A DNA stretch of 40,001 nucleotides from positions 1 through 40,001 of the IMG/VR virus record IMGVR_UViG_3300008259_000070. The stretch is one strand, 5' to 3'. The notes under the pieces were generated by a model that was not told the origin of the DNA, searched no databases, and was given only the letters and a program-made list of their open reading frames with translations. The position numbers and the translations under genes are program-made. Positions 1 through 40,001 of this stretch are shown in pieces; position 1 is the first letter of the stretch, and each line of letters opens with the position of its first letter. Origin of the DNA: a virus.

Positions 1-189
1 GTCGGGCAGGCTACGGCGAATAATGACCCACCGGCTGCGTGGATATTGCAGCGCAAGGTAAACAAGTGTAATCAATAGCCAAGTGGTTTTGCCACCTCGT
101 ATACTCCCCCCAAAAACTATCACACGGTACTGCCCAGACTCAACAGCCTCGAGTGCTATGGACTGCCTTTCAAATAATTCGTATTCCAT
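1..189 (-). CDS. Terminase large subunit, N-terminal fragment (unit A, cut by window edge)
   Basis: This is the first 63 codons of a terminase ATPase, the motor that packages DNA into proheads. The visible part carries the Walker A loop (GGSIRGGKT, residues 27-35) and the conserved stretch WVIIRRSLPD, at which the window ends. It aligns without gaps to the start of the complete terminase at 34054-35334, with about 51 of 63 residues identical, so it is a diverged second copy and not a fragment of the same gene. The ATG overlaps the stop of the upstream 41-codon gene by one base (TGATG), and a GAGGAGG ribosome site precedes it. Everything downstream, including Walker B and the nuclease domain, lies outside the window. 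Confidence 0.93.
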   Translation of the reverse strand, partial: MEYELFERQSIALEAVESGQYRVIVFGGSIRGGKTTWLLITLVYLALQYPRSRWVIIRRSLPD

Positions 190-314
190 CAATCCTCCTC
201 GTCATTCGGGTCGGGCATGCAGTCAATCATATTGCGAATCACAAGCACGAAGCCATACGCAAACGCAATGATAAACAGCGTGAGCAACAATCCGGTGCCG
301 ATGGCTTTAAGCAT
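189..314 (-). CDS. 41-residue single-pass membrane peptide between small and large terminase (unit A)
   Basis: A 41-codon gene that starts inside the end of the small-terminase candidate (8-base overlap) and ends on the terminase ATG (one-base overlap). The product has a short N-terminal stretch MLKAIGTG, one hydrophobic segment of about 20 residues, then IRNMIDC and a very acidic tail ending PDPNDEED. The same gene, length and overlaps are found at 35331-35456 with mostly conservative changes, which is good evidence that it is expressed. Its role is unknown. Its position suggests translational coupling to terminase, and the membrane segment could also fit an accessory lysis or superinfection function. 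Neither idea can be tested from sequence alone. Confidence 0.8.
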   Translation of the reverse strand: MLKAIGTGLLLTLFIIAFAYGFVLVIRNMIDCMPDPNDEED

Positions 315-618
315 TACCCTCCTCTTTCGTCTTGATAATCACCAACGGCTCGGTAGTCTTGAGCGTGGTCTCATTGGTCTGCTTAGGCTTGCCATAGCCT
401 CGGTCGAGAAGCATCTCAGCTGCCTTTATATCGCCACGTAATGCCTTGGCCTCAATCGCCTTAAGGATGCGCTCCGCTGTGCTCAGTCCGTTCTTCTCAT
501 CCCCCAAGATGTCAGCCATTAGCTTGCTTAGTTCTGGCAGCTTACGCGGTCTCCCATTAGGGTTGCCTGTCTGCCCTTTCTTGAACTTATGCGGCTCTAT
601 GTTTTCCGGCTTTGGCAT
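307..618 (-). CDS. DUF5681-type protein, probable small terminase subunit (unit A)
   Basis: A 103-residue basic protein. Residues 12-26 contain the FKKGQTGNPNGRPRK signature of the DUF5681 family, which is usually encoded just before phage large terminases. The C-terminal half has a conserved helical stretch ending LLDRGYGKPKQ and a tail LVIIKTKEEGNA. Small terminase subunits recognise the packaging site and hand DNA to the ATPase, and the location two genes before the terminase supports that assignment. The homologue at 35449-35751 shares the C-terminal two thirds almost unchanged but has a different N-terminus. An AGGAGG lies about 20 bases before the ATG, at the end of the upstream gene. 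The function is inferred from context. Confidence 0.8.
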   Translation of the reverse strand: MPKPENIEPHKFKKGQTGNPNGRPRKLPELSKLMADILGDEKNGLSTAERILKAIEAKALRGDIKAAEMLLDRGYGKPKQTNETTLKTTEPLVIIKTKEEGNA

Positions 619-635
619 CGCTGTTTTGTCGTTGT

Positions 636-776
636 TTACCTCCTACGTGCTTTGCGGTATTTCTCAGCCTCTGCCAGTGCGATTGCCTGCGCTTGGCTGG
701 GTGAATATCCCTCGCTGATTAGCTTGCGGATGTTCATGCTGATTACCTCTTGGCTGTCTCCTTGGAATAGTGGCAT
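636..776 (-). CDS. Conserved 46-residue phage protein, unknown function (unit A)
   Basis: A 46-codon gene starting MPLFQGDSQEVISMNIRKLI and ending in a basic stretch. The centre reads ISEGYSPSQAQAIALAEAEK, a short helical motif with a glycine turn. The unit B copy at 35774-35914 has the same length and start, with substitutions concentrated in the second half, so the frame is under protein-level selection. It lies three bases upstream of the stop-adjacent 127-residue gene on one side and 17 bases from the small-terminase candidate on the other. No function is known to me. The proximity to terminase genes hints at packaging or early morphogenesis. Confidence 0.75.
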   Translation of the reverse strand: MPLFQGDSQEVISMNIRKLISEGYSPSQAQAIALAEAEKYRKARRR

Positions 777-779
777 AAT

Positions 780-1163
780 TTACAAATTTACTAAATTTTC
801 AAATAGTTTGCCTTCGTAGGTTATGTTCATAGAAAAGCCCCTCTCAACTATCTCTTCATACTGCGATTGGTAGATGAATAAATCATGCAGGCCACCATCG
901 ATGAAAGCCTTTGCCGTGAATCCTTGCAGCCCGCTTTTGTCTGATGTAGGCAATAGGATGCCGAGCTTGTACTCGACATCGCGCTCTTTGCTCAACACGA
1001 GCTTGTTGATCTTGCTGAACTTGCGCACATCGTCAATGGTTATGCCAACTGCGATGTCATACTCAAGTGCTGGATGCGTTAAGTAACCAAAGTAACAATG
1101 GTCGCGCATGTACTCAGAGTCGACAAACATGCCGGCTCTGAGTCTCGTGGTTTGGTTAGTCAT
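780..1163 (-). CDS. Hypothetical 127-residue protein (unit A)
   Basis: A complete 127-codon gene with an ATG overlapping the end of the upstream 70-residue gene by 8 bases. The product looks like a globular mixed alpha/beta protein: TTRLRAGMFVDSEYM near the N-terminus, IAVGITIDDVRKFSKINKLV in the middle and EEIVERGFSMNITYEGKL near the end. There is no signal peptide or membrane segment. The unit B homologue (35916-36299) has the same length and is highly similar over the whole protein. I do not recognise the family. Conserved placement between the ribbon-helix-helix gene and the packaging genes puts it in an early or packaging transcript. Confidence 0.8.
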   Translation of the reverse strand: MTNQTTRLRAGMFVDSEYMRDHCYFGYLTHPALEYDIAVGITIDDVRKFSKINKLVLSKERDVEYKLGILLPTSDKSGLQGFTAKAFIDGGLHDLFIYQSQYEEIVERGFSMNITYEGKLFENLVNL

Positions 1164-1368
1164 CTTTGCGTGAGTGATATCGCATGCAATCTAAGTCTAT
1201 CCAGTCGAGCTCCGGCTCTTCATCGTCATCAGGAACTGCATCGTAGTTCGTTGGTGCTCTGGCCATGTCTCTTAGATAGGCGAAGTAATTCGGATGCCCG
1301 AGGTTTTCTGTTTCAACTCCGAAATGCTTTAAGCACATCTCTCGTTTGTACTCTTGGTATTCTGTCAT
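1156..1368 (-). CDS. Hypothetical acidic 70-residue protein (unit A)
   Basis: The longest open frame begins at a TTG, but the ATG at 1368 (MTEYQEYKREMCLKHFG) is preferred because the unit B copy has an ATG at the equivalent place. The protein has a helical N-terminal half and an acidic C-terminal half (DDDEEPELDWIDLDC) that ends YHSRKDD. Both halves are recognisable in the 68-residue homologue at 36292-36498, and the YHSRKDD end is identical. It sits 11 bases after the ribbon-helix-helix gene and overlaps the next gene by 8 bases, so it is likely co-translated. No family was recognised. Confidence 0.75.
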   Translation of the reverse strand: MTEYQEYKREMCLKHFGVETENLGHPNYFAYLRDMARAPTNYDAVPDDDEEPELDWIDLDCMRYHSRKDD

Positions 1369-1379
1369 AGTGTGTGTAT

Positions 1380-1568
1380 TTAGCAACCGTGTTCCGGTTC
1401 GTGTTTCTTTGGTTTAATTGTCAATGTTGAAAGGTAATTGCGGACCATCATGCGCACGGTCTCTTTTGCTGATAGTGGAACGCGGAAGGATATGGTAGAC
1501 ATTTTCTCGCCGTACATAGACTTTCGCCCGGCACCTGATCGCCTACCTCCTCGTTTTTCTGTGTTCAT
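1380..1568 (-). CDS. Small ribbon-helix-helix-like DNA-binding protein (unit A)
   Basis: A 62-residue basic protein. Residues 6-18 form a glycine/arginine-rich arm (RGGRRSGAGRKSM). Residues 24-31 (STISFRVP) look like the beta strand of a ribbon-helix-helix fold, followed by two helices (SAKETVRMMVRNYL). Such proteins bind operator DNA as dimers and often act as repressors of their own transcript. It is the first gene after a strong promoter that reads towards the packaging genes, which fits an autoregulatory role. The copy at 36510-36698 has the same length and architecture. The -7 box ends five bases before the ATG, so the message may have no leader. The fold is inferred from pattern, not from a search. 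Confidence 0.75.
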   Translation of the reverse strand: MNTEKRGGRRSGAGRKSMYGEKMSTISFRVPLSAKETVRMMVRNYLSTLTIKPKKHEPEHGC

Positions 1569-1573
1569 GTGTG

Positions 1574-1604
1574 CAAAGGTATTTATTTGTTTGTGTTTTG
1601 CAAA
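1574..1604 (-). promoter_or_regulatory. Bacteroidota-type promoter for the ribbon-helix-helix gene (unit A)
   Basis: On the minus strand a TTTG (1604-1601) is followed after exactly 19 bases by TACCTTTG (1581-1574), matching the Bacteroidota consensus TTTG-N19-21-TAnnTTTG. The ATG of the ribbon-helix-helix gene begins only six positions after the -7 box, so transcription should start at or next to the start codon. The same elements with the same 19-base spacing occur in unit B at 36703-36733. The promoter overlaps the last codons of the upstream 78-residue gene. Confidence 0.75.
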
Positions 1605-1819
1605 TTAATATTATTCTTGTGCAGAAGCCTCAGCCAGTTCAATGCTTTGATCGTGTAGGTTCGATGCACTGATGTGCCATGCGCAGCTGTTGTGAGATAC
1701 CTCGCAAGCGTTTTGTGAGCCTGTTGCGTTGATGTATAAGTTATCGGTCCATCCACAAGCGTGCATTCGTTTGGAAGCATCTCGGTCATGTAATGGATTA
1801 TCTTATCGTACTTAGTCAT
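1583..1819 (-). CDS. Hypothetical 78-residue protein (unit A)
   Basis: A complete small gene whose ATG overlaps the end of the VRR-NUC nuclease gene by 8 bases, so translation is probably coupled to it. The product begins MTKYDKIIHYMTEMLPNEC, has a threonine-rich centre (ITYTSTQQAHKTLARYL) and ends in an asparagine-rich tail (NNINLQNTNK). It is predicted to be a soluble, mostly helical protein. The unit B homologue (36712-36948) has the same length and is clearly similar throughout. No domain was recognised. Location beside a nuclease and a candidate origin suggests an accessory replication or recombination role, which is inference only. Confidence 0.78.
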   Translation of the reverse strand: MTKYDKIIHYMTEMLPNECTLVDGPITYTSTQQAHKTLARYLTTAAHGTSVHRTYTIKALNWLRLLHKNNINLQNTNK

Positions 1820-2138
1820 GGTTTATGATCTTTAAGAATTCTTCTTCATTGCGCACTATGTGGTACTCATGGCCGAGTGATCGGCAAATCTTTTCAAATC
1901 GCTTCTGCTCTTCCGACTGCTTTCCGGTTTCGGTCTTCCATTCAATCCAGCATGTCCGACCTTCAGGCTTCAGGTAGCACATATCGGCAACGCCAGGCAC
2001 AACACCCATGGCTTTGTTCATTGATCCTTTGATGCCGTTAATGCTGTTGTTATTGATGGCAAATACTCTTCCACGCAAGTCTGGTCGGGCGTTCCATAGG
2101 TTTGTGAAGGCTTTGGATTGGGCTTTTACTTCGCTCAT
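1812..2138 (-). CDS. VRR-NUC family nuclease (unit A)
   Basis: A 108-residue nuclease of the VRR-NUC branch of the PD-(D/E)XK superfamily. The pattern is GVPGVADMC (acidic residue Asp52), then WIEWK (Glu66 and Lys68), then GKQSEEQ, which is the typical order for the family. A basic N-terminal arm (NARPDLRGRVFAINNNS) precedes the core. Stand-alone phage VRR-NUC proteins are thought to cut branched or recombining DNA, similar to Holliday-junction resolvases. It is the first gene downstream of the iteron region and next to the primase-helicase, consistent with a replication or junction-resolution role. The homologue at 36945-37268 is about 85% identical by eye, with most changes in the C-terminal third. 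Confidence 0.88.
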   Translation of the reverse strand: MSEVKAQSKAFTNLWNARPDLRGRVFAINNNSINGIKGSMNKAMGVVPGVADMCYLKPEGRTCWIEWKTETGKQSEEQKRFEKICRSLGHEYHIVRNEEEFLKIINHD

Positions 2139-2253
2139 AATTGTTGCAGCTTAGTAAGGGTGCAACAAGGTTGTACAGCCAAAAAATTGCCTGTGTCGCA
2201 ATTGTGGTAAGGCTTACAGCGATTTGTTGCAGCTTGCAACAAAAAACACCCCC

Positions 2254-2302
2254 TATATATATAATGTGTGTGTGTGTGCATGTGTGTGTGTGTGTATATA
2301 TA
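2254..2302. repeat. Alternating purine-pyrimidine tract (TA)n(TG)n(TA)n
   Basis: From 2254 to 2302 the sequence alternates TA, then TG with one CA interruption, then TA steps, with a single break at 2263/2264. Long alternating purine-pyrimidine tracts can adopt Z-DNA and melt easily at the TA-rich edges. Unit B has the same tract with a longer, differently interrupted TG run (37393-37437), showing the usual length instability of such repeats. Confidence 0.85.
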
Positions 2303-2334
2303 AATATTGTTAAGGTATGAAAAACAAGTTGTAA

Positions 2335-2418
2335 GTTGCAACAAATGGCTGAAATGCTTGCTATCATTGGGCTTATCGTGTTGCAACTTGCTTTTTTATA
2401 AGTTGCAACAGTTGCAAC
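2335..2418. repeat. Four GTTGCAAC palindromic iterons (unit A)
   Basis: Exact copies of the 8-base palindrome GTTGCAAC lie at 2335-2342, 2380-2387, 2402-2409 and 2411-2418, the last two separated by one base. Half-site variants (TTGTTGCA, TGCAACAA) occur at 2141-2242. In unit B two exact copies (37465, 37510) and two TGCAAC variants (37531, 37541) hold comparable positions. They are likely binding sites for one of the replication proteins. Confidence 0.75.
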
Positions 2419-2421
2419 AAA

Positions 2422-4398
2422 TCACATCGGGTTTTTATTGATAAAATACATTGTAACTATCGAATTGCCACGGCGTTTGCGGTCTTTTTGATATCCAAGT
2501 GCAGTGAGTATCGAACCAATACGCTGCGTGTTGAGGTAATTGAATTTGGTCTCAATCATAAGGTACTGCTGGATATCTGTAAGCGACATCCATTCCCCAT
2601 AACTTTCAGAATTTGCCGGACTCAGCTTCTTGTGGATTAGGTCCTCTTCAGGTGTTGAGTGCTTGAATTCATTGGTAGATTCGTTAAGATCTTCGATGTC
2701 TTGGCGAAGTATGGTGTAATCCCAACCGCTGCGATACATGGCATACAGCTCACGCCATAGTGCAACCTTATCACACTTGTTGTAATATTCCTGATTGATA
2801 TCTACGATGTGAATCGGAATCTGCCTACGGTTGCCAGTCGGGTCGTTAAGTATCTGCGTTTCGTTCGATGTACCACAGAACACAGCCAAGCGACGAAGGT
2901 CGAGCGACACGCGGCCGTATGGTTCGCGCACGTTTATGAACTCCTTCGATGTTAGCTCTTTGAGTCGCTTCTCTTCCTTTTTGGACTTACCACCGTATTC
3001 GTCATCGAGGATGATTAACTTCTTACACATAAGGATTTCGTCATCCTTCCCGGCATCCATCTTCGACTCAGCGAATAGGTACCTGAGCTGCTTTGGTAGC
3101 AAGTAGCGGAACCAGTGTGTTTTTCCAGTGCCTTGCTTCTCGCCTGAGAATATGAGCACCAATGGCGAGTGATTGCCATAGGCTGATGCGACCACTGATA
3201 CCAGCCATTTTAGTACGAACTTATCAGCGTTTGGCGTGTCGGTTATTATGCTGTTGAGTAGGTGCGTCACGTTGTGGCAATCTTCCTCGGTGTGCAGTTC
3301 CTCTTCAAAGAACTCGTGCAGGGGGTTGTATGTCTCGATTCGATTGGAGAAAATTATGGAAGTAACCAGGTCTTTTGTAGCCTCTTTGAACACGGCCTTG
3401 CAATCAAGAAAAATCGAGTTTATGTCACTGTCATCGATGGGCCTTCCGTTCAGTTCCACGTTGCGCGTAACTACGTTTTTTCTGAGGTCGAAAGTTTTTA
3501 TAAATGCCGCAATGTCAGCACTTACGTTCTCTGATTTGAATTTAATATCCTTTGCTACTATCTCATTGACAACTTTCGCACTTTCTTCCGGGCTGATGCC
3601 AGCCACTTCGAGGCTTTTCACGATGGCTTCAGGCGAAAGTCCAGCGGCACGTTGCGAGCTGGCAGCACGGAGAATCTCCTTGGTCTGCTCGGAGTAGGCT
3701 TGTATGCCGTTTTGCTTTGCGTGGTAATAGATGGTTGCGCTTGTTGACCGCTTGCCCTTGCTCTCGCTGTGGTTCTTTAGGTTAAGCCCCTTGCGATCCA
3801 TTGCGGCGATCATGGCATCGAAGTCGGTTTTCACTACCGCAACTTTTGCGAGCTTGCGTTCCTTTGGTTTGGCGAGGTACTTCTTAAACATGACGGCCTT
3901 GGTGTTGATGTGAATCCAAGGGTCATAAGAGATGAAGCGGGCACGCGATACGTTTTTGCCGGACTGGTCAACGATGAGCTGGTAGGTGTGATATAGATAG
4001 GATGCAATGCCGTTAAACGCATCTGCGTGGCGTGTGCCATCGATTTTTACAATCAGACATAGTCCACGACCACTGATGGAAGTAAACGCAGCGTAAACGT
4101 AGGAATCCGCTTGAATTAGCTTCTTAACATCTTCAGGGCTTTCGATGTTATCGATGTCTATGGCGATGAAGCCTGAGTGCGCTCGGATGGCATCGTCCTT
4201 TCGGGCAGAGAATGAACCGCTGATGGTGACTAATGGGGCTGATTTTTTCTTTTTGTCGCGCTCTTCCTTGTCGGATGTTGCGCGAACTTGGAGGACTATA
4301 TCCTGCCATTTGCCTGTTCTGACTCCTTCCAAAAAGGAGCTGAGTTCGATGTCAGTGTCTTGACTATCGTAGATGTTTTTGTAGTGTGAGATGAGCAT
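2422..4398 (-). CDS. VirE/BT4734-type primase-helicase, with internal deletion (unit A)
   Basis: A 658-residue replication protein. The N-terminal part (roughly 1-180) resembles the BT4734/VirE-N primase-polymerase-like domain, with FIAIDIDNI (Asp81, Asp83) and SRARFISYDPW. The C-terminal part (about 330-600) is a VirE-type P-loop ATPase, with SGEKQGTGKTHW (Walker A, about 418-429), LIILDDEYGG (Walker B) and an NDPTGNRRQ arginine-finger region. It would prime and unwind DNA at the phage origin, which probably lies just downstream. Compared with the 707-residue unit B protein it lacks exactly 49 residues after Leu207. These form most of a PriCT-2-like linker domain, and the frame is preserved. 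The ATG at 4398 lies inside the end of the helicase gene, giving a 103-base overlap. Confidence 0.9.
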   Translation of the reverse strand: MLISHYKNIYDSQDTDIELSSFLEGVRTGKWQDIVLQVRATSDKEERDKKKKSAPLVTISGSFSARKDDAIRAHSGFIAIDIDNIESPEDVKKLIQADSYVYAAFTSISGRGLCLIVKIDGTRHADAFNGIASYLYHTYQLIVDQSGKNVSRARFISYDPWIHINTKAVMFKKYLAKPKERKLAKVAVVKTDFDAMIAAMDRKGLNLKNHSESKGKRSTSATIYYHAKQNGIQAYSEQTKEILRAASSQRAAGLSPEAIVKSLEVAGISPEESAKVVNEIVAKDIKFKSENVSADIAAFIKTFDLRKNVVTRNVELNGRPIDDSDINSIFLDCKAVFKEATKDLVTSIIFSNRIETYNPLHEFFEEELHTEEDCHNVTHLLNSIITDTPNADKFVLKWLVSVVASAYGNHSPLVLIFSGEKQGTGKTHWFRYLLPKQLRYLFAESKMDAGKDDEILMCKKLIILDDEYGGKSKKEEKRLKELTSKEFINVREPYGRVSLDLRRLAVFCGTSNETQILNDPTGNRRQIPIHIVDINQEYYNKCDKVALWRELYAMYRSGWDYTILRQDIEDLNESTNEFKHSTPEEDLIHKKLSPANSESYGEWMSLTDIQQYLMIETKFNYLNTQRIGSILTALGYQKDRKRRGNSIVTMYFINKNPM

Positions 4399-5837
4399 AG
4401 TTCTGTGAGTTTACTGTTTACGAGGTTTCGATGGAACTGGTCAAAGCGTTTGCCTTTTTCGCGGCACCAGAGCCTTGCAAGTTCGTGAATTTCTTTTTCG
4501 ATTTGTGCGTGGTGCTGAGGTGCTGGATTGTGAAATATGCGCACAGCCTTGTTAAAAACTTGCTCAACTATCACATAGAGAGAACGATAATCCTTGTAAT
4601 GCGCATTTGATTCGATTAGTTTTTTTACATCAATAGCCTTGCTGACTTGGATGAACTTCTCGATCGCTTCGTCCTTTGGCTTGATTACTGGGAAGACATG
4701 CCCGCAATCGCAAAGGCGAACAGCGGTATGCATAAGTGCGCCGCAATCAGGGCACTCTTTTACCGGAGCCACCCCTTCGCCTGGCTTCTTCGGGTTGTGG
4801 AAGATATCGCTCCAATTGCGAGGGGATGACCATAGGCCGTGCGTGATGCAGTTGCCTCCGAGGTCGATTATGGTGAATGCAAGCTTCACATCGTGCGGCC
4901 TTGCCCCGCGCCCGCACATCTGAAGCCATAGAGGCATTGATGCTGTGGCCTTGTTTACGATTACGGTCTCGATGTCGGGCTGATCGAAGCCGGTAGTCGC
5001 TATGCCGATGTTGTTAAGTATTGCATCGGGTGTGTTGGCGAACCATTGCAGCACCTCAGCGCGATCAGGCGAGTCAGCATCGAGATGGCGAGAGTTGAAC
5101 CCTGCTGCCACGAATGCGCTGTTCACAGCCATCGAGTGCTCAACATTGCAGTTGAAGATTATGGTCTTTTGGCCGAGCGAGTGTGCCTTGTAGGCATTCA
5201 CTGTTGTCTCGATGTACTTAGGGTTTTTGAATGCCGCTGCCATCTGTTGTGCATCGAACTCGCCAGCTCTCATCTTTAGCTTTGCGCGGTCTACAATTTT
5301 TGATGCTGAGAATGTCATCTCTTGACATAGGTAGCCTTGCTCGATTAGGTCAGGGATATCGATGCCGCACACGATGTCATCGAAGTAGTTACGCAATGGA
5401 TTGGTTTTGCGAGCCGCAAGCGGCGTTGCTGTGAAGCCGATTATGTAGCTCTCTGTGAAGTGCTCGATGACCTTTGTGAAGTTACCGATGTGGCATTCAT
5501 CTACAATGACAAGCCCGATGTTTTGGAATTTGTCGAGCCGCTTGTATGCCGTCTCAACCATTGCCACATACACCCGAGCATGTGGTATCGACTTCATGCC
5601 AGCGGTTACAGATTGTGTGGGGATGCGAATCGCTTTGGTGGCCTGTGCGAGTAGTTCTTCGCGATGCACAAGAATTAAGATGTCGCTTGTGTTGCGTGCT
5701 GTGAAGCGGTCGCAAATCGCAGAGAAGCACACGGTCTTGCCTCCACCAGTTGCGAGCTGCGCAACCACCTTGCGATTGCTGCGCAGGCTCGCTGCGATGT
5801 TATTGATGAAAGTCTCCTGATAGGGGCGAAGTATCAT
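4296..5837 (-). CDS. DEAD/DEAH-box SF2 helicase (unit A, complete)
   Basis: A 513-residue superfamily 2 helicase. Motifs are in the expected order: LRPYQ near the N-terminus (Q-like motif), ATGGGKT (Walker A, 29-35), VDECH (motif II, 112-116), FTATP (motif III, 135-139) and QMCGRGAR (motif VI, 306-313). Next comes a four-cysteine zinc-binding segment (Cys362, Cys365, Cys376, Cys378) and a helical C-terminal extension of about 130 residues. Phage proteins of this type remodel forks or recombination intermediates. The gene follows the small-protein cluster with a 4-base overlap and runs 103 bases into the primase gene, so the two are probably made together. The partial copy at 39573-40001 matches its C-terminus. 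Confidence 0.93.
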   Translation of the reverse strand: MILRPYQETFINNIAASLRSNRKVVAQLATGGGKTVCFSAICDRFTARNTSDILILVHREELLAQATKAIRIPTQSVTAGMKSIPHARVYVAMVETAYKRLDKFQNIGLVIVDECHIGNFTKVIEHFTESYIIGFTATPLAARKTNPLRNYFDDIVCGIDIPDLIEQGYLCQEMTFSASKIVDRAKLKMRAGEFDAQQMAAAFKNPKYIETTVNAYKAHSLGQKTIIFNCNVEHSMAVNSAFVAAGFNSRHLDADSPDRAEVLQWFANTPDAILNNIGIATTGFDQPDIETVIVNKATASMPLWLQMCGRGARPHDVKLAFTIIDLGGNCITHGLWSSPRNWSDIFHNPKKPGEGVAPVKECPDCGALMHTAVRLCDCGHVFPVIKPKDEAIEKFIQVSKAIDVKKLIESNAHYKDYRSLYVIVEQVFNKAVRIFHNPAPQHHAQIEKEIHELARLWCREKGKRFDQFHRNLVNSKLTELCSSHTTKTSTIVKTLTSNSAPFWKESEQANGRI

Positions 5838-6061
5838 GAGTTATAATTAGAGTGTAAATAGGTTTCTGAATCAACATGCATAGGATATTGTTCATGTCGG
5901 CAGAACTCATTGAAATGTTTAGCACCTTCATAATGGGCATCAATAATATTTTCCTTCTCCATTACTTTGGCTTGGTTAAATAATAACCTAAGTTCTTTTA
6001 TGCTATAATTTTCTAAAGCAATAATCTCTTGCTCTAACCACTCAACTGCTAACTTTTTCAT
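5834..6061 (-). CDS. Small 'AVEWLE' family protein, copy 1
   Basis: A 75-residue protein beginning MKKLAVEWLEQEI and containing LFNQAKVMEKENIIDAHYEG. The same pattern (AV-x-WL...F-x-QAK-x-(M/L)E...G) occurs in the two small proteins at 7445-7645 and 7635-7850, so this is a three-member paralogous family within the phage. All are predicted to be helical and soluble. It overlaps its neighbours on both sides by 4 bases (ATGA). The gene is noticeably richer in A+T than the helicase beside it, which suggests a separate origin. Such short helical proteins recur in Bacteroidota phages, but I know of no assigned function. Confidence 0.8.
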   Translation of the reverse strand: MKKLAVEWLEQEIIALENYSIKELRLLFNQAKVMEKENIIDAHYEGAKHFNEFCRHEQYPMHVDSETYLHSNYNS

Positions 6062-6270
6062 GCGTCCAGTCTTTTATCCATTGGTATAAAGTCCGAGCCA
6101 TTGCCGTGCACGGTCTTGATGAAGTCAACCTCAACCTTTGCTGAGTTGATGATGGTCTGCGCCACATCAGTGATGGCTTTCGCCTTTTCGATTTCCATGT
6201 CACCATCTTTGAGCATTTCGATGACTTCAAATAGATGATCTCTTAGGTGTTCAATCTTGTTCCTTGCCAT
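6058..6270 (-). CDS. Hypothetical 70-residue helical protein
   Basis: A short protein rich in charged helix-forming residues: MARNKIEHLRDHLFEVIEML, then EKAKAITDVAQTIINSAKVE, ending MDKRLDA. It is probably a coiled-coil or helical hairpin. Its ATG is at 6270, 20 bases inside the end of the HNH endonuclease gene, and its stop overlaps the next gene by 4 bases. The start region ATGGCAAGGAA closely resembles the start of the HNH gene (ATGGCAAGTAA), which matters for how that gene was inserted. No family function is known to me. A transcription or host-modulation role would be a guess. Confidence 0.75.
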   Translation of the reverse strand: MARNKIEHLRDHLFEVIEMLKDGDMEIEKAKAITDVAQTIINSAKVEVDFIKTVHGNGSDFIPMDKRLDA

Positions 6271-6868
6271 GATTTTTGATGATTTTTTTGAGTTTAGAAA
6301 TTGTTTTGATTGTCGATTTGAGCTCTTCCGGATAGCGATGGATGGTATTGAGCACCATGTTCTCCTTGGTATCGGTCATGAATAGATTTTCGATATCGAA
6401 GTTGAGTTTGTTGCCATCCTTGAATCGGATGATTGCGCCCTTTGGGATTGAACCATTCTCCATCTCCCAGGCAAGGCGATGAGTCAGCACCCAGCCATTT
6501 AGCCCTTCTTCAACCTTGGTCCAATGATAGCCTTCTGAGTCGATGCGAGTCCAGCCCACAGGCTTATAGTTGGCAGGCACATGGCCACTCTTGAATAGTG
6601 TGTGCTCAGGTGCTTGAGTGCTGCCTTTTATTCCTTTGTTCCAAGGCTTTCGGCCTTTGGTGTATCGGAACTTCTTGCCAGCCTCTTTTATGACACTGCC
6701 ATGCACTTCGCTGAGGTATTCAGGCGACTTCTTGAGTCGAAGCCTGAATGCAAGGTTGTAGATGGATGACTCTGACACGCCGATGATCTTGGCTATTTCT
6801 GCCGTTTTCATTTGCGGATAGTATTCAGCGATGAAGTCGAGCTGAAGCTGTGAGAATTTACTTGCCAT
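6251..6868 (-). CDS. Free-standing HNH homing endonuclease
   Basis: A 205-residue protein with three parts. Residues 10-50 form a helix-turn-helix (KTAEIAKIIGVSESSIYNLA). Residues 65-125 form a basic linker with KGRKPWNKGIKG. Residues 126-170 form an HNH_3-type core (LTHRLAWEMENGSIPKG, then DGNKLNFDIENL). The core keeps His130 and the DGN-K-x-N motif, but where many relatives have HH before the aspartate it reads IRFKDGN, a variant also common in Bacteroidota phages. An in-frame ATG exists upstream at 6916, but 6868 is preferred because it forms the tight ATGGCAAGTAA overlap with the exonuclease stop. It is probably a mobile intruder in the recombination operon that nicks DNA of phages lacking it. 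Confidence 0.88.
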   Translation of the reverse strand: MASKFSQLQLDFIAEYYPQMKTAEIAKIIGVSESSIYNLAFRLRLKKSPEYLSEVHGSVIKEAGKKFRYTKGRKPWNKGIKGSTQAPEHTLFKSGHVPANYKPVGWTRIDSEGYHWTKVEEGLNGWVLTHRLAWEMENGSIPKGAIIRFKDGNKLNFDIENLFMTDTKENMVLNTIHRYPEELKSTIKTISKLKKIIKNHGKEQD

Positions 6869-7448
6869 AATTGCCATCGAATTGATTAAGAAAATTGGCG
6901 ATAAGCTGGAAGGCATGGTCGAGCTCTTGCTGATTGTGGCGGTAGAGGTAGAGGTCCTTGAATTGTCCAGACTTCTTCACCTTTGGAGGCACTCCGATGT
7001 AGTAGAAGTTTTGCGGATCCCATCCCATCAGCATGCAATACCACACAGCCTGCACATGGTTGAAGTGCTTGATCATGTCATCAGCGAAGGCTTGCAGATT
7101 CTTGGCCGTTGTAGTCTTGACATCAGCGATGATCTTCATCTCATCCCAACAGATATCCATCGCACCTTTGGCGAGCACAGTGTGGCCAGCAAAGGTCAGC
7201 TCAGTGACAACGATGCGTTCCTTTTCGCTCTTGTCGAATAGCTCACCAAGCAGCTCGACCTGGTGAATTGCATCGTAAGTGTTGCGCACTGCATCGCCCA
7301 TCTGCGAATAGTCGCACTCAAGCAGCGAGTAGTGGAAGTCCTTGCCATAGTTAAGCGATGCCTTTGCATAGCTGATGTCTCCCGTGTAGAATCTTTTGAT
7401 TCGGCTTGCGCTTACCGCTGGGTAAGCAATGTATTCTTCGCGTGTCAT
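6858..7448 (-). CDS. PD-(D/E)XK exonuclease, RecE/lambda-exonuclease-like
   Basis: A 196-residue nuclease. The N-terminal SASRIKRF and GKDFHYSLLE segments, followed by KGAMDIC (Asp98) and IIADVKTTT (Asp109, Lys111) and a later HVQAVWYCML helix, are the order seen in RecE-like and phage PD-(D/E)XK exonucleases. It probably resects double-stranded ends so that a partner protein can anneal single strands. The neighbouring ssDNA-binding-like protein (8738-9400) and coiled-coil protein (8085-8684) are candidates for that partnership. It starts with a 4-base overlap on the upstream small gene. Its C-terminal YGK and stop are overlapped by the HNH start codon. I saw no RecT/Erf/Rad52-type annealase in the window, so any annealase must be unrecognised. 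Confidence 0.88.
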   Translation of the reverse strand: MTREEYIAYPAVSASRIKRFYTGDISYAKASLNYGKDFHYSLLECDYSQMGDAVRNTYDAIHQVELLGELFDKSEKERIVVTELTFAGHTVLAKGAMDICWDEMKIIADVKTTTAKNLQAFADDMIKHFNHVQAVWYCMLMGWDPQNFYYIGVPPKVKKSGQFKDLYLYRHNQQELDHAFQLIANFLNQFDGNYGK

Positions 7449-7645
7449 GAGTTGAACACAAAATTGTAGTATTGCTCGCCCAGTTGCAGGCCGTCGAGTG
7501 CGCCTTCGTTGTACGTTTCAACTATCTGCTGCTCCTCCATCTGCTTCGCTTGTTGGAACACAACCGTATTCTTGATGTCGATGCTGGTGTGGTGCTGTTC
7601 CAATTGCTCAACCAACCATTCAACTGCTGTCTGTTTACTTGCCAT
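7445..7645 (-). CDS. Small 'AVEWLE' family protein, copy 2
   Basis: A 66-residue paralogue of the proteins at 5834-6061 and 7635-7850, starting MASKQTAVEWLVEQLEQ and continuing VVFQQAKQMEEQQIVETYNEG. The open frame extends further upstream through a GTG and another ATG (7654). The ATG at 7645 is preferred because it matches the starts of the paralogues and gives the compact ATGGCAAGTAA overlap with the upstream stop. That junction is identical to the one between exonuclease and HNH genes. It is predicted to be helical with no membrane segment, and the function is unknown. Confidence 0.8.
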   Translation of the reverse strand: MASKQTAVEWLVEQLEQHHTSIDIKNTVVFQQAKQMEEQQIVETYNEGALDGLQLGEQYYNFVFNS

Positions 7646-7850
7646 ATGTATCATTATAAAATTGTTCACTTGTCAACGGCCCTTCGTTGAGCCCTTCAAT
7701 CTTGCCGGATGTGAAGCTCTGCATCAGGTACTGGCGTTCCAGTTCTTTTGCTTGCTCAAATGCTTCGGCGAAGTACGGCCCCATCTCTGAGGTTAGCTTG
7801 TTTTGGATGGCTATCTCAAGCCATTGCACTGCTGTTAGTTTCTTTGCCAT
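7635..7850 (-). CDS. Small 'AVEWLE' family protein, copy 3
   Basis: A 71-residue member of the same family (MAKKLTAVQWLEIAIQNKL, then AFEQAKELERQYLMQSFTSG). It lies directly upstream of copy 2 and overlaps it by 11 bases, so these two look like a tandem duplication that has since diverged strongly. Its C-terminus ends YGK, the same three residues that end the exonuclease. It lies one base after the stop of the 78-residue gene. Its function is unknown. The conserved tryptophan and the QAK-x-(M/L)E core suggest a small helical binding module. Confidence 0.8.
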   Translation of the reverse strand: MAKKLTAVQWLEIAIQNKLTSEMGPYFAEAFEQAKELERQYLMQSFTSGKIEGLNEGPLTSEQFYNDTYGK

Positions 7851-7851
7851 G

Positions 7852-8088
7852 TTACTTCAGATTAGGGTTGTGGCGTTGAATCCTTTGGCGTGCGATGCGG
7901 ATGCACTCAGGCTTGGGCAGTGTACCCTCGCTCATCAGGTCAAGCAGTTGCTTGGCGGTGGTGTCATTTAGCTTGTCATAGCCGATTACCTCAGCCCAAA
8001 CGTAGGCAATAAGCCTCAAGTCATTCTTGCGAGTTGCAGGCACGCGCTCAAGAATAGCGCGGACCTGCTTTGCGTTTTTGTTTTTCAT
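7852..8088 (-). CDS. Hypothetical 78-residue protein with RIARQRIQ motif
   Basis: A small basic protein (MKNKNAKQVRAILERVPATR, then AYVWAEVIGYD and ECIRIARQRIQRHNPNLK). The pattern 'PATRxxDxxLIAYVW...S...P....I.RxRxxIQ..NP.L' occurs in small proteins near replication or recombination genes of many phages, where it is usually annotated as hypothetical. It is predicted to be helical with a positively charged C-terminal helix that could contact DNA. It overlaps the upstream gene by 4 bases and is separated from the next by one base, so it is part of the recombination operon. Confidence 0.78.
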   Translation of the reverse strand: MKNKNAKQVRAILERVPATRKNDLRLIAYVWAEVIGYDKLNDTTAKQLLDLMSEGTLPKPECIRIARQRIQRHNPNLK

Positions 8089-8684
8089 CGTGTTATAGTT
8101 TGAATTTTCTCTTCAAAAATCTCGATTCCGGCAATGCTGTCCACCTTGCAGATTTCCATTGCTTTGAGCAGGTTGCGCGTGAAGTCCTCGGGGCGATACA
8201 GCCCTGAGCCGAACAGCACACTGAGCACCTTGAGCCAGTCCACCTCGCCGTTGATCTGCGCACGGCGAATCGTGCGGATGCCTTTGATGTGCTCTTGCTT
8301 GATGGTGACATCGACCAGGTCCTGAAGGGTTGGTGCTTGTGCTTGCTCTGCTATGAGCTTGCGCTCTGCCTCTTCGCTATACCTAAGCATGGCAGCTTTG
8401 GTGTCTGCGATGAACTGCACCAGCGGAGCAGTGGCATCTGACTCGATGCGCATGAGCTCCTTCTTGTATGAATCGAGCGGCGTGGTGACGGTCTTGCGAG
8501 CGTTCTCGATGGCCTTCACGGCTTGGTTGACCTGAGCGATTGCGCTTGCTGCTGCGCTGTATTCCGCAGAGTTGGTGATTGCGCTTGCGTTGTGGATGGT
8601 TTGCTGGGCTGACAGGACCTCAGCAGAATTTATTGTCTGATACAATTTCTCGATTGGAATTGTTATCTTTGCGATGCTGTTCAT
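8085..8684 (-). CDS. Coiled-coil protein of the recombination operon (DUF1351-like architecture)
   Basis: A 199-residue protein. The first 110 residues form long alanine-rich helices (AVKAIENARKTVTTPLDSYK, then ADTKAAMLRYSEEAERKLIA). A smaller domain follows (QEHIKGIRTIRRAQINGEVD, then FTRNLLKAMEICKV). Long coiled-coil proteins with this layout (for example DUF1351 proteins) often sit beside phage exonuclease/annealase pairs. I cannot confirm membership in that family by eye. The ATG at 8684 follows a hairpin at 8700-8730. Likely roles are accessory to DNA recombination or recruitment of the exonuclease. Confidence in the gene is high and in the role low. Confidence 0.85.
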   Translation of the reverse strand: MNSIAKITIPIEKLYQTINSAEVLSAQQTIHNASAITNSAEYSAAASAIAQVNQAVKAIENARKTVTTPLDSYKKELMRIESDATAPLVQFIADTKAAMLRYSEEAERKLIAEQAQAPTLQDLVDVTIKQEHIKGIRTIRRAQINGEVDWLKVLSVLFGSGLYRPEDFTRNLLKAMEICKVDSIAGIEIFEEKIQTITR

Positions 8685-8699
8685 ATGTTTGATGAGTAT

Positions 8700-8730
8700 A
8701 AGCCCGAGGTTTTCATGTATCCTCGGGCTT
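8700..8730 (-). terminator. Strong hairpin between two recombination genes, possible terminator or attenuator
   Basis: The sequence AAGCCCGAGG (8700-8709) pairs perfectly with CCTCGGGCTT (8721-8730) across an 11-base loop, giving a 10-base GC-rich stem. In the direction of the genes (minus strand) it is followed by TATACTC, not by a U-run. The T-rich flank (TGTTGTTTT) is on the plus-strand side. It may therefore be a processing or pausing hairpin, or a terminator for antisense transcription, more than a classical terminator of the gene before it. Confidence 0.5.
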
Positions 8731-8737
8731 TGTTGTT

Positions 8738-9400
8738 TTAGAATGGCGATCCTGTTGAATCGTTTGCGAATAAGCTGTCAAGATCGGGCTCATCTGCCGA
8801 AGTTGTTGTCGCTTGCCATGTTGGCGCAGGCACGGCTGCCTTCGCACTTGTGCGTGCAATCCACTCATCAGATTTGCGGATATCTTCCTGAAGGAACTCA
8901 GGCAGCTTGTTGAACACTGCATCGTTGTGCTCGGTAGTGTCATATGCAATCAGCTCGTTGATTGCTGGAGGGCACGCCATGCCTTTGGGTAGCGGAGAGA
9001 TGCTCATTATGTTGGCATATGTGCGATCGTCCTTGCCGTTGTGTGCGATGTTGACCATACCTGGATGTCCGAGAAGCTTGATGATGTCGAAGTCTGCTGC
9101 TTGCGCATCGGTCATCTTCTTGCCCACCCATGACTCCACGAACTTGCGAAGCGATGCCTTTTCGCCCATGCTGAGGTTAAATATTGTCTTCACATAGAAC
9201 GGCTGCTCTCCTTTGTCCTCGCTGAAGATTGCTGTCTCAAGCGGCAGCTCGAATAGGAATTGAACCTTGCGCTTCTTGTTGCCCCACTTCTCATCGAATG
9301 TGGTGCCTTTGTCAATGATTTGGTAGCATCGTGCTACGTGTGCCCCTTCGGGAGCGATTTGGCGTGATCCGCCGTTGCCGGAATTTACTGGTGCTTTCAT
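8738..9400 (-). CDS. Probable ssDNA-binding or recombination-associated protein
   Basis: A 220-residue protein with a beta-rich core beginning PEGAHVARCYQIIDKGTTFD and KKRKVQFLFELPLE. This pattern is found in phage proteins next to exonucleases and often annotated as ssDNA-binding or DUF669-like. A central KASLRKFVESWVGKKM helix follows. The C-terminus is low-complexity and acidic (SADEPDLDSLFANDSTGSPF), resembling the acidic protein-recruiting tail of bacterial SSB, which also ends in Pro-Phe. This supports, but does not prove, an SSB-like role protecting single strands made by the exonuclease. It starts at ATG 9400, 21 bases after the stop of the preceding gene. Confidence 0.75.
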   Translation of the reverse strand: MKAPVNSGNGGSRQIAPEGAHVARCYQIIDKGTTFDEKWGNKKRKVQFLFELPLETAIFSEDKGEQPFYVKTIFNLSMGEKASLRKFVESWVGKKMTDAQAADFDIIKLLGHPGMVNIAHNGKDDRTYANIMSISPLPKGMACPPAINELIAYDTTEHNDAVFNKLPEFLQEDIRKSDEWIARTSAKAAVPAPTWQATTTSADEPDLDSLFANDSTGSPF

Positions 9401-9421
9401 AAGCTTGAATTGATTAAAGGG

Positions 9422-9733
9422 TTAAATTGTTGTTGAAAGTGCTTGAATAGATTGATCGTGTAAGTTCTCAGTGACAAGACTGAATTGATTGTGGAATTCT
9501 TCCATCGTGCAAGGATCATAGATGCGCTTCTCAGGCGGTGTGCCGTACTCCATGCAGCGATGATACTGGCGAGCGATGTTTGCGGCTTGGCTGTCGCAAC
9601 GTGTGTACATTCCTTTGATGCATCCATCGTTGACAATCATGACCAGTGTTCCGGTGAGGTGGTTGTAGTGAAAGAACTCAGTGCCTTTCCAATTCTTGAA
9701 GGTTGTTGCTGTTGATAGTTGAGGTGTGTTCAT
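9422..9733 (-). CDS. Hypothetical 103-residue protein, first gene of the recombination operon
   Basis: The open frame extends upstream, but the ATG at 9733 (MNTPQLSTATTFKNWKGTEF) is chosen because a -7 promoter box lies between it and the longer start. The protein has a beta-rich N-terminal half (FFHYNHLTGTLVMIVNDGCI), a cysteine-containing middle (GMYTRCDSQAANIARQYHRC) and a helical end. No family was recognised. As promoter-proximal gene of the operon running down to the helicase and primase it may be expressed early. A regulatory or anti-host function would fit that place but is not shown. Confidence 0.72.
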   Translation of the reverse strand: MNTPQLSTATTFKNWKGTEFFHYNHLTGTLVMIVNDGCIKGMYTRCDSQAANIARQYHRCMEYGTPPEKRIYDPCTMEEFHNQFSLVTENLHDQSIQALSTTI

Positions 9734-9755
9734 GTGTATGTGTTTTTGTATGACG

Positions 9756-9786
9756 CAAATGTACGAACATTTTTGATTAAAGCAAT
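9756..9786 (-). promoter_or_regulatory. Promoter of the recombination/replication operon
   Basis: On the minus strand, ATTG (9786-9783) is followed after 19 bases by TACATTTG (9763-9756), a three-of-four match to the -33 box and a full match to TAnnTTTG. The ATG of the next gene is at 9733, giving a short leader. The surrounding bases 9734-9829 are A+T-rich and hold no gene, which fits a promoter between the lysis genes and the recombination operon. Confidence 0.6.
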
Positions 9787-9829
9787 ACCTTTTCAAAAAT
9801 AATTTACAAACTTCTGAAAATCAACACGC

Positions 9830-10477
9830 CTAATTTTGCGCACTGCCTAAACCGAAGCCGATAAGGCCACCGAACACGGCCCCGGCAAGCTGAGTTTCAT
9901 ACCACTTTTTTGGCCGATCTGCCACGATCACATTGTTCATGCCTGTGACATGCACGTATGGATTGTCGATACCAAGGCGAACCACCTTATCACGCTTACG
10001 CCATAAGAAGCCTTTACGCAGCGTATCTCCAATTGCAACGGTATAAGATACCGGAATTATAATTGAATCAATCTGGAGCCTCCCTGCACGGCTTATCTGC
10101 CCACCTATCTCAAGCCACTTGCCCGGTCGATGGAAGGTGCGCGGCAGGCGCAAGTGCGGAAAGCTGTCGATGTACACGGTCTCGCCAAGTTCGACCTCGG
10201 TCTTGATTACTGTCTTAGTCTTGTAGCGAACCAGCACCTCCGGCTCGCGCAGCTCCAACGCCTTGAGCTTGGTGCCTGCTGAGACAAGTTGAACTGCTTG
10301 GCTGTGGATGGTGCTGCTGTCATCCTTTATGCGCGAGGTAAACTCAGAATTCAATGAGTCTGCATATGCCAGCTCACCCTCAATCGTTGCCAATGATCCG
10401 CATGTCTTTATTAGCATCAGCATAAGGATGCAGCAAAGTATTGTTAAGGTTAGTACGGTGATGTTGCTCTGCTGCAT
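9830..10477 (-). CDS. Membrane-anchored protein, DUF6549-like, probable spanin component
   Basis: A 215-residue protein with an N-terminal transmembrane segment (ITVLTLTILCCILMLMLI, residues 6-23). A helical periplasmic stalk (about 25-75), a beta-rich domain (VEVLGETVYIDSF-like strands to ADRPKKWYE) and a glycine-rich hydrophobic end (LAGAVFGGLIGFGLG) follow. This layout recurs beside lysozyme/holin genes of Bacteroidota phages (DUF6549-type proteins). Spanning the envelope from inner membrane towards outer membrane would fit a spanin-like last step of lysis. It is the last gene of the lysis cluster and overlaps the previous gene by 28 bases. The spanin role is an inference from topology and position. 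Confidence 0.7.
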   Translation of the reverse strand: MQQSNITVLTLTILCCILMLMLIKTCGSLATIEGELAYADSLNSEFTSRIKDDSSTIHSQAVQLVSAGTKLKALELREPEVLVRYKTKTVIKTEVELGETVYIDSFPHLRLPRTFHRPGKWLEIGGQISRAGRLQIDSIIIPVSYTVAIGDTLRKGFLWRKRDKVVRLGIDNPYVHVTGMNNVIVADRPKKWYETQLAGAVFGGLIGFGLGSAQN

Positions 10478-10644
10478 TGGATTAGTTCATTAAGTCTCTT
10501 TATGTATGTGCTCTTATCTCGCAGCTCATTGAGCAGTATATCTGCTGCCACCTTTATTGGCATGGACCGCTCGGTGATATACACCGTTAGCACCTTCACA
10601 AGTCGCTCATCGCATTCACAATCGGTGCTCGGTAGGTTGCTCAT
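10450..10644 (-). CDS. Hypothetical 64-residue protein in the lysis cluster
   Basis: A small protein (MSNLPSTDCECDERLVKVLT, then IKVAADILLNELRDKSTYIK) with a cysteine pair near the N-terminus and two predicted amphipathic helices. There is no membrane segment. It overlaps the PAS-HisKA gene by 4 bases (ATGA) and the DUF6549-like gene by 28 bases, so all three are likely translated together. No homologous family is known to me. Because of the tight coupling it could work with the PAS-HisKA protein upstream. Confidence 0.68.
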   Translation of the reverse strand: MSNLPSTDCECDERLVKVLTVYITERSMPIKVAADILLNELRDKSTYIKRLNELIQCSRATSPY

Positions 10645-11207
10645 ATCTGCCGCGTTGCTTTCTTAACTAACAATCTGATGACTGCATCAAGCTTGTCAAC
10701 ACTATCCTCGAGCATCTTCATCAGGCCTTCGCGTTCCTGATCGGTTGCCCAGGTGTGCTCATTTATCATCTTGACCAAGCCACCGATGGATGTCAATGGC
10801 TGGCGCAGCTCATGCGATAAGGTGAAGCGGAACTCTTCGAGCAGTATCTTCTGCCGTTCATATTCATGGCTGCTGATGGAAGTAACATCGACAAGCTGAA
10901 TGCCGATGAAGTGCAGCATGTCAACAATGGCGTACACGTTCCACATGTTATACCGCTCAGATGCCATCTTCTGCTTAGTCTTGGCATAGGTCCGCACTGG
11001 ATCGGGTGACTTGCTTTGGGCCTTTTTAATGGCATTAATCAGCTCATCCCGGTCACTATCTTGGGCAGCAATGTCGAGTATGTTGCCGGGCTTGATGTGG
11101 CTGCTGTACTCCCTGAACAAATCATTGGAGGTGACAATGTTGCCATCCTTGTCGGTGATCACATAGAAGAGGTCAATGGATGACTCAAGGATGTGCAGCG
11201 ATGCCAT
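10641..11207 (-). CDS. Orphan PAS-HisKA protein: histidine-kinase sensor/dimerisation domains without ATPase
   Basis: A 188-residue protein. Residues 5-115 look like a PAS sensor domain (LESSIDLFYVITDKDGNIV, ending FIGIQLVDVTSIS). Residues 118-185 are a HisKA (DHp) dimerisation domain with the H-box FTLSHELRQPLTS, the phospho-accepting histidine being His132, and a second helix (LEDSVDKLDAVIRLLVKK). It then stops: the catalytic ATPase (HATPase_c with N, G1 and G2 boxes) is entirely absent. Such a protein could not phosphorylate itself, but it could form heterodimers with host kinases, be phosphorylated by them or act as a phosphatase or decoy. It lies inside the lysis cluster. A TACCTTTG box lies four bases before its ATG. 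Confidence 0.85.
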   Translation of the reverse strand: MASLHILESSIDLFYVITDKDGNIVTSNDLFREYSSHIKPGNILDIAAQDSDRDELINAIKKAQSKSPDPVRTYAKTKQKMASERYNMWNVYAIVDMLHFIGIQLVDVTSISSHEYERQKILLEEFRFTLSHELRQPLTSIGGLVKMINEHTWATDQEREGLMKMLEDSVDKLDAVIRLLVKKATRQI

Positions 11208-11211
11208 AAGG

Positions 11212-11219
11212 CAAAGGTA
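11212..11219 (-). promoter_or_regulatory. -7 box directly before the PAS-HisKA start codon
   Basis: TACCTTTG on the minus strand ends four bases before the ATG at 11207, as it does before the ribbon-helix-helix genes and the 88-residue gene at 20220-20486. No good TTTG is found 19-21 bases further upstream (nearest at 11232-11235), so this is a weaker candidate. If used, the transcript would be leaderless. Confidence 0.4.
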
Positions 11220-11612
11220 CTAAACTTTGCGCAAATCTTGTATCAATGCACTCCAAGCAGGCACACAACCGAGCGCATATTTAACACTCAATAGCATTGT
11301 GAATGTTAGTACAATTCCATTGGCGAGTATATCGTAACTCATAGGCGATTCAGTTTGCGGCTCATTTCTTACAAGCTGACTTTTGGGGATGTAATACGTA
11401 GCTGCCGGGTACAAAGATACATCACAAGGCTGAATTGTGTCGAATGCTGTGAGTACTTTAGGCTTTGGTGGCGTGGCAATCACAGCCTGAAAGCTCTCGC
11501 GGTTGGTTTGCGCAAAAGAGGTATCGGCATGAGCCGCCTCCCAGCTTATGGTGTCGAGGTTTATCTTATTATGCCTCGCAATTTTTACTGTATCTCTACG
11601 AATCTGCTGCAT
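11220..11612 (-). CDS. Lysis-region protein with C-terminal membrane segment
   Basis: A 130-residue protein whose first 90 residues are soluble (MQQIRRDTVKIARHNKINLD, then PPKPKVLTAFDTI). They are followed by a hydrophobic stretch at about 93-115 (YDILANGIVLTFTMLLSVKY) and a short tail ending LIQDLRKV. It starts 17 bases inside the end of the holin gene, so translation is coupled to it. No domain was recognised. A C-terminally anchored protein next to the holin could regulate holin timing (antiholin) or be part of the envelope-disruption set. Both are guesses from position and topology. Confidence 0.65.
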   Translation of the reverse strand: MQQIRRDTVKIARHNKINLDTISWEAAHADTSFAQTNRESFQAVIATPPKPKVLTAFDTIQPCDVSLYPAATYYIPKSQLVRNEPQTESPMSYDILANGIVLTFTMLLSVKYALGCVPAWSALIQDLRKV

Positions 11613-11802
11613 CGCTCTTGGCTTTTGGGATATATCCTGCGGCTATTAGTGCTGCAATTATGGCTGTTAATGTCTCGGCTGTTATCACTTTGAATATGAG
11701 CAAAAATATAGATACCAAAATCATCAGCGAGCCGATGGTGCTGCGCCAATGCTTCACAATCACATCGAGTATTCGCCTTGGTTTGGTAGGTCTTTTGCTC
11801 AT
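11596..11802 (-). CDS. Holin-like small membrane protein
   Basis: A 68-residue protein with a basic N-terminus (MSKRPTKPRRILDVIVKHW) and hydrophobic segments between about residues 24 and 57 (GSLMILVSIFLLIFKVI, then LTAIIAALIAAGYI), ending in a short charged tail. Size, charge distribution and position directly after the lysozyme gene fit a holin that opens the inner membrane so lysozyme can reach the cell wall. The ATG at 11802 is separated from the lysozyme stop by 46 bases with no other gene. Small phage holins vary greatly in sequence, so the call rests on topology and context. Confidence 0.75.
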   Translation of the reverse strand: MSKRPTKPRRILDVIVKHWRSTIGSLMILVSIFLLIFKVITAETLTAIIAALIAAGYIPKAKSDAADS

Positions 11803-11848
11803 ATGTGAATATACGCCAAAACCTTACCCACGTTTGGGCAACGTAGGG

Positions 11849-12307
11849 CTAAAAATTACAAAGTGAGAAATAGAGGTTAGCCTCTTCGCGGCGGCGATTG
11901 GTAAGCCCTGCAAGCACTTTGCCGCTTACCTTGTTCCATTTTAGGAACTCATCGACGATGCTCGGGTCGGCTGAGTTCACCTTTGCCTTTTTAAGCAGCG
12001 TAGATTTAACCAACGCGCCAGTGCCTACGTTATAGGCGAAGCAGACAAGCGCATCGAACTGGCATTGGTTGAGGTTAGGTAGGTGCTTATTGACTGCATC
12101 CTCGAACGGCGAAAGCGTTGCAAGTAGCAATTGCGTTGCTTCCTTTTCGCCTGTGAGCTTTTCGCCTAATAAAACTTTTTTGCCGTTCGGGTATCGGGTC
12201 GAGCCGTAGCCTATGGTCGGCACTGATGCCGCACATAGGTAGCTCGAGAGCCTCAATCCCTCGTACTTCTTAATCAGATTAAGCCCGAGAATTGAGGTGC
12301 TGCGCAT
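11849..12307 (-). CDS. Endolysin, T4-type lysozyme (GH24)
   Basis: A 152-residue muramidase. The N-terminal KKYEGLRLSSYLCAA and SVPTIGYGSTRYP segments are the GH24 signature. The catalytic triad spacing of T4 lysozyme (Glu11, Asp20, Thr26) is met by Glu16, Cys25 and Thr31, so the aspartate position is a cysteine, a variant known in the family. Later features (FDALVCFAYNVGTGAL, NRRREEANLYF) are also typical. There is no signal peptide or anchor, so release depends on the holin. It starts on the last base of the fibre gene upstream (ATG overlaps its stop by one base). Confidence 0.95.
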   Translation of the reverse strand: MRSTSILGLNLIKKYEGLRLSSYLCAASVPTIGYGSTRYPNGKKVLLGEKLTGEKEATQLLLATLSPFEDAVNKHLPNLNQCQFDALVCFAYNVGTGALVKSTLLKKAKVNSADPSIVDEFLKWNKVSGKVLAGLTNRRREEANLYFSLCNF

Positions 12308-12804
12308 TAGAGGACAAGATATTGAATTGTCGCAACGAAATCGTTAACGGTGCTTATACCTGTATTGCCAGTAACGCTTATAGAGCATTTACTGTTTACT
12401 GTATCGGCACTAATAATATAAATTCTTAATCGCTCAATTGGATTAGTCATTAAATTAGCTGTGCCATAGCAATCCCTTGCATTTGCGAATGTAGATGCAA
12501 CAGGTAAATCAACATTAAATGTGCCTGTCCCTTCGACAACATCCAAAGCAATGGACAAATAAAGGCTCATTGTAACAACATCATTAACACGGCTGTAAAT
12601 ACCGCGCAATACCGATACATTGCAATCCACTTCATCAGATATTACAGGCGTAAACGTGCCACTCTCAAACTGCGGCAAACCTGAATAAATGTTCTGCACT
12701 TCAATTTGCTTCGATTGATTTGCGCCAGTATCAACAATGTAGAACACATCTGTTGCAGCTGCCGTGCTGGTAGATGTTAGGTCGGTAACTTTTACGCCTG
12801 CCAT
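12307..12804 (-). CDS. Short tail fibre/virion surface protein
   Basis: A 165-residue protein whose N-terminus (KVTDLTSTSTAAATDVFYIV, then DTGANQSKQIEVQNIYSGL) is an attachment-type segment seen at the start of many Bacteroidota phage fibre proteins. The rest is a beta-rich domain (QFESGTFTPVISDEVDCNVS) of the kind found at the receptor-binding end of short fibres. It lies just after a promoter-like box and directly before lysozyme. The gene and its upstream neighbour are more A+T-rich than the long fibre, suggesting that they were exchanged separately. The receptor-binding role is inferred from architecture. Confidence 0.75.
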   Translation of the reverse strand: MAGVKVTDLTSTSTAAATDVFYIVDTGANQSKQIEVQNIYSGLPQFESGTFTPVISDEVDCNVSVLRGIYSRVNDVVTMSLYLSIALDVVEGTGTFNVDLPVASTFANARDCYGTANLMTNPIERLRIYIISADTVNSKCSISVTGNTGISTVNDFVATIQYLVL

Positions 12805-12820
12805 AGTATAAGAATTTTTA

Positions 12821-12828
12821 CAAAGTTA
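12821..12828 (-). promoter_or_regulatory. Candidate -7 box before the short fibre gene
   Basis: TAACTTTG on the minus strand (12828-12821) matches TAnnTTTG and lies 16 bases before the ATG at 12804, at the end of the upstream 75-residue gene. No clear -33 TTTG was found at 19-21 bases, so this may be weak or need an activator. It would drive the short fibre and the lysis genes. Confidence 0.4.
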
Positions 12829-13053
12829 CAAAGAATTTAGATAGGTAATTAAATCAATCGAACTTGTATAAGTTGCCCCATTGATTGTATGCTGATTGAC
12901 GTTAATGTAATAGATTCCGGCATCGGTGTAAATATGAACAGCTTGTTCATCGCCGATGTCCCATTTAGGCTCGTATAGTCTGCCGTTTGTCACATTGCCT
13001 GTAATGGTTGAGGTAAATTGCACCTCGTTCGGGTTTATAGTTATATTGTCCAT
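12826..13053 (-). CDS. Hypothetical 75-residue virion-associated protein
   Basis: A small beta-rich protein (MDNITINPNEVQFTSTITGN, then EQAVHIYTDAGIYYINVNQH). The sequence alternates polar and hydrophobic residues as in a small sandwich or fibre-tip domain and has no helical or membrane segments. It begins one base after the stop of the long fibre gene and ends on the promoter-like box of the short fibre gene. The location between two fibre genes suggests a fibre accessory, fibre chaperone or tip domain. No family was recognised. Confidence 0.72.
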   Translation of the reverse strand: MDNITINPNEVQFTSTITGNVTNGRLYEPKWDIGDEQAVHIYTDAGIYYINVNQHTINGATYTSSIDLITYLNSL

Positions 13054-13054
13054 C

Positions 13055-16000
13055 TTACAATTTTTCGATTAAGTAGTATGAGCCATACTGATTGTCGGCT
13101 GCCGAGCTTGATGATACCGTAAAAACAAAATACTGATTCTGAGTCCAGTCAATAACGGCAGTCGATGTGCTATTAATTCCAAAATCATCAGGTACAGATA
13201 TGCTCTGCGCATTGGTAAACTCGGTATTGTTTACTGCATTTTTAATTACAATGATGCGCTCAAATTGGTTTTGCATCAGAAAGTTCGCGCTGTTTACGTT
13301 AAAGCTACCCAGCAATATCGGAGTTCCTGATAGGTTTGCCGATGTGTTAACATAGATTCGTTGCGTTTGGTTTGCGCCCCCACTACTTTTGCGAGAACGA
13401 AAACTAAATCGAACAATGTCTCCAGCCACAAATGTATTTGCAGAAATAAGTTGAGTATATGCCACCGTAATCGCTGTTGTGCCTGTAATCAATGCGCTAT
13501 CTGTTCCGCTTTTCCATACCGTTACTCCAGCCGGCAATGTTGCAAGTGTGCCATCCCCTCGGATATACTGAGCCGTTGTGCCTGCTCCTGTAACCGCTAA
13601 CGTGCCCGAGCCTGTTACCGGGCTATTGCTTACTGTAAACGCCGCAGGCATTGTCAAGCCTACCGATGTAACCGTGCCGCTTGGTATGGTCGGGAAGGTG
13701 GCAAGTGAACCATCGCCGCGCACGTATTGCGATGTCGTGCCACCTAAGATTGTGCCGAGGCTTTGGTTCTTCCAAAGGTTGTTAACTCCCGTAGTGTAAA
13801 CCAAAAAATCATTATTAACGGGCGTAACTGTTGTGATGTCCACATCTGAAAGCTCGTCAAGCTGGAAGCCGTTTTGTACAAAGACGTAAATTTGCCCGTT
13901 GCCAGCATTCGCACGCTCAACAATTCCGATGCGTGTCAAGTGGTTTGGCGCTAACGGCAGCGTGTTGGTGAGTGAGCCTGCGGTATTGCCTACATAAAGC
14001 GTATCGCCTGCGGTAAACATCCCAGTGTTGATGCCATCGACCACGCCCTGCGTTATGATGTAGCCCTTTTGATTTGGCCCAATCGAACTACTGAATACAA
14101 GTCCCACCGTTTTCGAGCTGGTTGCCTCAGTAGTGTTATTCGCGAGCTTCACCGTCATGCGGTCACCAGTTGCTCCAAAGGCATAGACTGGCTGCCCTCG
14201 GTTAATCGTTACGCTGTCCGCATTTGTGATGTATGCGAACATTTGATTCGGTGCAACGCCAAGTATCTGAAAGTTCGTGCCGTCATAGATTGCAACGAAT
14301 TGCTGGTTTGCTGCAATGTCGCCGCCGATAATCGGCACGGTGTTATTCTTTGCGATGTTAACAGCTCCAAGCCCGTTGATGTTTAGCGTGGATGCGCCTG
14401 TGTTCGCGTTGGTGAATCCTATCGCGTAGGCATCGTTGAGGTTGTAACCCGTAACGCCCGAAATGCTTACGGCATAGGTATCGGTTCCAGTTGCCTGACC
14501 GCCTTGCATACCCAAAGCTGGAAACGGCGTTGGCGTTCCTGTGCCATCGAGATAGTCAGCGCTTGTGCCTGTTGGCTGGTCGAACTTGCCGTCGAAAGTA
14601 TTCCAATCGGCAGAGCTAAGGTAGCCATCCGTTGTGCTATCCGCTTGCGTTATGCTAATGTCGGGCGTAGTGCCACCGCTTGAACTTATCGGGGCTGTTG
14701 CCGTTACATCTTCGACAATGGTGGGAGGCAGCACAGGGATTGTCGGAAACGGCGTTGGCGTTCCAGTACCATCAAGATAATCCGAAGCCGTGCCTGTTGG
14801 CGTATCAAACTTGGCTGCGAAGCTCGTAAAGTCCGCAGAAGTCAAGTAGCCATCATCGAACAAGTTGGCTGGCTGTATGCTTATGTCAGGCGTTGCCCCA
14901 CCGCTTGAGAATATTGGCGAGGTTGCCGTTACTGCTGTAACGCCTCCAACGCTTACCACAGTCCACACAGCCGCGCCAATTGTGGCATCGCTGCAAAGGT
15001 AGACCGTGCCATCATCGAGCGACCATCGCGAGCCTACAACAAAGCCCTTCGTGCTGTCATCTGTTGGCTGTGGTACGAAAGTAAAATTGTGCGTTACATC
15101 GCGAATGGTGAAGCCATCTTGCTCCATGTAATACAATCGCCCTGCCTCCCATTTCAGCTCGTAACTAATCGAGCAAAGTTGCGCTGTGCCCTTTGCGCCT
15201 CCAAGCCCTGCATCGGTTGTACCTTTGCGAAAGCGTGCGCCGTTATCGAATGCAAGCCCAGCGTTGGCGATGAAGTCAATGTCATTGGTTGTGCTGTTGC
15301 CGATGTCTGTTACATCTTGCAAGTCCTGAGAACCACCTCCACCGCCAGGCACATTGACCTCAACAACTCCAGGCGAAGTCAGCGATGCTGTCACGCCTGC
15401 GCCGGTGAAGTTCAATGTTGTGGTGTTGGTGCTAACATCAGCCCCTTCTTCCTGTGTGCGCAATGGCGTGCCACCGCCTCCGCCGATTGCAACCAACGGA
15501 TCGGATGGTGTGCCGTTGCCGGTGATGGTCACTCCATCCACAGCCACCGAGGTGAGGCAAGGCTCACATGGCTCGAAGTCAGGCAGTGGGATGTCACCGG
15601 TTGCGCAAGTGTCATAACAGCCGTCCTCAGATGAGGTGCTTACATTGATGTCCACATCAATCGCAACGGCAGCCCATTCGTAATTCACTGGCAAATACCT
15701 GGCTTCGGTTGCGTATCCGCTTGGCACTACCTCGTAAGCAATTGCTCCAATGGCAGTCTTGAATTGTGGATCTGTACCGCTTATCAATCGCAGCACTCTT
15801 GATGCTACCCAATCCTGTGCATCGGCAGAGTCGCAAGGGAGGTGAGACTTGCGCACCATCGCGTATGCCGTCATGCTGAAGCGTGTCTCGTATATCGACT
15901 TGCAGCCTGCAAGCCTGAGCGTTTCATTCTTGTTGACTGTTATCTTGCCACGCTTGGCCCAGAAGAGTGTGCCCTGCTTCGCATCGTAATTGGTCACAGG

Positions 16001-16147
16001 AATCGCTTGGCCGTTGCCGATATAGAAAGCCCAAGCTTTGTCATTGCCTTCGCCCACAAGCTCGGAGAGGCCATATATCTGGTCGAAGATATTGCCAACC
16101 TCAATACGTTGGTTCAGTCTATCAAGTATCGTGGAGAGTATATTCAT
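13055..16147 (-). CDS. Long tail fibre with virion-type N-terminal domain and internal repeats
   Basis: A 1030-residue protein. The N-terminal ~175 residues (MNILSTILDRLNQRIEVGNI, then GLSELVGEGNDKAWAFYIGN) are a globular domain that resembles neck or tail-terminator-type proteins, not fibres. A cysteine-rich hinge (CYDTCATGD, FEPCEPCLT), glycine runs, and two copies of a ~70-residue repeat (about 400-472 and 476-544, each with SADF/SADW, KFDxPTGT and YLDGTGTPTPFP) follow. Further short repeats (YVRGDGSLATFP and YIRGDGTLATLP) lead to a C-terminal beta domain that probably binds the host. It follows the tail-completion-like gene with a 4-base overlap. Fusion of a structural head to a fibre would let one protein both attach to the virion and recognise cells. 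Confidence 0.85.
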   Translation of the reverse strand: MNILSTILDRLNQRIEVGNIFDQIYGLSELVGEGNDKAWAFYIGNGQAIPVTNYDAKQGTLFWAKRGKITVNKNETLRLAGCKSIYETRFSMTAYAMVRKSHLPCDSADAQDWVASRVLRLISGTDPQFKTAIGAIAYEVVPSGYATEARYLPVNYEWAAVAIDVDINVSTSSEDGCYDTCATGDIPLPDFEPCEPCLTSVAVDGVTITGNGTPSDPLVAIGGGGGTPLRTQEEGADVSTNTTTLNFTGAGVTASLTSPGVVEVNVPGGGGGSQDLQDVTDIGNSTTNDIDFIANAGLAFDNGARFRKGTTDAGLGGAKGTAQLCSISYELKWEAGRLYYMEQDGFTIRDVTHNFTFVPQPTDDSTKGFVVGSRWSLDDGTVYLCSDATIGAAVWTVVSVGGVTAVTATSPIFSSGGATPDISIQPANLFDDGYLTSADFTSFAAKFDTPTGTASDYLDGTGTPTPFPTIPVLPPTIVEDVTATAPISSSGGTTPDISITQADSTTDGYLSSADWNTFDGKFDQPTGTSADYLDGTGTPTPFPALGMQGGQATGTDTYAVSISGVTGYNLNDAYAIGFTNANTGASTLNINGLGAVNIAKNNTVPIIGGDIAANQQFVAIYDGTNFQILGVAPNQMFAYITNADSVTINRGQPVYAFGATGDRMTVKLANNTTEATSSKTVGLVFSSSIGPNQKGYIITQGVVDGINTGMFTAGDTLYVGNTAGSLTNTLPLAPNHLTRIGIVERANAGNGQIYVFVQNGFQLDELSDVDITTVTPVNNDFLVYTTGVNNLWKNQSLGTILGGTTSQYVRGDGSLATFPTIPSGTVTSVGLTMPAAFTVSNSPVTGSGTLAVTGAGTTAQYIRGDGTLATLPAGVTVWKSGTDSALITGTTAITVAYTQLISANTFVAGDIVRFSFRSRKSSGGANQTQRIYVNTSANLSGTPILLGSFNVNSANFLMQNQFERIIVIKNAVNNTEFTNAQSISVPDDFGINSTSTAVIDWTQNQYFVFTVSSSSAADNQYGSYYLIEKL
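14510..14950 (-). repeat. Two tandem ~210-base repeats inside the long fibre gene
   Basis: The segments around 14510-14710 and 14713-14947 encode the two copies of the fibre repeat. DNA similarity is strongest around GGAAACGGCGTTGGCGTTCC (at about 14520 and 14745) and weaker elsewhere, so the duplication is old or has been shuffled with related fibres. Such repeats allow fibre length to change by recombination. Confidence 0.75.
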
Positions 16148-16719
16148 CGTTTGTTCATTGCGTTTATAATTTGCTCAACTAATTGCTGCGCATGGTCCTC
16201 AAGCATCTCGGCTTGCTCTTCCGCTGTCGGCACGAAGATTGGGCCGTACTTCTTTTCAAGTCCTTCGACCTTGCCTTCTTCTGATGCAGGCACAGCAATT
16301 GAAGCCTCTAAGCCTTCTGTGATTACGTCCTCAGATAAGAATCCACCTTTGAGCTTACCAGTCAATTCCAACGGCAGCTTCCTTGATGTTTCTCTTTTTA
16401 ACTGAGCGTAGCCATCAGGGAAGTACAGCGACTTGATTGGCTTTCCTTTTGATTCACCTTCTGGAGGTTTGCCAAATTTGAACTTTGCCGGAGCATTGGT
16501 AAGGCTTCTCGGACTCACATAAATCGGAGTCGTGCTGTATGGCTTAGTCGGAAGCTTCTCGCCTGCTGAGTTACTTCCACGGCTTGAGCCAGTGCCAAAG
16601 ATTCGCTTAAACATGATGCGCTTCAATTCTCTCACCGGACCATACAAGGCAGTGAACTTGGAAGTCCAATCGTTGTAGAGCTCATCGAGGTTCTTTTGTA
16701 TCTGCGCAGGCGTTGGCAT
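16144..16719 (-). CDS. Neck/tail-completion-like protein
   Basis: A 191-residue protein. The N-terminal helical part (MPTPAQIQKNLDELYNDWTS) is followed by a loop-rich middle (KPYSTTPIYVSPRSL). A core then reads SLYFPDGYAQLKRETSRKLP, LELTGKLKGGFLS, IAVPASEEGKVEGLEKKYG and PIFVPTAEE, ending in a helix. The segment 'DGYAQLK...TGKL...G...KYGPIF.PT..E' is like HK97-gp10-type and related tail-completion proteins of Bacteroidota phages. It would sit at the head-tail joint. It follows the cysteine-rich virion gene by one base and overlaps the fibre gene by 4 bases. The functional call rests on this pattern and on position. Confidence 0.7.
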   Translation of the reverse strand: MPTPAQIQKNLDELYNDWTSKFTALYGPVRELKRIMFKRIFGTGSSRGSNSAGEKLPTKPYSTTPIYVSPRSLTNAPAKFKFGKPPEGESKGKPIKSLYFPDGYAQLKRETSRKLPLELTGKLKGGFLSEDVITEGLEASIAVPASEEGKVEGLEKKYGPIFVPTAEEQAEMLEDHAQQLVEQIINAMNKR

Positions 16720-16720
16720 A

Positions 16721-17758
16721 TTACGGCAGGGCTGTCACGTACTTCATGTTGCGTTTGCAATCCCAGCAGTGATTGTCATCAGGCAGTCTCATGTTCTGCA
16801 ATATCGCTCCAAGCTCTTCGCCGTATCTTGTCGCTGCGATGTCGCGTGCTGCCATGATTCCTTCCATCAACTCCGTCTTGTTCTGTCCACGATTCACCAC
16901 CACAGCAGTATTGACCCTTTGATTCGGGCTTATCGTGAGCGCATAGTTGTATATCTCAACAGCCGTCGCGTATGCCAGTGATAGGGCCATGGTGCCACCT
17001 ACTGAGCACAGCCAGCCTTGTCTGTCGCAGTTGACATTGTAGGTGATACTCATCCCGGTGGTGTACTTGCTTGAGGTACTTGTCAGCACATTGGTTCCGT
17101 CTGTTGTTAATTCGATTCCAATCGCATCAACGAATGGACACATATGGGCTTCTTTAGGACCGCCTCCACAGCTTGTGCATACGCCCTTCTTTGGCGTGAA
17201 CTTAGCCGTGTTCATGGTTGACTCATACACGATCGCGATGTCAAGCTTTCGCTTTGCTGAGGTGAATGTCTTGCCGATGAACTGGTCAAGTGCTCCCTCT
17301 GCGTACGTGATAGTCTCAATTAACTTACCTGTGGTCATGTCGAAGATTAGCACTGGCACGTTGGTATTGGTTGCTGCAATTGCCAGGTTAATATCTGCCA
17401 GGTAAAAGTTGAGATATGCAACCGTGTTAGGATCAATCTTCAATCTGATGCCACCATAGTTGCCAGCACCGAGTGCAGTCTGCACATTGGAGTAATTGGA
17501 CACAACTTGTCCAACTCGCTTGCTCTCGATGATCGTGTCGCTCTTCATCATCGGGCTCAACTTAGTGAGCACATCGGATGAAATCTTGCGCCATGCGAAG
17601 GCTCGCTTATCTTCAAACAGCTCAACGCCGTTGTGATATTGGTCCGTGATTAGTTGGCCTAAGAATGTTTGGTTGATTCCGAGGTCATCGATGTAAAGCC
17701 CTGTCGATGGTTCTGCACCAGCGCAGTCTCTCAATCCGAGTAGTGATTCAATGCACAT
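16721..17758 (-). CDS. Conserved cysteine-rich virion protein, function unknown
   Basis: A 345-residue protein beginning MCIESLLGLRDCAGAEPSTG and LYIDDLGINQTFL, a start shared with a group of structural proteins in Bacteroidota phages. The middle holds a cysteine cluster (CTSCGGGPKEAHMC) and the C-terminus another (CWDCKRN), so it may bind zinc or form disulfides. An ALSLAYATAVEIYNYALTIS helix lies between. It is located between capsid and neck genes and has its own terminator-promoter junction upstream, so it is transcribed separately from the capsid gene. It may be a neck, head-closure or minor capsid protein. The exact role is not recognisable. Confidence 0.72.
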   Translation of the reverse strand: MCIESLLGLRDCAGAEPSTGLYIDDLGINQTFLGQLITDQYHNGVELFEDKRAFAWRKISSDVLTKLSPMMKSDTIIESKRVGQVVSNYSNVQTALGAGNYGGIRLKIDPNTVAYLNFYLADINLAIAATNTNVPVLIFDMTTGKLIETITYAEGALDQFIGKTFTSAKRKLDIAIVYESTMNTAKFTPKKGVCTSCGGGPKEAHMCPFVDAIGIELTTDGTNVLTSTSSKYTTGMSITYNVNCDRQGWLCSVGGTMALSLAYATAVEIYNYALTISPNQRVNTAVVVNRGQNKTELMEGIMAARDIAATRYGEELGAILQNMRLPDDNHCWDCKRNMKYVTALP

Positions 17759-17772
17759 CTCTTTAGTTTTTA

Positions 17773-17780
17773 CAAAGATA
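17773..17780 (-). promoter_or_regulatory. -7 box (TATCTTTG) adjoining the capsid terminator
   Basis: TATCTTTG (17780-17773, minus strand) begins directly after the U-run of the terminator at 17781-17806 and lies 14 bases before the ATG of the cysteine-rich virion gene at 17758. No -33 TTTG exists at the usual spacing because the terminator stem occupies that place, so the promoter may need a phage-encoded factor. Confidence 0.5.
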
Positions 17781-17806
17781 AAAAAAAGGAGGGCACGAAG
17801 CCCTCC
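17781..17806 (-). terminator. Rho-independent terminator of the capsid gene
   Basis: On the minus strand a GGAGGGC stem (17806-17800) pairs with GCCCTCC (17794-17788) over a TTCGT loop and is followed by a run of seven T (17787-17781). This is a textbook intrinsic terminator. Upstream in the same 3' region are a 13-base palindrome TTAGATTATCTAA (17820-17832) and a small hairpin ACCCG/CGGGT over the capsid stop codon (17883-17896), both possible mRNA-stability elements. Confidence 0.85.
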
Positions 17807-17888
17807 CTTTATTGCGTGGTTAGATTATCTAATCCATCTTGGGTCAATAAATCCTCATCGGCTTGCGAGAGTAAACCTACCGACCCGA

Positions 17889-18932
17889 TTACGGGTTTAC
17901 GATAGAAACGCAGTTCACGTAGTTCACACCAGCGAACTTGTCAGCAGCTTCGTAAATGTCAGTCGGAAGAGTTACAATCTTACCGGTTGTAGTCAACACG
18001 ATTGACAAGTTACCGCAATCATCCTTCATGGTTAGGTCAACAGGAACTCCAGCTGGTGTGAACACCAAGGTCTTAGAGTAGTTGCTTCCAGCCACAGGAG
18101 TGATGCCAGTGTTCCAATCAGCCAAGTTGAAAGATAACCACTGGATTGCTCCGGCAGTTGTTACCAATGCTGAAGTCTGATCGCCTTGTGCAGCAGCCAA
18201 GCGAGCATCGTAAGCAAAGCCGAATCCGTTCTGCTGTGTGATAGCAAGAAGGTCTAAGCCGTACTGAGAGCAGCAGCCAGCAGCCATTGCGTTAGCATAG
18301 CGCTGCATTGCAGCACCACCGAATGCTACTGGAGCACCAGGATAGTTCGCCATGCGAGTTGCTTGCTGAATGTCAGCGATTGCGAATGGATTCGGCTCAG
18401 TTGTGCCGTTCATTGTAGCAATCTCCAAGCAGTCACCAGTTACAGTGTAGAAGCCTTCAACATCAGTGCCCCACTTGCCAATCTCAGCAACAGCTTGAAC
18501 GGCAGCAGCAGAAGCAACCTTGCGGTCGATTACATCCATCAAGCGCATAACGCTCTCAAGTACGTAACGGCTGTTCTCCTGGCAATGACGTGCGATGTCA
18601 GCAGCATTGATAAGCTGAGATGCGATGTAGGTATCAGTCACGTCAACAGTGTAAGTTGTAGTGCTGTCACCATAAGTGTTGGTTGAGGTACAAGTAAGGA
18701 TGTCTCCTTCTGTCTCAACTTCGGTCTCAGGTAAACGCTGAATCCAACGAGCTTGAACGGTTTTTAATTTTCCACCGCCTGGAGAAACCTCAGAGCGGAT
18801 AAGTTTAGAGTTCTCAGGTGAAAGAAGGAACTCAAGGAATGGAAGTTGCTCACGCTGACCAACTTCGATGAAGAGCTCACTAAGTGACATCTGCACATTA
18901 GGGCACTCCGATAGAATGCGAGATATAGACAT
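17889..18932 (-). CDS. Major capsid protein
   Basis: A 347-residue protein predicted to build the head shell. The N-terminal helix (MSLSELFIEVGQREQLPFLE) resembles the arm of HK97-type capsid proteins. A long helix follows (RYVLESVMRLMDVIDRKVAS), then alpha/beta stretches (AVAFGGAAMQRYANAMAAGC, SFNLADWNTG) and a C-terminal strand-rich end. Three features support the call: it follows the scaffold and Mu F-like genes, it is flanked by its own promoter and terminator, and it has a long structured leader, as expected for the most abundant virion protein. Cysteines are frequent. The sequence is too diverged for a firm fold assignment by eye. Confidence 0.8.
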   Translation of the reverse strand: MSISRILSECPNVQMSLSELFIEVGQREQLPFLEFLLSPENSKLIRSEVSPGGGKLKTVQARWIQRLPETEVETEGDILTCTSTNTYGDSTTTYTVDVTDTYIASQLINAADIARHCQENSRYVLESVMRLMDVIDRKVASAAAVQAVAEIGKWGTDVEGFYTVTGDCLEIATMNGTTEPNPFAIADIQQATRMANYPGAPVAFGGAAMQRYANAMAAGCCSQYGLDLLAITQQNGFGFAYDARLAAAQGDQTSALVTTAGAIQWLSFNLADWNTGITPVAGSNYSKTLVFTPAGVPVDLTMKDDCGNLSIVLTTTGKIVTLPTDIYEAADKFAGVNYVNCVSIVNP

Positions 18933-19030
18933 GATTGAAATGTAGTTTTGAGTTGGCCACGAATTACAAAGGCTTCGGGCTTGGCCTACTTTGCGCCGAT
19001 AAGTTGGCGCTCACTACATCATAGATGGTG
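18933..19030 (-). promoter_or_regulatory. Structured 5' leader of the capsid gene with shared 14-base element
   Basis: About 95 bases separate the -7 box from the capsid ATG and contain no gene. Immediately after the start site is TCTATGATGTAGTG (19025-19012 on the minus strand), which occurs in reverse orientation just after the tail-tube promoter. A GCGCC...GGCGC hairpin (18993-19010) follows. The leader may bind a regulator or stabilise the message. Confidence 0.55.
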
Positions 19031-19038
19031 CAAAGATA
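19031..19038 (-). promoter_or_regulatory. -7 box of the capsid promoter
   Basis: TATCTTTG (19038-19031, minus strand) followed by CAC, the same extended box as at the tail-tube gene (26137-26130) and the unit B ribbon-helix-helix gene. It directly follows the terminator of the preceding gene. No TTTG lies 19-21 bases upstream because the terminator hairpin is there. Confidence 0.6.
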
Positions 19039-19040
19039 AA

Positions 19041-19068
19041 TAAAAAAAGCCGACATTGCTGCCGGCTT
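19041..19068 (-). terminator. Rho-independent terminator after the 90-residue gene
   Basis: On the minus strand AAGCCGGC (19068-19061) pairs with GTCGGCTT (19054-19047), with one G-U pair, over a six-base loop and is followed by TTTTTTATTTAT. The arrangement stops transcripts from the scaffold operon before the separate capsid transcript starts a few bases later. Confidence 0.8.
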
Positions 19069-19120
19069 CCCAAAATTTGCCTAAACTTTTGTATGAATAA
19101 AGAACGAATGTGCTAAGATA

Positions 19121-19393
19121 TTAAGGCAATTCAATTCTACCAAAAAAAGGTTTGTCGCTTACTGATTTTTTTCCTTCGCAGCTCCAAAGCTGCCGAGCCC
19201 ACCAATTAGCCGAACCTTTCGGAGAAGGGATGCCAGCACTACGTGCGCAGTAAGAATTGCCTGCATCCGTGCCTGGCTTAATCCGATACCCTTCAGCACC
19301 AAAATGAATCTCGTTGCCTTCATCATCTACGGCTTTATACTTCTTGCCAACCCTATCAGATGAGGTGACATTGTATCCTTCATATTGCGGCAT
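19121..19393 (-). CDS. Hypothetical 90-residue protein with FGAxGYxIxPGT motif
   Basis: A small protein (MPQYEGYNVTSSDRVGKKYK, then EIHFGAEGYRIKPGTDAG and NSYCARSAGIPSPKG, with ARQLWSCEGKKS near the end). The pattern 'KKYKA...IHFGAxGY...YCARSxGI...RxLWxCxGKKS' is reminiscent of DUF5754-like small proteins found in phages and large viruses, whose function is unknown. The cysteines and aromatic residues suggest a compact fold. It overlaps the 53-residue gene upstream by 14 bases and is followed by a strong terminator. It could be a head decoration or internal protein, but nothing proves it. Confidence 0.75.
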   Translation of the reverse strand: MPQYEGYNVTSSDRVGKKYKAVDDEGNEIHFGAEGYRIKPGTDAGNSYCARSAGIPSPKGSANWWARQLWSCEGKKSVSDKPFFGRIELP

Positions 19394-19541
19394 GGCTTTC
19401 TCGCGTTAATTTAGTTTGAAGATGCTCAAGAACAATATTAAGGGCTTGTGTCAATCTCTCAGGTTTGACCATTTCTGCATGTTTACCTTGCCTCCATTCG
19501 GCATGATAATTCAAAACCACGTAAGCTTGATACAATGTCAT
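19380..19541 (-). CDS. Hypothetical 53-residue protein
   Basis: A short gene filling the space between scaffold and the 90-residue gene. Its ATG at 19541 overlaps the scaffold stop by 4 bases (ATGA) and its TGA lies inside the start of the next gene. The product starts MTLYQAYVVLNYHAEWRQGK and continues with KPERLTQALNIVLEHLQTKL, two predicted helices with a basic turn. Coupled overlaps on both sides are the main evidence that it is real. No family is known. Because it lies in the head operon, it may be a small head or scaffold-associated protein. Confidence 0.65.
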   Translation of the reverse strand: MTLYQAYVVLNYHAEWRQGKHAEMVKPERLTQALNIVLEHLQTKLTRESHAAI

Positions 19542-20362
19542 TTGCTAAAGAATCGCGGATTGATACCTTTTATCTTACGGTCTGCCTGAGCCTCAAGCTG
19601 TGGGATGATTTGTTGCCCTGGTCTTGGCACTCTTTGGCCTGCTGATGGATTCTTTTGGATGATGCCTGCTGCAGATGCTTCCTGAAGCAGCACATCGGAT
19701 AAGTTCAAGAATGAGCCTGCCTTCTCTTTGGACTTCAATCGCTCTCCGCTCTTGCGGTCCTTAACATATACACTGCCATCATCTTCCAGGTCGATTGCGT
19801 ATTTCTCTCCAATGGTTGCCTTGAAGCCTTTGATGGTGAACTCATTCACCGATGGATCAAGCTTGATGGCAGACAGCTCCTTCTCGAATGTGTGATTGAT
19901 CTTGCTCTGCTTCTGCTCTTCAGCCATCTTCTGCTTGAACTGCTCGAATTGGTTGATGGCATCTTGGCGAGCTGAGTCGATGTCAGTCACCTTCTTCTCC
20001 AAAGACTTGTACTTCTTTTCCCACTCCTTTACAAGCTCCTCAGAGCCTGACTTGTCAGCACGTTGCTGCCACTCTTCTTGCTGTTTCTCATAAGCTTCGC
20101 GAGCACGATCCGATGCCATGCGCAATACATCTTGCGCTTTCTTGTCTTTGAAGTCCTCTTCGGTTAGGGTAACACCGAAAGGCTCAAATGCACGCTTTGC
20201 AACGTGGGCAATGGTGCCGTTAATTTTTCCGAGCTTTTCGTTTAGCTCCTTGCTGTTTACCCAGTTCTCCTGGAACTTCTCCTTTGCTTCCTCCAGGCTT
20301 TCGGCTTCGTTTAGGTTTAGGAAGTTCACTATCTCCAGTGCTTCCTCCGGTTTGATCGGCAT
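19538..20362 (-). CDS. Scaffolding protein
   Basis: A 274-residue, strongly charged, coiled-coil protein. It begins MPIKPEEALEIVNFLNLNEA, then long helices (EAYEKQQEEWQQRADKSG, KVTDIDSARQDAINQFEQFK). A beta segment (FTIKGFKATIGEKYAIDLED) that may be the capsid-contacting end follows, and the C-terminus is basic (DRKIKGINPRFFSK). Highly helical proteins encoded directly before the capsid gene and after the portal and Mu F-like genes are typically scaffolds that guide prohead assembly and are then removed. Its first 143 bases overlap another open frame (20220-20486) in a different frame. No protease gene was recognised beside it. Confidence 0.82.
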   Translation of the reverse strand: MPIKPEEALEIVNFLNLNEAESLEEAKEKFQENWVNSKELNEKLGKINGTIAHVAKRAFEPFGVTLTEEDFKDKKAQDVLRMASDRAREAYEKQQEEWQQRADKSGSEELVKEWEKKYKSLEKKVTDIDSARQDAINQFEQFKQKMAEEQKQSKINHTFEKELSAIKLDPSVNEFTIKGFKATIGEKYAIDLEDDGSVYVKDRKSGERLKSKEKAGSFLNLSDVLLQEASAAGIIQKNPSAGQRVPRPGQQIIPQLEAQADRKIKGINPRFFSK

Positions 20363-20486
20363 ATATTGTAGGTGTGTTAATTGGTTGCAATGTCAATTCT
20401 TTTGCGCCCTTCTTTGTCAGAAGATATTCGGCCACCATATCTGATGCCTTAATGATGCGCCCATCTGAGAGTATTAAGTGTCTCAT
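20220..20486 (-). CDS. 88-residue basic protein overlapping the scaffold start
   Basis: An 88-codon frame whose first half (MRHLILSDGRIIKASDMVAE, then LLTKKGAKELTLQP) looks like a folded small domain and whose second half is a low-complexity basic tail (PKPKRSRKPGGSKGEVPG). The second half overlaps the scaffold gene by 143 bases in another frame, so the tail composition may simply reflect the scaffold codons. A TACCTTTG box four bases before the ATG and location right after the Mu F-like gene favour expression. It is most probable that the N-terminal part is the functional piece. No function is known. Confidence 0.6.
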   Translation of the reverse strand: MRHLILSDGRIIKASDMVAEYLLTKKGAKELTLQPINTPTIYADQTGGSTGDSELPKPKRSRKPGGSKGEVPGELGKQQGAKRKARKN

Positions 20487-20490
20487 CTTG

Positions 20491-20498
20491 CAAAGGTA
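20491..20498 (-). promoter_or_regulatory. -7 box directly before the 88-residue gene
   Basis: TACCTTTG (20498-20491, minus strand) preceded by a T-run and followed by only four bases before the ATG. It matches the TAnnTTTG box, but the -33 position lacks TTTG. Like the boxes at 1574, 11212 and 36703 it would produce a leaderless message. Confidence 0.4.
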
Positions 20499-20508
20499 AA
20501 AAAATTAT

Positions 20509-21420
20509 TTAATCAATATATCCCTCGGCTCTTGCCCTCGCCTTAACCGTATCCGGCACCTTGCGATCAGGAACGGGCACCAGATAGTGCCTGCAATTCC
20601 ACCCACCCACGAAAGTGAAGATTGATTTACTATCTGTGCCGTCTATCCTGCCAGCCCATGTGCCATCTTGAATGTCTCTTATGCCTGCGCTATTCTGCCC
20701 ATCGCCCCACGCTTCAATCTCTTTCTTGTGGAATATCTTACCCTCACGATGCTCGCAGAAGGGCCGTGTTGTAGGTATCTCCCCACCAAGGTATTCATAC
20801 CACTGAATGTCCAATGTCTCATTCACAGCAGCGGAATAGCTTCTGTCTGCCACTGCTTGCGCTGTTGTTGCTGTTGTCTTGATGTTGGCGAGTATCTTGC
20901 CATCTAACTTATCGGTACCAGTCACCAAGCCCTCCAGTGCGTTCACTGCTTCACGTAGCGGTGCCCTTGCTGCAACATTGGCTGTGAGCTGCTCAAGGAA
21001 TGGCTGTGTAAATCTCGCATCCAAACCACTGCCATAAAAGGCATTGATTGCATTCTGCTTGGATATCTGAAGCAATTGTCTCTGCACTTGTTCAGGCTCG
21101 AATCCCTCTTCAAAGGTCTGCGCAATCTCATTGGTCAACTGCACACCTTCATCGATGGAGCCAAGGAATGCACGCACTGCCTCCTTATATTCCGCACCGG
21201 CAAGCACCTTCTTGAGCTCTTCTGCGATTACGCCAATGCGCCTGATGTTTCCTTCAGTCTGCTCGATGTTACCAGCTGCATCGGTATCCATCTCATCCAA
21301 GATGGGGCGTATCTTACGCCACACCTCGGCCTGTGTCTTAATCGCTGCCGTCTCCAATTCCTTCGGAACGGATTCAAACAGCGCAATCTTCTTTTTAACC
21401 AGTTGCTCAAACGATGCCAT
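20509..21420 (-). CDS. Mu F-like minor head (head morphogenesis) protein
   Basis: A 303-residue protein. The N-terminal two thirds are helical (MASFEQLVKKKIALFESVPK, then EQVQRQLLQISKQNAINAFY). The C-terminal third carries the signature of Mu F/SPP1 gp7-like proteins: PTTRPFCEHREGKIFHKKEI, then a GTWAGRIDGTD loop and FVGGWNCRHYLVPVP. These proteins are a few copies per virion, attach to the portal and in some phages travel with the DNA. It begins 14 bases inside the portal gene, the expected neighbour. The conserved Cys-Glu-His and Asn-Cys-Arg-His motifs may bind metal. Confidence 0.87.
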   Translation of the reverse strand: MASFEQLVKKKIALFESVPKELETAAIKTQAEVWRKIRPILDEMDTDAAGNIEQTEGNIRRIGVIAEELKKVLAGAEYKEAVRAFLGSIDEGVQLTNEIAQTFEEGFEPEQVQRQLLQISKQNAINAFYGSGLDARFTQPFLEQLTANVAARAPLREAVNALEGLVTGTDKLDGKILANIKTTATTAQAVADRSYSAAVNETLDIQWYEYLGGEIPTTRPFCEHREGKIFHKKEIEAWGDGQNSAGIRDIQDGTWAGRIDGTDSKSIFTFVGGWNCRHYLVPVPDRKVPDTVKARARAEGYID

Positions 21421-23314
21421 TCAATAAGTCCTGTTGAGCTTGTTGAATAGGATCGAGCTGCGTTCCAATCTTATCGGATGCCAATCGATTAAGCTGTGCA
21501 ATCTGCTCCGACATTGGAAGGTCGATGAATCTTGGAGCATCTTCAGTCGGGATGTAGTTGCGAATCAACTCCATGATTAGCTGAGGTGCGCTGTGGTGAA
21601 TCACATCTTGATACTTCTCAACTGTGCCATTTGCAACGCGCAACGCGATATCTGCGCTGCTCATCAGTAGCAACTCATCGGCATTGATGATAAGGTCGTA
21701 AATCGCTGATGTCTCCTCATCAGTGTAGTGAATGGCTCGGATGTAGTTGTACACGTTGCTGAAGGTAATCGATGGAGGCACTCCAGCCTTAACACCTTCG
21801 CTTATGATTGCAAGGTAGTCGCTTGGAGTTGATATGTCGAATGATGTGGGATAAACCAAGTTCACACCGCCAAAGAATTCACCATAACGCATGCGGCCCA
21901 TCGTCACCAAGCAGAACTCATACAAGTTGAAGAGCTGGTCAGAGATAGGCTTAATGAAGGCATAGAGCGCACGTAGCTTATTCAATGAGCCTGTTGCAGT
22001 CGAAGCCTCGCCAATGGTTCCGCTTTCGTCTGATGAAGGCAGATGCAATATTCTGCGAGCCTTGGCCATCTGCTGCTCAATCTCGGTGCGCAAGAAGTTC
22101 AATGTGTCCATCGGAGGACTAACGAACTTGAGATATTCACCTGACAGCGCACTGTCTCCTTCGCTTAGTGATGTCTTAGGCTTAATCAAGAGCATGCCAG
22201 TAGGCGAGAATCGAGACTTCACGCCTGAGCCATTACAGCTTTGGCATGTGCGATATCCTCCATTGATAGGATCGAAGATGCGCCCATCCTGACACTTGTT
22301 ACCTTCGCGATCCATGAACTCGCAAATCTCGCCAAGCGCAACCATAAAAGGGAACGCACTTGTGGCCTTGCTGATTTGCAGATAAGACTCATCGAGAATA
22401 ACTTGGTCCAATAGAGGCACAGCCGTGATGAACGGAGACTGGAATGCAATCTCGCCGTTAACCATCTGAGGCATCCCTTCAAGCTTGTGGCATGGCACAT
22501 ATCCAAGATTGTGGGCGAAGTAAAGCACAGGCTCACTGAAGGTGTAGTCTGAACGCTTACCGACCTGGTAAATCTTCCAAATATTCATATCATCGTAAAG
22601 CTCAAGCACAAGCCCTGTCTTCTCGGTCTTGGTGCCAACCTTTACCTCGCTGCGATCATCAGTGATGACAAGGTAATACTCGCCATACTTCTGCCCGACA
22701 ATGCTCTTGCATGAGTAGTATTCAGGCATCGGTTCAATCAGCTCATTGCTGACAATCTCTTCGCCTTCCTCGGTCTCAATTGTGTCGATATCTTCGGGCT
22801 CGATTGCGATGATGCCATTCGGGTCGATAAGCTTCAATGTTGGAAGCATCGTCTTGACGAACATCTCCAATGAGCCGAACTTATCAATCTCGTTGTTGAC
22901 ATAACGCTGGAACGTGTCCTCTCCAAAGATTGGCTCAAGCTCGGGGCTGTATCGGATGGACCAGTTCTGATCGGCAAAGGCTCGGCTTATCGTGGCCTTA
23001 AAGTCCTCAAACACGCTCAAGGTTGTGGGCTTGTAGTTGGCTTTGATGTACTCAGCCTGTTGGTCGGTCTGATTCGGGGCTCTTACACTTAACAAGTGCG
23101 CCGGGTAAATGTCAGGCCGGGTGTGCGGCAAGATGCTGTCATACATCTTAGCGGCATAGTTGTACCCCGGCCAATACTCTGGATACTGACTCACGCCAGT
23201 TCGCTCCTTTGTGATTGGATTGATAGGGCTCTTCATGGCAGCACTCTCCCAGCCTTTGTGGAGAGCAGCGAACCTATTTACTACCTTGTCAATATCCTGT
23301 ATTGTTAGTGCCAT
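21407..23314 (-). CDS. Portal protein with internal zinc-ribbon
   Basis: A 635-residue protein starting at ATG 23314 (MALTIQDIDKVVNRFAALHK); a longer frame opens at a TTG and is not favoured. It has the order of a dodecameric portal: an alpha/beta wing (ELEPIFGEDTFQRYVNNEID), a stem/clip region, and a long helix-rich crown (AKARRILHLPSSDESGTIGE, then TGSLNKLRALYAFIKPISDQ). Inserted at about 329-361 is a four-cysteine motif (Cys331, Cys341, Cys357, Cys360, with CQSCNGSG) that looks like a zinc ribbon. The portal forms the DNA channel and contacts the terminase and neck. It is followed by the Mu F-like gene and preceded by the glycosylation cassette, which is a far more unusual neighbour. Confidence 0.83.
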   Translation of the reverse strand: MALTIQDIDKVVNRFAALHKGWESAAMKSPINPITKERTGVSQYPEYWPGYNYAAKMYDSILPHTRPDIYPAHLLSVRAPNQTDQQAEYIKANYKPTTLSVFEDFKATISRAFADQNWSIRYSPELEPIFGEDTFQRYVNNEIDKFGSLEMFVKTMLPTLKLIDPNGIIAIEPEDIDTIETEEGEEIVSNELIEPMPEYYSCKSIVGQKYGEYYLVITDDRSEVKVGTKTEKTGLVLELYDDMNIWKIYQVGKRSDYTFSEPVLYFAHNLGYVPCHKLEGMPQMVNGEIAFQSPFITAVPLLDQVILDESYLQISKATSAFPFMVALGEICEFMDREGNKCQDGRIFDPINGGYRTCQSCNGSGVKSRFSPTGMLLIKPKTSLSEGDSALSGEYLKFVSPPMDTLNFLRTEIEQQMAKARRILHLPSSDESGTIGEASTATGSLNKLRALYAFIKPISDQLFNLYEFCLVTMGRMRYGEFFGGVNLVYPTSFDISTPSDYLAIISEGVKAGVPPSITFSNVYNYIRAIHYTDEETSAIYDLIINADELLLMSSADIALRVANGTVEKYQDVIHHSAPQLIMELIRNYIPTEDAPRFIDLPMSEQIAQLNRLASDKIGTQLDPIQQAQQDLLNGIV

Positions 23315-23365
23315 TATGCAACTGCTTTGGTGGTTGGTTGTACGATGATGTGCGAGCCGCAAGAT

Positions 23366-24052
23366 TTAGAGCGGCATAAGTTGATTGAGTTCATAGATTT
23401 GTTGATGTTGAGATTGCAAAAAATTACTATTATTCTTTTCATTCTTCCACAATGCAGAAGATTGAACGTATGCTGTACCGTTATGAATTGCGATTCCTTT
23501 TGGATGAGCTATTTTCCAAAGCTCTAATCCTTTGTTAGCAGCATAAGCAGCAAGCTGCATGTCATTGTAGTTTTCGAATTGCCAATTTATAGCTCCAAGA
23601 TTTACATGTGATTCATCAAATATTGATAAGCCGCAACCAATGCGCTTGCATTGAGTGTCCTGATTATAATCATCCCAGCACTCAATATCATTCCATGAAT
23701 TAAAGTAATTCTCTTGATTCAAATAATCAAAGCCCCAAAATGAGCACACTTCATTGGGATGGCGTTCAAGTCCTTTTAATGCTGTACTTATGTAATCTTT
23801 TGACACAACAAAATCATCATCAATGATTAAGTTAATTCTTTTTCCCAAGTACATAAACCGCTGAGATGCTCCTTTGTTAGTTTCATTCTCGATAATTGTA
23901 ATAGGTAGCGAGCTTTTAATCTCAAGCTTGCAGCCTTGCAAGATTAGCACTACGGCATCAGGTCTTATGGTTTGCTTCTCTAAAGCTGACACAAGCTCTC
24001 TGACCACATATATGCGATTGCGCTGCACTGCTATGTTTACTTGTATGCTCAT
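23366..24052 (-). CDS. GT-A family (GT2-like) glycosyltransferase
   Basis: A 228-residue protein with a Rossmann-like nucleotide-sugar fold: an N-terminal strand (SIQVNIAVQRNRIYVVRELV), a PDAVVLILQG strand, then NLIIDDDFV with the metal-binding acidic triplet at Asp78-80. A later acceptor half contains CWDDYNQD, FDESHVNLGAINW and HNGTAYVQ. No signal or membrane segment is present, so it acts in the cytoplasm, probably on a virion protein or small acceptor. It is clearly richer in A+T than its neighbours, indicating recent acquisition. The start overlaps the methyltransferase gene by 4 bases. Donor and acceptor sugars cannot be predicted. Confidence 0.8.
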   Translation of the reverse strand: MSIQVNIAVQRNRIYVVRELVSALEKQTIRPDAVVLILQGCKLEIKSSLPITIIENETNKGASQRFMYLGKRINLIIDDDFVVSKDYISTALKGLERHPNEVCSFWGFDYLNQENYFNSWNDIECWDDYNQDTQCKRIGCGLSIFDESHVNLGAINWQFENYNDMQLAAYAANKGLELWKIAHPKGIAIHNGTAYVQSSALWKNEKNNSNFLQSQHQQIYELNQLMPL

Positions 24053-24612
24053 CTCTGCAATAGCGTCAAGCCGTTTGCGTTTGGAGTGTTAAATGTGATT
24101 GCATTGTACTTATAGCTTTGTGCGTAGCGCATAAGTCTTGCAATGCCTTCGAAGCTTATTGAGTCATGGTATGCAAGTATGCAGCCCTTATCCATTAGAG
24201 ACTCAATGGCCTTGAACTCAGGCAAAGCATAAGACCATTCGTGGACCGTGTCCACAAATATCAAATCATAAAGATTGCCTTTTAACTTTTGGCAAGTCTG
24301 AATTGAATCCCCATTTATGTACTTTACACGGCTATCACTTTCGCAAATATCTTTGAAGGCATCAGCTCTTAGGTCTTTAATATCAACAGTTGTCAGGCTT
24401 CCATCAGATGGCAAAGCCTCAATCAATGCAGTCGTTGTCTTGCCTGTTAGTGTGCCGAGCTCCAATACTCTTTTGATGCCGCTCATCTTGATGATGGCTG
24501 CAATGGCATTGCCAAGTTCGCTTTCGGACTCCCAAGGATGTCCTGTTTGGACTGATGCCGTTGCTTTCTTAGGCCTTCCGGCTTTCTTTGGTTTATCGCT
24601 TTGGGTCTGCAT
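24049..24612 (-). CDS. Class I SAM-dependent methyltransferase
   Basis: A 187-residue protein with the class I methyltransferase fold of the Methyltransf_24 type. Motif I is VLELGTLTGKTT (about 49-60), followed by LTTVDIKDL with the ribose-binding aspartate (Asp77), NGDSIQTCQ, LIFVDTVHEWSYALPEF and GCILAYHDS. The first 25 residues are basic with an AGRPKK AT-hook-like stretch. Proteins of this class modify sugars or proteins more often than DNA. The flanking glycosyltransferases make glycan O-methylation, a known way to cap phage or surface sugars, the leading idea. It overlaps both neighbours (20 and 4 bases), showing a single cassette. Confidence 0.85.
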   Translation of the reverse strand: MQTQSDKPKKAGRPKKATASVQTGHPWESESELGNAIAAIIKMSGIKRVLELGTLTGKTTTALIEALPSDGSLTTVDIKDLRADAFKDICESDSRVKYINGDSIQTCQKLKGNLYDLIFVDTVHEWSYALPEFKAIESLMDKGCILAYHDSISFEGIARLMRYAQSYKYNAITFNTPNANGLTLLQR

Positions 24613-25513
24613 GTTTGTGGTCTGTTATTCGGTGGATAAAGTATTTATGCTGCTTGCCATCGGCTTGCATCCATGCTTTGAGCTTTCGGTCAAGCCAGTC
24701 AATGTAGAAGGTCGGCGTGAATCCCTTGCCGCCGTAGTAGCTCATCAGGTAGAAGCGTTCTTCAATCTGTTCGTATGTGAACTCTCTGTTCATCTGGAAG
24801 CATACCACATCAATCTCATATGGCTTGAAGTTATTCTTACCAAATGACACGTTGAAGTAAAGTTCATCAGGCTGACCACCGCCCCACTTCATGCGAAGCT
24901 TGGCAAGCGGAAGCGGATTGTTGAGGTACAAATCGGCAGCCGTTCTGAATATAGCCTCTGCCTCATCGCACTTCTCGATGAACTGGATGCTGCTGTTGAT
25001 TGCGTAAATCTTGTCGGTCTTTGTTAAGCCGAAGTGTTGCCATAGTGAATCAGCCCAAGCCCATTGCATCTCTTTGAAGTCTCTGCCTTGGTCAATGGTG
25101 TGCTCGCCAACAACTCGCGTGGCATACTTGGCATCGTTGGCAATTAGCTGGTCGATGAGAGGCTGCAAGTCCTTCAAGCAGACTGCATCAACATCGAGGT
25201 ATAGGTTGTAGTGAAACGGCAAGTAATCGAACAAAAGCACCTTCGCCTTGCCTGGATCCAATTTCTTATTCGTGTAAATATGCTGCTCGGGTAGCTCGAC
25301 AAACGTGTCGATGCATTGGCCCAGCTCGTGGCAATGATACACAGCACGCTCGCTACTATCGCAAACCAACGCGATAGGCAGTGCGGCATTAAATCGCTTA
25401 ATCGAATAAGCAAGGTTATAGGCAGCCCAATAGTATTGCGGCTTGCCAAATGCCACAAGCACCACCCCTTGCGAGGTAGTGCCTTGGCTTTCTTTGTTGG
25501 CAGAACTATCCAT
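24593..25513 (-). CDS. GT8-like glycosyltransferase
   Basis: A 306-residue protein with a GT-A fold: GVVLVAFGKPQYYWAAYNLA, then IALVCDSSERAVYHC, and the metal-binding DxD motif in NLYLDVDAVCLKD (Asp107 and Asp109). Further conserved-looking segments are WGGGQPDELYFN and YLMSYYGGKG. The pattern is like GT8 or nucleotide-diphospho-sugar transferases of Bacteroidota. It begins on the base that ends the tail-tube gene (stop and start overlap by one base), so expression is tied to virion protein synthesis. The target is unknown. The abundant tail-tube or capsid proteins encoded next to the cassette are natural candidates. Confidence 0.83.
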   Translation of the reverse strand: MDSSANKESQGTTSQGVVLVAFGKPQYYWAAYNLAYSIKRFNAALPIALVCDSSERAVYHCHELGQCIDTFVELPEQHIYTNKKLDPGKAKVLLFDYLPFHYNLYLDVDAVCLKDLQPLIDQLIANDAKYATRVVGEHTIDQGRDFKEMQWAWADSLWQHFGLTKTDKIYAINSSIQFIEKCDEAEAIFRTAADLYLNNPLPLAKLRMKWGGGQPDELYFNVSFGKNNFKPYEIDVVCFQMNREFTYEQIEERFYLMSYYGGKGFTPTFYIDWLDRKLKAWMQADGKQHKYFIHRITDHKHADPKR

Positions 25514-26052
25514 TAACCAAAGATACCAGCAGGGGCATCATATTGTGCTGGGATGTTCTTATCGCGCCATGAGAACGTTACTTCGTAACGCTGCAACTCA
25601 TTGTTCTGCTCAGGCAAGATGAAGTTCGCTGAGGTAGTAATACCCACCGGAGGGTTGATGTAAATCACCTTTCCGCTGTCGCACATGTAGGCAAGTACCC
25701 ACGCGATACGGCGGTTGTTTACATCATTCCAGAAGGTATTGTTCTCATCAGTTACGTTTGCATCAAAGAGGGTAGCAGTACGGTCTTCGTTAATACGAAT
25801 TGGAGTACCGCAGCCAATCGGTGAATCAACCGTTACCGGTGAGCCAGCAGGCAGAGCGAAGCGGATGTCCTCGATGAGCTTTGCAGTGCCTGCCGTGATT
25901 AAGGCATCCACTTCAACGCTGTCAGAAGGATCCACAAGTTCTGTTCCACAGGCACCAACCAAGATAGCTGATACGCCGCCGAGCTTGTATTCGTTGCAGT
26001 TTACTAAGTTGTGGTCAAGTAGCGATGAATCGCAGTAGCTTACACAAGCCAT
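25513..26052 (-). CDS. Probable major tail (tube) protein
   Basis: A 179-residue beta-rich protein starting at ATG 26052 (MACVSYCDSSLLDHNLVNCN); the longer frame begins with a TTG and is rejected. Key stretches are GGVSAILVGACGTELVDPSD, GTPIRINEDRTATLFDANVT and RRIAWVLAYMCDSGKVIYIN. Size, composition and its own strong promoter and leader fit a protein needed in many copies. The leader shares a 14-base element with the capsid leader. It lies after the tape measure and tail-tip genes instead of before them, which is unusual. A decoration protein is the main alternative. Confidence 0.65.
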   Translation of the reverse strand: MACVSYCDSSLLDHNLVNCNEYKLGGVSAILVGACGTELVDPSDSVEVDALITAGTAKLIEDIRFALPAGSPVTVDSPIGCGTPIRINEDRTATLFDANVTDENNTFWNDVNNRRIAWVLAYMCDSGKVIYINPPVGITTSANFILPEQNNELQRYEVTFSWRDKNIPAQYDAPAGIFG

Positions 26053-26129
26053 AGTAGTAGAGATTAGAATTGTTAGAATCAGCCTGTTCAATAGGACGGC
26101 ATCAACCCCTACGTGTCTATGATGTAGTG
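26053..26129 (-). promoter_or_regulatory. 5' leader of the tail-tube gene with shared 14-base element
   Basis: The 77-base leader contains CACTACATCATAGA (26129-26116, minus strand) directly after the -7 box. It is the exact reverse complement of the element in the capsid leader (19012-19025). The remainder has no gene. Confidence 0.6.
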
Positions 26130-26137
26130 CAAAGATA
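26130..26137 (-). promoter_or_regulatory. -7 box of the tail-tube promoter
   Basis: TATCTTTG (26137-26130, minus strand) followed by CACTAC, the same extended box as at the capsid promoter. It lies five bases after the stop region of the upstream tail gene. No -33 TTTG at 19-21 bases was found, so a phage factor may be needed for activity. Confidence 0.55.
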
Positions 26138-26141
26138 CAAA

Positions 26142-27806
26142 TTATTCCTGATAAAGATTCACAAGGTTCTGCGTTGTGATGCGCTCGTTGTCCTGCGTGA
26201 GAATAAATGGCTCATCAGCATTGTCAAGAATTGATGGCAAGCAGTCAGCATCCACGCCTACGCATACGGTCTTGCGGACCTTATCCTTCTTCTTGTATAG
26301 CTCGATTGTCAAGCTGCCAAGGTCATCGGCATTGTCATACTCGATGGTAGGGAACTCATTGTCCGCAGGGAATGAGAGCTCGCCGTTCACGTAGCAATTG
26401 TCGAAGTAGAATACCAGCGAAAGGAAGTCGAGCACGTACTCAGGCAAGCGACCGAAGTGATAGCTTAACTTCTTGCGGCGGTCCACAAAGCTCGCCGTCC
26501 ATTTGCCCGATGCGTATCTGAACAAGTCGCTGTCGGTGTCATATTGCGGCTGGAATCTTCTGCCCTCAAGTCGGATACCTGGGAAGAACGAAGTGCCATA
26601 AAAGCCAAAGCCGAACTGGTTCTCGCCATTGCAACCTTCAATCTTGAAGAAGCGGCAGTCATCGCTGAAGTCACCAATCTGGATGAGGTCGCTGTACATG
26701 TCATAAATCGCGTGCTCCTTGTAGGCTCTCAGCTGCACTTGGCTAACTGTAACCGTACCGCCTGCATTGGTTGCCGTAGCACGCAGCGATATCTTGCCTG
26801 TGCTTGTCGGAGTGATGTTGGCAGTGTATGTGCCTGCCGATGTTATGGATGCAAGATATTGCGTGTTATCAATCCACAAGCGCAGCGTGACATCGGTGAT
26901 GCTGTCAACCACGATGGTGATGCTATACTCTACATCTTCACACACCTCAACAATCGATTCAAGGATTGTGATGTCTCCGCTGTTGGTCAATGTGATTGTT
27001 GCCTCACCATTGCCAACGCTCCACGTATCAGCCCCCACTACCGTCACGTTATCCCAGCCAAGCGGAGGGCAATCGATGCAGCCACCCCAATCATTGAAGT
27101 ACGGATTGTACATGTAATACTGGCCACAAGTGTTGGTGCAGAAGTCCGCAATCGCTAAGCGATAGCAGCCGGGCTCAATCTCATAATCAGCCAAGGCAAT
27201 CGCTGCTGTGAGGTATTGGTCCTTGACAGTTAGCACCGGATCCAATCGCTCCACCACTGTCAGCGTTGTGGCATCCACCAAGCCAGCGAACAATGCGCCC
27301 GAGCAGTACGGCTGAAAGTCAACCAAGGTGACACTGCCCTCGAAGTTGTCTCCTGGCTTAGCCACGATACCAAGCAACAGCACACTGCTGTTCGTGTTGG
27401 TTGGAATATCGTTCAGCTTGAGATATATCTCATGCGTGCCTGGTGCGCTAACCTCCACCATCGTACCATTGGCAAGACTAATCTGCAATGTGCCGATTGG
27501 ATTCGCATCGATGGTGATGGTCACCTTAAACTCCAAGCAATTAATGAACTTGTAGTAAGATATCAAAGCACCAGCGGAGTCATCCAAGTTTGTCGGGAAG
27601 GTAATGTTGAAGCCATCGACACTGACATCATTCACCGCCGCATACTCATTGAACCGCACATATCCGCAACGCCCAGCCTCAAGCTGCCAGAAGAGCTGAT
27701 CGTTGTAATCCGCGAGCTGCGCGAACTCCGAGCCACAGCCCTCGCAGGCTTCAGGCAGTTGGCTGTTGAATATGATTGGTTGGTTTGGTATCGAGGTGTA
27801 GCTCAT
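26142..27806 (-). CDS. Tail-tip/baseplate protein with carbohydrate-binding-like domain
   Basis: A 554-residue, cysteine-containing, beta-rich protein. The N-terminal region (NQPIIFNSQLPEACEGCGSE, then YVRFNEYAAVND) contains paired cysteines. Residues about 245-365 (GNGEATITLTNSGDITILES, then YSITIVVDSITDVTLRLWID) form a jelly-roll like domain of the carbohydrate-binding type. The C-terminal part (FFPGIRLEGRRFQPQYDTD, LSYHFGRLPEYVLDFLSLVF) looks like a tail structural domain. It follows the large tail-tip protein with a 4-base overlap and probably sits at the end of the tail contacting surface glycans. No exact family was recognised. Confidence 0.75.
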   Translation of the reverse strand: MSYTSIPNQPIIFNSQLPEACEGCGSEFAQLADYNDQLFWQLEAGRCGYVRFNEYAAVNDVSVDGFNITFPTNLDDSAGALISYYKFINCLEFKVTITIDANPIGTLQISLANGTMVEVSAPGTHEIYLKLNDIPTNTNSSVLLLGIVAKPGDNFEGSVTLVDFQPYCSGALFAGLVDATTLTVVERLDPVLTVKDQYLTAAIALADYEIEPGCYRLAIADFCTNTCGQYYMYNPYFNDWGGCIDCPPLGWDNVTVVGADTWSVGNGEATITLTNSGDITILESIVEVCEDVEYSITIVVDSITDVTLRLWIDNTQYLASITSAGTYTANITPTSTGKISLRATATNAGGTVTVSQVQLRAYKEHAIYDMYSDLIQIGDFSDDCRFFKIEGCNGENQFGFGFYGTSFFPGIRLEGRRFQPQYDTDSDLFRYASGKWTASFVDRRKKLSYHFGRLPEYVLDFLSLVFYFDNCYVNGELSFPADNEFPTIEYDNADDLGSLTIELYKKKDKVRKTVCVGVDADCLPSILDNADEPFILTQDNERITTQNLVNLYQE

Positions 27807-29875
27807 GGCAGTAACTTGTTGGATCGTAGTTCGAATTGTGCGCCCTTGCGCATTACGGATTCAATGTTGATAGTCTTGATGTAGGTCGGCACCACAGCCA
27901 GCGCATCGTCTCGCCTGCCGAGTAGTATCGGCTTGGATGTCTCTGATGTGATGGCGTTAATCTCCGCCATCGTTAGCGGCCTGTTGAACTTGTAGAGGTA
28001 GGCCTGCACATCATCGATGTTCACTGGCTCCAGCGTTTGCGGTGTAAATGGTTCGCCAAGTACCGAGAAATAAGAAAATGCAGATGGTAGCGTAGTGTTT
28101 TGAAAACCACTACCGAATCGTAAGAAAGGTTGTAATACATTTGGAAATGGTGCGGTTGCGGTTGCCTGTACACCTATATCGATTGCCAAATAATCGCCAG
28201 CCTCACAAATAAATATTTGATTGTTTATTTCATACCAAGCAGGCTGACCGGGGTTTGCGGGGTCATTACCACCGATTGTTCGAGTTTCTAAAAGATTCAA
28301 ACCGCTATCGAATCGCTTTACCATTAATGAAATACCTCGACCTGCTGCAAATGTTATAGGCGTAAATGTTGTAGGGTCTAAATATTCACCAAGTACAAGC
28401 CCTGCGTTAACGGTATAAATACCGGGGTTCGATACGATATAATACTCGTATGTATTTGGTACGGGCTGCGTAAAATTATTCGGGTTAACAACTGGGTCGA
28501 GCCAAATAAAATAGTGCGCAAGCATACCCGAAACCGTGTTTAATGTGGGCGCATTTACTACGCTCAACCTATTTAATATTTCATTAGCAAGCGTTGCATC
28601 AAACCTTAATGTGCCCGTTGCGGTTACAGGGCTAAAGCCTTCAAAAAAAGATAGCAACGAATTTGGGTAGCCACTTAACCAATTAGCCGATACAACCTCA
28701 TTTCGATATGATCCATTGTAAATAGTATTGCCAACTAAATAAGGGTCGTACCCGTTAGCCGTTGCCGTGTTAGGCGCTTGGCTTCCAGTCCAGTTGGATT
28801 GAATAATTACGCCGTTAGTTTCATAACCAGTGTTATCAAATACAACAATATCCTGAATTAGGTTGGTATCAAATATTATTTCGCTTGTTTTAATATTTAA
28901 TATATTGCTGGTGTTGCATTCGCCAACGAATCCAAATGTCTCGGTCCTAAATCCTCTGAATGGAGTTTGAGTAAACTCGCACAGCGTATCTCCGTTATTA
29001 CATTGGCCTACTTCTAAATATAATTCATTGCCAAATTCAGCCGCTTGATAAAGACTACTTGTATCAAATCTCATCTCAATATCAGGCTGGTCATATAAGC
29101 TTGCCGATGCAGTGCTCTGCTGGAAGTATGCAATTGGCTCAATGCGCAACAATGGCCTTCCATTGGCTTGCTTCTCGAAGCCCATACCAAGATTGAGCTT
29201 TGACTTCATTGCTAAATACAAGTCCTGAAAATTGGCTAAAATCTCAACATTGCTTTTTGTCCTTATCGATTGGCCATTCGTATAGAATGCCACATCGGCT
29301 TGAGGATAACTTGCCGCAAAGAAGTTTGAATCAAAATCGATTAAGCCATCGCTCATGCATGTTACCAAATGCGCGAACGTGTCGTAAACCGTGTAAGCAT
29401 AAGCAGGGTTGGGGTAAATGATTACGCCAGGATTAAACACGTAAAGAGGCACAGCCGTTGGTGGTGTTATCTGCGTGCCATTCTTTGAGGTTGTTAAACG
29501 CAACGAAAATGGAATATTCTTGTTGTTGTTTATCTTGGTACTGAATGTCTCATCATAAACCTTGGTCTTCACTTGGCATCTGTCCAGCACAAAGTTGGAT
29601 TCAGTGACAATGATGTACCCATCGACAAGCTTCTCCCATGTGCCGGAATTGCAAAGATATTGCACCGATACTCGAACCAATTCGCAGTAGCCCGATGTCG
29701 CAAGCTTGTTGTACAAGTAGGTAAATACATCACCGCCAAATATCAGCTCACTATCAAACGAGACAATGCGAGCGCCGATTGTACTGTCCTCATTTATCGT
29801 GATGCCAAAGTCCTCCGGATTCAGTGGCTGACCTCGGTCAACATTGTCGATAAGGAACTTTAATTCTGCTGCCAT
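27803..29875 (-). CDS. Distal tail/tail-tip protein with a mosaic central domain
   Basis: A 690-residue protein encoded directly after the tape measure gene, with a 16-base overlap, the place where distal tail and tail-associated proteins are normally found. The N-terminal ~270 residues (MAAELKFLIDNVDRGQPLNP, then GTWEKLVDGYIIVTESNF) and the C-terminal ~80 (LYKFNRPLTMAEINAITSET) are similar in codon use to the rest of the genome. The segment between (about residues 272-608, bases 28050-29060) is strikingly richer in A+T. It encodes a beta-sandwich-like region (GIYTVNAGLVLGEYLDPTTF, GISLMVKRFDSGLNL, EAGDYLAIDIGVQATATAPF). That looks like an exchanged host-recognition domain. Confidence 0.78.
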   Translation of the reverse strand: MAAELKFLIDNVDRGQPLNPEDFGITINEDSTIGARIVSFDSELIFGGDVFTYLYNKLATSGYCELVRVSVQYLCNSGTWEKLVDGYIIVTESNFVLDRCQVKTKVYDETFSTKINNNKNIPFSLRLTTSKNGTQITPPTAVPLYVFNPGVIIYPNPAYAYTVYDTFAHLVTCMSDGLIDFDSNFFAASYPQADVAFYTNGQSIRTKSNVEILANFQDLYLAMKSKLNLGMGFEKQANGRPLLRIEPIAYFQQSTASASLYDQPDIEMRFDTSSLYQAAEFGNELYLEVGQCNNGDTLCEFTQTPFRGFRTETFGFVGECNTSNILNIKTSEIIFDTNLIQDIVVFDNTGYETNGVIIQSNWTGSQAPNTATANGYDPYLVGNTIYNGSYRNEVVSANWLSGYPNSLLSFFEGFSPVTATGTLRFDATLANEILNRLSVVNAPTLNTVSGMLAHYFIWLDPVVNPNNFTQPVPNTYEYYIVSNPGIYTVNAGLVLGEYLDPTTFTPITFAAGRGISLMVKRFDSGLNLLETRTIGGNDPANPGQPAWYEINNQIFICEAGDYLAIDIGVQATATAPFPNVLQPFLRFGSGFQNTTLPSAFSYFSVLGEPFTPQTLEPVNIDDVQAYLYKFNRPLTMAEINAITSETSKPILLGRRDDALAVVPTYIKTINIESVMRKGAQFELRSNKLLP

Positions 29876-32574
29876 GAATATCTTGAATCAAAGCCGTTAA
29901 TGTTTATTACTGTATTCTTTGCCGCCATCGTGCGATTAAGCTTATCAAGCTTGCGCTCCATGCTCTTGCTGTTTAGTGATGCGTTGACTGTGATGCCGTC
30001 CTTGCGCTTGTTAGCATAGCTCAAGATCGCTGGGCGAACGTATCGCTGGTCTATTAGCTTCCTGAATGCTGCACTGGATGTATTAAGCGCATCCAACTCA
30101 GTGCGATGGCGTGAGGTCGATGTCTTGTTTACCACGAACTCGCCGCGCTCTGCTTCAATCAATGTGCCTCCGGCCTCATGGCTTCTGCCTCCAACTGGAC
30201 CACCCTTCTTAAATTTAGGGATTGGCGTGGCTGCGATAATAGCAATTTGAGCCAAACCAGCGGCGAGGGCAATAGCCTTTTGAACTGGGTCGGGTGCTTT
30301 TGCTACGGCTACGGCTGTGCCTATCGTTGCTTCGAATATTGCCGCCGCCTTTTCTGCGACCGCTTGCTTGCGCTTTTCGGCTGCGACCTTTTGCGCCGTC
30401 CTTAATTGCAATGCTTCAAGCTTGCGCTGCTTCTGCGCTTCGTTTAATGTACTTTGTTCAATAGCCAACTTCTCGGCTTCCGATGCGGCGTTAATTTCCT
30501 CGATTCGCTTTTGCGATTGTATGCCTTGCAACTCAATTATACTACCGAATAAATCGGCGGTGGCTTGCGCAATCTCCAAAGCCTGATCCACCGCCTCATC
30601 TGCCGTCTTCTTCTGCTCTTCGCGGATGGCGGCTTGGGTTTCAGCATTAATCAATTCGATTGCTGCTGCATTGTTTTCGGCTTCAGCGATTCGCTTCTTT
30701 CCATCCAACTCTATCAGCTTGATGCGCCGCTCAAGTGTTGAACCTTCGTTAGTCTCTGCCGCTTTCAATAAGCTGATTTCATCATTCACGCCTTGAACCT
30801 TGATGCGCAATGTTTCTTGAGCTAACTTCTCAGCAGCTTCTTTTTCTTTTGCAGCCTTATCCTCAAGTGCCTTTTTGTCGATGTCGGCAATTTGCTTTGT
30901 AGCATCTTCTTTAATTGTAGCAATTGCATTTTGCAATTTCTTTTCTTCATCGCTTCCAGCCTTAAACTTCGAATCAATAAATGCCTGCTCAAGCTCTTGA
31001 ATCTTGGTATTGCTTTCGGCCAAAACTTTTTCGCGCTCATCAAGCTGCGTTGCCAGTGCCTGAAGCTCAAGTTCTGCCAACTTCTTGCGTGCCTCATCTC
31101 TTATTTCAAGTTCGCGCTTTGCTGCTTCCTCTGCCGCTTTTGCTCTATCCTCCGCTGCCTTCTTGGCATCAGCATCGCGCTGAGCCTGCTCTTCACTTGC
31201 GAAGGCTTGATTGATGCCAGCGATGGCTGTGTTTTGTTGTATTCTAAGAGCAATGACTCTGTCCTGACTTGCTTTAATGTTTGATTCAGTTGTGGCGATT
31301 TGTGCTTGAAGTGTTTTAGTCTCAGCACTTGCAACAACTTCACCAGTACGAGCCGCAGCTCTTGCATCTGCTTGTCTTGATTCAGCAAGTTCTTTTGACA
31401 ATCGCTTCTGCTCAAGCACCGATTTGGTTTGCGCTCCAATCTCAATATTTATATTGTCTTGAACAGTTTTTTGAGTTTCTTTTAGCACTTGCTGCCTGTC
31501 GGCCTCGGCTTGCGTAAGCTGACCAGTTGCAATCTTTATCCTTGTGGCCGAATCGAGCTGTAAGTTCTGCAACTCCTGAATCGCCTTGCGAGATCCCTCA
31601 GCCGCTTGCTTGGATAGCTCAAGCGCTCGATTAAACGATGCCTGATTCGCTGCTGCATCTCGAAGCCTATCCACCAATATTGCAACGCCGGTGATAAACA
31701 AGCCGATGCCAGTCGCAGCCAACGCCACTCTGAATGCGCTGATTGCTCCAGTGCTGATGGCAGTGGCAACAGCGACTGCCTTCTGCCCGGCAGCATACAG
31801 CGCAAGCTTAAGCGGACCTTGCCCAGTGATCTGATTCGCCAATTCATTCACGCCGTTAGCGATGGCAGTCACAGCTGTGGTCTTGGCAATCACCTCCTGC
31901 AACTCCTTGCCCTCAGAACCAAACAAAGCAGCCGCACCTTGCGCCACCTCAAAGCCTGATGCCAGTGCTTGCGTTGCGCCTACCGCCGCATCGAACTTAA
32001 ACGTGTCAGATGCCAGCACGCGCACTCGCTCCCTGGTATCTCCAATCTGGTCCTCAAGCTTTGCCGCTGCGAACAGCAACTTATTGAACTCATCCGTGTT
32101 CTCTTTGCCCTGCTCTTCCAACAACGCAAGTTCTTGCTTGAGTCCGCGTAGCTGGCCAGTCAATGTCTTCTGCTTCTCTTCAGTCTGGCCAAAGGTGCGA
32201 TTCAATTCGGCCTGCTCCGCATTCACTTGCGTGATTTGACTCTTCAGCGCAGCCTGCGCCTTGGCGTTATCCTGATAAGCCTTGCTCACCTTGTTGCCGG
32301 AAGCAATCAATGAAAGCTGCTCCTTCTGCAATTCCTTCAGGTTAGCAGTGAGCTTGTCGGATTCTTTGTTTAGCTGGTCGAGTGCCGCCTTGACTTGCGT
32401 GCCACCAAAGGCGGCAGCACCAGCCGCACCCATCTTCTTAAATTCGTCTCCAACTTCTTTTGTTGTCTCCTTGGTGTCAGCAACAATGGCATCGTTAGCC
32501 TTGATCACTTCATTGACCGTTGCCTTGAGGCTCGAGGCTTCGGCCTCATAAATAATCTCAACCTTTGCTGCCAT
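29860..32574 (-). CDS. Tail tape measure protein
   Basis: A 904-residue protein and the longest tail gene. A helical N-terminal part (MAAKVEIIYEAEASSLKATV) is followed by a hydrophobic region at about 264-302 (VAVATAISTGAISAFRVALA, then GIGLFITGVAILV). A very long coiled coil rich in Lys/Glu/Ala (about 310-730) comes next. The C-terminal module is seen in many tape measure proteins: AIALAAGLAQIAIIAATPIP, then KFKKGGPVGGRSHEAGGTLI, then AERGEFVVNKTST. At the usual 0.15 nm per residue this length would specify a tail of about 135 nm, consistent with a siphovirus. It begins 17 bases inside the frameshifted chaperone gene, the expected neighbour. Confidence 0.93.
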   Translation of the reverse strand: MAAKVEIIYEAEASSLKATVNEVIKANDAIVADTKETTKEVGDEFKKMGAAGAAAFGGTQVKAALDQLNKESDKLTANLKELQKEQLSLIASGNKVSKAYQDNAKAQAALKSQITQVNAEQAELNRTFGQTEEKQKTLTGQLRGLKQELALLEEQGKENTDEFNKLLFAAAKLEDQIGDTRERVRVLASDTFKFDAAVGATQALASGFEVAQGAAALFGSEGKELQEVIAKTTAVTAIANGVNELANQITGQGPLKLALYAAGQKAVAVATAISTGAISAFRVALAATGIGLFITGVAILVDRLRDAAANQASFNRALELSKQAAEGSRKAIQELQNLQLDSATRIKIATGQLTQAEADRQQVLKETQKTVQDNINIEIGAQTKSVLEQKRLSKELAESRQADARAAARTGEVVASAETKTLQAQIATTESNIKASQDRVIALRIQQNTAIAGINQAFASEEQAQRDADAKKAAEDRAKAAEEAAKRELEIRDEARKKLAELELQALATQLDEREKVLAESNTKIQELEQAFIDSKFKAGSDEEKKLQNAIATIKEDATKQIADIDKKALEDKAAKEKEAAEKLAQETLRIKVQGVNDEISLLKAAETNEGSTLERRIKLIELDGKKRIAEAENNAAAIELINAETQAAIREEQKKTADEAVDQALEIAQATADLFGSIIELQGIQSQKRIEEINAASEAEKLAIEQSTLNEAQKQRKLEALQLRTAQKVAAEKRKQAVAEKAAAIFEATIGTAVAVAKAPDPVQKAIALAAGLAQIAIIAATPIPKFKKGGPVGGRSHEAGGTLIEAERGEFVVNKTSTSRHRTELDALNTSSAAFRKLIDQRYVRPAILSYANKRKDGITVNASLNSKSMERKLDKLNRTMAAKNTVININGFDSRYSWQQN

Positions 32575-33324
32575 TTTTTTGCTGCTTTATGAACAGCTCA
32601 AATTTAAGCAAATAAGTTGAAATATCGGAGGCCATTAGTGTATTGAACTCAACGATGTTGCCATCGGTCAAGTTCATAACCTGATTGCGTAAGTCATCGA
32701 CTACTTTTTTCGCCCTGTATCCAGGTGAGTAGTTAAATGCTTGAGCGCTTGTGTCAGCTTTCGCTGCTCCTCCACGTTGTACTCCCACAATATCTGAAAG
32801 TCTTTGGGAGACATAGTTAGTAAGGGCATCAGCGGAGCGATATCCAAGCGAGTAAAAAAATCATGGGAAGCCTCCTTGCACATCCCTTCGAATAATTCAA
32901 GTTTCTGCTGGTGGATAGTAGGATCAACAACGGCCGGGTCCTCATCGCCTCGCACCACCCAAGTCGCTGCAAGGTTGAGCAGCAAGTCGCGATGTATCAC
33001 CGTGTCTTGCCTCTCGCGGATCACATGGATATATCCAGCCACAACCGCCGCGTTCTTTGGGTTGCTCAAGCCTGCACTCAGTGCCTTCTCCATCCCTGCA
33101 AGTATGCGCTCCATCTCTGCACCTGACAGCCCAGAGCTGATGCGCTCCATCAGGGCCATCGACATGCTGAACCTTTCAAGCGGTAGATTCAATTCTTTTG
33201 GGAATCGATAGTAGGTATGGCCCTCATGCTTGAACAGCTCAACCATTGGCCTCAGTGGCTTTGTCTGCTTACTGCGTGTAAAAATTGAGCGCAGTCGCTC
33301 TGCGGATCTTTTGAATAATTTCAT
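32558..33324 (-). CDS. Tail assembly chaperone, -1 frameshift fusion product (G-T like)
   Basis: The extended product of the gene at 32701-33324. After the slippery site the ribosome would continue in the -1 frame for another 48 residues (VVDDLRNQVMNLTDGNIVEF, then TYLLKFELFIKQQKNGSKG), giving about 255 residues. The second frame has no ATG of its own at the needed place (only a GTG at 32788), which supports translation by frameshifting. In siphoviruses the long and short chaperones are made in a fixed ratio and coat the tape measure protein, which is encoded next and overlaps this gene by 17 bases. The fusion is predicted, not observed. Confidence 0.82.
32701..33324 (-). CDS. Tail assembly chaperone, short form (G-like)
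   Basis: A 207-residue helical protein (MKLFKRSAERLRSIFTRSKQ, then FPKELNLPLERFSMSMALME and LSGAEMERILAGMEKALSAG, ending HLDTGRKK). Its last codons CGA-AAA-AAG are followed at once by the stop codon TAG. Its placement just before the tape measure gene and the slippery heptamer at its end are the hallmarks of the phage lambda G protein type chaperone, although the sequence is not alignable by eye. It keeps the tape measure protein soluble until tube assembly. It begins 56 bases inside the preceding gene. Confidence 0.82.
   Translation of the reverse strand: MKLFKRSAERLRSIFTRSKQTKPLRPMVELFKHEGHTYYRFPKELNLPLERFSMSMALMERISSGLSGAEMERILAGMEKALSAGLSNPKNAAVVAGYIHVIRERQDTVIHRDLLLNLAATWVVRGDEDPAVVDPTIHQQKLELFEGMCKEASHDFFTRLDIAPLMPLLTMSPKDFQILWEYNVEEQRKLTQALKHLTTHLDTGRKK
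32704..32710 (-). promoter_or_regulatory. -1 programmed frameshift site A AAA AAG
   Basis: The heptamer A AAA AAG (32710-32704, minus strand) is in the classic X XXY YYZ register relative to the chaperone frame and directly precedes its TAG stop. Slipping back one base converts the reading into GTA GTC GAT GAC, which opens the downstream frame. This is among the most efficient bacterial -1 frameshift sequences known (as in E. coli dnaX). Confidence 0.85.
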
Positions 33325-33553
33325 CGAGGGTGTTTTTCGTGGTGATCTCTTTGTCGGTGCTCAGAAACGTGATGAAGCAACGCTCTGCCTCTTCATCTTC
33401 GTACACCGTGCTTATGTCATGCGTGTTGATCAGGACATCAATCCACTGCTCTTCCTTCTCGAGCAGCTTGTCAACCTCATCACTGTGCTGCAAGGCTTCG
33501 ACAATGATGAATCCGGTGAGCATACTACCAGCGTAACAACGGGCAGGCTTCAT
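33269..33553 (-). CDS. Hypothetical 94-residue protein before the tail chaperones
   Basis: A small mixed alpha/beta protein (MKPARCYAGSMLTGFIIVEA, then HSDEVDKLLEKEEQWIDVLI and EEAERCFITFLSTDKEITTK). There is no membrane segment or recognised domain. It overlaps the preceding gene by 29 bases and the chaperone gene by 56 bases. An internal ATG at residue 11 could be the start instead, but the longer form is preferred because of the coupled overlap. Genes in this position often encode small tail-completion or connector proteins, and that is as far as the sequence allows. Confidence 0.7.
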   Translation of the reverse strand: MKPARCYAGSMLTGFIIVEALQHSDEVDKLLEKEEQWIDVLINTHDISTVYEDEEAERCFITFLSTDKEITTKNTLDEIIQKIRRATALNFYTQ

Positions 33554-33734
33554 CAGTCAATCGAGTCTTTGCCGGAAGGAAGCAGCCACACTCCCGGCAT
33601 GTGTTGGTTGCCTTGATGCGATACGGACATTCTTTGCATATCGCCATCCGAGGCTTGGATACCTCGCGGCTCTCCTTGGTGTCAAACGCCCACAACGCCC
33701 AGCCGTGCGCGATGTTCTTTAGCACTCTAAGCAT
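33525..33734 (-). CDS. Small zinc-binding protein (DUF6171-like)
   Basis: A 69-residue protein with two cysteine pairs and a fifth cysteine (ICKECPYRIKATNTCRECGC, then DEACPLLRW), a C4-type zinc finger. The N-terminal part (MLRVLKNIAHGWALWAFDTK) is helical. The same cysteine spacing occurs in short proteins encoded in the tail modules of Bacteroidota and Firmicutes phages (DUF6171-like). Their function is unknown. It overlaps both neighbours (16 and 29 bases). A structural zinc-bound virion or assembly protein is the likeliest role. Confidence 0.78.
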   Translation of the reverse strand: MLRVLKNIAHGWALWAFDTKESREVSKPRMAICKECPYRIKATNTCRECGCFLPAKTRLTDEACPLLRW

Positions 33735-34057
33735 TCGAGTAAGTTTATGGTTTGAGGTTCGTCAACGTCCATGTTCACCACGCTGAAGCTGATGCAGTCA
33801 TACAGCACATCGCAGATGCTGAACTGGTCGCAGTTCAATCCAATCGTGTAGCCTTGCAACGCATCAACCTTTGCGCCCTGGATAGTGATGATGCCATCAA
33901 TGTCCGATGTCGCAGTGAAGGTCTGCACTCGCTTGGTCGCGTTGTGCGTGATGGTCACAGTGTATTCAGTCTCAGGTGTGACCAAGCCGAAGCTTATGCC
34001 TGCATGGCAAGCTGCCACGCTGATGCCCGAATCAAAGCAAGGAGTACATACGCTCAT
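33719..34057 (-). CDS. Ig-like/beta-sandwich virion protein
   Basis: A 112-residue protein starting at ATG 34057 (MSVCTPCFDSGISVAACHAG); the longer open frame starts at a TTG and would overlap the terminase heavily. The sequence is strand-rich (GLVTPETEYTVTITHNATKR, then FTATSDIDGIITIQGAKVDA), like a small Ig-type or tail accessory domain, and has frequent cysteines, ending LLECLEC. It overlaps the terminase stop by 4 bases (ATGA), so it is translated with the packaging gene. It is possibly a tail-tube decoration or head-tail accessory protein. The family is not recognised. Confidence 0.73.
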   Translation of the reverse strand: MSVCTPCFDSGISVAACHAGISFGLVTPETEYTVTITHNATKRVQTFTATSDIDGIITIQGAKVDALQGYTIGLNCDQFSICDVLYDCISFSVVNMDVDEPQTINLLECLEC

Positions 34058-35334
34058 AGATAACGCTTTAGGATTGCGTTCACAAAGTAACGAAAACAAT
34101 CTAAAAAGTCAGCACGCTCGGCAATGTTTTTTCGATTCGACTTCATGATGCTCCCATTGGCATCGCACTGCACTTGCTTCGCATCGAACACGAATCCCTT
34201 GCACCGCTTGGAGTTGACACGGATGTCAAGCTTGCGCAGCGCAGCATTGCAATCGATTCTGCTGTTGTAGTGCGTTGGATTGGCCGGAATCAGAAACTGG
34301 CTATCGGTCAAGCCGAGCCGTCTCTTGATCTGCGTGTATGCACTTGAGTTATCACGCTGCTGCACCGTGCCACCTTTGCCCATCGCATCGCCAGTGATCC
34401 TGATCAGGCCCATCGGCACGCCAAGCGCAAGCACGGCATCGCAGAACGCATCCACGCTGCCCTTCTCAATCTTGATCTCATCCACTACCACCGCGCCTCT
34501 TCCAACGTGCTGAATCACCAAGGCGCAAAGCGGATTGATGTTGAAATCGACAGACACATGCACCGGCACGTTGCGATTGAGCTGCACGCTGTCATCGATG
34601 TGCTTCTCATCGGCCCACTCGTACAGGAACGGATTGGCCACATCATCCATGACATCCCAATCACCCTCAACGAACCTTGCATACTGGACCGGCGGCAGTT
34701 CCTTCAAGCTCTCCAGGTACTCGGCAGGGATGTGCGGATTGTCGGTGATCTTGGATGGTATGAATGTCCACTTCTCCGGCAGCGTGCCCTCCTTGAATCG
34801 CTCGTAGATGATGCTCTTCACCCAGTTGTTGGCTGGGTTACACGTTGCCAAGCAGACAATCGGTGGCCTGCCTTCGGCTTTGTTCCAACTTCCGATGCGC
34901 TCTTGGACCTTGTAGAACGTCTGCTCTTGCAGCTCGTTCACCTCATCAAGCCCTGCGCCGTTCACCTCAAGCCCCTTGAAGCGGTTGAGGTCCTTGTCAT
35001 CATCGTAACTCTCGGCCATGAACAGCAGCTCGCTGCCGTTGATGAAGGTCACCACTTGCGTGTCTCGGTTCCAACTCTCCACGTAGTTGTTGATTCCGTC
35101 GTTAAGGATGGAGCTGAAGCTTGGGAAGGTTGTGCGCTTGAGGTCCGGCAAGCTGCGGCGAATAATAACCCAGCGGCTGCGCGGATATTGCAGCGCAAGG
35201 TAGCTGAGAGTCAGAAGCAGCCAGTAAGTCTTGCCGCCCCTTATCGCGCCGCCGAACACGATGACACGATAGGCACCTGACTCAATTGCCTCGAATGCTG
35301 TTGACTGCCTTGCAGTGAGCTCGAAGTTCATCAT
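34054..35334 (-). CDS. Terminase large subunit (unit B, complete)
   Basis: A 426-residue packaging ATPase-nuclease of the Terminase_6/PBSX type. It has the Walker A loop GGAIRGGKT (28-36), a Walker B with GLDEV (Asp130-Glu131), and a coupling motif CLATCNPANNW (161-171). The nuclease domain has its acidic residues in VHVSVDFNI (Asp263), ITGDAMG (Asp316) and ADFLDCFRYF (Asp409, Asp412). It hydrolyses ATP to push DNA through the portal and cuts the concatemer. Two adjacent ATGs (35334 and 35331) precede the frame; the second overlaps the stop of the small gene upstream exactly as in unit A and may be the real start. Confidence 0.95.
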   Translation of the reverse strand: MMNFELTARQSTAFEAIESGAYRVIVFGGAIRGGKTYWLLLTLSYLALQYPRSRWVIIRRSLPDLKRTTFPSFSSILNDGINNYVESWNRDTQVVTFINGSELLFMAESYDDDKDLNRFKGLEVNGAGLDEVNELQEQTFYKVQERIGSWNKAEGRPPIVCLATCNPANNWVKSIIYERFKEGTLPEKWTFIPSKITDNPHIPAEYLESLKELPPVQYARFVEGDWDVMDDVANPFLYEWADEKHIDDSVQLNRNVPVHVSVDFNINPLCALVIQHVGRGAVVVDEIKIEKGSVDAFCDAVLALGVPMGLIRITGDAMGKGGTVQQRDNSSAYTQIKRRLGLTDSQFLIPANPTHYNSRIDCNAALRKLDIRVNSKRCKGFVFDAKQVQCDANGSIMKSNRKNIAERADFLDCFRYFVNAILKRYL

Positions 35335-35456
35335 TCCTCCTCATCATTCGGATCAGGCAAGCAGTCTATGATATTGCGAATCACAAGCCATAGGCCATAC
35401 GCAACTGCAACCGTGAACAGCGTGAGCAGCACTCCGATGCCAATCGCCTTAAGCAT
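35331..35456 (-). CDS. 41-residue single-pass membrane peptide (unit B)
   Basis: The unit B counterpart of the gene at 189-314, same length, with MLKAIGIGVLLTLFTVAVAY, then LVIRNIIDCLPDPNDEEE. Changes lie within the hydrophobic segment and keep its character, so the membrane segment is under selection. It overlaps the small-terminase candidate by 8 bases and the terminase start by one to four bases. The open frame extends upstream in the alternative register, but the ATG at 35456 is supported by unit A. Confidence 0.8.
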   Translation of the reverse strand: MLKAIGIGVLLTLFTVAVAYGLWLVIRNIIDCLPDPNDEEE

Positions 35457-35751
35457 TGTCCTCCTTGGTCTTGATGATGACCAACGGCTCGGTGGTCTTG
35501 AGCGTGGTCTCGCTTGTCTGCTTCGGCTTGCCGTAGCCTCGGTCAAGCAGCAACTCTGCAGCCCTGGTATCGCCCTTCTTTGCCTTGGCGTGCAGGGCGA
35601 GCAGTATCTCCTCCGCTGCCGTCAAGCCGTCCTTGTTCTCCTTGCCAAGCACGTTGGCCAGCAAGATGTGCAAGTCCGGAAGCTTGGGCGGTCGGCCCCC
35701 TGCGCCTGTGCCTCCAGTTCTGAGCTTGCCTCCGTTTCTGCCTTCTCTCAT
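35449..35751 (-). CDS. Small terminase candidate (unit B), with different N-terminus
   Basis: A 100-residue protein. From about residue 22 onward (PPKLPDLHILLANVLGKENK, then LLDRGYGKPKQTSETTLKTT) it is a close relative of the unit A protein at 307-618. The first 20 residues are unlike: MREGRNGGKLRTGGTGAGGR replaces the FKKGQTGNPNGRP-bearing arm. Since the N-terminal region of small terminases contacts the packaging site, the two phages may recognise different sites. The DUF5681 signature is therefore partly lost in this copy. Position and the conserved C-terminal half still support the small-terminase call. Confidence 0.78.
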   Translation of the reverse strand: MREGRNGGKLRTGGTGAGGRPPKLPDLHILLANVLGKENKDGLTAAEEILLALHAKAKKGDTRAAELLLDRGYGKPKQTSETTLKTTEPLVIIKTKEDNA

Positions 35752-35773
35752 GGTTTACGATGTTTTAACGATG

Positions 35774-35914
35774 TTAGCGTCTTCGCCTTGCTCTGTACTT
35801 CTCAGCCTCTGCATAAGCAATCGCAGTGGCCTGTTCAGGTGAGTATCCTTCGCCAATTAGCTTGCGGATGTTCATCTGAATGATCTCCTGACTGTCTCCT
35901 TGGAATAGTGGCAT
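35774..35914 (-). CDS. Conserved 46-residue phage protein (unit B)
   Basis: The same 46-codon gene as at 636-776 (MPLFQGDSQEIIQMNIRKLI, then GEGYSPEQATAIAYAEAEKY). The first 20 codons are nearly identical in protein but differ at third positions from unit A, which is a sign of selection on the peptide. The C-terminal end is a run of arginines (RARRRR). It lies one base after the 127-residue gene and 22 bases before the small terminase candidate. No function is known. Confidence 0.75.
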   Translation of the reverse strand: MPLFQGDSQEIIQMNIRKLIGEGYSPEQATAIAYAEAEKYRARRRR

Positions 35915-35915
35915 G

Positions 35916-36299
35916 CTACAAATTTAGTAAATTTTCGTATAACTTACCTTCGACCGTTATGTTGATGCTGAAGCCTCGCTCAACGATATCCTCATACTGC
36001 GATTGGTAGATGAAGAATTCATGCAGCTTGCCATCGATGAAGCACTTGGCAGAATAGCCAGGCACGCCGCTCTTATCAGCTGTTGGTGTAAGTATGCCAA
36101 AGCGATATTCAACATCGCCCTCTTTGCTTAGCACAAGCTTGTTGATCTTGCTGAACTTGCGCACATCATCAATGGTGATGGCAACAGCGATGTCATACTC
36201 AAGTGCTGGATGCGTAAGGTAGCCAAAGTAACAGTGCTCACGCATGTACTCAGAGTCAACGAATACGCCGGCTCTGAGTCTTGTGGTTTGATTAATCAT
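35916..36299 (-). CDS. Hypothetical 127-residue protein (unit B)
   Basis: The counterpart of 780-1163. The open frame extends further upstream, but the ATG at 36299 (MINQTTRLRAGVFVDSEYMR) gives the same length and same 8-base overlap as unit A, so it is preferred. Differences from unit A cluster in residues 68-95 (GDVEYRFGILTPTADKSGVP) and in the last 20 residues, whereas the beginning is almost unchanged. No domain is recognised, and it is predicted to be soluble. Confidence 0.8.
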   Translation of the reverse strand: MINQTTRLRAGVFVDSEYMREHCYFGYLTHPALEYDIAVAITIDDVRKFSKINKLVLSKEGDVEYRFGILTPTADKSGVPGYSAKCFIDGKLHEFFIYQSQYEDIVERGFSINITVEGKLYENLLNL

Positions 36300-36498
36300 C
36301 TTTGCGCGAGTGATAGCGTTCACAATCTCGGTCGATGGCATCCAGTTCTCGCTCTTCGTCATAGTCATCGGACTCCTTCTTTGGTGCCCATTCCATCTCG
36401 CGGATGAATGCGACAAAGTTAGGGTGTGGGCAAATTTCTTCATCAATGCCGAAATACTTCAGGCAAAGGTCTGTTCTGAATTTCTGATATGCTGTCAT
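36292..36498 (-). CDS. Hypothetical acidic 68-residue protein (unit B)
   Basis: The counterpart of 1156-1368: MTAYQKFRTDLCLKYFGIDE, then PHPNFVAFIREMEWAPKKES and an acidic segment ending YHSRKDD. The ATG at 36498 is chosen over an upstream non-ATG opening. Two codons shorter than unit A, and the centre is more diverged than the ends. It lies 11 bases after the ribbon-helix-helix gene and overlaps the next gene by 8 bases. The role is unknown. Confidence 0.75.
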   Translation of the reverse strand: MTAYQKFRTDLCLKYFGIDEEICPHPNFVAFIREMEWAPKKESDDYDEERELDAIDRDCERYHSRKDD

Positions 36499-36509
36499 GT
36501 TTTTTGTAT

Positions 36510-36698
36510 TTAACATCCGTATTCCGGATTATGTTTTTTGTTTTCGATTTTTAAAGTTTTAAGATAACTGCGAATCATTTGTCGCACGTTCTCTTTTACT
36601 GACTTTGGAACTCGGAAGGATATCGTGGTCATAGCTTCGCCGTACATCGACTTGCGCCCGGCACCTGGTCTCCTTCCACCTTGTTTTGCTTTGTTCAT
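36510..36698 (-). CDS. Small ribbon-helix-helix-like DNA-binding protein (unit B)
   Basis: A 62-residue homologue of 1380-1568 (QGGRRPGAGRKSMYGEAM, then TTISFRVPKSVKENVRQMIR). The strand segment and both helices are kept, and most substitutions are conservative, consistent with an active DNA-binding dimer. The basic GGRRPGAGRK arm is nearly identical. Its promoter is the best-matching one in the window, with the -7 box four bases before the ATG. It probably regulates the packaging/early transcript and its own expression. Confidence 0.75.
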   Translation of the reverse strand: MNKAKQGGRRPGAGRKSMYGEAMTTISFRVPKSVKENVRQMIRSYLKTLKIENKKHNPEYGC

Positions 36699-36702
36699 TG
36701 TG

Positions 36703-36733
36703 CAAAGATATTTATTTGTTTGTGTCTTGCAAA
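36703..36733 (-). promoter_or_regulatory. Bacteroidota-type promoter for the ribbon-helix-helix gene (unit B)
   Basis: On the minus strand TTTG (36733-36730) is followed after exactly 19 bases by TATCTTTG (36710-36703), then CACA and the ATG at 36698. It preserves both boxes, their spacing and the absence of a leader seen in unit A, while the bases around them have changed, which makes it one of the best supported regulatory sites in the window. Confidence 0.8.
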
Positions 36734-36948
36734 TTTATGTTGTGTTTCTTCAGAAGTTTCAACCAATCGAATGCTTTGATCGCATAGGTGCGATGCACTG
36801 GTGTGCCTTCTTTGGCTGTGGTTAGATACCTGGCAAGAGCCTGATGAGATTGCTGTGTTGAGTTGTAAGTAATCGGCCCATCCACAATCGTGCATTCGTC
36901 TGGTAGCTTCTTGGTCATGTAGTGGACCACTGTCTCGTATGGTGTCAT
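36712..36948 (-). CDS. Hypothetical 78-residue protein (unit B)
   Basis: The counterpart of 1583-1819: MTPYETVVHYMTKKLPDECT, then IVDGPITYNSTQQSHQALAR and a tail NNINL-like (HNINLQDTNK). It has the same length and start. Its stop codon region overlaps the promoter of the ribbon-helix-helix gene, so its last codons also carry the -33 box. It overlaps the nuclease gene by 4 bases. No domain is recognised, and co-conservation with the VRR-NUC gene suggests linked function. Confidence 0.78.
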   Translation of the reverse strand: MTPYETVVHYMTKKLPDECTIVDGPITYNSTQQSHQALARYLTTAKEGTPVHRTYAIKAFDWLKLLKKHNINLQDTNK

Positions 36949-37268
36949 GAATTTATGATTGTTAAAAATTCTTGTTCATTGCGCACGATGTGGTACTCAT
37001 GGCCAAGCGATAAGCAGAGCCGTTGGAAGTTTATCTGATGCGGTGACTGCTTTCCAATTTCGGTCTTCCATTCGATCCAACAAGTCCGACCTTCAGGCTT
37101 CAAGAAGCACATGTCGGCAACACCTGGCACAACTCCCATCGCTTTGTTCATTGCTCCCTTGATGCCGTTCACGCTGTTGTTGTTGATGGCGAAAACTCTT
37201 CCACGCAAGTCAGGACGGGCATTCCAGAGGTTTGTGAATGCCTTCGCCTGTGCTTTTACCTCACTCAT
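36945..37268 (-). CDS. VRR-NUC family nuclease (unit B)
   Basis: A 107-residue homologue of 1812-2138. All catalytic-type residues are retained: GVPGVADMC (Asp52), WIEWK (Glu66, Lys68) and the following GKQSPHQ. The N-terminal half is almost identical to unit A, while residues 76-86 (PHQINFQRLCL versus EEQKRFEKICR) differ, so the region after the active site evolves faster. The ATG follows the iteron region directly. It is expected to process branched DNA during replication or packaging. Confidence 0.88.
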   Translation of the reverse strand: MSEVKAQAKAFTNLWNARPDLRGRVFAINNNSVNGIKGAMNKAMGVVPGVADMCFLKPEGRTCWIEWKTEIGKQSPHQINFQRLCLSLGHEYHIVRNEQEFLTIINS

Positions 37269-37551
<283 letters not shown>

Positions 37552-39675
37552 TTACATCGGATTCCGGCTGACATAGTACATTGTGACGATTGATGAGCCC
37601 TTGCGCTTACGGTCCTTCTGATAACCTAACGCAGTGAGTATCGAGCCGATACGTTGCAGGTTGAGGAAGTTAAGCTTAGTCTCCACCAACAAGCACTGTT
37701 GAATCTCGGTGAGCGATAACCACTCGCCATACGATGTCGCGCTTCCAGGCATGAGCTTCTTGTGGATGAGGTCCTCTTCTGGAGTCGAGTGCTTAAAGGT
37801 CATGGTTGACTCATTAAGCGCAATGATATCTTCGCGCAGTATGGTGTAATCCCATCCGGCACAATACATGGCATACAGCTCACGCCATAGGCCAACCTTG
37901 TCACATTTGTTGTACTGCTCCTGATCGATATCAAGGATGTGAATCGGCAGCTGTCGGCGGTTGCCAGTGGGATCGTTGAGTATCTGCGTTTCGTTCGATG
38001 TACCGCAAAAGACTGCCAAGCGGCGAAGGTCAACGGACACACGGCCATAAGGCTCACGCACGTTGATGAACTCCTTGGAGGTAAGTTCTTTTAGTCGCTT
38101 CTCTTCTTTTTTGGACTTACCACCATACTCGTCATCGAGAATCATCCACTTCAGGCACATGAGAATTTCATCATCCTTGCCAGCATCCATCTTGGACTCA
38201 GCGAATAGGTAGCGCAGCTGCTTTGGTAGGAGGTAGCGGAACCAGTGTGTCTTGCCTGTGCCCTGTTTCTCACCGGAGAAGATGAGTACCAGCGGCGAGT
38301 GATGACCATAAGCGGAGGCAACGACTGAGACCAGCCACTTGCAAATCCACTTGTCTGCATCAGGTGTGTCGGTAATTACTGAGTTGAGCAGATGAGTGAG
38401 GTTCGGGCAAAGGTCGGAAGTGTGCAGGTCTTGCTCGAAGAACTCATGCAATGGGTTGTATGTATCGATTCGATTGGAGAATATTATGGCCGTGACCAGG
38501 TCTTTTGTGGCCTCTTTGAATACGGCCTTGCAGTCGAGAAAAATGGAGTTAATATCACTGTCATCGATGGCCCTTCCGTTGAGTTCAATCTTGCGCGTTA
38601 CTACATTTTTTTTAAGGTCGAAAGTCTTGATAAATGCAGCAATGTCAGCACTTACGTTCTCCGATTTGAATTTAATATCCTTTGCTACTATCTCATTGAC
38701 AACTTTCTGACTTTGCTCTGGTGAAATGCCTGCCACTTCGAGGGATTTCACGATAGCCTCGGGAGCAAGTCCGGCAGCACGTTGCGAGCTTGCAGCACGG
38801 AGGATTTCCTTGGTCTGCTCGGAGTAGGCTTGGATGCCGTTCTGCTTGGCGTGGTAGTATATCGTGGCAATTGTGGACCGCTTGCCCTTTGACTCGCTGT
38901 GGTTCTTCAGGCAGGCCGTGTACTGCGCGTTGCAGTCATCGGAGTTGTACTTGCTGGAGTGTGATGACAGCGTGTGAAAGTAGTCACGACCACCTTCGCC
39001 GAATTCAGATACCAGAGCGTAGGCGATTTGAATCCACTCGGAATAGTCTTCGCAGAGGTTGAGTCCTTTGCGGTCCATTTCAGCGATCATAGCATCGAAG
39101 TCAGTCTTGATGACTGCGACCTTTGCGAGCTTGCGCTCCTTCGGTTTGGCAAGGTACTTCTTGAATAGTATTGCCTTGGTGTTAATGTGAATCCAAGGAT
39201 CGTATGAGATGAAGCGAGCACGCGAGACATTCTTGCCTGACTGATCAACTATGAGCTGGTAGGTGTGGTAGAGATATGATGCGATGCCATTAAACGCATC
39301 AGCGTGGCGTGTGCCATCGATTCGCATCACAAGGCATAGTCCATGTCCACTGATGGAAGTAAAAGCTGCGTAGATGTAGGAATCGGCCTTGAGCTGCGCC
39401 TTGGTCTCTTCAGGATTGTCGATGTTATCGATGTCGATGGCGATGAAGCCGGAGTGCTCTTTGAGCGCATCGTCTTTTCGGTCGCTGAATTGACCTGATA
39501 CGGTCACAAGCGGTGCAGATTTCTTGAGTTTATCACGCTCGGCCTTGTCAGGTGTTGCGCGAACTTGCAGAACTATGTCCTGCCATTTGCCGGTGCGGAC
39601 TCCTTCCAAGAATGAGGAAAGCTCGACATCATCGGCGTGCTTTGTGTAGATGCTTGAGTACTGTGAGATGAGCAT
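37552..39675 (-). CDS. VirE/BT4734-type primase-helicase, full-length (unit B)
   Basis: A 707-residue protein that starts at ATG 39675 (MLISQYSSIYTKHADDVELS); a GTG-initiated extension is rejected because unit A starts at the same ATG. It contains the same primase-polymerase-like and P-loop ATPase parts as unit A. It also contains residues 208-256 (CEDYSEWIQIAYALVSEF, then DYFHTLSSHSSKYNSDDC), a PriCT-2-like domain that links primase and helicase halves and is missing in unit A. The P-loop GEKQGTGKTHW and the arginine-finger region NDPTGNRRQ are identical to unit A. It overlaps the helicase gene by 103 bases. Confidence 0.92.
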   Translation of the reverse strand: MLISQYSSIYTKHADDVELSSFLEGVRTGKWQDIVLQVRATPDKAERDKLKKSAPLVTVSGQFSDRKDDALKEHSGFIAIDIDNIDNPEETKAQLKADSYIYAAFTSISGHGLCLVMRIDGTRHADAFNGIASYLYHTYQLIVDQSGKNVSRARFISYDPWIHINTKAILFKKYLAKPKERKLAKVAVIKTDFDAMIAEMDRKGLNLCEDYSEWIQIAYALVSEFGEGGRDYFHTLSSHSSKYNSDDCNAQYTACLKNHSESKGKRSTIATIYYHAKQNGIQAYSEQTKEILRAASSQRAAGLAPEAIVKSLEVAGISPEQSQKVVNEIVAKDIKFKSENVSADIAAFIKTFDLKKNVVTRKIELNGRAIDDSDINSIFLDCKAVFKEATKDLVTAIIFSNRIDTYNPLHEFFEQDLHTSDLCPNLTHLLNSVITDTPDADKWICKWLVSVVASAYGHHSPLVLIFSGEKQGTGKTHWFRYLLPKQLRYLFAESKMDAGKDDEILMCLKWMILDDEYGGKSKKEEKRLKELTSKEFINVREPYGRVSVDLRRLAVFCGTSNETQILNDPTGNRRQLPIHILDIDQEQYNKCDKVGLWRELYAMYCAGWDYTILREDIIALNESTMTFKHSTPEEDLIHKKLMPGSATSYGEWLSLTEIQQCLLVETKLNFLNLQRIGSILTALGYQKDRKRKGSSIVTMYYVSRNPM

Positions 39676-40001
39676 AATGTATGTAGTTTGCTGTTTACGA
39701 GGTCTCTGTGGAATGCGTTGAACTTTCGGTTCTTTTCGCGGCACCAGAGCCTTGCAAGTTCGTGAATTTCTTTTTCGATTTGTGTGTGTTGCTGAGGTGT
39801 GATGTTGTTAAATATACGCACAGCCTTGTTGAAAACTTGCTCAACTAACACAAAGAGAGAGCGGTACTCCTTGTGATGTGCGTTTGTTTCGATGAGCTTT
39901 TTGATGTCGATGGCCTTGGATACCTGGATGAACTTCTCAATCTTCTCATCCTTGGCAGCGATGACCGGAAATAGATGGCCGCAATCGCAGAGGCGCACGG
40001 C
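39573..40001 (-). CDS. SF2 helicase, C-terminal part (unit B, cut by window edge)
   Basis: The last 142 codons of the unit B copy of the helicase at 4296-5837; the frame is open to the window edge. It begins in the zinc-binding segment (AVRLCDCGHLFP) and continues with the helical C-terminal extension (ELARLWCREKNRKFNAFHRD). The part overlapping the primase start (last 33 codons) is the most diverged in protein (SSHSTQASTQSTPMM versus SSHTTKTSTIVKTLT). This suggests that the primase frame dominates selection in the overlap. Helicase motifs I-VI lie outside the window. Confidence 0.9.
   Translation of the reverse strand, partial: AVRLCDCGHLFPVIAAKDEKIEKFIQVSKAIDIKKLIETNAHHKEYRSLFVLVEQVFNKAVRIFNNITPQQHTQIEKEIHELARLWCREKNRKFNAFHRDLVNSKLHTLCSSHSTQASTQSTPMMSSFPHSWKESAPANGRT

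Follow-up and report, generated by a model that had tools for sequence, protein, structure and literature searches.

A predicted GT8-like glycosyltransferase gene fixed in the virion operon of an uncultured phage group, accompanied by interchangeable methyltransferase and GT2-like genes

The window analyzed here is a record of 40,001 bases from one virus (IMG/VR record IMGVR_UViG_3300008259_000070, positions 1 to 40,001), with the virion genes on the minus strand. Listed in the order of their transcription, these genes encode a tape-measure-like protein (29860-32574), two tail proteins (27803-29875 and 26142-27806), a 179-amino-acid protein here called TT (25513-26052), a GT8-like glycosyltransferase of 306 amino acids (GT8; 24593-25513), an O-methyltransferase of 187 amino acids (MT; 24049-24612), a GT2-like glycosyltransferase of 228 amino acids (GT2; 23366-24052), the portal protein (21407-23314), further head proteins, a putative major capsid protein (17889-18932), and a putative fibre (13055-16147). 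We assigned the tape-measure, tail, capsid, and fibre roles ourselves, from sequence and position. A match to phrog_7376 (3.4e-20) identified the portal as the downstream flank of the cassette, as a preliminary description of the sequence had proposed, and relatives place its likely start at the ATG at 23314. The same description called TT the tail tube, but TT, while highly conserved among relatives (alignment A4), matches nothing in Pfam, PHROGs, or PDB profiles, and we dropped the label. The two ends of the record (700-4718 and 35838-39995) are approximately 79% identical over approximately 4 kb and represent two copies of a VapE/primase-type gene. The contig therefore seems to be longer than one genome length, with ends that probably come from two related strains, and the true genome size is likely 35 to 36 kb, as in relatives.

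The three cassette genes are tightly packed. The TT stop and the GT8 start share the sequence TAATG, GT8 and MT overlap by 20 nucleotides, and MT and GT2 meet at ATGA, such that each cassette start overlaps the preceding stop or reading frame. TT and GT8 are translationally coupled, as had been claimed. All three genes are under purifying selection, with dN/dS values among relatives of 0.07 to 0.09 for GT8, 0.12 to 0.17 for MT, and 0.11 to 0.16 for GT2, and their placement as open reading frames between TT and portal stands. No membrane segment was found in the GT8, MT, or GT2 protein.

The first cassette gene is predicted, chiefly from its structural model, to encode a GT8-like glycosyltransferase. 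The match to Pfam PF01501 is below the gathering cutoff (16.3 versus 24.3 bits; E value, 0.0074), but the AlphaFold model is confident (pLDDT, 90.6), and Foldseek matched it to LgtC (1.9e-8) and WbbM (8.9e-9), as well as to UGGT and glycogenin. Structural alignment with glycogenin over residues 11 to 290 (VIA-align Z, 16.9) indicated a GT-A fold of the GT8 type, and the fold over those residues is likewise common to glycogenin, LgtC, the WbbM domain, and GlyE (Z, 15 to 17), as is the DxD motif. In the cassette enzyme, the DxD residues are D107 and D109 (LDVDA), both of which are kept in 105 of the 105 sequences that contain the region. An NSSxQ motif at 173-177 (N, S, S, and Q) and QPDELY at 214-219 are kept wherever readable and, by our reading, sit at places comparable to those in the GT8 family. 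The cassette enzyme differs from that family in its sub-cutoff Pfam score and its identity of about 11%; moreover, where the family usually carries a C-terminal HxxGxxKPW with a metal-binding histidine, the cassette enzyme apparently has (S/G)YxGGxxxTP at the likely place, again by our reading (alignment A1).

The second cassette gene is, by sequence profile, a class I SAM-dependent O-methyltransferase of the catechol/caffeoyl-CoA-OMT/Methyltransf_24 type. It scores well above the cutoff for Methyltransf_24 (56.2 versus 26.3 bits; E value, 7.5e-15), and PDB profiles matched it to caffeoyl-CoA OMT (1sui, 7.5e-18) and COMT, with E values for solved members from 5e-18 to 1e-8. Its SAM-site and metal-site region is common to the catechol and caffeoyl-CoA O-methyltransferases (PF01596 and PF13578). 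The SAM-site glycine and D77 are conserved, D121 is kept in all 113 MTs, and H124, H149, and D150 are each kept in 112 of them. Where caffeoyl-CoA OMT has D-N as its second acidic pair, however, we read H-D in the cassette enzyme. About half of the cassette MTs also differ from the known enzymes by a basic, AT-hook-like GRPKK tail at the N terminus (24550-24612 in the window), present in 64 and absent in 49 of the 113. The tail could hint at a nucleic acid partner; no GRPK or GRPR motif was found in any GT8, GT2, TT, or portal protein.

The third cassette gene is less well supported than GT8 and MT and is predicted to encode a GT2-like glycosyltransferase. Its Pfam PF00535 score is below the cutoff (14.7 versus 23.3 bits; E value, 0.03). 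It has a profile match to heparosan synthase B (5.7e-4), which was also the top Foldseek match (1e-7) of a low-confidence model (pLDDT, 67); compared with that protein and other GT2 enzymes, the cassette enzyme is a single short domain. Its DDD at 78-80 is part of an IIDDDF motif that is invariant in alignment A2. Thus, among the three families named in the preliminary description, that of MT is solid in a domain search, and those of the two glycosyltransferases fall below Pfam cutoffs but are rescued by profile and fold, less securely for GT2. The GT2 gene is indeed richer in A+T than the rest, as had been noted (GC content, 0.37 versus 0.48), but all 15 copies are AT-rich (mean GC content, 0.371). 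The composition therefore characterizes the gene family as a whole and does not mark GT2 as a newcomer to this genome.

How widely the cassette is shared was surveyed by scanning IMG/VR with GT8, portal, MT, and GT2 as queries. The window's own GT2 as sole query found no relatives in IMG/VR, whereas an alignment query recovered them. The scans yielded 107 GT8-to-portal intervals including that of the window, distinct by exact sequence, and close relatives are therefore counted separately. The group has no close relative in INPHARED, where GT8 and MT gave only weak partial matches, in records of uncultured megaphages, and GT2, portal, and TT gave none. A collection of 84,980 genomes, searched for a lead to the host, contained no relative of GT8 or portal.

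GT8 lies between TT and portal in all 107 intervals, and what follows it varies. Most intervals (87) have GT8-MT, 14 including that of the window have GT8-MT-GT2, 4 have GT8-MT-MT, and 2 have GT8-GT2. GT8 is thus the core of the cassette, MT is nearly core, and GT2 is optional. The cassette is therefore not gained and lost as one unit, the question for which the preliminary description had suggested a survey of relatives. GT2 presence changes 11 times on the portal tree but 6 times on the MT tree, so MT type and GT2 travel together to some extent, moving against the portal background. Most GT2 genes accompany a single MT clade (7 of 10 versus 7 of 95), but among 8 independent pairs about 4 agreed and none disagreed (P = 0.125), which is suggestive only. 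The window is itself mosaic. In GT8 and portal it is 94% and 91% identical to L001/L102, whereas its MT is nearest to that of L020-L022 (61 to 63%) and no relative has a GT2 more than 49% identical to its own. When the window is compared with L001, GT8 and portal are alike, and between them MT has been replaced and GT2 added. Once the head genes were corrected for, the divergence of GT8 covaried with that of MT (partial r = 0.38; P = 0.0005; 25 phages, permutation test).

Further details were seen at or near the locus. Two tandem, divergent MTs follow GT8 in L039/L083, L051/L270, L191/L286, and L192, and in L225, MT and portal are separated by an insertion of 1.6 kb (11516-13130) with small minus-strand open reading frames only. 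Many related contigs end at or inside the portal gene beside the variable cassette (L064, L077, L081, L105, L106, L109, L111, and L113), as would happen in a population that is mixed at the cassette. Finally, the 62-kb contig IMGVR_UViG_3300037493_001386 (L182 and L196) has two GT8 genes approximately 35 kb apart and resembles a similar joined assembly.

One relative lacks GT8. In L237, a contig additional to the 107 intervals, TT is followed by 103 gene-free bases, MT, and portal; GT8 was absent from the cassette position and from elsewhere in the locus, and it is the only such contig that we saw. Its MT carries H124T, H149Y, and D150N, while all three residues are kept in 112 of the 112 other MTs. 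If the two losses were unrelated, the chance that the lone decayed MT would fall in the lone GT8-less phage is approximately 1 in 113, treating as independent sequences that are not fully so. Loss of the MT catalytic site in a phage without GT8 supports, from this one contig, the idea that MT acts after GT8 and on the GT8 product.

What GT8 might modify was approached by asking which other conserved residues differ in L237. Tyr6 of TT is tyrosine in every related TT with a readable N terminus and phenylalanine only in L237, and it is the only L237-specific change at an otherwise invariant TT position. In a 345-amino-acid virion operon protein (g345), Tyr41 is likewise phenylalanine in L237. 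Other positions that are at least 98% conserved and changed in L237 are Asn48 and Ser591 of the portal (numbered by the reference row of the alignment), Asn148 of g303, and, in the capsid protein, Ser2 and Thr93. Glycogenin glycosylates tyrosine, which makes Tyr6 attractive as a candidate acceptor, albeit a weak lead from one phage. GT8 might, by extension, be a glycogenin-like tyrosine O-glycosyltransferase that acts on TT Tyr6, and perhaps also on g345 Tyr41, with swapped MT and GT2 varying the sugar chain, but we regard so specific a scheme as a long shot. GT8 divergence covaried weakly with that of several virion proteins after head-gene correction (0.08 to 0.27; 25 phages, permutation test), and neither GT8 (partial r = -0.07) nor MT (partial r = 0.03) covaried with the putative tail fibre. 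The correlations of MT with other virion genes were weak as well, and none singled out an acceptor. A receptor-binding protein was thus rejected as the partner, and receptor-binding sites, one of the targets suggested earlier, are not supported.

We think it probable that the cassette glycosylates the virion and methylates the added sugar. The cassette would be expressed late, and GT8 would transfer a sugar from a host nucleotide sugar onto a protein of the phage particle. MT may then methylate a hydroxyl of that sugar, and GT2, where present, may add a further sugar. GT8 is fixed in the lineage while the MT version and the GT2 gene are swapped by recombination, and glycans should therefore differ even between close relatives. 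The benefit might be altered surface recognition or shielding of the particle. The preliminary description had likewise proposed a glycosylated virion protein with a methylated sugar; that part gains support from the constant place of GT8 among the structural genes, from the decay of MT in L237, and from the precedent of Corndogvirus discussed below.

Other substrates can be imagined. Late in infection, the cassette might alter LPS, capsule, or glycolipid on the host surface and thereby exclude other phages or stop progeny from rebinding debris. Sugar O-methylation of LPS is known, and the LPS-building GT8 enzymes LgtC and WbbM are among the top fold matches. GT8, MT, and GT2 are soluble, however, no lipid-linked sugar transferase or flippase was found, and the absence of an integrase among the open reading frames scanned leaves no obvious setting for lysogenic conversion. 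Moreover, the position in the virion operon and the overlapping starts better fit a structural substrate, and we consider modification of the host surface unlikely. Alternatively, the substrate of each enzyme during infection might be a host protein or some small molecule, and the location in the virion operon might merely reflect late timing. The nearest solved relatives of MT methylate catechols and small phenolics, and the acceptor of GT8 is still only a candidate. Position and coupling are nonetheless fixed through 107 intervals, and decay of the MT site together with loss of GT8 makes separate roles for the enzymes unlikely, such that we find this account quite improbable.

The cassette might instead modify phage DNA by attaching a sugar to a modified base and methylating that sugar afterward. 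DNA-decorating glycosyltransferases are known from phages (cited in PMC12619734), and the AT-hook-like tail of 64 of the 113 MTs would suit such a substrate. The tail is missing from the other 49, however, and MT is of the small-molecule O-methyltransferase type. In addition, no base-hydroxylating, base-replacing, or other base-modifying enzyme was found among the open reading frames scanned by Pfam and PHROGs, although one could have escaped notice since many of the window's open reading frames lack a family assignment. We agree with the preliminary description in discounting DNA modification, which we consider very improbable.

To our knowledge, few phages, mainly those of mycobacteria, have been shown to glycosylate their virions with enzymes of their own. 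Here, nearly all members of an entire uncultured phage group carry one glycosyltransferase, accompanied by interchangeable decorating enzymes, as in serotype-like variation. The pattern suggests that the group coats some part of its own particle with an interchangeable sugar and that phage particles, like bacterial surfaces, may carry lineage-specific glycans. Related phages that differ in MT or GT2, together with the one natural relative without GT8, offer a concrete test set.

The closest precedent is the cassette of Corndogvirus, the cluster O mycobacteriophages, in which an O-methyltransferase and three glycosyltransferases lie between portal and protease and for which methyl and glycan modification of the capsid was suggested (PMC4351075). 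The cassette is reported to modify capsid and tail tube (PMC11600133 and PMC12363180, citing Freeman 2023). It spans genes 33-36 in Catdawg, 33-36 in Firecracker, and 35-38 in Corndog, and the records that we compared were those of sister phages of Corndog. Like the window cassette, it is an overlapping run of O-methyltransferase and glycosyltransferase genes beside the portal gene in the virion operon. The arrangement differs, however, as the Corndogvirus cassette is downstream of portal and begins with the methyltransferase, whereas the window cassette is upstream and begins with GT8. The genomes are otherwise unrelated, as the window portal has no match in INPHARED, which includes those phages. 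Both methyltransferases match Methyltransf_24, the only enzyme family common to both cassettes, but direct profile comparison of the two was weak; no relation between the Corndogvirus glycosyltransferases and the GT8 and GT2 families of the window was detected in the pairs compared. By analogy, we infer that the window cassette may work like that of Corndogvirus, apparently with different glycosyltransferases.
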